From Isoetes taiwanensis (taxonomy: Eukaryota; Streptophyta; Lycopodiopsida; Isoetales; Isoetaceae): a DNA stretch of 64,000 bases. The stretch covers positions 1,622,561-1,686,560 of the forward strand of contig JAJEKV010000092.1 in NCBI GenBank assembly GCA_021234155.1, written 5' to 3'. How positions within the stretch are numbered: position 1 is the stretch's first letter; every line of letters starts with the position of its first letter. Position numbers and translations under genes: made by a program. The notes under the pieces were generated by a model that was not told the DNA's origin, searched no databases, and was given only the letters and a program-made list of their open reading frames with translations. Shown piece after piece: positions 1 to 64,000 of this stretch.

Positions 1-89
1 TCTCTTCGTCTTTGTTCTAACCAAATTCATAAAGCCCTCGGGTAGGTCTTTATTTTTCTTTTTGCTCTAAAGAAAAACAAAACAACAAG

Positions 90-2480
90 CATGTCGAGAT
101 CGTTTGTGCGAGAGAAAAGGAATTTTGAGAGTACTTACCCGACCCTCAAAATTTGGTGCATATTGCACAATCATTTCGTCGGATGTGGCAATTGGGTAGA
201 GTTCCTTGCACCTTTCCCATGTTTTCGACATTTGGCTGCTCCATCAAACATGTTTGACATGTTATGGCGTTCTTTTAGGCTGCAAGGCGTTAAAGGAAAC
301 AATGAGTTTAAGCGTAAGAATGAAGGCAAAGTAAAAAGGAAAACAAATAAAAGTCAAGCTATGTGTGATACGGAATACAAAACTGGTTAGCTTGGTGATG
401 CTACCTCAAAACAATATCACGAGAAAATAGTTACGCTCTGGGGACAAACACATTGCTTGTCTCTAGAAAGCGTGTGTATTCGAATCTGATTGCTTCTCTA
501 AAGGGCATGTCGTATTCTAGAATACCACAGGGCCTTCATTGGAGGAGCAATGTGTATTAGGAATACACATGCCTTCCTTCACCGCGGGCAATGTGTTCGG
601 AATACACAATCTTTTTCTAGAGACAAGCAATGTGTATTAGGAATACACATTGCGGGTGTGAAGGAAGGCATGTGTGATACGGAATACACTATGTCTCTAG
701 CCCGATGTTTTTGGGAATCTAACATGCAAAAGAGTAAAGTTTGTGTCGAGAGAACTTGCTTGTGCAATTCCTTTGACATTTCTTCTAGGCTAAACTCCTT
801 ATCAACAACTTTTTTTTGGAAACTGCTCGGAAGCTCCATGTCGGAGAACCACTGCATTTCCGCCCGGTGGTAATGGTCATTTCTTTTTTTTTGGAGCGCG
901 TCGATGTTTTTTTCTTGGGCTGTCTCCTTGCCCTTGCTCTTTAACTCCCCTATTTCGAACATTGTAAATATCGATCACAGGTTCCCAAATCTGTTCAAGA
1001 AGATTTCCGCGTCAAATAGTTGATTTGCTATTACGGAATACATTTTGTGCTTACCTTGCCATCTCTAAAAGCTAATTTGGAACCGGTTGTAAGTGGCCAA
1101 TGAGAGGCGCCTTTTATTGGCCTCGTCATATTTCGAGGCGACATTCAATGGCACACGCCTCTTAAGCTCCAAAGGAAAGCGGCTTCTTAAAGGTCCTCGC
1201 AGGTACTTTTTCCTTGAAAATTACATACTCCCATTGCATAAACCCGGATCTTGTCGACAAAGCTCATCTTTAGTTTGTATTCGTTTGTCGGCATTGTGGG
1301 TGTTGGCAGCGATTTTTGCTTCTTCATCACGTAAGACCACGATGAGCGGCAGTTGCGAGGAGGGGCCGGAGGTACCTCGGGTTCTTCTTTTCTTTGTAAA
1401 GTTGCCTTCTTGCCTTGAAGCTATGATTCCCTCCCAAGGCGTAGTGAGTGTAGGTGTCGGCGTTTTTCTCATGTCATAGTCACGGGGGTTGTGCCTTTGC
1501 TCCACTGTCAACAAGGACAACTATTGGGGCCACATGAGCATTTGGATTGCTCCTTATTACGTCTTCGGGTTTCTTAAGTGATCGGCATAAATTTTGCGAA
1601 CACGAAGTGGCCTTTCACCGGCTTCATTTTTGATTGGAAGCTTCATTGAAGTGGTGGCAAATAAATGACACCTTGCACAAACTTGTGCGGGTTAATCTCT
1701 TCCTTCTTTTAATTTGTTTTGTCAACTTTTTTTTTCCTTAATAGCAACACGGGTGCTTTACCCTTCCCCTTCTTCTTCTTAGGTTCCTCGGGGAGCATCC
1801 TCTGTTGCAATTAAAGCCCGTCTGCTTTTTTAGGCTCTTTAGTAGCAAGCTGTTTGCCTTTCGCTTCTTTGGTGGTGGTGGCGGTGGCTTTTCTTGGTTG
1901 TGATGGACTCCCAGTTGTGATGATGCCTTTGCTTTCGGGCTCGGTTGGTCATCCTCTTCCCCTACGATGACTTCATTTTGTGTGGGAAGTCTTAAGCTCG
2001 TTATTAGCTTGAGCGTAGTTAATAATAGCCGCAGGCGACCTCTTCTTGAGTAGTGAGAAACATACTTATATAGAGGCTGAGGATTTACTTTCACCACTCT
2101 AAAATAGGCTTCATCAACATGAATAAAGCCTTGGGATGTCTGAAAAAATGAGTCTCCCCGTTGGCCGGACTCCCCGGCTACTTCACTCCACGGCTGGATG
2201 GTGCCCATGCGGACAAATTCCCTCTCATCGTACCTTTTTGCTCGGCCTCCGGCGGACATGTAGGAAAGTAAAGTCTTTGTACTTTCGAAGTACCCCTTGT
2301 AAAAAACCATTGAGTTTGGAAGTTTTTAAGTAGATAGCGGTAGCGGTGTCTCCTCAACCCTTCTCGTGGGTGCGGTTTTCGTTGGGATTTTAACGGTCCT
2401 CTTGTGTTGTTTCTTGCTGCCTTCTTATGCGTGTGCAAATTTGTGTAAACCACGATCTTGTTAGAAAGCGGTGGCAAAAA
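90..2480 (-). pseudogene. Methyltransferase-gene N-terminal and middle part, copy B (broken)
   Basis: This is the minus-strand gene of element M without its methyltransferase end, which falls outside the window. The N-terminal block near 1738-2310 reads motifs such as QGFIHVDEAYFRVVKV followed by a proline- and lysine-rich stretch (PPPPPPKKRK). A basic, coiled-coil-like block lies near 579-962 (KVVDKEFSLEEMSKELHKQ). Copy A has the same blocks in the same order. The N-terminal part matches no family I can name. Stops and frame changes break the reading, so I call it a pseudogene. Confidence 0.6.
430..720. repeat. Palindrome array in an intron of the minus-strand gene (copy B)
   Basis: Several inverted repeats of the type CAATGTGTATT-centre-AATACACATTG occur here, for example around 550-570, 595-610 and 627-652. 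They are separated by short pieces such as TTTCTAGAGACAAGCAATG. The array sits between coding blocks of the minus-strand gene, and copy A has an equivalent array at 23885-24130. The two or more central bases differ from unit to unit. Confidence 0.75.
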
Positions 2481-2654
2481 CTATTCGAATACAAAATGTC
2501 TTGCAAAAAAAAAAGCGAGGGCAAAAAAGAGGACAAAAATGCCAAAGCGACCTTTGCAATCTTGACAAAAAACAGGTCTAAACAAGTTTTAAAAGCGGAA
2601 AAAAGCGCCTAAAGTTACTAAAAAATCACGGAAAAGTAACCTTACAAAACCTAA

Positions 2655-2865
2655 GAACACGAAAGTGTATTAGGAATACACTTCGCCGAGGAAAATGACG
2701 TGTATTCCGGAATACACTTCGAGGGAAGGCGAAGTGTATTCCGAAAGTGTATTCCGGGAATTTACCGCCGCCTTCCCCGAAGGCGTAAATATGTCGGAAT
2801 ACGCGTTCGCTTTTCGAAAAGTATATTCGGAATACACTTTAGCCTTCGAAAGGCGATAGTCCGAG
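2655..2865. promoter_or_regulatory. Palindrome array between the divergent genes, copy B
   Basis: Repeats of AAGTGTATTC-centre-GAATACACTT alternate with GC-rich inverted pieces related to CGCCTTCGAGGGAAGGCG. The array lies between the start of the minus-strand gene and the plus-strand DUF7869-like gene. Corresponding arrays occur at 7690-7985 (copy C) and 26080-26312 (copy A). Confidence 0.75.
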
Positions 2866-3249
2866 GAATAAAGAAGCGGACACACAAATGATTGTACCTT
2901 GTACTTTCTTACTCACCTCTCCATGTTTTCTCTATGTGTATGGAATCGGATCTCCCGAATATTATGTCGAAGTATTTGGGCTGGCGACTTCATTTCGAGG
3001 CTGGAATCATGCGAAAGCCCGAAATTTCCTTTTTAAAGGTATCATTTTAGTCTTGCTCTTTTTTCTATGTGAAGCGGAATCGTTTAGCTTTCCTATCCTA
3101 CTCTGTGTATTCGAATAGCTTTTATTTTTGACTTTCACTTGATTAGTCTTTGGAACCAGCTTGTACTTCATTGGGCGTGTATTCGGGGAATAAGAAAAGG
3201 CTCGCACTCTGAGAAAGTTTCTCAAATCTCCTAACTATTTTGCGGTTGT

Positions 3250-4160
3250 TAAGATGATGAACAGCCGTGAACAAGCTTCCACCACCTTCGTTGTCTCAAG
3301 CTCGTCTAGTTAGAGGACGGCTTGGGAACAACGTCATTTCTAGTAAGCCAGGCATTCTCAGGCTCCTACCTCTACTTCATCGTTGTTGCTTCTCGAAGAC
3401 ACTGCGAGTCGGCCCAGTAACAGGACTTCACCACCCTTCCACCCGTCACCAAGTCGTAGGCGGTGCGGCATCTCCTTCCAAAAGCATCACCACCGGTTCG
3501 AGACATGTTGCCACCACCCTTTGTTCCATCCGGGACCACCTCTGAGAAGCTCCACAACAGCGGTTTGTTCAAGAATAAGCTACCCCGTTTGTAGTAGCCC
3601 CCTTCATGCAAACATACAAGGAAACAGTAAAAGAAAAGCGTGAGATTCACTACCAATTCTCTCACCGAGGGACTTCACTACAAATGAGGGCGGCGCTCGG
3701 CATGCACTCCTATTCACACAGCGGTTGTGACACATGGATTCTGAATTCAGTCCGCTCACGAAGGAGATGTTTGCAAAACGCCTTTTCAAGATGGTACAAG
3801 AGCGGTGATGCCACAACCTCTTATGGGCCATCACCATCCTTTAACTTTTTTGTACCCCGCCTTGTCAGGGAACAACTTCCGTGATGCTGTTTTTCCTCTA
3901 CAAACACACCACTTTCGGAATGGAGGAAGTCACCCCAGTAGAAGTTTCATCGAAGGTGAAGACTTTAGCGAGGAACAAAGAGATTACATGTTCTCGGACC
4001 AACCTTCAAAAAAGAAATTCAAGGTGGATTTTGGTTTGAGAGATGCTCCTACGTCAGAAAGAAGAAATCTTATGGATGAACACAAAATGGGGAGACTTTT
4101 GAGAACTAAATGCTCATTGGGTTTGCATCAACGATTTAACATGGCTAAACAATACATGGC
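3250..4160 (+). pseudogene. DUF7869-like gene, 5' part, copy B
   Basis: The start ATGATGAACAGCC at about 3253 and the following reading match the first third of the copy A gene at 26695-27610. The visible end carries the block RRNLMDEHKM at about 4065-4095. It has several frameshifts relative to copy A and ends at the head-to-head junction near 4160, so the catalytic region is absent. Confidence 0.75.
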
Positions 4161-4289
4161 AAAGAGAAACTCTAATTTGAGACAATTTTTCCAACAAAAA
4201 AATTGAAGCAGTCCAGAATCAACTCCGTAGTATTCTCAAAACTGGAAAGATAGAATCTTCATATTCTACGCAAAATTCTACGCTCTTTC

Positions 4290-7200
4290 ACTCAGCCAAG
4301 TGGAGGGAGTGATGAGAGGGATCCAGGATCGCCTTCTCATATTCAGCTCGCGCCAACGTCACCACCCCCAATTTCTCTTTCACTCAGCCACCGAGGAAGT
4401 GTTTTATTTATCTTCCTCAATACTATCGGGACAGACCTATGAAGCATTGTCACCACCTTCTTCACTGCAATTTCTCTCAAATTACAAGCTTTCTTGCTAA
4501 ATTGATAGTCTTCATGTAGGACGCATTGTCGATTTCAATTTAAAATCATAGTACAATATAGTCACTGCCATTAAGGTTCTATCGGCCCTACCAACCCACC
4601 TCTTGATCTCCTTTCTCCTTCCCTTTGGCTCTCTATTTCTAACTCTATATCTGCACCTTCATCTTGAGGCTCATTTCCTGCCTTTGGTCCGAGGTACATG
4701 ACTCGTCCTCCTTGCCTTCTCTAGAGGTGCAAATGTAGCAATCGCTTGGACCGCTTTGGTGTGGGTTGATGGAAGGTGTTAGCCATTGAAATGGTTCTTG
4801 CAACCTGCCTTAGAGCTATATTTTGTACAACAATTTTTCTGCTCGAGAAAGAAATTACTCCACCACATCCGATCTTCTTTCTAAGAAGTACTTAAAGCTC
4901 TGAGGAAATTCCATTTTCAATGGCTTTTAAGGATGACTCGATACTTTTCTTCCGGCTTGGACTCTTAGGATTTTGAGAGGAAGTTGCTCAGCACGCTCTA
5001 TTTAAGGAAGTGTCCGAATATATTTAAGGAAGCATAATCCCTCTGGTGGACTCCAGTCCTTAGTTGTGGTATACTTCTTCCCCTCAGAAGAAGCTTTGGC
5101 CATCCTTCAAGTAGAACTTGATATGATGTTGAAAGGTGAGATCATTCAACTTGTTCACGCCTTTGTTCTCTCTCGCTTGAACGCTGAGAGAAAACAAACT
5201 TCTCGGAATCAGCAGCCTTTTTAAGAAGATCAACCACGGAGTAGGAGTGTAAGAATCTTCAATACGGGAACTAAAGAAGGAAGATGTAAAAGCCTTCTTC
5301 CTTCTAAGCAATTTTCATTTAAAATCTGAACATTTGGTCAATCTGATCATGAGTGTGGCCTACAAGTAAGAAACCGAAGCTTCACTTTTCTAAAGATCCC
5401 TAGCTCCACTAACATGGCACAAGACGCAAAGAGTGTTTGATTCTTGTTCTCCCTTGTAGTATTGTCAAGCTGCGCATAAAGCACCGGGTGGTAATTGCTC
5501 TTTGCTCGCACAGACCTTGTTAAGAATTGTAATTGTGAGGTTCGGGTCACCATGCAAGTTTGGATACGCCAAAAATACTTTGCACTTTAGACTTCCTTTG
5601 AAGACCATAGCTCCTACAAGGTGGATCTTAACAAAACATTCCTCCGCACATCTTTAGGAATGTTCAAGAAATGTGGTAGAGTTTTTTTTTTTGGTCCATT
5701 CCATCAATCACAATGCATATGTATTGCAAAAGGACGCTCAAGAGTTTTTTTTCTATGCTTTGGCAAGCTTTTCCTGGGCCGCTTGTTGTTCACTTTATGT
5801 CCGGGCAAGGTTTTGTTGCACAATATTCAGAGAAGAAATCAGGTCAAAGCATTTTCTCCAAACAAGTGAGAGATTGAGAACATGAGCTTACTTCTTTCCT
5901 CTGCCTTTTGCAGCTTTGTTGACTCTTTAATTCTGCGACACCTCGAAAGCAAAACAGACATTCTATGTTTTCTAGAATTTTCACAAGACCGAATTCACTT
6001 TTCCACCCGTGAAGTGTGAGTAAGAGATGTGTCAAGCCGAAAGTGCAAGTCTCTTTGTACTCATTAAAACATCTTTTGGTGATGTTATCGCTTAAATGAT
6101 ACATGTTGTTAGGTAGCTTCTCACATGTTCTCTAAAATATTTCTCCATCCATGACACAAAGAAAGAAGGGCATGCATGGTTACAACTCTTCTTGGTCCAC
6201 AATGATCATCGATTGCGGATTTTGTCCAGTTTTTGTGTATTCTAGACATTCCGTGGACCCTAAACGGTGGACAACCATAAAGCATTTCGCAAACTTTGAT
6301 GGTTAATGTAGTGCAAGAAGGTGTTGGGGTCTGGTCTTACATGATAAGCTAAGTAGGCATTCTGGTTCCGCCAATGTCATGGAACCGAAGTTGTCTCTAA
6401 ATCGCCGTAATTTAGCTATGTTAAATCTGTTGATGCAACCCAATGAGCAGCATTTAGTTCTCAAAAGTCTCCTCATTTTGTGTTCATCCATAAGATTTCT
6501 TCTTCTTACAGAGGAGCAAGCCCTCAAACCAAAAATCCACCTTGAATTTCTTTGAAGATTGGCTGGAGAACATGTAATCTCTTTGTTCCTCGCTGGTGTC
6601 TTCTCATCTTTCGATGAAACTTCTACCTGGGTGGCTTCCTCTCGTCCCGAGTGGTGTGCTTGTAGAGGAAAACAGACCACGGGAAGTTGTTCCTGAATAG
6701 GCGGGGGTACAAGTTGTTAAAGGATGGTGATGGCCCATAAGAGGTTGTGGCATCATGTTTTGTACTATCTTGAAAAAGGAGTTCTGCAAACATCTCCTTT
6801 AGAGCGGACTGGAATTCTCAAGAAATCCATGTGTCATAACCCTGTTGTGTGAAGAGGAGTGCATGCCGGAGCCGCCCCTCATTTGTAGTGAAGTCCCCGT
6901 GAGAGAAATTGTAGTGAATCTCATGCCTTTTTACTTTTCTGCGGTTCCTTGTATGTTTGGATGAAGGGGCTAAGCAACAAATGGGGGGTAGCTTGTTCTG
7001 GAACACCCGCTGTTGTGGAGCTTCAGAGGTGGTCCCGGGATGGAAACAAAGGGTGGTGGCAACATGTCTGAACCTGGGTGGTGATGCTTTGGAAGGAGAT
7101 GCCAGCAGGCCGCCTACAAGGACTTGGTGACGGTTGGAAGGGTGGTGGAAGTCTGTTACGTATCGGACTCCTGCGGTGTCTTCGAAGAAGCAACAACGAT

Positions 7201-7300
7201 GAAGTAGAGGTAGGAGCCCGGAGAATGGCCTTCACTAGAAATGACGCTGTTCCCAAGCTTGTCCTCTAACTAGACGAGCTTTGAGACAACAAAAGGTGGT
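4290..7300 (-). pseudogene. DUF7869-like gene, copy C (broken)
   Basis: The minus strand is collinear with the copy A gene from its start codons (about 7290) to its acidic C-terminus. The RRNLMDEHKM block lies near 6440-6490, and the LDNTTRENKNQ block lies near 5433-5470. Frames shift repeatedly. This copy helps to judge copy A: where copy A has an in-frame TGA (28835), copy C reads through at the equivalent place (about 5255), so that stop is not ancestral. Confidence 0.75.
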
Positions 7301-7689
7301 GGAAGTTTTTGTTCAACGGGCAGTTCGGCCATCCAACAACCGCAAAATAGTAAAGAGATTTGAGAAACTTTCTCAGAAGTGCGCAGCTTTTCTTATTCCC
7401 TAATACACTTCATGTAGAGTACAAGTAGACGCTCAGCATTAATCAAGTGAAAGTCAAAATAAAAGCTATTCGAATACACACAGAGTAGGATAGTAAAGCT
7501 AAACGTGATTCCGCCTACATAGAAAAAGAGCAAGATCTAAATGATACATTTAAAAGGAAATTTCGCTTCGCCATGTATTCCGGGGCCTCGAAATTAAGTC
7601 ATTAGCCTTCTTCATTATAATATTCAGAGACCGATTCATTCACATGTAGAGAAACATGGACAAGTCAAGAAGAAAGTACAACGCATAAT

Positions 7690-7985
7690 CATTTGCATGT
7701 CCGTTTATTCCCGAATACACTATCGCTTTCTCTCGAAGTAAAGTGTATTCGGATACACTTTTGCCTTCAATCATAAAGTGTGTTCGAATACACTTCAGTG
7801 AAAGTTTTAAAGTGTATTCGAACACACTTTCGCTTTTCAGGGAAGGCTTTATAGTGTATTCTCCGGACACACTTCGAGGGACAGACTTTCGAATACACTT
7901 TCACGAGCGGGAAAGAGAAGGGGAAAGTGTATTCGAATACACTTTCACCTTCGAGTGAAAGCAAAGTATTCCGAATACACTTTGT
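7690..7985. promoter_or_regulatory. Palindrome array between divergent genes, copy C
   Basis: At least six units of AAGTGTATTCGAATACACTT type occur, for example near 7740-7762, 7776-7796, 7814-7832 and 7924-7944. They are interleaved with CTTTCGCTTTTCAGGGAAGGC-like pieces. Here the centre is mostly TTCGAA, whereas copy A has TTCCGGAA. Confidence 0.75.
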
Positions 7986-8289
7986 TTTAGGTTTTAAGAG
8001 GTTACTTTTCCATGAGTTTTTAGTTATTTTAGGCTTTTTCCCGCCTTTTAAAGTTTGTTTAGACCGCTTTCTTTGTCAAGATAGCAAAGGCTTTTTGGCA
8101 TTTTTGTCCTCTTTTGCCCCTTTTTTCCCTTTTGGAAGACATTTTGTATTCGAATAGTTTTGGCCAATCGCTTTCTAACAAGGTCAGATTCCGCTTTTCT
8201 AACCCTTTGTATTCCGTAATACAAATAGCTTAACTTTTATTTGTTTTCCTTCTACTTTGCCTTGTTTCTTACTTTTTAACTCATTGTTT

Positions 8290-9760
8290 CCTTTAACGCC
8301 TTGCAGCCAAAAGAACGCCATAACATGTCAAACATGTTTGATGGAACAATTTAAACGCCGAGACATGGGAAAGGTGCAAGGAACTCTACCCAATAGCCAC
8401 TTCGACGAAATGATTGTGCAATATGCACCAAATTTTGAGGGTCGGGTAGGCACGCCAACATTCCTCGCCTTTTGCACACACGATCTCCTTTAGCTTGTTG
8501 TTATGTTTTTCCTCGAAAAAAAAGAAAACAAAGACCTTCCCGAGGGCTTTATGCATTTGGTTAGAACAAGACGAAGAGAGGTCGTTAGTCGAAAAGAAGA
8601 ACCTTGGAGCCGTAACCATCCGACTACTTAGAGATTTTGCATGTTTGATCAAAACAATTTATATTCAATCATTCATGGTGATTGCATTAAGCTTGTCGGA
8701 ACGGTTAAGCCACGTGACTTCACTTTGGTTATTGCTGATCTTCCCTATGGGTTTAAGCTTAAAGACGCCAGATAATACCACCACTCAGCCCTTCAAATTT
8801 TCAGAGTTTAATGCTTTCATTGATGGAATCAAGCGATCACAACGGCCAAACATTGGCGCTTAGTTACTTTCCATTCGAAAGCATGCACCGCTTGGTAGAA
8901 TCAGCTTTCAAAACCACTTTGGTTCTCCGGGCCAAAGTGTGATATGAAAACCTTGTTCAGAAAGTCTTATTCCGTATCACGCTTACTTTTTCTTTTGATT
9001 ACGAGTGTATTCCGAATAGTATTTCCCGCTTCGGTTTTCAAGTGTTTTCTTTGTTTTTGCTAACATCACTTTAAATGTTTCACTAGGTACAAAACTAACA
9101 TCAACTACCATGGTGGAGGACCAAGGTTGCTCAGCAAGGTAGAGTACCTTCATGTAGCTTATTGGAGTTTTGATGGGAAGAGGACCATGGAACACTTCAA
9201 CACCGCCACCGCCAAAACTTTTCAAACGCCCTTGAGTTTCCAGCAGCCTTACGTAAATTGCAGGACACAAGTGCACAAGGCAGATTGTGAATCACTACCG
9301 TAAACCACAAAGCTCATCAACCATCTCCCGGACATGTTCTCGCCCAAAGATTGGGTGCTTGATGCTTTCTCCGGGTTTTGGTACTACTATCGCATGTGCA
9401 CTTAAGAAGGGCCGAAATCGTAGCCGTGGATATTGATAAGGATGCCGCATTTTGTGAAGATGAGACCGGTTGCCTTACCTACTTTTACCGATGAACATCA
9501 AGAGCTAGGGGCCAAGTCTTCATCCGATTATGCTAAACTAACGCCCTCGAGATACAGCCTCCATTCTCCAAATTTCACTAGACGATGAGGCAACCTTTGC
9601 AGAGCTTAAAGAAGTAGCTTTAGCTACCATTCCAGAGGACAAGGAGGATACAAAACTTAAGTCTCCAAAGAAGGAGCAGACGGCAAGTACGTATGACGAG
9701 AGGGCGAGAGCAAAGCAAAAAAAAATGATGAGGACTATGATATAGATCTTTGACTATCGC
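8290..9760 (+). pseudogene. DNA N4/N6 amino-methyltransferase gene, 3' half, copy C
   Basis: This is the clearest view of the methyltransferase domain. After an upstream block (GTLPNSHFDEMIVQYAPNFEG split by an intron in copy A), the reading at 8642-8770 gives FDQNNLYSIIHGD followed by VIADLPYGF, the catalytic (D/N/S)PP(Y/F)-type motif IV. An intron-like gap follows (about 8960-9085). The reading at 9330-9450 then gives MFSPKDWVLDAFSG and IACALKKGRN, the SAM-binding motif I, broken by one frameshift. Motif IV before motif I is the order of beta-class methyltransferases. Stops and frameshifts make this copy inactive as read. Confidence 0.75.
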
Positions 9761-10099
9761 GAAATTAAAATTATCATTATTTATTACAATGAATCTTCCA
9801 CAATGATGTAATTTAAAATTTATTAAAAACATATTACTTTTTTTTTTCTCTATTCGGGTTTTTTTTGTCATGCTTTCGCCTCTTCAAGTCTATGCCTAAA
9901 TTTCGCTTATTTGTATGATTTCTCGCTTCATAAGTACAAACTTATCGCCTAATAATGGCCCAAAATGAAATGAAAAAAAAATGCTAACCTCTAGAAATTC
10001 TCAACAACTTTCAAAAAGCCTTATTTTAGAAACATGGTGTTTTTAAAGGGAATCTTTGAAACGGAGTGATGCAACACTCCCGCTTAATTTGTAATCGTG

Positions 10100-10385
10100 G
10101 TTTATATATGAGTAGAGCTAGCACATGAGTTTTTAGATGAGTTTTGAGTCTTGTCTCACATCAGTTTTCTCTCGACATAGAGCTCATGTATCTTCATTGA
10201 CATCAAGGAAGTTGTTCTCATTATTGTGGTCTCATTGTTTCTTTTTTGTTCTCGTTTCTCTCTTTCTTTGTTCTTTTTTTCTTGCAAATCCCGCAAGGAC
10301 ATAGCTCTCCTGATTCTCCTGTTAGATACAAGGGTCCTCACAGAGGGGTGCCTTTGCAGAGTTCCCTAACCCGCACTCCCAAACA
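10100..10385 (+). repeat. 3' part of GyA 5' LTR
   Basis: It matches the last half of the complete LTR at 32294-32887, from the TATATATGAGTAGAGC region to the terminal CAAACA. The upstream part of the LTR is replaced by the end of element M copy C. Directly downstream, CCGCCGCCACGTCCGG is a decayed form of the tRNA-Asp-type primer site seen in GyB. Confidence 0.85.
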
Positions 10386-10419
10386 CCGCCGCCACGTCCG
10401 GTCTGATCTTTCCTCCATC

Positions 10420-12250
10420 ATGTCGACTCGCAGGTTTCACCTCAAGAACTTCTTCGCCTAAACGGGCGGCTCGCCTCGAGCGCCATCAACGACGGAGGTC
10501 GTCGGGATATGTATGATTCCCGCCATGACATTGAGGGGGTGGCCGATCCGCCTCCCCGAGCCTGGCCGGCCCCTCCTACCCCTCGGCTCATTCCCCTCGA
10601 ATGGGTCCCCCCCTCGTCCGGACATTGTTCTCAACCTCAATCTCCACAAAGATACCCCCTGCTCAGCCCACCCACTCATATTTTCGACCGACAAAGACCT
10701 ATATCAATATCCCTTCAGTCACACCCCTCTTCCATCACAACCTTTCTTCACCTCCCGTGGGATGGGCTACCATCAAGTGTCTTTTGGCCCTACCCACGCT
10801 CATGACTTTCGGCTTTTCCATCCTTTCAAAGATGCTCTTCCCCGCTTATCAAACCAACGATCTCAAGCCTAATGAGGCAGTGCTCAAGGCCCTTCCCCAC
10901 TGATGTTGCTTTCACCGACCACATGTTTTTCAGTTCCACCCCTTGCTCTCCCGCCCCGACCGCTCCACCTTTCTATGCTTCAACATATCCTCCAACGAAT
11001 CCAATTGCGTTTATGCGCCTCGTTCCGACTTCACCTCCAACTCCTAATTTGAAGTCGACTTATCCAACTTTCGCAACACTAAAGGCAAATCTTTGATCAG
11101 AGTGCTCAAGCTCATATGGAAGAATTCAAGCCTTGGCCATTCTGAATGGTCAGCGCGCAACCACAACTCAAATTTCATATCTTTTCGACCACGCCAGAGG
11201 CGCCTCATCGCTGGTTAATGGCCAACAAAAGTCACCGGAAACAGAGTTGGCAAGAAATGAAAACCGCCTTTTTCTGGTCTCATTATGGCACCACGGATGA
11301 TGATCGCCATTCCTCAAACAACTCAATGACCTTCAACAAGAGCCCACGGAGTCAGCCCGGATTTTATGGACCGCCTTCACATTCTCGCCATGACGTAATA
11401 CCAAGGCCCCAAGTCTCTGGAGCAGGCCATTGAATTGGTCAATCACTTGGCTAATGTTTCTTCTTGGGTGTTGCTCTCCAGGAACTCCCTTTCATGCCCC
11501 CCGCCATGGTTCCCCGTAACTCGTTTCAAGCATCAACCAAGAAATCCACAACGCTCACATCCGTGTACTATTTGTAAATATCAAGGTCATCTGGCAAATG
11601 AATGCAACTCCTCCAATGGACCCCTCATTGTAAAGATGCAATATGCAATCACGCCACGGAAGAATGCACTCGCTCTCATCCTACACCTTTCCGAATAAAA
11701 TGGTCTTTCAAGTCCGCACCACGCAACAACAACAACCGGCCGACAACCTCAAAGAATATCCGCCTCAACCACAAGCAGCAGCAGATCAACAAACGCAATA
11801 ATCTCAGCAGCCACGGGGACAAGGTAATCGCCCTCCCTTTGACCCTTCAAAGGCTCAATGTTATCATTGTCATGAATGGGGTCACACCACCACAACAAGG
11901 CCCTCAACTTCCTCAAGTTCAAGTTCAACTTCCGTGATCAAGTCAACCCGCCTTCAAGGCCTCACGGCTTACCAACTATGGGTTGCCAATGGCAAACAAG
12001 GCCCTCGCCCCTGCTTTTGAGAAAACCACCACGGCCCAACAACAACAAAACCATTAAAGAAGTTGCATCTACCTCCAATCCTATGGATCAACAAGCTCAA
12101 GAGGAGATTTATCAGGCCCTTAACCCTCCTGGCCCAAAGCCAGCCTAACCGGGTTGGTCTCGCTAATGGCCACACTCAAAGCTTCACGCCCTTTGACTAT
12201 CATTCCTCACGACATGCAACCCGCTTTTGTCGTGGGAAACCATCCTCATG
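10420..12250 (+). pseudogene. GyA gag (degenerate)
   Basis: The start ATGTCGACTCGC corresponds to the GyB gag start (MSARGF). A proline-rich N-terminal region is followed by a retrotransposon-gag-like core (PQLKFHIFSTT, HRWLMANKSH) and CX2CX4HX4C zinc knuckles near 11555-11660 (CTICKYQGHLANEC). Gag would form the particle and bind RNA. The reading changes frame many times, so no full protein is made as read. Confidence 0.75.
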
Positions 12251-12359
12251 AGGATGACAAAAAGTTCACTTTGCACCAGATCTTGACAAACCATGCCTCA
12301 TGTCATGCCTAAGGTGAGACAAAGCATTCTCAAGCTCATGCAGCCGCCGGAAGGTCGAC

Positions 12360-13200
12360 ATTGGCAAATGTTCACGCCACCACTGAAGCTCAAGAATACG
12401 CCCAAAGCCGCCATCATCCACCGGTGCCCGCCTCAAACGATCCAAATATTGTCGCCGAGGTAGAGCTTCTCAAAGAAGTTTCGCTTTTTACCCAAGACTC
12501 CAGCTCCACCGACCCTCAAGGACCCTTTTCACATGTTCCTTTGGAACTTCAAGAGGAACTCGCCAAGATCAAGATTCCTTTGAGCCCGCCACTATTTTGA
12601 AACTCGTCCGCTCTTAAAGATCGGGCCACTCTTCCAACGGTTCGTAGGAGCTGCTATGCACTCCTCCACACCCACCATGCATGCCACGTGGGCAATCGCA
12701 AGTCAATCATGTTCAAATTGATGGTGGTTGTGCCGCCAATCTCATCACCGATAAGCTCGAAAGCAATTGGGCATCAAACAATTGTATCATGCCCCTTATG
12801 ACATCAAGTTGGCCAATGGCCATATCACGCATCCTCAAGGTGTCACCTCTTCTCCATATCAAGATATGCATCTCAAATTCCCTTTGAATTTGAGTTTGGA
12901 AAGCCGGAGAGGATCCCCGTGATTATGAAATGCTCGCTATGCACCTTTTCTCCTCCTGTGCAAAGAGTATTCACTACCGGGCCACGGACCAACTTGTCAT
13001 CACCGATGGCCATCTCAATGCCACAATGGATCTGAACCGGCAAATTAATCTCGCCGAGAAGGCTGAACCTCCATCTCGATTAATCGACTCAAGAAGCACA
13101 AAATATATATCATGTTCAAGCTCCTCCAAATGGGTCCGCCTCTCCTCTTACCCCCGAGTATGCATCCTTGGGGTGACATGACGCCGACGTGACCAGCCGC
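12360..13200 (+). pseudogene. GyA aspartic protease region (degenerate)
   Basis: The motif VQIDGGCAANLITDKL (about 12715-12760) matches the GyB protease motif QIDGGS, in the place where a DSG/DTG catalytic triad is expected. The second conserved block (MLVGRPFL in GyB) is changed here. Frames are broken. The protease would cut the Gag-Pol polyprotein. Confidence 0.65.
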
Positions 13201-13639
13201 TATGCTCTTTTGGACCCTTATCCGCTTCCTCTGAATCGTGATTCAACGCCTTGATCATTTTTTCGACCCACTTTCTTCTTCAGAGACCGCCGATATTCAT
13301 GCCGCCATGAAGCAACCCTTGCTTGATGACGCCAGCCAGCCTCTTTTCTTCACCACGCAAAATGCCGCTCCTCCCGGCCATGCTTCAGCCTCCCGCCATC
13401 GTTCAGGACACGGAGGTTGTTCCTCATATTCAAACTCCGAAGCGGAAATCGTGGACATTGGCAACAATCAACCTCGTCTGCTTAGCCGCCTTCCACCGAC
13501 CTATAAAGCACGCTACTGCGGACGCTGCTCAAGAAATTCAAACATATTTTTGCTTTGGAGCTACAAAGACCTTCGAGGTATCAAAAAGAGTTGGGCTTAA
13601 CTCACCATTCCTACCAAATCTGATGCACGCCCAATCTAG

Positions 13640-14137
13640 CAACGCACAAAGATAGGCTCAACCTAAATTACCGCGGACTGGCCAAGGCCGAAATTGACAA
13701 ACTCTTTCACGCCGGCCCGATTTATGAGGTCAAACATTCTCAATGGGTGAGCCCCATTGTCATTGCTTTCAAACACAATGGTAAGATCCGCTTATGGACT
13801 ACGTAAAAACTCAATCAAGCCACCTGAGCGTGATCACTTTCCGCTTCCCTTCACCACCGTGTTCTTGAAGAAGTTGCTGGTCATGAGATGTACTCTTTCA
13901 TGGATGGTTTTTCTGGGTACAATCAAATTTCTATCAAGCAAGAAGATCAACTCAAAACTACCTTCACCACCCCGTGGGGCACTTTTGCCTACAAGGTGGT
14001 CCTTTTGGTTTGTCAAACTCTCCTTCAACCTTTCAACAAGATCATGCTCTCCGCCTCTTTCAAGACTTTATGAAGGATAAACCTTTTCTTCAGATCTTCC
14101 AAGATGATTTTTCCGCTTACAAAGCTCCATGGATGAT
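13640..14137 (+). pseudogene. GyA reverse transcriptase, 5' part
   Basis: Blocks seen include MYSFMDGFSGYNQISIKQED (about 13888) and the active-site region FQDDFSAYK (about 14098), collinear with GyB. The reading is cut at 14137 by the CACTA-like insertion and resumes at 18255. The usual YxDD or FxDD motif appears as FQDD. Confidence 0.75.
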
Positions 14138-16615
14138 CACAAGGCCCCAAAAATTAAGTATTACTAGTTTTTTACAACAATTTTTGCATGAAACCGCTAT
14201 AATTAAGCAATGTTACTTTGTGGGTTAATATGTTGAAAAATCATGGATAGCTATTTACCGTTCTTTTGTGATAGTTTATTTATTCAATTTAATAATGCGG
14301 CTTTTATTCTTATGTTTTAAGTATGTGGTTAATAAGGCATGTAGGCAATGACCAATTAGAGTGGTTTTGTGTAACTTAGTCTAGTATCTTGAATAAATTG
14401 TCTATATTTTTCCTAAGAGCCAATGTTGTATCATCGCAATTACATGTCTTTGCTTTTATCAAAAATGTGAGTAAACCCTAATGGATTTTTCCCTAATTTA
14501 TGGGTTTCTCCATCATGGCTTCATTCAATTTTTACTCTAGGTAATGAGTACTGGTTTATATAACAAACTATGCAAGGTTTGTTGGATATCCTTTTATATT
14601 TTTTAGGTAAAGAGTCTATACAAAACCATTAAAACATTGATGCAAATTTTTATATCAAAACATCAATGTTTATTATAAAAAAACGTATGTGGTGTCATAA
14701 AGTAATGATAGATTGGTTTGTGCAAATATTATGATGTTTAATCTAGAAATAGATCTAGGGGTTTGAACCCTAGTATTTCCATTCGCCTAAGCATGTACTC
14801 TACAACCTTGGTCAGATGCCTCATCGAAATCTTGAGTAAAATGGCATCTGATCTCGTTCTCACTAATGCCAACACATATGCAATCAGTAAAACCAAAATA
14901 GGAAAGGTTCAACATTTGACCAAAAGTCTTTCCAATTTGGCATAACAGCATATTAAAAAATAGGAATTTACCACTAGTTTTACGATTGGGCTGCAATGGA
15001 CAATGTATTGAACTGGAAATAGAACTGAACTTGAGATTCTACACAAAGGCATTGTCACTAGACTTAGTCGCTACCTGCAAAAAGGTATTACATCAGTTTC
15101 ACTGGTACAATATTAAGTATAAGTGGTTCAAATAGTAATTGGAGTAGTTCTACAGATGCTCAAAAATGACATAGTAATGCAACATACATATCATCTTAAA
15201 CATCAAGTCTTCCATTAGTTTCTCAGAGAATAGAATACCTAACGATATTTCATGATCCCTAGATTCCAAAAAACCTACATCACAACAAGATTAAATGACT
15301 GCCCAGACCTATAAAATTACAAAGCAGAATACAAAGTAGAAGATTTGGCGAACAAAAGAAAGTAAGATGCTATGCCAGTAGAGATAATGAGATAAACTCA
15401 ATGAATGCCAGAAGCTCTACTTTGACAAAGCATGCTCGGCGAATTAAATTTGGACCCTTTGCTGTTAGAAATAACAGTAACAATTCTGCAAATCTCCACT
15501 ATAGTAGGAGTGCAATAGAGTAAAATCCAAAAAGTACCTGTGAAATCTTGCATCAGTGAAATTATTCAGGCCCTTTTTGAAAAGGATCGGTTGAAATGCT
15601 CTGTCCCACCACCAGTTCTATTGCATTACATATGAAGCCTTAATGCAAATCCCAATCAGAGCATAGTTGGTTCTACAAATGTAATATAAGTCGTGAGCCA
15701 CAAATTTAGCCAAAGACAAAGCATACAGTTAGCACAAAAAGGCTCGTCATGCACACACGTAAATACCCAGCTAGATGTTTCACAAGACAATAACATATCT
15801 AAAGAACTAAAACACATAAATCTAACTTCAGATTAGAAATGGAAAGCATGATGCCTGAATACATAACACGTTATGCGATGAGAACAGAAGTGACAATGAG
15901 AGAGAGAATGTTATAATTCAATTATAGCATTCACAACAATAGTAGCTATAGGAGCAACAACCAACAGAATCAAATTCACAAAATTACCTGAGGTATTTTG
16001 CATATACTCATTCAGACCCCATATGAAAGAAATTTGTCCATCGCACACCACAGCATTGATTTTTTGATGAGATCTGAATGTGAAAATTGCCTACGTCGCA
16101 GCAGCATTCATAAAATCGGCCTGAGAGGTTTTTTTTTCTGAAGATCCGGCAACAGCCACTCAAGTCGACCTAATTCTTAGGGTTTAGGTTAACTTTGCAT
16201 GCATGGCGGCGAAAAACCTAGCCGACGGAGCTCCACTGTGTTGCGGCCACAAGAAGCAACGTAAACCCTATTTTTCTTTGCATTTTGTATGAAGAAAATA
16301 CCTACATAAAAGAAGTAACATACAGAATGTGAGAACAGTAAAATGCCCTTAGAGGTTTTTTTTAATTAAAAAATATCAAAATCGTTCCCGACCTCAGGGG
16401 AACCATTGATGATATGGGATTCCTTAGAAAATGCTTCTAGCTCTGTTAAATGGTTTTCCCCTTCAATATATTGTCAAGCCAAATACTCTAAATAAAATAA
16501 TAAAGAGAATATAATGTAGGATTTAGACAATCAGGTTACAAAATTGAAACAATTTTAGAAGTTTCTTAACAAATTCCTGCTTGCCAAAATAATATGTTGA
16601 CATTTTAACATTTCA

Positions 16616-16647
<32 letters not shown>

Positions 16648-18254
16648 GTCGCTTTTTTTGTTTTTTTGTTTTTTTTTTGGAGGGGGATGCGAGTGTGTGC
16701 TGCAAAACTTTTCTTGTTATGAACATTTAAAAGGGAAGTTCGGGTCTCGTTCTACCATAATGGAAGGGCCTATGTGATCGGTGCCCATGGCAAAATGGGG
16801 GACCAAATTTCATTCTCATACAATCGAGAAATTGGGGAGGGGGGCATTTTTGTGTGTGTTTAAGAAGATCCGGGAGTTTTTTGCGCAGGATTAGGAGGCA
16901 ACTCAAGGAAGTTGTAGATCAAGTAAAATGGTTCAATTTTACAGATTCAACAATCTACGACAAAGTGCCTTTCATCTAAGCAAGCTTTTGGCAGAAGCAA
17001 GATCTGTGGTGAATATCTGTCGTTTTGTACAAATTTCAAAGGAATAAGAAGCAGTTGATCTTCGGCCTTCATCTGGCAAGCTTACATAAATTCAGCAAGC
17101 TATCTAACAAATCCATTGATCTTCAGCTGCAATAATGAAAGCTTTGATAAAAGGGCGCACACCCTAACCTATCGAAGTTGACATTTGTCGGTGCTAATTG
17201 CCTATCAATTGAGCAGAATAGAGCACCCGACCATTCCATGTTTCTGGAGGGGTTGCCACATATTGCTACCAAACTACATGCTAGACAAAAATGGCGATCC
17301 AACTCTATTGTATTGCCACATATTGCTACCAAACTACATGCTAGACAAAAATGGCGATCCCTAATAAACTGCAATAATCATATGGGACTATCCCTAATGT
17401 CTTGGCACCTTGTTGATCTCTTATCTTACACTCATTTATAAAGAAAATGTATTGCAATCACCTAGCATCATGATTAGCAAATGTCTGCAATAATACGATC
17501 TACACCTTTAATATCCATTTAAAACATTCGATGTTACTAGTAAGAGAAGCATAAATGCCAAAATGTTAGTTAGTTACTGAGGACAAATGTCTCAAATCTT
17601 ATTCTTGAAAATACTCTGAAGGGTTCAACAGTATGGTGGTAGCCTAGTGATTAGATCATTGAGTTTGAGTGGCACCACCAAAGTTTAGAATGAACTTAGC
17701 CATTATGAATGGATGAAGCAATTGTTACCATGTAGTGTGTGCCACTTCCTTCCGTAAGAAGGGGGGGGGGAATCGGTTTCATAGAAAGTGAGATTTTTGG
17801 AATATGGGCAATGTGTTCTGGCCCTTTGGCAATAGTCCTAACAATGTGAGGTCTTAAGTTCAATGTCTTCTAGAGTCGCACTATGTATAGATTCGTCTCA
17901 TAGCTCAAAATATATCTATCTATGTATCTACTTTCATGTACATTAATTAATGTTTGCACAATAAAATTAGCCTCCAAACCATGTCACTATTCACATATTT
18001 GTTTTAACAAGCCATTACTAGTTTTACATGCAATAAAAATGATATAGAAAATCACAATCAATTTTTGTAAACCACTATAACAACGTAAAAATCAACAGAA
18101 AAAAAATCATATTGTAAACCACTATGTGATTAACAAACCACTATTGCATGTGGTTTTTTGTATCAAAGGAATTATGCATTAAAACCATATATGTCATGGT
18201 TTTTGATGAACTAATACTAGTAAAATATAATTGTTCCTTTTGGGCTCCTTTGTG
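14138..18254. mobile_element. CACTA-like (EnSpm/CMC) non-autonomous element, 4.1 kb
   Basis: The ends are CACAAGGCCCC at 14138 and, on the other strand, CACAAAGGAGCCC ending at 18254. The 3-bp target GAT is duplicated (14135-14137 and 18255-18257). Removing the element and one GAT restores the GyB-like RT sequence exactly at the join. Sub-terminal AAACCACTAT-type repeats occur near 18070-18150. No transposase reading frame is visible. Inside, several ACCTG junctions on the minus strand (about 15075, 15537, 15987) look like splice donors of captured exons, but I cannot name a source gene. A T-run of more than 20 lies near 16620. Confidence 0.75.
17253..17360. repeat. 48-bp sequence repeated twice, 60-bp period
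   Basis: The block TTGCCACATATTGCTACC through AAAATGGCGATCC occurs at 17253-17300 and, identically, at 17313-17360, inside the CACTA-like element. Confidence 0.9.
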
Positions 18255-18965
18255 GATCACTTGGACAAATTGGAGCTTGTCTTTCAAAAATGTGATGAAT
18301 CTGGGCATTAGTCTCAACTCGAAGTGCACTTTCAAGGCCACCTCGTGCATTCTAAGGTCATGTGGTCACCAAGAAGGCATCACCACGATCCCACTAAAAT
18401 CGGGCTTGGTAATCAAAAGCTCAACCACCGCCTAATATCAAAGAGACACGCCTTTCCGGTAAGGTAAATTACTATTCCACCTTCATTCCTCGACTAGCAG
18501 CCTATAGCTGACCCCATTCATAAACTCACGGGTGATGAATCCACTTGGGCTTGGAATTCCCACGCCGAAGCCGCCGTGACGCTGAAGCTATTACTTACTC
18601 AGCGCCGTCCTTGTTCCTCCTCAATGGGACAAGCCTTTCCACGCTCATGTTGACGCCTCGCTTTTGCCATTGGTGCTGTTTCTCTCGTGCCTATGATGAC
18701 ACCACGGATAAACTAATCCGCTTATGCCACCGGAACTCAATCCTCGGGCTGAAGCGCAACTATTCTCGCCACGAACGGGAAGCTTTGGGCTTAGTTTTCT
18801 CGCGGTCCAACGCTTCCGACATTATTTGTTGGGAAGCCGATCAAGTTCTTTTGTGGACCATCAAGCTCTTCTTTACTTGATCAACAAAGCCACGCCCACA
18901 CGCGTAATTGCTCGCTGGGTCCTTCTTCCGCAAGAATTCGCCCTTTTGAAATTGTTCATAAGGTG
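18255..18965 (+). pseudogene. GyA reverse transcriptase 3' part and RNase H
   Basis: The reading resumes after the CACTA-like element with DHLDKLELVFQ-like sequence. It continues through an RNase H region collinear with GyB (NYSRHEREALGLVF near 18750-18800; DHQALLYLINKATPT near 18858-18905). Many frameshifts are present. Confidence 0.7.
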
Positions 18966-19039
18966 CAAGTCTCATGTGGTGCCTCGATTATCTTCACGCA
19001 TCCACACCTGATGATCCCTCCACGGTGTTTTCGACGCCT

Positions 19040-20380
19040 TTCCAGACGCCAATTATTCCTCGGTCACGGCCACGCCCCATTGGTTTCACAACTTTCAAAG
19101 AATATCTTCTCAATGGTGCTCTTCCTCCACAAGATCCGGTTCTTCCGCACAAGCTGTTCGCCACGCCATCGCCAATTTTTTCCATGAGGTCCGCGACTAC
19201 ACCATGGTTGCAGGTCATCTCTACAAACGATTAAAGACATGGTCCTCGACGCTGTGTCCTCCCTCATGAGGTGCCCGATATTGTTCGACAAGCCCACGAC
19301 GGGCTTGGTGGTGGTCATTTTAGTGGTGACGCCACCGCGACGCAAAAATTCTTTCTCCGGCAGATACTTCTCGCCCACGCTTCAAAGATGCCCACGCTTT
19401 ATGCTCGCGACGCAGGACGCCCCGCCGGGCCAGTAGGAAAGTCCACGGCCCGCGGACGCCTACCCTTGATGCCAGTGAGCTAACGCCCACATCCCTTCAA
19501 AGAAATGGCTTAATGGATTTTGTAGGGCCCATGGATCCACCGACGCTGCACACCCGCGTGTTCGCTATATCCTGGTCATCACGGATTATGCTACCAAATG
19601 GGCGGAAGCTTGTGCACTTCCGCATAACACCGCCGCCAAAGACAGCCTAAGGTTCTCTACACGCACATCATCACACGCTTTGGATGTCCTACGGAACTTG
19701 TTAGTGATCGTATGCATTTTGTTAATCATACCATCAAGGAGCTAACGGATTATCTTCACATCCAAAGACCGGAAGAGTACACCTTACTATCCTCAAGGCA
19801 ATGGCTTGGCTGAAAGTACCAACAAAAACTCTCATCACAGCTTCAAGAAAATTTGTGATGCTTCACAAGACCGACATTATGTGTGTGACAAGTTGCCCAT
19901 CGCTCTTTGGGCTTACAACACTAGTTTCAAAATAGCTACGGGTCACACTCCCTTCAAACCGGGTTTATGGTCAAGAAGCTCTCATGCCTTTTGAATATAT
20001 TCTTCCAACTCTCCGCTTTCAACTTGCTACAGCCCATAATCCACCGGGCGTGACTCAAGGAATGGGTTTATCAATTAGAACAGCTTGATGAACTTAGGGC
20101 GCTGATGCTTACATTCGTGTTCTTCATGGACAAAGCTTGCGTAAATCATGGCATGACAAACATCTTAAGACAAAAACATTCAAAGAAGGTGATTTGGTTC
20201 TTCTTTATGATTCTCGCTACAAAAATTTTCCCGCAAGTTAAAGTTCGATGGTTTGGTCCTTATCAAATTGTTCAAGTGGTACAACCCAAAGATTTTCAAG
20301 TTGGTCAATTAGATGGCACTCCATTACCTACATTGGTTAATGGCTTTCACCAAACAATTTCATACAACCGAAAGTGAAAA
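19040..20380 (+). pseudogene. GyA integrase (degenerate)
   Basis: An H2C2-type zinc-binding region lies near 19260-19430. The catalytic core then starts with MDFVGPMD and VITDYATKWAEA near 19500-19620, giving the first catalytic aspartate. The second block (LVSDR) lies near 19700. A C-terminal GPF/Y-like motif (KVRWFGPYQIVQV) is at about 20238-20280. The integrase would insert the cDNA copy. Multiple frameshifts break it. Confidence 0.75.
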
Positions 20381-20389
20381 TCATCCACC

Positions 20390-21370
20390 GATGCATTCCC
20401 GCATACGCATACACAAATGATAGTGACTAAAAGGCTGCATATTTATATTATAAAGGTGAAATTTTTACAAAATGTGAGCAGAGCCCATCTATTTCCGCTA
20501 TGGGCAGAGCCCTATTTAGAAAAAATGGGCTGAGAGCCCTATCTACAAAATCCTAAATTTTACCCCCTCTACTCCGGGTTGGGAGCAGAGGTGATGCGGA
20601 GGATATGGTACCAGTTCTGCTCGGGGTCCCAGCGAAGGTGAATCACCACCTCCATCCCGTTGGTGTGGGATGGGGATGCTCAGCCATCCCTGCACACCAC
20701 CCATCCATGGGAATGCTAACGACATTGTGGCACCGCCAGAGGTCCAAGCAAACCATCTTGCATGTTATCCACCTGTGCGCTCGAGGGCATGGTGCACTTG
20801 TCGGAAGTCCCGCAGAGACATATCGAGCCATCGGGGTGTCTCAGCTTCACCCACTGTTCGTCTTATATAGCCACCCGAGGACCTCCTTATTGACGTGGAC
20901 CAATAAGAAATTTCGCCAATGTGGTTGCAATGCAAGGCTCTTTCTAAAGGGGGAATCTTTTCTCCCGCCGCATATCTAGCCATGGTACTTTCTGACACCT
21001 TCGTTTTAATGATATCCCACTTCGAGTTGCCAGCATTAAATGACATTCCTTTTTTCACGCCCTCGCCGCGACATTAATGTGTGTCCTTTGCCAAACCGTC
21101 ACATCCGGGATCATTCCTCACGCCTCATCGCCACCGCTCAATCGATTTCTTTACCGCTTGGGGACTTAGCCAAAATTTTGCCTCTCAATCGCCTCCTTCG
21201 CATATGTCGCCACCTGGCATCATCAACGGTTGCTGGTTCATCCTCATCATGCCCCTTCACCAACACTTGTGTGCCCTAAAACCTTTTCGCCTATCTGCGT
21301 TTTAGTTTTTCGCCTCCGCGAATCCGGCTTTCCAAATAATTCTTCCCCGCTCCTTTCCGACGCTTTTGCC
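20390..21370 (+). other. GyA spacer between integrase and the extra ORF
   Basis: No convincing coding sequence. Short related phrases (GAGCAGAGCCCATCTA, GGGCAGAGCCCTA, GGGCTGAGAGCCCTATCTA) repeat near 20470-20545. A TATATTATAAAGG stretch at about 20440 could serve as an internal promoter for the downstream ORF; this is inference. Confidence 0.4.
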
Positions 21371-22033
21371 ATGGCTACTGACCCAAATTTCCTACACTTC
21401 AAGCTTCGCCTACCGGATCCGCTGCTTTTGAGTCCGTGGAGTTTTTTCGACTCCACCTTTCGCAAGCCCTTGTTGGTCCGAAGTCGAGAAGTGGCGGAAC
21501 GCCAGCGCTTTTATTTAATTCTCACAAATGGAACTCCCCGCCCCAAATCCGTAACAATTGAAGCAGCTTCATCGCCACATCACAACAGCCCGAACGGATA
21601 TGCTATCGCGGGTCGATGGCACCACCATTTTGCTTACTCAGCCCCTGATTTCTGAGGTATTCCGTATTCCTTTGCAAACTCCTTCTTTATCTTGGGCTGC
21701 CTTACAGGACATAGATGTCACTCAGTTTGGCGCTCCTGCTTATCAAGCAAACATGCATCGCCTCACCAACATTGCAAAGAGCCACGACACCTTTGTCAAG
21801 TTTTTGTGGCGCAAATTGCTTGGGTATTCTATCAAAAACACTCATATCAATAAGCCGTTCTATAATGTTGTGATCACAGCCATCTGCTCCAATCACCATA
21901 TTGATTGGCCACAGATGTTGTTCTACCGCCTCCTTGAAGTGGATCGCATTAGGGCTGCCCCCTCTTCTGTCTTTGAAGCCTCCGAGGGTGGCCATCTTCA
22001 AGCCCTCATCTGCAAATACCTTCCTACTCCTAA
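21371..22033 (+). pseudogene. GyA extra ORF after integrase, 5' part
   Basis: The ATG at 21371 opens MATDPNFLHFKLRLPDPLL. One frame change near 21560 leads to a reading with MLSRVDGTTILLTQPLISEV, ending at the element M insertion. Position (after integrase) and style recall the env-like or 'plant transposon protein' ORFs of Athila/Tat retrotransposons, but I cannot assign a family firmly. Reading probably continued into the sequence now at 30277 before element M inserted: one frame is open across that join. Confidence 0.5.
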
Positions 22034-22095
22034 CACGATTGCAAATTAAACGGGAGTGTTGCATCACTCCCGTTTCAAAGATTCCCTTTAAAAAA
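22034..22095 (+). repeat. Element M left terminus
   Basis: CACGATTGCAAATTAAACGGGAG starts at 22034. Inside it lies a perfect hairpin of 11-bp arms, AAACGGGAGTG and CACTCCCGTTT, with a 6-nt loop, followed by TCAAAGATTCCCTTT. Copy C has the same terminus (10099 on the minus strand), including the bases outside TTAA, so the end is probably the CACG rather than the TTAA. Confidence 0.7.
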
Positions 22096-22439
22096 ACACC
22101 ATGTTTCTAAAATAAGCCTTTTTTGATAGTTGTTGAGAATTTCTAGAGGTTCACATTTTTTTTCATGCCATTTTGGCCCATCATTAGACGAAAACTTTGT
22201 ACTTATGAAACAGAAATCATAAAAATAGCGAAATTTAGGCATAGACTTGAAGAGACTGAAAGCATTACAAAAAAAAAGCACCAGAATAGAAAGGAAAAAA
22301 AAGTAATATGTTTTTAATAAATTGTTGTACATCAATATTGAAGATTCATTGTAATAAATAATGATAATTTTAATATGCAGTAGTCAAAGATCTACATCAT
22401 AGTCCTCCTCATTCTTTTTGTCGCTTTCACGCCGCGCCG

Positions 22440-25400
22440 CCCTCAAGAAAGGTTGTTTCTATCCTCCGAGGAGGATTTTAGTTTAGCATAATCGATGAAG
22501 ACTTGGCCCCTAACTCTTGATTTTCATCCGGGTAAAGTAGGTAACGCAGCCAGCCTCATCTTCACAAAATGCATGCCTCCTTATCAATATCCATGGCTAC
22601 ACAGCTATGCCCTTCTTAAGTGCACATGCGATAGTAGTACCAGAACCGTGAGAGCATCAGCATTCCAATCTCCCCGGACGCCGCAGAACATGTCCGTGAG
22701 AGATGGTTGATGAGCTTTTTGTGGTTTCTGGTAGTGATTCACAATCCCCGCCTTTGTGCACTTGGGTCCCGCACTTCAGAAGATCGCTGGAAACTCTAGG
22801 ACGCTTTGAAAAGTTTTGACAAAGGCAAAGTTGTTAAAGTGTTCCATGGTCCTCTTCCCATCAAAACTCCAATAAGCTACATGAAGGTACTCTACCTTGT
22901 CGAAAGCAACCTTGGTCCTCCACCATGGTAGTTGATGTTCGCTTTGTACCTAGTGAAGCATTTAAAGTGATGTTAGCAAAAACAAGAAAACACTTCGAAA
23001 ACCGTAAACGTGAAATACTATTCCGAATACACTACGAATTAAAGAGAAAAGTAATTGTATTCGGAATAAGACTTACCGCATAAGGTTTTCATATCCCGCC
23101 GAACCGGAGAACCAAAGTGATTCTTGAAAGCTGATTCCACCAAGCCGCATCGCATGCTCGAATGGAACGTAACTAAACGCCAATGTTTGGCCGTTGAGAT
23201 CCGCTTTGATGCCTTCAATGAAAGCATTAAACTCTGAAAATTTGAAGGGCTGGTCGTCAGATTGCATTGCCTTTAAGCTTAAACCCAGAGGGAAGATCAG
23301 AATAACCAAAGTAAAGTCCCGCGGGCTTAACCGCCCGACAAGGTTCAGGTAATCACCATGAATGATTGAATATAAATTGTTTTGATCAAACATGCGTAAT
23401 CTCGTGAAGTCGGATGGTTTCGCTCAACAGCTTCTTCTTTTCGCCTAACACCTCTCTTCCCGTCGTTTCTAACCAAATTCATAAAGCCCTCGGTAGGTCT
23501 TTATTTTTCTTTTTGCTCTAAAGAAAAACAAAACAACAACCGCCAAGAGATCGTTTGTGCAGAGAAAAGGAATTTTGAGAGTACTTACCCAGCCCTCAAA
23601 ATTTGGTGCATATTGCACAATGCGCCGCTTTTGATGTGGCAATTGGGTAGAGTTCCTTGCACCTTTCCCATGTTTCGACATTTAGCTGCTCCATCAAACA
23701 TGTTTGACATGTTATGACGTTCTTTGGCTGCAAGACGTTAAGGAAACAATGAGTTTAAACGTAAGAATGAAGGCAAAGTAAAAGGAAAACAAATAAAAGT
23801 CAAGCTATGTGTATTCGAATACAAACCGTTAACCGGTGATGCTACCTCAAAACAATATGCGTAAAATAGTTCTCGCATAGACAAACACATTGCTTGTCTC
23901 TAGAAAAGCAAGTGTGTATTCCGAATGCATTGCTTCTAAAGGAACGCATGCGTATTCTAGAATACATGTGCCTTCATTCGGAGGAGCAATGTATTCTCGG
24001 AATACACATGTTTTTCTTCACGGGCAATGTGTATTCGAATACACAATGCTTTTCTAGAGACAAGCAATGTGTATTGGGAATACACATTGCCTGCGTGTGA
24101 AGGAAGGCATGTGTATTCCGGAATACACTATGTACTGAGATGTTTTTGGGAATCTAACATGCAAAAGAGTAAAGTTTGTGTCGAGAACTTACTTGTGCAA
24201 TTCCTTTGACATTTCTTCTAGGCTAAACTCCTTATCAACAACTTTTTGGAGAAGCTGCCCGTAAGCTCCATGCCTGAGAAGCCCCCGCATTTCCGCTTGC
24301 ACAGAATGGTCATTTTTGGGCACGCCTCGATGATTTTTTTTCTTGGCTGTCTCCTTGCCCTTGCTCTTTAACTCCCTCGCCAACATTGTAAATATCTCGC
24401 CCCGAGTTCCCAAATCTGTTCAAGAAGATTTCACGCCAAATAGTTGATTTGCTATTCGAATACATTTTGTGCTTACCTTGCCATCTCTAAAAGTTAATCT
24501 GGAATCAGCTTGTCGCGGGCAATGAGAGATCGCTTTTATTGGCCTCGCCATATTTCAGCAAAGATTCAATGGCACACGCCTCCTTAAGCTCCAAGGAAAA
24601 CGCCGGGCTTTTTAAGGTCCTCACCGTATTTTTCCTTGAAAATTACATACTCCCCTGCGGCATAAACCGGATCTTGTCGACAAAGCTCATCTTTAGTTTG
24701 TATTCGCTGTCGCAAGATTGTGGGTGTTGGCAACCATTTTTGCTTCTTCATCCGTGAAGACCCAAAAAGAGAAGGCAGAGGGACGGAGAGGTACCCGGGT
24801 TCTTCTTTTCTTTGTAAAGTTGCCTTCTTGCCTTGAAGCTATGATTCCCTCCCAAGACGTGAGTGAGTGTAGGTGTCGGCCGCTTTTTTCTGTCATAGTC
24901 CCGGGGGGTTGTGCATCGCCTCCCCGTCAACAAGGACAACTATTGGGGCCACATGAGCATTTGATTGCTCCTTATTCGTCTTTCGGGTTTCTTAAGTGAT
25001 CGCATAAATTTTGCGAACTCAAGTGGCCTTTCACCAGCTTCATTTTTCGGTGGAAGCTTCATTGAAGTGACTGGCAAATAAATGACACCTTGCACAAACT
25101 TGTGCAGGTTAATCTCTTCCTTCTTTTCAGCTGTTTTGTCAACTTTTTTTTCCTTAATAGCAACACCAGGTGCTTTACCCTTCCCCTTCTTCTTCTTAGG
25201 TTCCTCAGGAGCATCCTCTGTTGCAATTAAAGCCGTCTGCTTTTTTTTAGGCTCTTTAGTAGCAACTGTTTGCCTTTGCCGCTTCTTTGGTGGTGGTGAC
25301 GGTGGCTTTTCTTCGGACTGTGATGGACTCCCAGATTGTGATGATGCACTGCTCGGGCTCGGTTGGTCATCCTCTTCCCCTTCTGATGACTCGCTGTGGG

Positions 25401-26000
25401 GAAGTCTTCGCTCGTTGTGCTTCGAACGTAGTTAATAATAGCACAGAGCGACCTCTTGCTGAGGTAGTGAGAAACATACTTATATAGAGGCTGAGGATTT
25501 ACTTTCACCACTCTAAAATAGGCTTCATCAACATGAATAAAGCCTTGGGATGTCTGAAAAGACAGTCTCCCTCGCTGACCGGACTCCCCAGCTACTTCAC
25601 TCACGGCCTGGATGGTGCCCATGCAGACAAATTCCCTCTCATCGCACCTTTTGCTCCAAAGACAGATGCACATGTAGGAAAGTAAGGGTGCTGTACTTTC
25701 CGTAGTACCCCTTGTAAAACCATTGAGTTTGGAAGTTTTCGAGATAGCGCGCACTGCCTCCTCAACCCTTCTCTCGTGGGGCGGTTTCGTTTGGGATTTT
25801 AACGGTCCTCTTTGTGTTGTTTCTTGCTGCCTTCTTGTTCAGGCAAATTGTGTGTAAACACGATCTTGTTAGAGAAAGCAAAGTGGCAAAAACTATTCCG
25901 TATCACAAAATGTCTTGCAAAAAGGAAAAAACGAGGGCAAAAAGAGGACAAAAATGCCAAAACAGCACTGCAATCTTGACAAAAAAACAGGTCTAAACAA
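22440..26000 (-). pseudogene. DNA amino-methyltransferase gene with long N-terminal region, copy A
   Basis: Multi-exon gene divergent from the DUF7869-like gene. N-terminal block about 25755-25500 (QTSQGFIHVDEAYFRVV), S/P/K-rich low-complexity region (25400-25150), further unassigned block (25120-24600), basic coiled-coil-like block (24410-24190), then the methyltransferase (23400-22440). The domain opens FDQNNLYSIIHGD. Motif IV is damaged here (LIFPLG), whereas copy C has DLPYGF. Motif I region reads GSGTTIACALKK near 22640. At least two clear introns are visible: donor GTAAGTACTCTC near 23583, acceptor TTTCTTTAG near 23513; and donor GTAAGTCTTATTCC near 23073, acceptor TTCACTAG near 22955. 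The family modifies adenine N6 or cytosine N4 in DNA. The role here is inferred. Several frameshifts. Confidence 0.7.
23885..24130. repeat. Palindrome array in an intron of the methyltransferase gene, copy A
   Basis: Units such as CAATGTGTATTCGAATACACAATG (24027-24050) and CAATGTGTATTGGGAATACACATTG (24064-24089) recur five or six times. They differ at the centre and are spaced by AGAGACAAG or GAAGGAAGGC pieces. Equivalent to 430-720 in copy B. Confidence 0.8.
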
Positions 26001-26079
26001 GTTTTAAAAGCAGAAAAAACGCCTAAAGTTACTAAAAAAATCACGGAAAAGTAACCTTACAAAACCTAAGAACACGAAA

Positions 26080-26312
26080 GTGTATTCCGGAATACACTTA
26101 CGCCTTCGAGGGAAGGCGAAGGTGTATTCCGGAATACACTTACGCCTTCGAGGGAAGGCGTAAAGTGTATTAGAAAGTGTATTCCGAATTTTTTCGCCTT
26201 CCCTCTCGGTAGTGTATTCCGAATACATTTCGCTTTCACCGGAAGGCTTAAAAGTGTATTCCGGAATACACTTTCGCCTTCGAGGGAAGGCGATAGTATA
26301 TTCGGGAATAAG
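26080..26312. promoter_or_regulatory. Central palindrome array in the divergent promoter, copy A
   Basis: Two palindromes alternate: AAGTGTATTCCGGAATACACTT (for example 26087-26109, 26130-26150, 26253-26274) and CGCCTTCGAGGGAAGGCG (26101-26119, 26151-26169, 26276-26293). The array sits between the two divergent genes, where a shared promoter must lie. Binding by an element-encoded protein is inference. Confidence 0.75.
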
Positions 26313-26694
26313 AAACAGACACACAAATGATTGTACCTTGTACTTTCTTACTCACCTCTCCATGTTTTCTCTATGTGTATCGGAATACAGTCTCTGAATA
26401 TTATAATCCATATACTGGCTACCGGGCGAATTTCAGCTTCGTAGATCGAATACTAGAACCGGCTACCAAATTTCCTTTTAAAGGTATCATTTTCGCCTTG
26501 CTCTTTTTCTATGTGAAGCGGAATACGTTTAGCTTTCCTATCCTATCCCCCCGTATTCCGTAATAGCTTTTATTTTGACTTTCACTTGATTAGTACCGAA
26601 CTTCCGCTTGTACCACGGGCGCAGTATTCGAATAAGAAAGGCTCGCGACTACGTAAAGTTTCTCAAATCTCCTAACTATTTTGCAGTTGTTAAG

Positions 26695-29600
26695 ATGATG
26701 AACCGCCAGGAACAAGCTTCCACCACCTTTCGTTGTCTCAAGCTCGCCTAGTTCCGAGGACACGCTTTGGGAACAACGCCATTTCTAGTGAAAACCGGCA
26801 TTCTCCGACTCCTACCTCTACTTCATCGTTGTTGCTTCTCAAGACACACCGAGTCCAAAGACGTAATGTAGACTTCCACCACCCTTCCAACTGGCCACCA
26901 AGTCCTCAGAGACGGATTAATCGGCATCTCCTTCCAAAGCATCACCACCGCCGGAGCATGTTGCCACCACCCTTTGTTCCATCCCGGGACCACCACCTCT
27001 GAAGCTCCACAACAACGGCTGTTCAAGAATAAGCTACCCCCCGCTTGTAGCTTCGCCCCTTCATGCAAACATACAAGGAACACAGAAAGTAAAGAAAACT
27101 GTGAGATTCACTACCAATTCTCTCACCAGGACTTCACTACAAATGAGGACGACGCTCCAGCATGCACTCCTATTCACACAACGGTTGTGACACATGGATT
27201 TACAGAATTCCAGTCCGCTCTGAAGGAGATGTTTGCAAGAACGCCTTTTCAAGATGGTACAAGAACAGCTGATGCCACAACCTCTTATGGGCCATCACCA
27301 TCCTTTAACACTGTACCCCCGCCTTGTCCGGGAACAACTTCACGTGGTCTGTTTTCCTCTACAAACACACCACTCAGGACAGAGGAAGTCACCCCCAGAG
27401 TAGAAGTTTCATCCGAAGGTGAAGACACCAACGAGGAACAAAGAGATTACATGTTCTCCAGCCAACCTTCAAAGAAATTCAAGGTGGATTTTGGTTTGAG
27501 GGCGTGCTCCTCTGTAAGAAGAAGAAATCTTATGGATGAACACAAAATGAGGAGACTTTTGAGAACTAAATGCTGCTCATTGGGTTGCATCAACAGATTT
27601 AACATGGCTAAATTACGAGCAGTTAGAGACAACTACAGTTCCATGACATTGGCAGACCAGAATGCCTACTTAGCTTATCATGTAAGACCAGACCGCAACA
27701 CCTTCTTGCACTACATTAACCGTGAAGAAGTTTGCCAGAAATGTTTTATGGTTGTCCACCGTTTAGGGTCCACCAGAATGTCTAGAATACATAAAAGACT
27801 GGACAAAAATCCAGCAATCGATGATCATTGTGGACCAAGAAGAGTTGTAACCATGCATGCCCTTGTGGCTGTGTCATGGATGGAGAAATATTTCAGAGAA
27901 ACATGTGAGAAGCTACCTAACAGCAACATGTATCATTTAACTGATAACATCACCAAAAAAGATGTTTTTAATGAGTACAAAGAGACTTGCACTGAGCTTC
28001 AGCACATCTCTTACTCACACTTCACCAGACTGTGGAAAAGTGAATTCGGTCTTGTGAAAATTCCTAGAAAACATAGAATGTCTGTTTGCTCAAGGTGTGC
28101 GGAATTAAAGAGTCAACGAGAAACTGCAAAGACAGAGGTCGAAAGAAGTACGCTCATGTTCTCTAATCTCTCACTTGTTTTAAAGAAAATGCTTTGACCT
28201 GACTTCTTCTACAGATATTGTGCAACAGAACCTTGCCAGACATCGTGAACAACAAGCAGCAGAGAGAAGAAAGCTTGCCAAGCACAGAAAAAAAGCTCTT
28301 GAACGTCCACTGCAATACATGTCTGTTGTGATTGATGGAATGGACCAAAAAAAAACAACTCTACCACATTTCTTGAACATTCCTAAAGATGTGCCAGAGG
28401 AATGTTTTGTTAAGGTCCACCTTGTAGGAGCTATGGTCTTCAAAGGAAGTTTAAAGTGCAATGTATTTTTGACGTATCCAAACTTGCATGGTGACCCGAA
28501 CCTCACAATTACAATTCTTAACAAGGTCCTGTGCGAGCAAGAGCAATTACCACCAGTGCTTTATCTGCAACTTGACAATACTACAAGGGAGAACAAGAAT
28601 CAAACACTCTTCGCGTACTGTGCCATGTTAGTGGAGCTAGGGATCTTTAGAAAAGTGAAGCTCGGTTTCTTACTTGTAGGCCACACTCATGATCAGATTG
28701 ATCAAATGTTCAGCAGATTTTCTGTGCGCCTTAGTAGGAAGAAGGCTTTCTATCTTCCTTCTTTAGTTCGAATTATTGAAGATTCTTACACTCCCACTCC
28801 AGTGGTCGATCTTCTTAAAGAGACTGCTGATTTCTGAGAGTTTGTTTTCTCTCAACGTTCAAACAGAGAACAAGCTGTGAACAAGTTAAATGATCTCACC
28901 TTTCAACATCACATCAAGTTCTACTTGAAGGATGGCCAAAGCTTCTTACAGGGGAAGAAGTATACCACAACTAAGGACTGGAGTCCACCAGAGGGATTAA
29001 GCTTCCTTAAATATATTCCAGACACTTCCTTCATAGAACGTGCTGAACAACTTCCTCTCAAAAATCCTAAGGAGTCCAAGCAGAAGAAAAGTACCCCAGA
29101 GTCATCCTTAAAAGCCATTGAAAATGGAATTTCCTCAGGCTTTAAGTACTTCTTAGAAGAAGATCGGATGTGGTGGAGTAATTTCTTTGTCGAACAGAAA
29201 ATTGTTGTACAAAATATAGCTCTAAGACAGTTGCAAGAACCATTTCAATGGCCTGACACCTTCCATCAACCCCAGCACCAAGCAGGTCCAAGCAATGCTA
29301 CATTTGCACCTGCAGTAGAAGACGAGGAGGATCGAGTCATGTACCTCGGACCAAGACGCAGGAATGAGCCTCAAGGTAATATCACAGAAATTACCAAAGG
29401 TATGCTAATTGCTCTTCCGACTGAGGAGGATGACAAAGGTCGACCGTTCTGGATAGCAAAAGTGCTTGACACAGTCAAGGAGGAAGGCTTAATCATTAAA
29501 CTCAAGATTCATTGGCTTGCAACACGCTCAGAAAATGCTTTTGAAGGTAGATATGAGTTAGAAATGAGAAGCCAAGGAAAAGGGAGAAAGTCCAAGAAGG

Positions 29601-29851
29601 TGGGTTGTAGGGACGAGCTGAACCTTAATGACGTGACTATATTGTGCTATGATTTTAAATTGAAATCTGACAATCGTCTACACCAGAGGACTATCAATTT
29701 GCTTAAAAAAGCTTGTAATTACGAAGAAGATGATGAAGAAGGTGGTGGCAATGCTTCACCGTCTGTTGATAGTGATGAGGAAGATAACTCAAGCACTTCC
29801 TCGAGTGACAGTGAAAGAAGTGAAGGTGATGACGATGGCATAAATGAATGA
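26695..29851 (+). CDS. DUF7869-like protein, putative DDE-type transposase of element M
   Basis: Nearly intact. ATGATG at 26695 is the likely start, although the open frame in the first 280 bp is broken. Open frames run 26974-28147, 28215-28834 and 28838-29851. A 66-bp intron (GTACGC at 28149 to CAG at 28214) joins the first two in frame, and a single TGA (28835) separates the last two. The central part carries VIDGMDQKKT (about 28327), LQLDNTTRENKNQ (about 28567) and VGHTHDQIDQMF (about 28676), hallmarks I recall of the DUF7869 family. Their aspartates could form an RNase H-fold DDE/D site (inference). The C-terminal third has a Tudor- or chromo-like stretch (GMLIALPTEEDDKGRPFWIA) and an acidic serine-rich tail. 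No catalytic assignment is proven. Confidence 0.7.
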
Positions 29852-30194
29852 TGACGTCCTGGATCCCTCTCCCATCACTCCTCACACTTTTGCACATAAC
29901 TGAGTCTTAGAAAAAGACTGTAAATTTTGGATGTGAATATGAAGATTCTATCTTCAAATTTTGAGAATACTACAGTTTCAGTTACAGACTTACTTCAATT
30001 TTTTGTTAAATATTTTTATCCTCTGAAATTAGAGTTTCTCTCTTAAAACATACTTTAAGAACATTCTATTTGCTAAGAAAAGTGACACTTTAAAAAAGGC
30101 AATTCTTTCGTTGCAAAAAAAAAATTAGTCATTTGGGGGGTGTCAAAATAGAATTTCATGCATCTTTTTTTTTAACCTCGTTTTACCCTCCTTT
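29852..30194 (+). other. 3' untranslated region of the DUF7869-like gene
   Basis: AT-rich, no coding signal. A hairpin-like CTTAGAAAAAGACTG stretch and A/T runs lead to the right terminus of element M. Copy C has the same sequence in reverse at 4163-4290. Confidence 0.5.
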
Positions 30195-30276
30195 TTGTTA
30201 AAAAAAAGGGAATCTTTGAGGAATATTCCTTCTGCTCTCGTTTCAATGATTTGCTCCCGTTTAATACGCAACTTTG
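30195..30276 (-). repeat. Element M right terminus
   Basis: On the minus strand it reads CAAAGTTGCGTATTAAACGGGAG, then TCAAAGATTCCCTTT about 30 bp further in, matching the left terminus. The spacer between the two blocks differs in length and sequence from the left side. Confidence 0.65.
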
Positions 30277-31206
30277 TTTCCTGGGTCCCCGACCACATCT
30301 CGTACCACCACTCATCAATCCCTTCATTCCCTACCTCACAATCACCAGGCCGGAACTTCACGCCCTTCTTCATCTGGTCATGTTCAACACAACACCACGC
30401 ATGTCACCGTCTCCTCTTCCTCCACTGAAACCATGCCCTCCACTTCCCGTCATGTCTCTCAAACATCTCAGACAAGGCAGCAACAAGGCCCTGCACCTCC
30501 ACATCCTCGCCAGCTTCTGTATCAATACCAGCAGGATGTTCAAGCCGCAGCCCTGAAGCTACAAGAATCCCAGGACGCTCTCATGAATGGTGTCCAAGCG
30601 TCCATGGAGGCCTCGGATGCCGTTCATAGAGACCTTCAAGCTGCCAACACACAAGTTCAAACTCTGGAGGACAAACTTCAAGAAAAGCACGAGGCTCTAT
30701 TAGAGGCCCGTGAAGCTCTCACGACCGCACAAGATCGAAACAGCCAGCTTGCTGATCAACAGGCTCAGTTGCAAACCACAATTCAGGAATTGCTGGAGCA
30801 CGTCAAGGCCAAGGATACTCTCCTGGGCGACAAGGAAAAAGATCTTGGCAAACTCAACACTTTGTATACTGAACTTTCTCAGAGTTACCGCCAACAAGTT
30901 CAGGACCTCACAGAACGTGATACTCGAATCACCTCTTTAGAAGTTCAGCTGTCCACGCTGACTTCTCAGCTCACGCCTCTTCAAGATCAGCTTACGGAAG
31001 CTCAGAAACAGAAAATTGTTGATGACGCCGAGATTGCCACGCTGCGCCTCCACACTCCTGGGCAATCCTCTTCACATGGCCCGCTATCTCATAAAAGGGT
31101 CCGGGATCAGTCACGCCTTCTGTTAGAGAAAGACAACCGGATCCGTGACCTCGAACATCAGCTACAGCAAGCTGTTCAGTCTGCTGATGAGGCCCAAACT
31201 AAATAA
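30277..31206 (+). CDS. GyA extra ORF, 3' part with long coiled coil
   Basis: Open from about 30274 to the TAA at 31204-31206. After a Ser/Thr/Pro-rich start, about 230 residues form a continuous heptad-like, Q/E/L-rich coiled coil (for example VQTLEDKLQEKHEALLEARE). It probably forms the C-terminal part of the ORF that starts at 21371, now split by element M, with one frame change near the join. Coiled coils follow the N-terminal domain in several Athila/Tat extra ORFs, but I cannot name the family. It could also be an independent ORF. Confidence 0.5.
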   Translation, partial: FPGSPTTSRTTTHQSLHSLPHNHQAGTSRPSSSGHVQHNTTHVTVSSSSTETMPSTSRHVSQTSQTRQQQGPAPPHPRQLLYQYQQDVQAAALKLQESQDALMNGVQASMEASDAVHRDLQAANTQVQTLEDKLQEKHEALLEAREALTTAQDRNSQLADQQAQLQTTIQELLEHVKAKDTLLGDKEKDLGKLNTLYTELSQSYRQQVQDLTERDTRITSLEVQLSTLTSQLTPLQDQLTEAQKQKIVDDAEIATLRLHTPGQSSSHGPLSHKRVRDQSRLLLEKDNRIRDLEHQLQQAVQSADEAQTK

Positions 31207-31233
31207 GAGGGCTACATTAACATCGCCCTCCAC

Positions 31234-32272
31234 ATGTCTGTAGACTTCGCTATTCCTTCCAGTTATCTAGATTATGTGGTTGCCCGCCGCCACCTATTTC
31301 TCCTGAAGTGGTATGCGGCAGATGGTCCAGTTGATGTCCCCTTGCGCACTGAGGATTTTCTTCGGATTTGGCCAGATCTCTCAGTTGAAGACAAAGCTTC
31401 TAGTCTTCGACCTCATTCACTGTGCAGACCCGGATTTGATCACCTTTAGAGTTGTTCAGCCGATGACGTACATTTTCCATGACTTCTATCTGGCTGATAC
31501 ACAGGACCAATTTCGTGATGGGCCACATCAGAACTTTCAGGGTGACTCACAGGCTCACTGGTTGCTCTTGGATAACAACCCCTATCTGTCCGATCATGAT
31601 CGGACTCACGCTCTTCATCAAGAGTACATGCCCGAGCTTGCTCATAATTTACCTCTATGGCAAGCCGAAACGCTGGAACAAGTGCGGAAGAATCTTGGGC
31701 ATCCTGAGGATCTTCCATTTGCCCAAGTTTATATGCAGCACTTAGCAGGCTACAATCAACTGCGTGGCCTTCTGGATAGCAAGACAGTCCCCACGGGTTG
31801 GGATAGCCCTCCTGTATACTCTCAGCTCTCTGCTTCTGCCTGGGACCAGTGGTGCAAAGCTCTTGATCCCGACCTCGTCCGTGAATTCCGAGAGCAAGCT
31901 CAACAGCCCACGCCCACGGGTGTGGCCCCCTCTCCATATGCTTCATTGGTCCCTCCACGCCCACGGTTCCTTACCTCGGATTGGCGTCTTCCCTTTTGGA
32001 CTAAGGTCCTGGACGGCCACGCTGGGTGGACTCCTCCCCAGATCTCCACGGATCTTCGGTGGCACCCCCTCTTTGTCAGATGCTCCAATTGGGAAGATGG
32101 TGCCACCTTGGACACTACTGCAAATTGGATCTATATTGCTAATGAGCATGGTTGGCAACGGCCTGCTGATGCTCTTCATGGCCTTGATACCTTCTTACAG
32201 AATGCCGCCACCTCACCAGACCCTTCAGTTCACCGTCAAGCTGGTTTCTGTGCCTCCTTTTCATCACTCTGA
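31234..32272 (+). pseudogene. GyA last ORF before the 3' LTR (one frameshift)
   Basis: The ATG at 31234 reads MSVDFAIPSSYLDYVVARRH. Near 31390 the frame changes and continues to a stop at 32270-32272, giving about 345 codons. The protein is rich in Trp, Pro and His (LTSDWRLPFWTKVLDGH). No recognised domain, signal peptide or membrane span. It ends directly before the polypurine tract, so it belongs to the retrotransposon. Confidence 0.5.
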
Positions 32273-32280
32273 GTGTCGTT

Positions 32281-32293
32281 TGGTGGGGGGGAG
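32281..32293 (+). promoter_or_regulatory. GyA polypurine tract
   Basis: TGGTGGGGGGGAG lies directly before the TGTTAG start of the 3' LTR, the expected place of the plus-strand primer. Confidence 0.85.
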
Positions 32294-32887
32294 TGTTAGT
32301 CCTGTGCCTCCTGGTACAGGACTATTCATGCATACGACGGACCAGGTCAAGGCCAAGGATCCACAACCAGGCACGGGTCAGTCGTCAAAGGCCACGCAGA
32401 AGACCAAGCAGACCACGCAGACAAAGACCACGCCTGGCGTCAAGAGCAGGCGCTCAGACAAGTGACGGCCCGTCACCGCCCGCATCAGCGTCAGCGTGAT
32501 TTCAGGCACTTCAAGAGGCACCGCCAGCATTCCTGCAAATCAGGCCTTCTTCCAGGAGTCGGCACCGAAATCAGTCAGAGTGTCTATATTGGGCCAAAGG
32601 CCATTGTACTATATATATGAGTAGAGCTAGCACATGAGTTTTTAGATGAGTTTTGAGTCTTGTCTCACATCAGTTTTCTCTCGATTGCGAGAGCTCATGT
32701 ATCTTCATTGACATCAAGGAAGTTGTTCTCATTATTGTGGTCTCATTGTTCTCTTTTTGTTCTGTTCTCTCTTTCTTGTTCTTTTCTTGCAAATCACGCG
32801 TGACATAGCTCCCGGATTCTCCTGTTAGATACAAGGGTCCTCACAGAGGGCTGTCTTGCAGGAGTTCCCGAACCCAGACCCCAAACA
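32294..32887 (+). repeat. GyA 3' LTR, 594 bp
   Basis: It starts TGTTAGTCCTG and ends CCCCAAACA. It matches the GyB LTR (50761-51350, minus strand) over its length. It contains CTATATATATGAG (about 32610), a likely TATA region. The following bases AGTGG (32888-32892) would be the right half of a 5-bp target duplication whose partner is not in the window. Confidence 0.9.
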
Positions 32888-33768
32888 AGTGGCGTGGCTA
32901 CCGGCGTCAAGGGAAGAGCGTCACGGGCCGTGGGCTTTCCCACACGCTGACAGACGTCACACGTGCAAGCATAAGCGTGGGCATCTTTGAAGAGCGTGGG
33001 CCAAAAATATCCTGCCAAAAGAATTTTGCGTGCCGTGGCATCACCACTAAAATGATCACCACCAAGCCCCTCGTGGGCTTGTCGAACAATATCGGGCACC
33101 TCATGAGGAAGGACACAACGGCGGAGGACCATGTCTTTACCGCGTTTGTATAGATGGCCTGCAACCATAGTGTAGTCACGGACCTCTCTGAGAAACTGAT
33201 GGCGGCGGGAGCGAAGCTTATCTAGAGAGAGCGTCGGATCTTCTGGAGGAAGAGCGCCAGTGAGAAGATATTGCTGAAAGTTGTGAAACCAATGGGGCGT
33301 GGCCGTGACCAGGAACAATTGAGCGTCTGGAAAGGCGTCAGAAACACCCGTGGAGGGATCATCCGTGTGGATGCGTGAAAGATAATCAGGCACCACATGA
33401 GACTTGCCTGCCTTATGAACAATTTCGAAGGGAGCGAATTCTTGCAGAAGAAGGACCCAACGAGCAATTCTACCTGTGGGCGTGGCTTTGTTGATTAAAT
33501 AAAGAAGAGCTTGATGATCAACAAAGAACTTGATCTGGCTGCCCAACAAATAGTGACGGAAACGTTGGACACAGAAAACTAAGCCCAAGGCTTCTCGTTC
33601 CGTGGCAGAGTAGTTGCGCTCAGCAGGATTGAGTTTCCGGCTGGCATAGCGGATCGGTTTATCCGTGTGGTCATCATAGGCCTGTGAAAGAACAGCATCA
33701 ATGGCAAAAGCAGAGACATCAATATGAACATGAAAGGGCTTGTCCCATTGAGGAGGAACAAGCACCGG
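32888..33768 (-). pseudogene. GyB RNase H and integrase zinc region (cut)
   Basis: From 33763 downwards the minus strand reads VLVPPQWDKPFHVHIDVSAF, then RNase H blocks (LNPAERNYSATEREALGLVF; FFVDHQALLYLINKATPTG). An H2C2-type zinc site follows (HEVPDIVRQAHEGL and CTCDVCQR near 32950-33120). The frame is open across this part, so the segment was recently functional. The catalytic core of integrase is missing because GyA inserted at 32888. The left side joins the RT at 46930 once the chromovirus is removed. Confidence 0.85.
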
Positions 33769-35312
33769 TGTGACGTTCCAGCACAGTATACGGTCCCAGG
33801 ACGTATACTGTACTGCCCCGTCACGCGTACACGCCACTCCGACCGACGTGTACGCCAACGGATAACCAGGTAAGTAGCCCTTGGGGGCAACTTGTTAGAT
33901 ATGTTCACATGTTATTAATGTGCACATGTGCACATTAATGTGGGCACACCTTTCCATGTTGGCATATTTTGCCACCTAGCCATTAAAGGCAAGTGGGGCC
34001 TTTCCAATTATCCCACATGCCAAAATGGGTAATTGGAAACCCTAGCCTAAACCCCATGTCTATTTAGGGTAGGAAAACCCTAGCTTGCTAGTTTTCGTCC
34101 TTAGGGTTTTAGAGCTCGGGTTTTGGCTGCCCCAGAGCCAAAAACCGCCCCGTGACGCCTGCCCTTAATTGCGCCATCGGTTCCCCAAATTGATCAGCCC
34201 GGCCAGATGGTTGAACTCAGTCGGGAGGAGCCACTCAAGGATCAGATTTGGTCAATTTAATAGCTTAAACCGTCTTCTAGTCATAGAATCCGTAGAGGTT
34301 TAGACTATTAAATTGCCCATAGCAGCTATCTAGAGCTTAGATCTGGGACACTAACTAAAGAACCTAACTCTATGATTAGATCTAGTTCTTTAGTTCTTCC
34401 GTGATGTATTTGGATGATGTATCTGTGAACTCCTTGTATTGGGAAGGGGGTAGAGGCCCTAAAGCTTGTAGTTGATGCTCCTAGAGTAGCCTCTCTAGCA
34501 CACTTGTGAGATTCGCCCAGGCACAAGAACCACACCGGGTTGTGGGTGAAGGGGCCGACCGGCTTAGAAGGAGGTTCGTGTTTCGACTCTTGAACGATCC
34601 CTATGGTGTGTTAGTGCTACCGGGGTCATTGTGACTAGGTCTAATGGCTTACCACCGAAAAGGGTAAGGCATGGGCTCACACCGTGAAGTGGTGTACACT
34701 TTTGGGTTCGGTCGAATACGGCAAAGTGGGCCCTCTAGTCACCTTGAGTCAGCATGTAGATCTCGGAGGGAGTGATCCCTACCGCCCCATCGAACCGGGG
34801 AGATGAAACCCGTGAATAGCCCTTTTGGCTATGCATCCCGTGGCTACACAGTCCCAACACTTTCAAAGCCTACTCGCAAAGTGTGCACATGGGAGGGGCG
34901 GATGGAGTGGACAACCCAATGCCATGTTCTTATGCCGCCCAAATCCATTGCCATGAATTATGTCCGCAATGAACTCCGGAGACCCAAGCCGTCAGTCATT
35001 CCCTTGAGTCTGAGCCTTGGGTAGGATTCCCTATGTGATGTGCTGATCTTTGTCTATGCAGATATGTGGAGGACCATCCTTCGTGATGGTCATATGATGT
35101 TGATGTATGTACTACCGACATGTATGTTTACGCTTCCGCAGCCTAGGTAGGCCCCGAGGGAGAGGGGTAGAATGACACCTTCACTCTTCCCATCGGGACT
35201 CGTTACGGTGTGTTGATATGTGGAGGGCCCTGTATCAGCATGGAGCTGGTGTGGGGGAAGAACTCCTGTTTGTATACGGTGAGAGCACCGTATGCGAGTA
35301 GGGGACGTCACA
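33769..35312 (+). repeat. Chromovirus left LTR, 1544 bp
   Basis: Bounded by TGTGACGT and ACGTCACA. It contains a 10-bp perfect hairpin near its start (ACAGTATACG and CGTATACTGT, about 33786-33814) and AAACCCTAG / TTAGGGTTT motifs near 34045-34115. It differs from the right LTR mostly in short patches. Confidence 0.9.
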
Positions 35313-35313
35313 G

Positions 35314-35325
35314 TGGTATCAGAGC
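35314..35325 (+). promoter_or_regulatory. Primer binding site, tRNA-Met type
   Basis: TGGTATCAGAGC, one base after the left LTR, is the standard plant primer site complementary to the 3' end of initiator methionine tRNA. Confidence 0.95.
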
Positions 35326-35517
35326 AATGTTCTTGGAGACCAAGAGCAAAGCAACCGCCATGTCCCAAAGGTGGTACTAACTTGATAGGATCCTCAAGCC
35401 TCGAAAAGTGGGAAATTTTTTTCTCATCTTTGTAGTTTATGCTAAGCTAATAACAATTAAGTGAATTGGAATTTAACAAGATTAAAAAGAATGAGCCAAA
35501 ATTTTTCCAAGTGAGGT

Positions 35518-35775
35518 GGTCTCACGCATACCGCTACCGGTCGAGAACTAAATTTTAGTTTTGAAGCGAGGCGCAAGCTGTGAGACATCGAGCCAAGAAC
35601 ATCAAAACATGATGAATTTGAGAAACATAACGTGGTAAGGCTAATTCTAAGATAGGAATTAGTTAGAATAGCATGTTTTAATTACCTAAAAACCCTAGAA
35701 ATGTATGAGATCTCCATTTCGCTACCGTCGCAAAACTAAACATTAGTATTGGAACGAGGCTAAGTCGTGAGACCA
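35518..35775. promoter_or_regulatory. Hairpin pair upstream of the histone-like gene
   Basis: Two copies (about 35518-35587 and 35705-35775) of a roughly 70-bp palindromic module: GGTCTCAC start, an AACTAAA..TTAGT centre, and a GAAGCGAGGCGCAAGC or similar right arm ending in GTGAGAC. The right arm is well kept and the left arm less so. The same module occurs twice more at 37391-37660, before the second gene. Confidence 0.8.
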
Positions 35776-35875
35776 ATAGGTAGAAAAAGTCTGAAATAAG
35801 TATAAGTTTTAGCTAAGTTGGTGCCTTAGCATGTTAAACAGAGCAACTTGAGTTTTGACCTAAAATTCCCCAAGC

Positions 35876-35884
35876 TATAAATAG
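35876..35884 (+). promoter_or_regulatory. TATA box of the histone-like gene
   Basis: TATAAATAG lies 108 bp before the ATG at 35984 and about 100 bp after the second hairpin. The same TATAAATAG, hairpin and leader arrangement is found before the second gene. Confidence 0.65.
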
Positions 35885-35983
35885 ATGTAGAACCCCCTCA
35901 TTTTTTTCGCCCAAGCCCTAGAAATCCGCTCTTCCCAACTTAGGCGATCTTTGGGCGCTTTATCCGATTGACGATCCAGAAGC

Positions 35984-37245
35984 ATGGCCCGAACCAAACA
36001 GTAATCAAGGAAGCTGCCGCCCAGCGAAACCACCAAAGCCGCCACCGAGGCGGAGATCATTCGAAGATGCTTCGTGAGAGGCTCGCGAGAGGGGGTCGTC
36101 TTCGGACGAGGGAGCAAGACACGCCCGATCCGATTAATGTCTTCAACCAAAGAAGTGAGAGCAGACGAGGCCACATCACCCAACTCCATGGACGAGGGAG
36201 ACGAGGGAGGTGTATGAAGAAATAGAGCGGGAGATCCGCAGCAGAACAAGCGTAAGACCATTCAGACGCGACCCACGTAGATCCTCGAAAGCAGATGAGC
36301 AAGTGATGTGTCCGAGCCGCCAGAGGTAGCGCATCTTAGAAGGTTCATCGAAAAGTACGAAATTTACGTAAGAGAAGGGAAGACAAAAAGAGGAAAAGGG
36401 AGGAAGAGGAACAAAAGCGCCAGAAGAGAAGAAGAAGGCTTAAAGGGAAGTTCGTGGCTCGGCATAAGGAGAACGTAAGGACCGCCCGCCAAGGAAGAGG
36501 CCGAACCCCAAGATTGTCATCAAGGAGGCAACCCGACTAACCCCCAAACCCTCCGACGACTCTTTCTCGAGGAGGACTTCAACCCTAATGCCGCAGGTGG
36601 AAGCTCTTCCAAGCACCCAAGCGACGAAAGCAGAAGTACCGAAAGCAAAATGCAAGACCGAAAGCAACCCCAAAGAAGATCAAGTGCGTAAGCCCCCGAA
36701 AATCTCGCATGGGATAGAAAGAAGCAAACCACGACACCTGCCCGGAAGCCTACGCCACCGGCTGTGGTGAAGATTTACGAGAGGAAGATGAGGAAGCACC
36801 AGGCCTACATGAAGAAATGGGAGGCCTACAAAGAAATATTATGAAGAAAATGTGGTGAGGTTCATCGAGGGAGGGCGACCAACGGGCAAAAACCTTAAAG
36901 CCGCCACCACCGAAGCCCAAGGTTCCCAAGCCACCACCAAAGAAGAAAGCTGATAGAAAGGAGGTGGAGAGAAGAGCGCTAAGGGAGATTAGACACTTCC
37001 AGCGCTGCTACGGCCTCCTAATTCCCCGTGCCCCCTTCGCTCGGTTAGTGCGAGAAGTGATGCAGGCCTACAGAACAGACTTTAGAATCACGGACGAGGC
37101 GCTGCTGGCAATGCAAGAGGCGGCCGAGGCAAAGATAGTGCAACATTTTGAAGATTCAACAGCTTGCACTATCCACGCCAAGCGGATAACCTTAATGCGA
37201 CAAGACATGAGTCTTGCGACCCGCATAAAGGGAGAACGCCCTTAG
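35984..37245 (+). pseudogene. Histone H3-like gene inside the chromovirus
   Basis: The ATG at 35984 reads MARTKQ, then a stop (36002), then SRK: with one residue in place of the stop this has the H3 spacing of K4 and K9. A long basic tail follows (36010-36950, frames broken), ending in a Lys/Pro-rich linker. From 36970 to the TAG at 37243 the frame is open and reads a complete H3 fold: ALREIRHFQ, LLIPRAPF, RLVREV, QEAAEA, FED, IHAKR and TRIKGERP. Aligned by eye over 89 residues without gaps, about 49 match canonical H3. RHFQ, LLIP and LMRQD resemble plant CENH3, but loop 1 has the canonical H3 length. The tail is some 300 residues longer than in normal H3. As read it is a pseudogene. Confidence 0.8.
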
Positions 37246-37390
37246 AACTTGTTTTGTAAATAATTAAAATTTTTGTAATATAGAGCAGTTTTGTGTACCT
37301 TGATTGCATAAACTTGATTAATTAGAGCAAATTAATAAGTTTTAGCTTTTATTTCAGTGAAATAGGACATTTGCAAGCCGAGAGACATGA
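37246..37390 (+). terminator. 3' region of the histone-like gene
   Basis: AT-rich stretch with AATAATTAAAA and TTGTAATATAG after the stop codon, typical of a plant 3' untranslated region and polyadenylation zone. A separate transcript end here is inference. Confidence 0.35.
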
Positions 37391-37660
37391 TGTCTCACAG
37401 CTCGCGCCTGGTCGCAAAACTAAAAGTTAGTATTGAAGCGAGGCGCAAGCTGTGAGACCTCGCCCAAACTTGACCAAAACAGCTCCAAATCAGCCAAATA
37501 AGGGGTCAATTCTGCCTGATTTGATGAGCCCATCACCCTTACACCATTAGTTTACCCAAATTAGACACCTTTTGATCGAAATGAGATCGATGTGTCTCAC
37601 AGCGGCGCTTTGGTCAAAGAACTAAAAGTTAGTTTTGAAGCGAGGCGCAAGCTGTGAGAC
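37391..37660. promoter_or_regulatory. Hairpin pair upstream of the second chromovirus gene
   Basis: Copies at 37391-37460 and 37593-37660. Each starts TGTCTCACAGC and ends GCAAGCTGTGAGAC, giving arms of about 20 bp, with a smaller palindrome ACTAAAAGTTAGT at the tip. The two share GAAGCGAGGCGCAAGCTG. Confidence 0.85.
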
Positions 37661-37850
37661 CTCTTACCATTTCTTCACCAGGACTTGTCAAAGTCACCTT
37701 CAACCTATTGCATAGCATCTTTTAGGTAATCTAGCCTTGTTCAAGCATCCCATATAGTCCTCAAACTCCCATTTTGACCTCAGATAGGCTAGAATTACCC
37801 AACCCTAGGAAATTTTCAAGTCATCCAAAAATTAGGGTTTTCCCCTTTTC

Positions 37851-37860
37851 TATAAATAGA
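37851..37860 (+). promoter_or_regulatory. TATA box of the second chromovirus gene
   Basis: TATAAATAGA lies 124 bp before the ATG at 37975. Flanking leader sequence (CCCCTCA, AAATCTGCTCC) resembles that after the first TATA box, so the two promoters look duplicated. Confidence 0.65.
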
Positions 37861-37974
37861 CCCCTCACTTCTCAGATAGCACCCTACAAATCTGCTCCCC
37901 GCCCTTCTAGCCGATTTCTCAACTCCCCCGAGGCGCCCTTGCAACCGTTTGTTACCCTCTTACGCAATTAATCA

Positions 37975-39510
37975 ATGGCAACCGATTTCCACAGATGGTA
38001 CAGCAGCGCCCTCATGTCGCTGAGGGCGGCGTCGACCAAATCTTCTAGATCTTGGGAAGGAGGTAGATGTCCAAGCAACCTTGCACGCGACCCCCGCCTT
38101 ATAGTAGAGTCCCGACCGAGTTCCAAGCTAGGGTAGAACCAGCTAGTGCAACTCCCCCTTGTGTAGGCTATTTTGTTCCTAGGCAGGTCCCTGTAGTAAA
38201 GCATTAGGCGATGTCCCTAACATCGCCAAATACCTCACAAACAAGCGCGATCGCACACCTGAGCCAATGGTCCTAATCAGCCAACAGGACCAAGTACTTC
38301 TCTTTCAACACCGCCACGGCAATCTTTCTCCCCCGGTGCGAGAACACCGTGGGGGAAACCTCCATTCCCCCCATGGACGTGGACCCATTGGCCATAGCAG
38401 CAGAACAACGGCTCCTCACACAGTATGAACAGGAGCACGAAGGGAAGGAAGAAGACTCGGATGAACAGGAATCAGAAGAAGAGGAAGACTATGTCGAGCT
38501 CGACCCCCGAAGAGCGGCGACAAAAGAGCAGAGTGGCAAGACTTCGAAAAGAAGCCGGAGACTCTCGAAGTCGCGCCACCCCTGGGTTAGGCATCACAAG
38601 CCTAGCTCCCATTATTGTCGAAGGTGAGGAGTTTCGCTCCTAAGTTTACATTCAAAACCTCCCCGGAGTGCGAGGGGAAAGGGAGTACCGACCTGAAGAG
38701 TTGCTGCACCAACTCCGAAGAACGGACTTGGACGACTTCATCGTCCGAGGAGAATCTGACTTCCCCCTCCAAGTAAGGGAAGCCGACACTTACACGGGAG
38801 AGTTTACCTCCGACATCCAAGCCTACAGCAACATCAGGCAGATTATGGAGGCAGACAAGGCCGAGAACAAGCTACCGACGGAGGAAGAGTTCCTTGCTCT
38901 TCAAGAACAGATGGGGATCCGCTATGCGACCTCAAACATCTTAACGGCAAGCTCGTCCGCAGAACCTCCCCGGGAGAGGACAGCGCACGACCCTCGGGGA
39001 GGGCCGCCAATCGAGACTACAGGGAGCTCACCACGGTGGAGGTTGATGACTTCGGAAGCAGACACAGAGCTGGATACCGAGTGGCCGAGGACCCGTCTCG
39101 CAACGACAGGTCACTACGGTATTACCTGCCACTGCTGATGGATGGAAGAATAGCGGTTATCCACCGCAAGTTCACCCCCAGAGGCGAGGAAGGAGTATCG
39201 TTGCTGATTGCACTCTCAGGATTCGGCCGGCATGCTTTGGTTACCCCTTAATACCAGTATGCAATCCGGTGAAGAGAGCGGTAGCACTCGACGCCTTCGA
39301 CTTCGCCATACCTTACGGTGGGCAAGGCAAGATCTGCTGTGATGGCAGACTTATACCTCCCACCGCAGAATAGAAGATTTGGCAAGAGCATTACAAGGTG
39401 GATCTCCAGCCAATGTCCTTAGGAACTTGGGCCATTCAGTGGGAACAGCCCAAGTGAAAAAGTTCCTGGAGGATAATCCATCTTACCGGCGACAACAGGA
39501 ATGATTAGCC
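37975..39510 (+). pseudogene. Second extra gene of the chromovirus, unrecognised
   Basis: The ATG at 37975 (MATDFHRWYSSALMSLRAAS) is well placed behind the TATA box. Frames change several times. Identifiable blocks are an acidic stretch at 38430-38500 (EEDSDEQESEEEEDYVELD), a block at 38690-38920 (EELLHQLRRTDLDDFIVRGE; NKLPTEEEFLALQEQMGIRY), and a C-terminal block near 39110-39250 (YLPLLMDGRIAVIHRKF). No family recognised. The acidic stretch could suit a histone-binding partner of the neighbouring H3-like protein, but this is only suggested by the shared promoter architecture. Confidence 0.5.
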
Positions 39511-39659
39511 GTAGTCATAATTTTTGTATTAGTGTAAAATAAAATATAAATATAATATTCTCTTGCACTATAAATGTTTTGTTGATATATTTTGTGTTCC
39601 CCCCCCCAACCACACCAACAAACATTAATAATGCAAGAAAACAAGGAAAACTAACCATG

Positions 39660-41090
39660 TAGCTATGAACCACTTGTGTATGCAGCTAGAGGCCTAAGCG
39701 CAGGAGAACGACAACTGCGGGAACTTATAGAGGAACAGAGTCCGCCCAGGCCACGCCCGGCAAGGAACCTGCTTGAAGAATTTGGACAAATGACCCCAGA
39801 AGAAGAAATATCGCAAATGAGGACGGACCTCGAACAGATAAAGGCTTTGCTAGCCGCATAAGCAGGAACAGGTTCGGTGGGTAACGCCAACCGCCGCGAA
39901 GCATCAGCTTTCGGAGAACGGTAGAGACAAGAAGAGGAGCAAGAGAGCAAAGGTCCCCCAGCTCGGACTCCTCCGACTCAAGCTCGATTCAGACAGGATT
40001 CCGAGGAAGAAGAAGGGCGTAACCAACCGAAAGCGCATTTAAAGGCGAGAGGAACACCCCGGACGGACGACAAAGGGACACAAGAACCTCGACTACCGTA
40101 AGAAAGTAGACTCGTGATTGGGAAATGTTTGGAAGGCCAGAAGCTCAAGCAATTCTCAGCGAGAACAGCGTCGCATGGAGGCGAGAGGCTTGGCTTGACG
40201 AGATGAGCGAATACGGCAATGCCTATGGTATGAAGGATAAGGATAAAGGCAGTGGTGGCAACAAATAACCCGAAGGGAGCAAAGACGCATTTGGTGGAAG
40301 GGCTATGCCAAGGCTCATGGCTTAAGCAGGGATGCTTGCAGTGTTCAAGAAGTTTGCTAAAAGCCTTCTGCCGCCATTACGCCCCAAGAGAGCACAAGTC
40401 CAAGATGATGCAACAGTTCTACAAAGTTGCGGCAAGGCAACAAGTCAAGAGCTTTAAATACACCTGAGGAATTTATGAGGCTAAGGTCAGTATGTGCCAA
40501 AGTTAGGTGAGAAGCATGCGGTGGAAAGCTACATTGAAGGTCTAAATGAGGAGATCCGCGAAGTTTGTAAGGGCAATAAACCCTAGAACAAAGGTCGAAG
40601 CGGAGTCCAAGGCAATAAGCTTGCAAGGAGCGGGGACCTCGAATAATAGCGGCAGAGGCAGCAAGTATTATCAAGATAAAGGCAAAAGGAAAGCGGTTTT
40701 AGCCCGAGGACAAGCCCGGGGACGGCTAGAGCCCCATATAGTGGCAATCAAGGGAAGCGGCAGAGAAGAAGAAGCGGTGTCTTTTCAAAGACAAACAGAA
40801 GGGTCAAACTACTCCAAAGCAAAGACGATCCTTCAAGCAGCCATGCCCAAGGAAAAGAGACAGGAGTGCATAGAAAAGCAGCTTTTGCTTCGTGTGTTTC
40901 CACCGGGCCATAGACAAATGAATCGCCCATATGTCATGAGTGCAGCGCCAGCGAGTTGGGAGATTGGGACACCCTGTCTCGACGACGACGGCGAGGAGGC
41001 CCGCGACTACATTTGTGGTGAGTGTCATATCTTTGCCGCAATAGATCTGAGCAAGCGAGAGAGCCGAAGATAAAGTAATTTCCACGAGTG
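39660..41090 (+). pseudogene. Chromovirus gag (broken)
   Basis: Begins with a charged region (YAARGLSAGERQLRELIEEQ, 39676 on), followed by frames containing HAVESYIEGLNEEIREVCKG (about 40516), a gag-like block. A basic, low-complexity region follows. A cysteine/histidine-containing region near 40900-41030 may be the decayed zinc knuckle. Several frameshifts. Identification rests mostly on position before the protease. Confidence 0.55.
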
Positions 41091-44000
41091 GGAAAGGCCA
41101 AGGCCAAGGCCAAGTCATTTGTAGTCCTGATAGATTCGGGAAGTAGCCATAACTTTGCATCCCCCAGAATGGTTCAAATGTTGAAGTTGAAACCATTAAA
41201 GTCAAAGCCAAGGCCCGTTGTCTTAGCAAGTGGAGCAAGAAGGCGGCGGCAGTAAAAGAATCAACTTTGACATCGACTTGCCAGGGATTAAGATCCAGAT
41301 GGGGGCAGAAGTAATGGGCATCGGCAAATACGACTTGATAATAGGTATGGAGTACCTTGGACCAGCAGGGGCCATTATTGATTGTGGAAAGCGGAAGGTG
41401 ACCTTCCCAGCACCCGACGGCAATATCATTGAGATAACAGGTAAAGAAGTTGTTCCTATCATGCAGTGTATGTCTTCTAAACGACTGTTCAAGTGCATCA
41501 AGAGTGAGCAAGTGGCATACATCTTCAAGCTTGAGATTGGTGAGCCGGAATTGGAAGGAAGCAGAGAAGACAAGATGCTCAGCAAGTTACCGAAGCAAAT
41601 AGCTAAGTTGATCACGGAGTTCCACGATCTCTTTCCAGATGAGATCAAGCAGCTCCCTCCTTATAGGGGAGTCGAGTGCGAGATAGCACTCGAACCAGGA
41701 ACAAAGCCAACAAGCAAGGCTCCATATAGAATGACAACGCAGGAGTTGTCGGAGCTGAAGAAAAAGCGATTCAGGAGCTGCTTTCGACCTAGGTTTCATT
41801 AGACCTAGTGTCTCGCCGTTTGGGCGCCCATTCTTTTGTCAAGAAGAAGGATGGATCTTTGAGGATGTGCATAGACTATAGGCAGTTGAATAAGCACACC
41901 ATTAAGAACAAGTATGCGCTTCCAAGATCCGGCGACTTGATGGATCGGCTTCAAGGAGCAAAGATCTTCTCCAAAATCGACTTAAGGTCGTTATCATCGA
42001 TCTTCGATAAAGGAGGAAGATATGCAGGACCGCCGTGACGCGGTATGGGCATTATGAGTTCACAGTGATGCCTTTCGCTTATCAAATGCCCCCGCAACGT
42101 TCATGAGGCTCATGAACGATATCTTCAGGGAGTTCCTGGACACCTTCGTGATTGTTTTCTTTGATGACATTTTGGTGTATAGCAGATCCCTTGAAGAGCA
42201 CGTGCAACACTTGAGAAGGGTGCTAGAGAAGTTGAAGAGGCACCCGGTTATGCGCCAAGTTGTCGGGCGCCACTTCGCAATGAGAGAAGGTGGAATACCT
42301 TGGTCATGTGATCTCGTGAGAAGGCATCTCAACGGACCCCGCCAAGATTGAAGCAAATGATTCGATTGGTCGGGCCGAAGAATGTGCATGAGGTCAGAAG
42401 TTTTCTCGGGCTAGTAGGGTACTACAGGAAGTTCGTGAAGAACTTTGCTAAGATAGCATCCCCGTTAACAGACCTGACGAGGGCAGAGAAGGTGAAAGAT
42501 TGGGTAGAGCATTGGCACAAGAAAGCCCAAAAGGGGTTTGAATTGTTGAAAGAAGCTCTGACGACAGCCCCTGTCTTGACCTTGCCGGACCCGGAGAAAG
42601 ATAAGCTTGTAGCAACAGATGCGAGTAAGATAGCTACAGGTGCAGTGCTTATGCAAGAAGAGCGTGTGGTAGCGTATGATTCCAGGAAGATGAACGACGC
42701 CGAGACGCGCTACCCAACGCACGATCAGGAATTGCTTGCGGTTGTCAGGGCATTAAGAATATGGAGGCACTATCTCTTGGGAAGGAAGTTCCAATTGGAT
42801 ACCGACCATCAGAGCCTCCAATATGTATTCACGCAACCACACCTTAATCTGGCGGAGATGGATGGAGTTCCTCGAAGAATATGACTTTGATATAGTCTAC
42901 AAGCGGGAAGCTCAATGTGGTAGCAGATGCGCCTTTCAAGGCATCCCCGACAACTAGAGTGCATTGCAATGCAATTTCGACGCTCTCCAGCGACTTTGGT
43001 AAGAAGATTGAAGAGTCCTTGCCAACGGATGTGGATTTCAGGGAAGTATGGGCAAGCCTCTCTAAGGAGGCTAGAACAGATAAAGAGCGGGAGGCCTTCA
43101 AGCATTATAAGAAGGAAGGCAACCTGTTATACCATAAGAACAAGTTGTGCGTACCTGAATCATCAGGTGTAAGGAAGTTGATCCTCCATGACACGCACAA
43201 CAGCCCAATAGCTGGCCATGCGGGATTCATGAAAACATATTTCAAAGTGCGCAGCAGCTATTATTGGCCAGGAATGAAGAAGCAAATAGCTCGCTACATC
43301 AAGGAATGTCAGCTATGCCAGCAGACGAAGGCGGAGCAGCTTCGAATTCCAGGGGCATTAGAGCCATTAGCGGTGCCAAACGCTAAGTGGGAGGTAATCA
43401 GCATGGATTTCATCACAGGACTCCCAAGAACAGCGAGAGGCAAGGACGCCTTGATGGTAGTGGTCGACAAGTTGTCGAAGATGGCACATTTTGTGCCTTG
43501 CAGGACCACAGATACAGCTATGGATACAGCAAAGCTCTTCACCAAAGAGATCTTCAGGCTTCATGGCATGCCAAGGGAGATTATCTCCGACAGGGATCCG
43601 AAGTTCATGAGTGCCTTTTGGCAAGACCTCTTTGCGACGATTCAGACCAAGCTATCCATGAGCACGGCGTATCATCCTCAGACGGATGGCCAGACGGAGC
43701 GGACCAACAGGATTTTAGAGGACATGCTACGAAACTATGTCTGGAATAAGCAAGGTATGTGGGAAGAATTTATTCACTTGGTGGAGTTTGCATACAATAG
43801 CACCAAGCAGGAATCATCCCAAATGTCGCCGTTTATGATCAATTACGGCTATCAGTGCCTAACTCCAGACACTTGGCACAACCCCGTGTCAAAAGTGGAA
43901 GTCTCGCAGCAGATGTTGGCTGATATGCAGCAGCTTGTGGAAGAAGTTCGAGGGTATCTGCTAGCAGCAAGAAGTCGACAAAAGAGCATCGCCGACAAGC

Positions 44001-44500
44001 ATCGAACAGTAAGAGAGTTCAAAGTTGGAGATGATGTTTGGCTCAAGATCAAGGTGAAGCAGGCGAAGCTCAGGATTGGGAATTGCAAGAAGCTTGCTCC
44101 AAGGTGGGCTGGACCTTTCAGAACAGTCGAGAGAGTAGGTAATCAAGCCTACAAGCTAGACTTGCCAGCACACCTAAAGATTCATAAGGTCTTCCATGTG
44201 AGTTTGTTGAAGAAGCACACTCCAAATCCAGACGAAGTCTTGGACACTCCAACGTTGTTGGAAATGACAGAGGAGCAGCTGGAAATAGTTCCAGAAATGA
44301 TTCTTGATAAAGCTTTCAAGAAGACAAGGAGGTCGGAGTTCCTCCAATACTTGGTCAAGTGGAAACACTTGCCAGTGGAAGACGCGACGTGGGTACTTAA
44401 GAAGGATTTAGTAAAGCAGTACCCACAGTTTATGGAGCAATGGGACGGCAAGGTCATCTCCGAAGAAATCGGCTCAGGCATGTCGATTTGTGTAGGTTAA
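41090..44500 (+). pseudogene. Chromovirus pol: protease, RT, RNase H, integrase, chromodomain
   Basis: Protease motif LIDSGSSHNFAS near 41125. RT blocks [20 protein letters not shown] (41826-41900) and active site FFDDILVYS (about 42157), broken in between near 42000-42060. RNase H with VATDASKIATGAVL (about 42610) and TDHQSLQYVF. Integrase is in one open frame from 42917 to the TAA at 44498: MDFITGLPR (first D, about 43404), ISDRDPKFM (second D), HPQTDGQTERTNR (catalytic E). A C-terminal chromodomain follows at about 44270-44455 (EFLQYLVKWKHLPVEDATW). Chromodomains of this group bind methylated H3 or other chromatin marks and steer integration. Few lesions, so a fairly young copy. Confidence 0.9.
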
Positions 44501-45375
44501 TTCTTGTGTAGTTAGGATTAATCTACGCATGCCACCTATGCTTGGTATGGGTCGCATGCGTTGTTACCGATGATGAGACCACTACGGTGATCTCTAGGGC
44601 GTGGTGTAATGTCAACGTAGGCATGACCGCGTTTTCGCTTGGGCGAGTGGAAGGTAGATTAGAAAGTCTACTTCTGTCCCACGGAAGTAGACGACCTCGA
44701 GAGAAAGGAGGTCATTAAGGAATGCACTGATAGGAAAAGCACCTCTAGCCCCATATATGCTTTGATAGGAGGAATCAGGCCTTCACGCCCCATATACGGG
44801 AAGGACGCTGGGCAACTAGGGTGTAGGCATGAGCGGCATATAGGCATATAGGCGCTATCTCCACGGCCATAATGGAAGATTCACCCTCTTCCTACGCCGG
44901 GAGATTAGCCATGCATCCATGTAGATAGGTGGGGTGGTCACCATATAACCAAAAATTTATTAAATAATTAAAACGGTACTAACGTAGTGTCGACCTGCAG
45001 GCCAGTAGAGCGCTCCGGAGGGCAAGGAGGTCGAGCTACGAAGACTTGCAACACAAATTTTGTTGGAATGTGTCGCAAGGAACGAAGAGTACCTCGAACA
45101 ATAATTATAGATATGAAATGTTGAAATTTTGTATAACTTAATGTCATAATAACTGAGATAGCGAATACCTTGTTTAATGAGGTTATGAATTGTTAAGTAT
45201 TCCATAGTATGATGACGTGATAATGTTTTAAAAATATTACCTTAGGGTAATCCTGTTAAATGTATAACTATTATATTGTATGCATCACGTTGATTGCAGA
45301 TTGCAGATTAGGAAGATCCCAAGGTGGGGAGACCCACGATCTTTGCGGACGACATCATTTCAAAGGTGGGGAGAA
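44501..45375 (+). other. Chromovirus 3' non-coding region and polypurine tract
   Basis: No gene. A perfect 9-bp hairpin GTCTACTTC / GAAGTAGAC lies at 44666-44692. The polypurine tract AAAGGTGGGGAGAA (45362-45375) directly precedes the right LTR. Confidence 0.75.
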
Positions 45376-46929
45376 TGTGGCGTTCCAAAGACAAAGATAT
45401 ACGGTCCCGGGGCGATATCGTATCTTTGCCATCGCATTACACGCCACTCCGACCGACGTGTACGCCAACGGATAACCAGGTAAGTAGCCCTTGGGGGCAA
45501 CTTGTTAGATATGTTCACATGTTATTAATGTGCACATGTGCACATTAATGTGGGCACACCTTTCCATGTTGGCATATTTTGCCACCTAGCCATTAAAGGC
45601 AAGTGGGGCCTTTCCAATTATCCCACATGCCAAAATGGGTAATTGGAAACCCTAGCCTAAACCCCATGTCTATTTAGGGTAGGAAAACCCTAGCTTGCTA
45701 GTTTTCGCCCTTAGGGTTTTAGAGCTCGGTTTGGCTGCCCCAGAGCCAAAACCCCCTCCCGCCCAAGCTTAATTGCGCCATCGGTTCCCCAATTGATCAG
45801 CCCAAAGAGGATGGTTGAACTCAGGTCAGGAGGAGCCACTCAAGGATCAGGTATTTGGTCAATTTAATAGCTTAAACCGTCTTCTAGTCATAGAATCCGT
45901 AGGTTTAGACTATTAAATTGCCCATAGCAGCTATCTAGAGCTTAGATCTCGGACACTAACTAAAGAACCTAACTCTATGATTAGATCTAGTTCTTTAGTT
46001 CTTCTGTGATGTATTTGGATGATGTATCTCTGTGAACTCCTTGTATTGGGAAGGGGGTAGAGGCCCTAAAGCTTGTAGTTGATGCTCCTAGAGTAGCCTC
46101 TCTAGCACACTTTGTAGATTCGGCCCTGTGCACAAGAACCACACCGGTTTGTGGGTGAAGGGCGGGACCGGCTTAGAAGGAGGTTCGTGTTCGACTCTTG
46201 AAGCGATCCCTATGGTGTGTTAGTGCTACCGGGGTCATTGTGACTAGGTCTAATGGCTTACCACCGCGGGTAAGGCATGGGCTCGACACCCGTGAAGTGG
46301 TGTACACTTTCCGGTGGGTTCGGTCGAATCACGAGGCAAGTGGCCCTCTAGTCACCTTGAGTCGGCATGTAGATCTCTCGGAGGGAGTGATCCCTACTTG
46401 CCCCATCGAACGGGGGAGATGAAACCGGGAATAGCCCTTTTGGCTATGCATCCGTGGGCTCTGATCAGTCCCAACACTTTTCAGCCTACTCTACGCAAAG
46501 TGTGCATGGGAGGGGCGGATGGAGTGGACAACCCAATGCCATGTTCTTATGCCGCCCAAATCCATTGCCATGAATTTCATGCAATGAACTCACGGAGACC
46601 CAAGCCGTCAGTCATTCCCTTGAGTCTGAGCCTTGGGTAGGATTCCCTATGTGATGTGCTGATCTTTGTCTATGCAGATATGTGGAGGACCATCCTTCGT
46701 GATGGTCATATGATGTTGATGTATGTACTACTGACATGTATGTTTACGCTTCCGCAGCTAGGTAGGCCCTGAGGGAGACAGGGTAGAATGACACCTTCAC
46801 TCTTCCCACTGGGACTCGTTACGGGTGCAGTGATATGTGGAGGGCCCTGTATCAGCATGGAGCTGGTGTGGGGGAAGAACTCCTGTTTGTATACGGTGAG
46901 AGCACCGTATGCGAGTAGGGGACGTCACA
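45376..46929 (+). repeat. Chromovirus right LTR, 1554 bp
   Basis: Starts TGTGGCGTTCC and ends ACGTCACA. Mostly identical to the left LTR, with differences bunched in GC-rich patches. The hairpin near its start has a different stem sequence (CAAAGATATACG and CGTATCTTTG). Confidence 0.9.
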
Positions 46930-46934
46930 ACCGG

Positions 46935-47770
46935 GGCCTGAGTAAGTAATAGCTTCAACTTCTGAAAAGCAGCTTCCGCTTGGGGATTTCAAGCCCAAGT
47001 GGATTCATCACCTGTGAGTTTATGAATGGGATCAGCGATAGCTGCAAGTCCAGGAATGAAGGTGGAATAGTAATTAACCTTACCCAGGAAGGAACATGTC
47101 TCTTTGATATTAGATGGTGCTTGAGCCTTCAGTACACAACTGATTTTAGCAGGATCCGTGGTGATCCCATCTTTGCTAACCACATGTCCCAAAAGAACAC
47201 CTGAGGTGACGCAGAAAGTGCACTTCTCAGGATTGAGACTAATGCCAGATTCATCACATATTTGAAAGACAAGCTCTAACTTCTCCAAGTGGTCATCCAT
47301 GGAGCTGTAGGCTGAAAAATCATCTTGAAAGATCTGGAGAAAAGGTTGATCCTTCAGATAGTCTTGAAAGACAGAGAGCATGATGCGCTGAAAGGTTGAA
47401 GGAGAGTTTGATAAACCAAAAGGGACCACCTTGTAGGCAAAAGTGCCCCACGGAGTGGTGAAGGTAGTTTTGAGTTGATCTTCATGCTTGATAGAAATTT
47501 GATTGTACCCCGAGAAACCATCCATGAAAGAGTACATCTCATGACCAGCAACTTCTTCAAGAACCTGGTCAGTGAAGGGAAGCGGGAAGTGATCACGCTC
47601 CGTAGCTTGATTGAGTTTTCTGTAGTCCAGGCAAACGCAGATCTTACCATTGTGTTTGAGAGCAATGACGATGGGGCTCACCCATTCAGAATGTTTGACT
47701 TCATATATCAGGCCAGCAGCTAAGAGTTTGTCAATTTCGGCCTTGACGCGGTCACGGTAATTTGGGTTGA
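46935..47770 (-). pseudogene. GyB reverse transcriptase
   Basis: Open on the minus strand from 47681 to the chromovirus insertion. It reads CLDYRKLNQATERDHFPLPF, MYSFMDGFSGYNQISIKHED, PFGLSNSPSTFQRIML and the active site IFQDDFSAYS near 47315. The DDFSxY pattern is typical of the Athila/Tat group. FQDD in place of the usual FxDD with a hydrophobic x is notable but shared with GyA, so it is a family feature. The reading continues into RNase H at 33768 when the chromovirus is removed. Confidence 0.9.
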
Positions 47771-47916
47771 GCCTGTACTGTCGTTGCTAGATTGGGCGTG
47801 CATCAGGTTTGGTAGGAATGGTGAGTTCCCCCAGCTCTTTTTTGATACCTCGAAGGTCTTTGTAGCTCCAAGCGAAGATATGTTTGAACTTTTTGAACAG
47901 CGTCACAGCACGTGCT

Positions 47917-49011
47917 TTATAGGTAGGATGAGAGAGGCAGACCCGCGGGTGGAGCTTGAACATGATAAATATTTTGTGATTCTTCAAAGTCAGTGTCTGA
48001 GATTGAAGGTTCTGCATTCTCAACAGAGATCAATTTGCCAGTTTCCAGATCCATTGTGGCATTGAGATGTCCATCAGTGATAACAAGTTGGTCCGTGGCC
48101 CAGTAATGAATACTCTTAGCCTGGCGGAGAAAAGGTCTTCCAACCAGCATTTCATAATCACCAGGATCTTCTCCAGCTTTCCAAACACCAAATTCCAAGG
48201 GGAATTTGAGATCACCAATGCTGATATGGAGAAGAGGAGTGACACCTTGAGGGCGCGTGATATGGCCATTCGCCAACTTGATGTCATAGGGGGCACGGTA
48301 TAATTGTTTGATGCCCAATTGCTTTCGGAGCTTATCAGTAATAAGATTGACAAGACTACCACCATCAATTTGGACATGATGGATGTGCTGAGTGCCCACC
48401 GTGGCGTGCACCGTGGGTGTTGAGGTCGCAACAGCTCCAACCAGAACCGTGGGAAGAGGTAACTGATCTTTAAGAGCCGGACGGAGTTTCAAAATGGTGG
48501 CCAGGCTCAAAGGAATCTTGATCTTTGCAAGTTCTTCCTGAAGTTCCAAAGGAACGTGAGAAAATGGGTCCGCAGGATCCAGTGGAGCAGGAGTTTGGGG
48601 TAAAGAAGCGGAAACTTCTTTGAGAAGCTCTACCTCAGTAGCAATGTTGCGATACGGCTGAGAGCGGGCGCTGGTGGATGAGGATGGCGCTGCCTGACGC
48701 TGCTGAGCTCTAGTGGTGGCGTGAACATTTGCCAGTGTGCGACCTTCCGCAGCCTGCATGAGTTTCAGAATACTTTGTCTCACTTTAGGCATGATGTGAG
48801 GCATGAGTTTGTCAAGATCAGGCGCGAAATGAACTTTTTTCTCATCTTCATGAGGGACTGTTTCCACAGCAAAAGCGGGTTGCGTGTCATGAGGGATGAT
48901 GGTCAAAGGGCGGGAAGCCCGTGTGTGACGTGAGACGAGACCAACCCAATTTGACTGCTGGACTGGAGGGTTCAGTGCTTGATAAATCTCCTCTTGAGCT
49001 TGTTGATCCAT
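47917..49011 (-). pseudogene. GyB protease region
   Basis: A 364-codon open stretch. The protease core HHVQIDGGSLVNLITDKL lies near 48340-48385, with the second conserved block YEMLVGRPFL near 48130-48160. The active-site triplet is DGG rather than DSG or DTG. It belongs to the Gag-Pol polyprotein between the zinc-knuckle region and RT. The surrounding polyprotein has frame changes at 49020 and 47900. Confidence 0.8.
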
Positions 49012-49019
49012 AGGATTGG

Positions 49020-50713
49020 AGGTAGATGCTGCTTGCTAAGGGCGCTGTTGTTGAGGCGGTCGAGGGGGCTTGGACCTTGTTTACCGTTGGCCACCCATAG
49101 TTGATAAGCCGTGAGACGTACTGAAGCTGGTTGATTGGAACCTGGAAGTTAGACTTGAACTTGAGGAAGTTGAGGACACGCCGTGGTGCTGTGACCCCAT
49201 TCATGACAATGATAACATTGAGCCTTTGAAGGATCAAAAGGAGGACGGTTGCCTTGTCTCCATGGCTGCTGAGATTGTTGCGTTGTTGAGTTGGATATTG
49301 CTGAGGCGGATATGACTGTTGTTGTGGAGGCGTGGTCTGGACTTGAAAGACCATTTTATTCCGGAAGGGTGTAGGATGAGAACGAGTGCATTCCTCCGTG
49401 GCATGATTGCACATATTGCACCTTTTACAGTGAGGAGGTCCATTGGAGGAGTTGCATTCATTTGCCAAATGGCCCTGATATTTACAATCTGTGAGCGTTG
49501 TGGATTTGTTTGTGGAGGCTGAACAGAATTCTGTGGAACCATGACGGGGGGCATGAAGGGGAGTTCCGTGAGAGCAACACCTCGAGAAGAAACATTGACC
49601 GAGTGGTTGACCAATTCAATGGCCTGCTCCAGAAACTTTGGACGCAGGTATTCTGTCATAAGTCGAATGGCAGGAGGAAGGCCCTGCAGAAACCAGACAA
49701 GAATCTGGCTTTGCGTGGGGTACTCCTGGAGTTTACTGACGAGAATGTGTAGACGGTCCGCAAAATCCCTGGCTGACTCCGTGGGCTCTTGCTGAAGGTC
49801 ATTGAGTTGCTTGAGAAGAAGTTGATCATCATCTGTGGTGCCATAATGACAAAAGGAATGCGGTTTTCATTTCATGCCAACTTTGTTTCCAATGACTTTT
49901 GTTGGCCATTAACCACTGATGAGGGGCACCTCTGAGCGTGGTCGAAAAAATATGAAATTTGAGTTGTGGCTGCGCATGTCCATTCAGAATGGCCAAGGCT
50001 TCGAATTCCTCCATATGGGCTTGAGCACTCTGGTCCAAAGGTTTGCCTTTAGTGTTGCCAAAAGTTGGATAAGTCAGCTTCAAATTATGAGTGGGAGATG
50101 AAGGTGGAACTTGAGCATAGACAGGTGGATTGGGTGGAGGATACGCAGAAGCATAGAGAGGTGGAACAGCCTGAGACTGAGAACAAGGGAGCGGGACTGA
50201 AAAACCCGGTGGTCCAAAGAAAGTAGCATCAGGTGGGGAAGGGTCATGAGAGCCCTCCTCATTAGGCTTAAGATCAGTGGTTTGGTAAACAGGAAGAGCG
50301 TGCTGAAAAGATGGAGAAGACTGAAATTCATGAACGTGGGGAGGGCCAAAGGACACTTGATAGTAGCCCATCCCAGCAGGAGGTGAAGAAGGTTGTGATG
50401 GCTGAGGGGTATGACCTGAAGGGATATGGATATAGGTGCTGTCTGGAGTCTGAAAATAGTGAGGCGTGGGCTGAACGGGGGTATGTTGGGGAGATTGAGG
50501 TTGAGAACAATGCCGACACACAGGGGGAGACCCTGGTCGAGAATGAGCACGAGGTGTAGGAGGTGCCGACTGAGCTCTGGAGCGGACACGACCACCCTCA
50601 ATGTCATAAGCAGTATCATACATGTCCCGAACAGCCTCGCGTCGTTGATGGCGCTCCAAGCGAGCCGCCGTTTGGCAAAGAAGTTCTTCAGGAGTGAAAC
50701 CTCGAGCCGACAT
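49020..50713 (-). pseudogene. GyB gag
   Basis: The ATG at 50713 reads MSARGFTPEELLCQTAARLE, 48 bp after the LTR. A proline- and glutamine-rich N-terminal part (50600-50150) precedes a gag core (AQPQLKFHIFSTTLRGAPHQ). Near 49400-49500 there are CX2CX4HX4C knuckles (one in the frame with HLANEC, one CNHATEEC). A further CX2C-type site lies near 49210. The first 294 codons are open; the rest needs frame changes. Gag forms the particle and packages RNA. Confidence 0.8.
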
Positions 50714-50741
50714 GATGGAAAGAGAGGAAAAAGAAAGATCA

Positions 50742-50759
50742 GACCCGGCAGCGGCGACA
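50742..50759 (-). promoter_or_regulatory. GyB primer binding site, tRNA-Asp type
   Basis: On the minus strand TGTCGCCGCTGCCGGGTC follows the LTR after one base. It resembles the tRNA-Asp primer site known from Athila elements. Confidence 0.65.
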
Positions 50760-50760
50760 G

Positions 50761-51350
50761 TGTTTGGGGTCTGGGTTCGGGAACTCCTGCAAGACAGCCC
50801 TCTGTGAGAACCCGTGGATCTAACAGGAGAATCCGGGAGCTATGTCACGCGGGATTTGCAAAAAGAACAAAGAAAAAAGAGAAGAGAAAGCAAAAGAGAA
50901 CAATGAGATCACAATAATGAACTTCCTTGATGTCAATGAAGATACATGAGCTCTCGCAATCGAGAGAAAACTGAAGTGAGACAAGACTCAAAACTCATCT
51001 AAAAACTCATGTGCTAGCTCTACTCATATATATAGTACAATGGCCTTTGGCCCACTATAGACACTCTGACTGATTTCGGTGCCGACTCCTGGAAGGAGGC
51101 CTGATTTGCAGGAATGCTGGCGGTGCCTCTTGAAGTGCCTAAAATCACGCTGACGCTGACGCAGGCGGTGACGGGCCGTCACTTGTCTGAGCGCCTCCTC
51201 TTGACGGCAGGCGTGGCCTTTGACTGCGTGGTCTGCTTGGTCTTCTGCGGGGCCTTTGACGACTGACCTGTGCCTGGCTGTGGATCCTTGGCCTTGACTT
51301 GGTCCGTCGTATGCATGAATAGTCCTGTACCAGGACGTACAGGACTAACA
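50761..51350 (-). repeat. GyB 5' LTR, 590 bp
   Basis: On the minus strand it runs from TGTTAGTCCTG to CCCCAAACA. It matches the GyA LTR at 32294-32887 closely. Confidence 0.9.
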
Positions 51351-51404
51351 GCTGCATCCTAGAAATTATAGAAAGGGCAGATTAAGCTCGCTTGACCAGA
51401 ATGG

Positions 51405-51745
51405 TGTTTATGAGGAAGACCGGAACTCGTCGTTTATGAGGAAGGCCGGAATGGGAAGAAGGCTCGAAATGGTCGTTTATGAGGAAGGCCGAAATGGGAA
51501 GAAGGCCGGAAGAGGGAAAAAGCTATGTTGGTGTCTGGCTGAGATATAAAAATAGGAAAGAAAAGAAAACTTTGTACTACTCAAGCGTGCGTGGAAAAAA
51601 ATGTAATGGGAAAAAGGGTGAAGCAGAAAAGGGGCGAGGGAGCGACCGAGCGGCACAAAAGCGGGGGAAATTTTAGATGGAGAATTTTAAAGGGGCGAGG
51701 GAAAGTTTAGACGGGCGGGAATTTTAGACCGGCGGAGGAAATTAT
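51405..51745. repeat. Short purine-rich tandem repeats
   Basis: Three units of GTTTATGAGGAAGGCCGGAA type at 51409-51515. Further down, repeated GGGGCGAGGGA and GGGAATTTTAGACxGG pieces (51625-51745). No gene seen. Confidence 0.65.
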
Positions 51746-51859
51746 AGGCGGACGTGCAGAAAATGAAACTTATTTAAAACTCCCAATTTAATGATATAAT
51801 CCAAATTTAAATGAATGATGGTTGACAGAAAATACATCACATTGATCATGATTGAGAGA

Positions 51860-52450
51860 AATACACATTGCAGTGATAGTCATTGGGTGGCATGAATGAT
51901 CTGTGTCGGATACGGGTGCCCCCTGTCCATGTTCGAAACCCACTAGTTATCATTGCGTGAAGACTTTACTAAGGAACATCAATGGATTAAAATATGTCAT
52001 GTGGCCACTAGTACAAGAAGGTGTCACTGAGATACGTTATCTTTGCTATACAAACAAATATGTGCACATATGTATGTACATATCCTTCAAGCCTGTGCAA
52101 AAGATGATATGCTATATGGTTACTATATGATTCCCCTTACGTGCAGTTTGGAAGAAAAGCTTATCACAGTGATAGTCTAGTGGTTAGGCTATTGGTTATG
52201 GCTCAAATCCCACTAGCTATTATTGGATGACATGAATGATCTGTGTTCACGGTGATCATAATCGAGTGGTTAGACCATTGGATAGGAGTGTGCCCCGCCC
52301 AAGTTCAAAACCCACGGGTTATCATTGTGTGACATGGTTAAAAAAATAAATGGGACTACAAAGTGGGAATTGTATAGTCACTATGATCAGCATCCTTCTA
52401 TTGTACAGGCACTAGAACATAAGAAAGCAGGTTCAAATCCTGCATGTTCT
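51860..52450 (+). repeat. Cluster of tRNA-like (SINE-type) fragments
   Basis: Repeated phrases resemble pol III promoter boxes. TAGTCTAGTGGTTAGGCTAT (A-box-like, 52172) is followed by GGCTCAAATCCC. ATCGAGTGGTTAGACCATTGG (52261) is followed by AAGTTCAAAACCC. A TGTTCGAAACCC box lies near 51931. A perfect T-arm-like GCAGGTTCAAATCCTGC is at 52427. None folds into a complete tRNA by eye. Confidence 0.45.
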
Positions 52451-52789
52451 AACACATATGTATGATGTAATGATGAGAAATACTCTTCTGCAAAATCATA
52501 TGAGGTAAAAATGATAAATTCTCTTCTCCAAGAATTTGGTAAAGAGAAATGTGTGCGGCAGCATTGGCCGCCGCTATAAATTTCTTGTATTATAAAGTTA
52601 TACAGTATATATGTATGTCAAGCATAAAAATGGAGGGCTAAGATTTTGCTAGCTCAACGGTCGAGATTACGCCCTTTTTCTTCAAACCCTAGCTACGGGC
52701 ATGGGGTTAGCAGGCGGCAGCTATAGTTGTGATGCAAAAGATGACTTTTCATTACATTCAGTGTGAGCAATGTGCCAGCAAGGACTCGG
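52451..52789. other. Non-coding spacer
   Basis: AT-rich, with short imperfect phrases repeated (AGAAATACTCTTCTGC / AAATTCTCTTCTCC). No gene or element end recognised. Confidence 0.4.
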
Positions 52790-54100
52790 GATTGTCTAGG
52801 TAAGAGTAGAACAAAAAGTGGGCACAAAAGATTAAACAAACCTCTAGCAATTGACAACTATTGATATCCTAGAAATATTGTAACAATGAATGCACTTGCT
52901 ACATTGTCTTGGATGGAAACACATTACATGTGAGAAACTCCCAAACAATCAAATGTACTAGGACAAGCAATACTAGATGTTTTCAAGATATACAAAGGCA
53001 CATGTATTGATGCTAAATATATCTCTTATTCACACTTCATAAAGCTTGGAAGAGAACTTAATTTATTGAAAATAACATGCAAAATATAGGATGCCTATTT
53101 GCTCCACATGTGTAGAATTGGAAGAGCCAAAGAGGAATTGCCAAGACATATATTAAAAGAAGTATGTCCCTTTTTTGTTTTAACTCATAACTTTGCACAA
53201 ATTCTTTGCAAGATATCGAGATCAACAAGCAACTGAAAAATAAATACTACTAAATATAGGTATTAAGCTCTTGATCGTCCACTTGAGTACATTTGAAAAA
53301 CAAATACTACTAAATATAGGTATTAAGCTCTTGATCGTCCACTTGAGTACATTTGCATGGTTATAGATGGCATGGGCATGAAGAAGATAATTTTGCCTCT
53401 TTATCTAATTCCAAAGTGTTTGTTAAAAGAGGTTTTGCCAAAGTTCACATTGGGAGCAATGGTCTTCCATGGTATTCTCAAGTGAGAGGTCTTCTTGACG
53501 TATCCTAACCTTCATGGTGGCCCACATCTCACAGTCACAATTTTTAACAAAGTCATGTATGAGATGGAGTAGTTACCACAAGTTCTCTACTTCATCTCGA
53601 CAACACTACTAAATCGGTCACTATTTCCATATTATGCTATGCTTGTGAAGCTAGAAGGTTTCAAGAAAGTGAAGCTTGAATTTATACTTGTCAGGTACAC
53701 ACATGACCAAATTGATCCAATCTTGAATTTATACTTGTGAGACATAGGCATAAGCAAGTTGACCCAATGTTTAGCAGGCTCTTTGTGTGTCTTCGAAAGG
53801 CGGCCTTTAGCTTTCCAACTTTGATATTACCGAATATTCTTACATATTGAGACTGAGACGAACTTCTAAAAGAAACGTGACGTAATGAAGAGAAAGTGTT
53901 ATCACTGAATGATCATATGTTCCAGCATCACATAAAAGTCTACTGGAAACATAGAGAGAGCTACTACAAAAACTTAGAGCCCACAAGAAAGGTGGTGCCT
54001 CCTCAATTATGTTCGTATGAATATGTAGAGCATCTTCCACTAAAAAATCCAAATATGTTTTTGGTGACCCACCAGCAATCGGAGATCAAACAGTGGCCCT
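52790..54100 (+). pseudogene. Old DUF7869-like remnant (copy D)
   Basis: It follows the copy A gene from about its residue 280 to the LKDGQ region. Matching blocks are ATGAATGCACTTGCTACATTGTCTTGGATGG, split by changes, the VIDGM block (about 53360), the GHTHDQID-like block (53700-53770) and FQHHIKVYWKH with EHLPLKNP at 53920-54050. It has many stops and is much more diverged than copies A-C, so it is an older or different subfamily. No methyltransferase partner is seen beside it. Confidence 0.75.
53234..53353 (+). repeat. 60-bp tandem duplication inside copy D
   Basis: Two adjacent 60-bp units (53234-53293 and 53294-53353) are identical apart from one base. Confidence 0.9.
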
Positions 54101-54700
54101 AAATCCAGTTGAACTTCACATAAGCCTCTCAGTTTCACATTCAACTGTGATTTTATATGGAGGTGAAAGGTTTATGTATTATACTGCAAATCATTTGAGA
54201 TATTGCAAAGCATTTGTACATTTTACATATAAAAGCATCATTTGATAGATTATCCTCATTGATTATCATTCCAATTTGTCTATCATTCCAATGGTTATCA
54301 TGCTTGTTTACCTAGCAGATCGGACAAAATGATCCTTATTGAAGACTATTTCAATCAACTTCACAAGGTTTTAAAAGTAATTAGGGGGGTATTGTATTCA
54401 CGGTTAGGGATCCAAGAACACAATGCTTCAAACTTTGACAATAAATGAGAAAAAAAAAGGATTTTGCAGAAATAATCATGGAGAATCGGGTAGTACCCTT
54501 GTTTGTTGTCATTCCAATGTCTATCATGTTTGGTTCTATAATGGGTAGACTAGGCAAATATGCATTGTGTATATGCATGCAGCATTGTTCTGGGATGCAT
54601 GATATAATTCGTGTTGTCATGTACATGCCAGAGTACCAAATGGAGGAACTCAAACCAAAGTCACTACTTGACTATATTCATCGAGATGATCTCTCAGTAT
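54101..54700. other. Spacer with one unsupported ORF
   Basis: A 109-codon frame at 54445-54774 shows no recognisable domain and runs into an inverted repeat. I see no other feature here. Confidence 0.35.
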
Positions 54701-54708
54701 ACAACGCT

Positions 54709-54780
54709 GTCCTTTTAGGGGACATTCTGCCTTGTCAACCATGCCTCCACGCGACATGCCAGAATGTCCCCTAAAAGGAC
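54709..54780. repeat. 21-bp perfect inverted repeat
   Basis: GTCCTTTTAGGGGACATTCTG (54709-54729) faces its exact complement at 54760-54780 across a 30-bp spacer. It lies about 50 bp before the TATA-like box of the recombinase gene. It may be a foldback element or a transposon-end remnant. Confidence 0.85.
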
Positions 54781-54827
54781 ATTTTTGTAACGTGAAGTTT
54801 GGGTTTGTTGCAATTCTAACGTGGCAC

Positions 54828-54834
54828 TATAAAA
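54828..54834 (+). promoter_or_regulatory. Possible TATA box of the recombinase gene
   Basis: CACTATAAAACAAAA followed by a pyrimidine-rich leader. The first coding block begins several hundred bases downstream, after apparent introns (donor GGTGAGTGC near 55128, acceptor TCTTGCAG near 55188). Confidence 0.4.
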
Positions 54835-55300
54835 CAAAAAACTTCATCATTTTTTTCCTCTTTCTGCGCTTCTTTTTCTCTCAACTATGGCATTACCTTA
54901 GCCAGCACGATGGCGCTCGTGTTTTTGTTGGGGTTGTAAGGTAAGATATGGCGTCTACTACCTATGATTCCTTTTTTTGCTCTAATTCTTCACTTAAGCT
55001 TGGATTTTTACTATTCTTTTTGTAAGATCCGCCAAATATCGCCAAGAACTCTTGCTTTTGTCAATATTTTGTGATTTCGGCTTGTAAAGACGCTTATAAT
55101 TCTGGATTTCGAAGTTTTTTTGAAGGTGAGTGCATGTTTTCTTCTAATCTACTTACTTTCTTCGAATATGATGTTTTACGTCTTGCAGGTTATTCTTGCG
55201 ACGTCTGGATGTGGGAAATGGCTAGTCATGATCATTACTTGTTTCTTTATGCAATTATTAGCTAATTATAGTTTATCTGTCAAGCTTAACTGGTTATGGC

Positions 55301-57149
55301 ATGGTCAAGTCTTTAGGGATGGAAGACATGTCGAGCTTTCACCTTAATGTGAAGCACACAGTAGTTCTTGATGGGAGCAGAGCTGCTTTGAGTGACATTT
55401 CGAATCTTGCTTCTGATTCCTCAAAAGATAATGGTAAGGGCAAAATGCTTGATAGATCTAGGAAAGAGAAAGTCGGGAAATGCATTAGATTTGTTGAACA
55501 TGTTGCAAGGGAGTATTTCAGCAGGGGATTATCAGTTTTTGAGATTGATATGCTAGCCAGTTTGGTGATGAGGCAATAGATGCATACATGCAACATGCTC
55601 AAGTGCCTAGAATGTTTACTACACTTGAAATGCTTGCAAATCCTACTGTACTTGATGATGGAGTTCGAGTACCTTTTGTAGAAATTGATGAAGACCTCCA
55701 GAAGGAAGTAGATGCTGGTGATGCATAAAAATATGCCAATAAAATTGCATGGGGCAGGAAGAGATTTGATCTTTGGAGGGAGTTTGTAGGGCTTCCAGTT
55801 GATAGGAAGATTGAGGAGGTGGACCTTCCAGAATTTGCTATCCAACTTGAGAAATTTATGCTGCAAGTGACGAAATGAAATAGACAGTTATGATCGTAAG
55901 TTTAATGTATTTTATTTGTTTATTTCCTTACATTTTAATTCCATTCATTTCTTCTAATATTTTCTTTTTTGTTAATAATTTGCATGATATGTTTATAAAT
56001 TTGGTAATATTATCAGAAGGCAGTAAGAAATCACTATTGCCAACACTGGTGTACAGTAATATTCTTTTGATATCAGAGAGAGCCCTACCTTTGAGCGAGC
56101 ACGCTTAGCTTGTGTGGCAGCAATGCAGACATCTAGAAGAACTCCCGGAGTCTGTGGATGAGGTAGGATATGCTGATGAGTTAGCTTTGATGGCGGACAT
56201 TGATCATCATATCAATCATCCAAAAGGACTTCAAAGGAGGTAAATTATTTAACTTTCATTTTTTATTAATTAGTTCCAGATTATTAGGTTTTCAATTTAG
56301 GTTTTTGATTATTAGGTTGGATGATTGGTTTTTATCTTATTGCGTATCAAGGTTCGCGATTCGTGGTCAAAAGGAGTTGGACTTGTTAGTTATGCCAGAC
56401 TTTTTAGTTGGAGTGGAAAATGGGAGTGAATACTTGGAGTACGATGAACGAACTAGCAAGAATTACGGTGCAGACATGAATTGATACCAACAAGAGCAGT
56501 TTAGGTCTGCTTGTAGATGTTATGAGGCTGATGTTGTTGTAACCTATAGACAGTTGTTGAGACATTTACCTGATCCGAAGCCGAATGATGATGGGACAGT
56601 TCAACCTAAATTCGGTTTCACGCAGGTGATAGTATAATTATGTCAATAGGGTTAGTGCACGAAAGTTAACGGGGTGGATGAAGTACATGCCTAAAACAGT
56701 CGGCGTTGAAGGAAATTTTTTTGGCAAGTCCGCGGTGCATTACTCTGATTATTTCTAGGATGATTCATGTTGGAGTTCTAGAGTCCACGTAGGTATGCGG
56801 ATTCGGAGACGGAGGACAGCCGAGGCATATAGCAGGCAAGTTTTGTTGTTATATTTCTAATTTACCTGTATTTAATATTTTTAACTTACAATGTTGTCTT
56901 CTTTTTAGATATGGCAAGAATATAGAAGTGCAAGCAAAGTGTGCTATGTCTGTTGTGAGTAATATGTTTGGTGAGAATGGGCAGAGGAGAATGTATGATG
57001 AGGTTTATGCTAAAGAGCTAGAGAAGTTGGATGAGTTGGATCGTAACGCTAGTGCCATAAATGAGCAGGTTTTGGCAGATTCTAAAATTGAAGAAACCAA
57101 ATCAGGTACTTTGATTTCTGCTATCGGTGGCTTGTTAGACAGTTTGTAG
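55301..57149 (+). pseudogene. Tyrosine recombinase-like gene (DUF3504/Crypton-like)
   Basis: The N-terminal part (55301-55880) contains GRKRFDLWREFVGLPVDRKI and AIQLEKFMLQVTK, the DNA-binding N-domain style of this family; stops lie at 55577, 55726 and 55876. After an intron ending at about 56350 the catalytic part reads FAIRGQKEL and EYLEYDERTSKNYGADMN, matching the family's xEYLEFxERxTKTRxG block. Copy 4 (60136-60300) best shows the rest: GKSGRTTVISRM (conserved Arg) and ITGQRTAEAYSR. A 73-bp intron with a GC donor (56836) and AG acceptor (56908) leads to YGKNIEVQAKC. The Tyr two bases after the junction fits the nucleophile. Ends at TAG 57147. The family moves Crypton elements and was domesticated in animals as ZMYM/KIAA1958-type genes. 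Confidence 0.7.
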
Positions 57150-60100
57150 ATGCCAACTTCTAGTCTTCCATTGTCTTTAGCTGTAAAATCACTATTGCCA
57201 ACACTGGTGTACAGTAATATTCTTTTGATATCAGAGAGAGCCCTACCTTTGAGCGAGCACGCTTAGCTTGTGTGGCAGCAATGCAGACATCTAGAAGAAC
57301 TCCCGGAGTCTGTGGATGAGGTAGGATATGCTGATGAGTTAGCTTTGATGGCTGACATTGATCATCATATCAATCATCCAAAAGGACTTCAAAGGAGGTA
57401 AATTATTTAACTTTCATTTTTTATTAATTAGTTCCAGATTATTAGGTTTTCAATTTAGGTTTTTGATTATTAGGTTGGATGATTGGTTTTTATCTTATTG
57501 CGTATCAAGGTTCGCGATTCGTGGTCAAAAGGAGTTGGACTTGTTAGTTATGCCAGACTTTTTAGTTGGAGCGGAAAATGGGAGTGAATACTTGGAGTAC
57601 GATGAACGAACTAGCAAGAATTACGGTGCAGACATGAATTGATACCAAGAAGAGCAGTTTAGGTCTGCTTGTAGATGTTACGAGGCTGATGTTGTTGTAA
57701 CCTATAGACAGTTGTTGAGACATTTACCTGATCCGAAGCCGAATGATGATGGGACAGTTCAACCTAAATTCGGTTTCACGCAGGTGATAGTATAATTATG
57801 TCAATAGGGTTAGTGCACGAAAGTTAACGGGGTGGATGAAGTACATGCCTAAAACAGTCGGCGTTGAAGGAAATTTTTTGGCAAAAATCTGGTGCATTAC
57901 TCTGATTATTTCTAGGATGATTCATGTTGGAGTTCTAGAGTCTGTAGGTATGCGGATTACAGGACAGAGGACAGCCGAGGCATATAGCAGGCAAGCTTTG
58001 TTGTTATATTTCTAAATTTACCTGTATTTAATATTTTTAACTTACAATGTTGTCTTCTTTTTAGATATGGCAAGAATATAGAAGTGCAAGCAAAGTGTGT
58101 GCTATATGCATTTGTGAGTAATATGTTTGGTGAGAATGGGCAGAGGAGGAGAATGTATGATGAGGTTTATGCTAAAGAGCTAGAGAAGTTAGATGAGTTG
58201 GATCGTAGCGCTAGTGCCATAAATGAGCGAGGTTTTGGCTGATTCTAAAATTGAAGAAACCAAATCGGTACTTTGATTTACGCTATCGGTGGCTTGTTAG
58301 GCGGTTTGTAGATGCCAACTTCCGGTCTTCCATTGTCTTTAGTCAGTAAGAAATCACTATTGCCAACTTTGGTGTCTGGTAATATTCTTTTGATATCGAG
58401 AGAGCCCTACCTTTGGGCGAGCAGCAGCTTGTGTGGCGACAATGCGGGACATCTAGAAACTCCCGAGTGCGTGGATGAGGTAGGATATCTTTGATGAGTT
58501 AGCTTTGATGGCTGACATTGATCATCATATCAATCATCCAAAAAGACTTCAAAGGAGGTAAATTATTTAACTTTCATTTTTATTAATTAGTTCAGTTATT
58601 AGGTTTTCAATTTAGGTTTTGATTATTAGGTTGGATGATTGGTTTTATCTTATTGTGTATCAAGGTTCGCGATTCGTGGTCAAAAGGAGTTGGACTTGTT
58701 AGTTATGCGGACTTTTTAGTTGGAGCGGAAAATGGGAGTGAATACTTGGAGTACGATGAACGAACTAGCAAGAATTACGGTGCAGACATGAATTGATACC
58801 AAGAAGAGCAGTTTAGGTCTGCTTGTAGATGTTACGAGGCTGATGTTGTTGTAACCTATAGACAGTTATTGAGACATTTACCTGATCCGAAGCCGAATGA
58901 TGATGGGACAGTTCAACCTAAATTCGGTTTCACGCAGGTGATAGTATAATTATGTCAATAGGGTTAGTGCACGAAAGTTAACGGGGTGGATGAAGTACAT
59001 GCCTAAAACAGTCGGCGTTGAAGGAAATTTTTTTGGCAAGTCTGGTCGTACTACAGTTATTTCTAGGATGATTCATGTTGGAGTTCTAGAGTCTGTAGGT
59101 ATGCGGATTACAGGACAGAGGACAGCCGAGGCATATAGCAGGCAAGCTTTGTTGTTATATTTCTAAATTTACCTGTATTTAATATTTTTAACTTACAATG
59201 TTGTCTTCTTTTTAGATATGGCAAGAATATAGAAGTGCAAGCAAAGTGTGCTATGTCTGTTGTGAGTAATATGTTTGGTGAGAATGGGCAGAGGAGAATG
59301 TATGATGAGGTTTATGCTAAAGAGCTAGAGAAGTTAGATGAGTTGGATCGTAACGCTAGTGCCATAAATGAGCAGGTTTTGGCAGATTCTAAAATTGAAG
59401 AAACCAAATCAGGTACTTTGATTTCTGCTATCGGTGGCTTGTTAGACAGTTTGTAGATGCCAACTTCTGGTCTTCCATTGTCTTTAGCTGTAAGAAATCA
59501 CTATTGCCAACACTGGTGTACAGTAATATTCTTTTGATATCAGAGAGAGCCCTACCTTTGAGCGAGCACGCTTAGCTTGTGTGGCAGCAATGCAGACATC
59601 TAGAAGAACTCCCCGAGTCTGTGGATGAGGTAGGATATGCTGATGAGTTAGCTTTGATGGCTGACATTGATCATCATATCAATCATCCAAAAAGACTTCA
59701 AAGGAGGTAAATTATTTAACTTTCATTTTTTATTAATTAGTTCCAGATTATTAGGTTTTCAATTTAGGTTTTTGATTATTAGGTTGGATGATTGGTTTTT
59801 ATCTTATTGTGTATCAAGGTTCGCGATTCGTGGTCAAAAGGAGTTGGACTTGTTAGTTATGCCAGACTTTTTAGTTGGAGCGGAAAATGGGAGTGAATAC
59901 TTGGAGTACGATGAACGAACTAGCAAGAATTACGGTGCAGACATGAATTGATACCAAGAAGAGCAGTTTAGGTCTGCTTGTAGATGTTACGAGGCTGATG
60001 TTGTTGTAACCTATAGACAGTTGTTGAGACATTTACCTGATCCGAAGCCGAATGATGATGGGACAGTTCAACCTAAATTCGGTTTCACGCATGTGATAGT

Positions 60101-60353
60101 ATAATTATGTCAATAGGGTTAGTGCACGAAAGTTAATGGGGTGGATGAAGTACATGCCTAAAACAGTCGGCGTTGAAGGAAAATTTTTTGGCAAGTCTGG
60201 TCGTACTACAGTTATTTCTAGGATGATTCATGTTGGAGTTCTAGAGTCTGTAGGTATGCGGATTACAGGACAGAGGACAGCGGAGGCATATAGCAGGCAA
60301 GCTTTGTTTTTATATTTCTAAATTTACCTGTATTTAATATTTTTAATTTACAA
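56028..60353 (+). repeat. Tandem array of about 1.15-kb recombinase 3' exon units
   Basis: Units start at AAATCACTATTGCC: 56028, 57186, 58351 and 59495 (periods 1158, 1165, 1144). Units 1-3 each hold the same exons and introns up to the last exon and the phrase CTTCCATTGTCTTTAG. Unit 4 is cut at 60353 by the Helitron, inside the GC-AG intron. Units are highly alike. Unit 3 carries the most indels, and unit 4 has the cleanest catalytic exon. Confidence 0.9.
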
Positions 60354-60383
60354 CTAGAAACGTGTGCCCGGCGATGCCGGGCA

Positions 60384-61330
60384 TTAGTCATGGATGTTTG
60401 AAATGAGTAGAAGTGGTGGAGTTTGTAGATAAAATAACCTTCTTAGGTCCTCAAATGTATCCTAGACAATAGCAACATTATCTTTTGGTTTATTATAGTC
60501 ATGTTACTATTTTAGTCTATTTGGGTTATGGCAACTTACAATTATGACTTGGGTTAACATGAGAATGTCGCACATGAGCAAATATTCATTTTTTCTTTAA
60601 ATCTAACAATAGACTATTGTTTTAAGCAAATTCCAATATGTAAATTTGACCAAGGGAGCCAAAAACTATATATAGATTTCTACTATCTAAAGGAAAAATG
60701 TCTTCAAATATATGCTTCAATTCCTAATGGCAAATGCTTCAATTCCTAAAGGAAAATGTTCAAAGTTCTTTAATGCTAAGATGTGTGACAAAACCATCGC
60801 TAACTTGTTTGTATTTTAATGCTAATGAATCAATGGTCTTGTTAACATTCATATACATTTGTGCTAACAAAGATTTGATTTATATTGCTCTCTTGAGTCT
60901 TGCTCAGTCTATCACCTTTCTATTTTACAACTCCTATACCACGTCCATGGACATGACCATGGCCCTTCTCAACATGTTATCTTTCTATGCTTAGCTTTGA
61001 TGGTACACAACTTAATTGTGGTTAGGGAATCCAAAATTTCCACTTTGAACACAAATAACCAGAATCTAGTCAGTGCATTAATGACGGTCTTGTATTTTCT
61101 GTAAGTATATTTTCCATCTTTATACTTCATCTTTTTAAAAAGAGTTGTCATAAATCTCGCTCCAAGCTTAGTTTTTGCAATTCCTACATAACATAACAAT
61201 AAAGAATTTATTTCAGAAAGCATTGCCTAAATATAAAAAGTTCTTGATGGTGCAAACCATATTGAAAATGTTGTTCTCAATATGACATAACAACAACGAT
61301 GCTGGCTATATGCAAATAAGCAGTCAATGT
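60384..61330 (-). other. Helitron non-coding part
   Basis: AT-rich sequence between the Helitron 3' hairpin and the first exon-like pieces. Nothing recognised. Confidence 0.4.
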
Positions 61331-61339
61331 GTCATAGAA

Positions 61340-61670
61340 CTTAAAAGAGTAATTTATTCCCATGCACATGCTGGAAGATGTATTGTGCATAGATGTTGAA
61401 TGCATGCAATTTCAAGAAAGATACTAAGGAAGAAGTACCTTGAACCACCAAACATATAGTCACGAAAAAGGCCACCAAAACCCAATTCAAGAAAGATAAA
61501 AAAAAAGAATTACTCTGAACCACAAACATATTGTCACAAAAAAGGCCACCAAAACCTAGAGAAGCAGTGCTCTGCATCACGTCAAGAGGGAAATGTTTTT
61601 TATCATCCCATTTGGGAATGCGACTCCTTAGCAAACTCCTAAAAAATTGCAAAACCTGTATGACAAACAT
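61340..61670 (-). pseudogene. Duplicated exon-like piece, unrecognised
   Basis: On the minus strand a reading VLQFFRSLLRSRIPKW continues to STASLGFGGLF and is followed at once by a second, slightly different copy of the GFGGLF-containing segment. The two segments (about 61500-61560 and 61436-61490) share CACGAAAAAGGCCACCAAAACC-like sequence on the plus strand. It may be a captured exon that was duplicated. Source gene unknown. Confidence 0.35.
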
Positions 61671-62344
61671 GTTTCCAACTACCTATTTGTAAGCATAAAA
61701 TGGTAATTGCATGATTCAAAGACCCAACCTAAATGGTTGTACTTGATTTTATATGTGACTTGGACTTGATTAATTGGAAGAAATCTAGATAGAATGTAGT
61801 TAGTCAGAATACGGGGTGTATATCCTCGCAACAAACACGTCCCTGATGGTCTTCAGAAGTATGTTATCATTTCTGCGCATCTAAAAATTCTACAACATCA
61901 AGTACTCAAGTTCTGAAAAAATGGTACATTGTTCCAATGCAGGTCATGTGTTTTCACCATATAACTTAAGAGATTATAAATTCCAAGAGGAGATGCTTTT
62001 TGACAGTTAGTTGTTCATCGTGTTGCAATTAAGATGGTAGTCGTTGGTCGTCAATTAGTTCTACATGAACCTTGAGATGAACCTTGAGAAGCCGCAAAAT
62101 GTTGTATAATGTGTGAACATGCCTTTAATTCCATTATGTTCGCTTGTAAGCAGGTTATGTACGATCTTATTTACCCTTAATTTCTAACCCCTATAAAGCC
62201 AAGCACACATACAGCAAACAAACCTGAGACACAGCAGACTAGTGACTTTGCTTGCTAGCATATAATCCTAATGCAGCCAAGATAAAAAAACACATCGATA
62301 TTGCCCTGGCATGGATGCAAGATTCTTGTTCTGCTCCTTTTATC

Positions 62345-62525
62345 TACATTTACAGACGTCCATGAAAAACAAAACCAACAACGACAAAATAAAGAACACA
62401 ACTGCCATCGAATAGCCTCCTGCAATCATCCAAATCTGGAAAGCCTGAATTTTTTGAACAGGTTCTGTCTTCCTTGAACATAGTTGCAGAAGCTTTGCTC
62501 CTTCGAATAGGGAATCTATGGGTCT
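62345..62525 (-). pseudogene. C-terminal exon with a membrane segment, source unknown
   Basis: After an acceptor-like TTTGCAG (about 62520) the minus strand reads RPIDSLFEGAKLLQLCSRKT and then a hydrophobic stretch GGYSMAVVFFILSLLVLFF ending in a short basic tail and TAA near 62345. This looks like the last exon of a single-span membrane protein captured by the Helitron. Just upstream (62600-62700) a reading NPDGDTIDC resembles, weakly, the start of plant neprosin propeptides. Confidence 0.4.
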
Positions 62526-62789
62526 TTCTGCAAATCAAAATTCTGCTTACATCAACATTATGTCATTTTTGCACTTGGATTTTTGTTATCTGATCTCAAC
62601 TCTTAGCCGCAAGCCTGCAATCGTGGTTGAAGCTCCACAGATCCACAATCGATGGTATCTCCATCCGGGTTTTGCAGTGCAGGTATTGCCTAGCCTCCAT
62701 AGAAAGTCAGGCCACAGATTGAAGCGACACCAGCGGCATCATATGTTGCTCTTCCTGCCATAGCTAGCTTCAAGGGGGACCTTCAAGGA

Positions 62790-63590
62790 TCCAGGTGCCA
62801 TAATTTTCCTTATATCAGCTAGCTTTGCACCATCAGTTCTGAAAAGTCCCCCATGCACTACGAAAATTCTGTCATTTAAAACATGTGCTAGTGGCAAACA
62901 ACAGAAGCCAATCATAATACTGCAAAATAGTAAAAGCACATATCAGAAACATATTTCTTATGTGAACTTCTAGAGTGTTTATATATGTGTATGTATATAA
63001 GTAACACAGTACTAAAAGCGTATTCTTTATTGAGAAATGTCACATGCAATGACCTGTCCATGAATATCACCACAGATAGTGAAGTTGCCATTGCCATTGT
63101 CCAGTGAAGTAGGAAGGAAAAGAAGCAATTCCTTTGCCTGCAACAGAATCTAAAAGGCGTATCTGCACAAATCTGATTGTAAGATTCCAGCCCTTATGAA
63201 TTCAAACAAAAAAACAATCATGAAACCTCTTCTTTGCTTCCATATATACCTTCTATGAATTGTCTTTTGATTTTTGAAGTCTTCCATCATCTTTTTAATA
63301 AAATCCAGTGTCAAGTCCCCTTCAATCCGAGCACCAGTATAGGAATCGTGAACCTTTGTAAAAATGTGCATATCACAATGTCAATTCCAAGAAAAGCATT
63401 AGCCAAGCAATATATTAAAATTTCGTAATAAAAGATGTACCTATTGCTTCAAGATTTATAGATTCAGAAACAAAATGTCTCGTGCTCTACAGATATTGCC
63501 TCCTCAAATCTCATTCTTTGGAGAGCTTTTTCACATTCTCTAAGTTTCTTGGATGCATCTGAATCTCTTGGGACAATTCTGCAGACCTAC
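62790..63590 (-). pseudogene. Protein phosphatase 5 gene fragment (captured)
   Basis: Exons in order on the minus strand. (1) 63590-63490: end of the TPR region (VPRDSDASKKLRECEKAL). (2) 63357-63253: YTGARIEGDLTLDFIKKMME and FKNQKTIHRR. (3) 63166-63053: LLQAKELLLF, then GNFTICGDIHGQ, the first metal-binding block of PPP phosphatases, with a TAG where the family has Gln. (4) 62920-62793: [21 protein letters not shown] and ADIRKI. The blocks GDxVDRG and GNHE that must lie between exons 3 and 4 are missing, so no active phosphatase can be made. Introns are kept, so the piece was captured as DNA. Confidence 0.8.
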
Positions 63591-63699
63591 CGAAAATGCA
63601 TGCAAGTACCAGAATTAATGTCACAATATACAAATAAACAATTACAAAATAAAATCCCAATCGATTTTGGCATCCCAGTTTTCCACCGGCCATATTTAC

Positions 63700-63925
63700 C
63701 TGATCATTAGGGCAAAACCTTAGAAATTGTATCAGCGTCATGTTGTTTTGCATGAAGAAATCCAAATACACATAAGCATCTTCGGATTCCGGGCTGAACT
63801 GCAGTTGTGTAAGCCCGAAACCAATGGTCCATTTGAGCATCTTCGTGTATTTGAGCATCTCAAAGCCCGCTGCTTTGCCGTAAAGAAACCTTAGAAAGTT
63901 AAGTTTGGAAGAAATAAACCTAAGA
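63700..63925 (-). pseudogene. Exon-like reading upstream of the phosphatase piece
   Basis: The minus strand is open and reads YGKAAGFEMLKYTKMLKW, then LQFSPESEDAYVYLDFFM and LIQFLRFCPNDQ before a GTAAAT donor (about 63700). It could be a 5' exon of the same captured gene or of another one. It does not match the phosphatase 5 TPR region clearly. Confidence 0.35.
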
Positions 63926-64000
63926 GTATGAAACGTAAGATAGAAATTAAAGAGGCTACTCACAACCGAAATGCAAAGAGATAGTAGAGACTTAGCAACC

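Follow-up and report, generated by a model that had tools for sequence, protein, structure and literature searches.

Can an LTR retrotransposon carry a gene for a core histone and keep it as its own? Few host proteins are as constrained as the core histones, and the defining feature of chromoviruses is a chromatin-reading domain. The question is raised by a stretch of 64,000 nucleotides from Isoetes taiwanensis (the window), in which a reading of the sequence alone had noticed a histone H3-like gene inside what it called a complete chromovirus.

The element and its histone gene in the window

A Ty3/gypsy chromovirus occupies positions 33769-46929 of the window, nested within an opposite-strand Ty3 element of which an RNase H with an integrase zinc domain (32794-33891) and an RT (46989-47783) can be recognized. 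The insertion is bounded by a 5-bp target site duplication, ACCGG (33764-33768 and 46930-46934), and by paired LTRs of 1544 bp (33769-35312, TG...CA) and 1554 bp (45376-46929). Internal to these, on the same forward strand, are a primer binding site, TGGTATCAGAGC (35314-35325), which we take from its motif to be of the initiator-Met type and which recurs exactly in 16 of 20 other copies read as 10-kb loci, and a polypurine tract, AAAGGTGGGGAGAA (45362-45375), read from the sequence. Alignment of the two LTRs gives 1410 matches, 118 mismatches and 22 gaps, with the differences clustered: identity averages about 98% in 10 of 12 ungapped blocks, a mean that omits two blocks at 76% and 83%. The four longest shared blocks are 97-99% identical, and the first ~70 bases (33769-33840 against 45376-45450) are strongly divergent, each LTR start apparently having, by eye, an inverted repeat of its own.

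The coding regions follow the Ty3 order of gag, protease, RT, RNase H and integrase, as assigned by Pfam in another copy, L021. A tblastn comparison with L021 places gag and pol (capsid, protease, RT, RNase H) at 39670-43029 of the window, forward strand, interrupted by frameshifts and stops; an open integrase frame (H2C2, rve, SH3_Tf2-1) is found at 42896-44497, with a chromodomain at its C-terminus (44288-44446; PF00385, E=1e-10, above its cut-off). Because gag and pol are broken, the element is complete in its layout but not in its coding capacity. Some of the frameshifts and stops may be errors of a Nanopore-based assembly. According to the available text of the genome description, that assembly comprises 204 scaffolds and 909 unplaced contigs, 1658.30 Mb in all, and was built from Nanopore reads with Illumina polishing; the word histone does not occur in the main text of that paper (PMC8566536).

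Elsewhere in the window, an element with a DUF7869 protein (PF25273, E=2.9e-48) is present at 26872-29851 and, on the reverse strand, at 4663-7768, the two copies being 86.6% alike and lying near palindromic GAATACACT repeats. A tandem array at 56018-60353, made up of nearly four copies, about 96% alike, of a unit of ~1158 bp, contains no frame of 150 aa. Searches of the window for Rfam families (at gathering score) and for tRNAs found none.

The histone gene (35984-37245, forward strand) does lie between the primer binding site and gag, as the sequence-only reading had placed it. Its MARTKQ start is present at 35984 but is followed immediately by an in-frame TAA, the tail tip (35984-36028) reading MARTKQ*SRKLPPSE; the frame changes thereafter, and tip and fold stand in different frames. 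An open frame at 36859-37242 encodes the C-terminal part of a linker and the histone fold itself (36967-37242). Profile search returned a histone-fold match for this frame, to the Pfam Histone family (PF00125, E=1.2e-28), and solved H3 chains (PDB sequences) are matched at a best E=3.6e-27. The fold is of H3 type, with an aN helix, and aligns to canonical H3 without gaps, so the description of it as full-length and ungapped holds. A modest AlphaFold2 model of the frame (mean pLDDT 69.6, pTM 0.42) contains helices aN, a1, a2 and a3, and the 50 matches listed by Foldseek for this model are H3-bearing nucleosome or octamer entries, with a TM of ~0.45 by query length.

Behind the histone gene is a second frame, ORF2 (37975-39501, forward strand), likewise broken in the window copy. 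Each of the two genes is preceded by the TATA box TATAAATA, a putative internal promoter, on the forward strand: at 35876-35883, 108 nt before the H3 ATG, and at 37851-37858, 124 nt before that of ORF2. An inverted repeat, GTCTCACAG...CTGTGAGAC, stands before ORF2 at 37392-37458, with a second of the same kind at 37594-37660; the pair on the upstream, H3 side is imperfect in the window. The repeated inverted-repeat modules that precede the two TATA boxes span 35518-35790 and 37389-37663, and they give the impression of a single promoter module that was duplicated.

The gene across the genome and the constraint upon it

Whole-genome searches covered an assembly of 1,658,258,908 bases in 1110 contigs. 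With the 92-residue fold as query there were 9128 first-look candidates, 150 of which were scored; all of these, the window copy included, show 82-100% identity, and an internal stop interrupts the fold in 5 of the 150. A degenerate 33-base pattern for AKRVTLMRQDM matches exactly at 782 places, 402 of them on one strand and 380 on the other, against 0 for the control. Besides the window copy, 40 copies were read: 20 as 10-kb stretches (L009-L028), picked for open frames of 418-492 aa, and 20 as 3-kb stretches (L029-L048), taken from the upper part of the list regardless of frame length. The whole H3 frame from MART to its end (417-444 codons) is open in 13 of the 40, all among the 20 long-frame picks, and absent as such from the other 27. 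The MARTKQ start is thus joined to the fold in these 13 copies, if not in the window.

Behind H3, the 20 10-kb loci carry ORF2 (20), gag (18), RT (14), integrase (13) and chromodomain (9) in constant order; the stretches read stop close to where pol should end, and some of the copies are cut or interrupted. The TATA box TATAAATA precedes both H3 and ORF2 in 21 of 21 copies. Where the start of the gene could be located, the box stands 107-113 nt ahead of H3 (20 of 21 copies, among them L013, in which the H3 ATG itself is lost) and 111-124 nt ahead of ORF2 (15 of 21). Exact inverted repeats, whose arms carry GTCTCACAG or TCTCACAGC, precede H3 in 15 of the 21 copies and ORF2 in 19. ORF2 is intact in three copies (L010, L022, L028), at 508-515 aa, and belongs to no Pfam family; it has one weak NCBIfam match, at E=0.18, far below the cut-off.

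An intact H3 protein of 417-444 aa begins with the tip MARTKQ(T)ARK and ends in the H3 fold, which is ungapped; between the two stands a long, charged linker. The linker, of about 300 residues, is specific to the element and replaces the rest of the H3 tail; by eye it contains no K27-like ARKS motif. The ARTKQTARK tip of the family, interrupted by the stop in the window copy, most commonly takes the form MARTKQTARKxRPGE, and 32 of 41 copies match it at 8 or more of 15 positions; five of the remaining nine read MARTKQ and then diverge, and four are without the pattern. Among the 32 alignable copies, which were chosen by tip similarity itself, A1, T3, K4, Q5 and R8 never change, 30 retain K9, and S is absent from the variable position 10.

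With the window frame as query, a set of 5.8 billion proteins gave 966 matches, of which the 120 listed carry a histone domain; the best among the matches listed reaches 56% identity over 85%. The entries for these 120 bear no mark of an element-borne origin, though most are without a name. The 422-aa protein of L010 gave 1330 matches, and the 120 listed cover 21-38% of it. Viral contigs scanned by LTR motif, H3 frame, integrase, ORF2 alignment and H3 alignment yielded no relative.

Selection on the gene was estimated as pairwise Nei-Gojobori dN/dS over 41 copies, using 738 pairs with dS above 0.15. The 92 codons of the fold are ungapped in 41 of 41 copies, with a stop in one. Median dN/dS is 0.055 at a mean dS of 0.80, a value biased downwards because the copies were retrieved via the fold; the shifted frames of the same stretch give pooled pN/pS of 2.36 and 2.02. 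The tip, RT and chromodomain, all outside the search query, give 0.048 (15 codons, from 57 of the 78 pairs among 13 full-length copies), 0.044 (12 of 21 copies) and 0.051 (9 of 21), and constraint on the fold is close to that on the element's RT and chromodomain. Other segments, each compared only where found ungapped, range from the gag capsid at 0.049 (12 of 21) and the C-terminal part of the linker at 0.073 (40 of 41) to RNase H at 0.142 (10 of 21) and ORF2 at 0.19-0.21 (14 and 15 of 21). Along the 13 full-length H3 proteins, dN/dS is 0.21-0.23 in columns 16-270, 0.081 in columns 271-360 and 0.057 in the fold. Purifying selection thus acts on both the fold and the tip. The conservation across copies for which the sequence-only reading had asked is there, and a lone, unconserved fragment is contradicted by these data.

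A second family of H3 fusions

A genome search with canonical H3, again with 150 scored rows, separates 15 loci at 91-93% identity from 135 at 70-85%. L049, from the former set, reads as ordinary H3. The five loci read from the latter (L050-L054) encode something else, a different N-terminal domain fused to a near-canonical H3 fold, in a protein of 409-420 aa (four of the five being read from their start). This family B, as distinct from family A of the window element, is represented by 633 exact places (322 and 311) of the pattern RVTIMPKDLALA, with 0 for the control; the count applies to the wider pattern, with MGN for arginine, and the narrower one, with CGN, finds 77. Over five sequences, dN/dS is 0.032 in the fold and 0.111 in the N-terminal part. 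The ARTKQTARK tip is absent from family B, and for that reason cannot be the shared core of function.

Family B also has a neighbor in common with family A. A relative of ORF2 adjoins the H3 gene of L054, with 22% identity over 265 aa; compared by hhalign, the pair reaches a probability of only 42% (E=2.6e-4). A search with this relative gave 3118 first-look candidates, 150 of them scored, and at least 49 places (49 of 65 rows compared) have it 171-253 nt downstream of a family B H3 gene on the same strand. No relationship between the N-terminal domain of family B and either ORF2 or the linker of family A was found by hhalign. No gag-pol match occurs within 5 kb behind the H3 of L054, and a 1-kb stretch from 1.7 kb behind it occurs three times, all on the same contig, so this copy seemingly ends early. 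The three occurrences, at 95-100%, fall within 54 kb (G000:C1101:1656770-1710923), a local duplication.

Low dN/dS, a TATAAATA before both genes and the existence of a second H3 family together identify an element gene under selection rather than a captured fragment. The H3 gene is a regular, selection-kept part of this chromovirus family. That the same plan of H3 fold, new N-terminal domain and ORF2 is found in two families suggests a strategy, not an accident.

Possible action and descent of the element histone

The explanation that we consider probable is that a chromovirus lineage took up an H3 gene and retained it as an accessory gene of its own, encoding a variant that enters host nucleosomes with an element-specific tail. 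The gene would probably be expressed from its own TATA promoter, and the protein, with its fold of canonical length, its ARTKQTARK tip and its charged linker of ~300 residues, would most likely pair with host H4 and enter host nucleosomes, fixing the element-specific tail on chromatin. Both families share a C-terminal H3 fold, a new N-terminal part and ORF2, an arrangement in which nucleosome entry would place an element-specific domain on chromatin. Such entry is not certain, since positions that we number as R63, P121 and K122 of H3 are changed in the element protein. Once there, the tail might serve integration as a tether or landing mark, or the variant might replace the H3 sites used in silencing; these are the two favored uses, and they appear about equally likely. 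A loop in which the chromodomain reads H3K9me on the element's own histone is weakened as an idea, for the chromodomain appears to have just one of HP1's three aromatic cage residues.

Alternatively, the H3-like protein might never meet host nucleosomes and act inside the particle, condensing or chaperoning RNA or cDNA or aiding nuclear entry. The charged linker would suit such a role, constraint on the fold is similar to that on the gag capsid, and the 120 listed relatives cover at most 38% of the L010 protein. That said, a conserved ARTKQTARK tip and a full-length fold fit chromatin better, and action in the particle is unlikely.

We also regard it as unlikely that the protein is a decoy whose tip engages host readers or writers of H3K4 and H3K9 and weakens silencing, with the fold serving only for stability or H4 binding. 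The invariant tip residues and the constant lack of S at position 10 are what such a decoy might be expected to show, as is the lack of an ARKS motif in the linker, but the 32 copies in question (of 41) were selected for their tips. Moreover, conservation is about equal in fold and tip, and family B has the ORF2 partner yet no tip at all.

The sequence-only reading had also pointed to a likeness to CENH3, and it is conceivable, if improbable, that a CENH3 has been retained here and steers the element to centromeres. The motifs RHFQ, LLIP and LMRQD do resemble plant CENH3, but LMRQD is not diagnostic, because P0066, a database H3 without a loop-1 insertion, has it too. Loop 1 of the element H3 has the canonical length that had been claimed for it, with no insertion in the alignment, whereas CENH3 is recognized by a loop 1 longer than that of canonical H3, and that of Linum CENH3 (P0116) is one residue longer. 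Overall identity is even-handed: family copy L009 matches host H3 at 52 of 91 positions, near the 49 of 89 first counted by eye against canonical H3, and Linum CENH3 at 51 of 91. In a tree of 29 rows and 91 columns, a long branch (length 0.77) leads to the family A clade (100/100), which the best tree places apart from plant CENH3, and family B forms a clade (100/95) grouped with host H3 (85/91). A joint clade of family A with plant CENH3 is nonetheless not rejected (p-AU 0.353, with two plant CENH3 rows only, one of them entered by hand), and neither is one of family A with family B (p-AU 0.178). With these values, one capture or two, and an H3 or a CENH3 source for family A, are all possible.

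It is very improbable that the copies are dispersed genes for an H3 variant of the host which retroelements simply carried along. Host genes would be expected to show strong constraint and many open frames, but the copies read have the gene at a fixed position ahead of ORF2 and gag, with TATA boxes that match, and this speaks for the element, as does a dN/dS like that of the element's own genes; the 15 loci at 91-93% to canonical H3 exist separately. The idea of a functionless host fragment hitch-hiking in the element, for which the broken window copy and known capture of H3 by transposons (with all element copies in P. (Pseudocercospora) fijiensis inactivated by RIP; available text of PMC6710886) might be cited, was rejected on dN/dS, since a fold with stops in just 5 of 150 scored copies, nearly as constrained as RT and chromodomain, could not have been retained over a mean dS of 0.80 without selection.

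Precedents and meaning

Histones are also encoded by viruses, as with the long-tailed H4 of bracoviruses and the histones of Marseillevirus. These cases are alike in that a core histone, with an extended tail in one of them, is encoded by a mobile genome and may enter host chromatin; they differ in being DNA viruses, whereas here the carrier is an LTR retrotransposon and the histone H3. Orchid Ty3 elements reportedly carry an m6A demethylase domain (PMC9289625).

The closest described case is that of hAT DNA transposons of Dothideomycete fungi, which captured histone H3 and likewise hold a host H3 inside a mobile element in tens or hundreds of copies (PMC6710886). In Pyrenophora tritici-repentis many of the copies carrying H3 are described as potentially active. 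Those elements are DNA transposons with TIRs and an 8-bp target site duplication, unlike the Isoetes element with its LTRs and 5-bp duplication, and the available text of that report describes neither a new N-terminal tail nor a selection test on element copies (PMC6710886). Plant chromoviruses share with the Isoetes element the character of Gypsy LTR elements with a chromodomain, and a survey of lycophyte and fern chromoviruses includes Isoetes, but no histone gene is described in the text available from it (PMC2864245); here, H3 and ORF2 stand before gag, each behind a TATA box. Accessory ORFs of plant LTR elements are comparable as extra genes, and one of them, gene23 of Grande, has its own, internal promoter. 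Such ORFs lie more often between pol and the 3' LTR than before gag, as here, and the word histone does not occur in the main text of the source (PMC7264820; available text). In the open-licence literature, no LTR retrotransposon with an H3 gene was found, nor a selected histone H3 in such an element, in keeping with the novelty first supposed; the fungal hAT H3 is the one precedent.

If true, a histone-supplying LTR retrotransposon would mark a step from chromatin reader to possible chromatin maker, and element-directed nucleosome composition would become directly testable. With its diverged sequence and canonical tail tip, the element H3 also amounts to a natural experiment on the residues that an H3 requires. 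More tentatively, and with less confidence than we place in nucleosome entry by the one lineage, at least two families encoding selected H3 variants with different N-terminal domains and an ORF2 partner may mean that retrotransposons help to form their own chromatin, more than 1,400 pattern places (782 and 633) feeding variant histone into host nucleosomes and thereby guiding integration, resisting silencing or joining centromeres.
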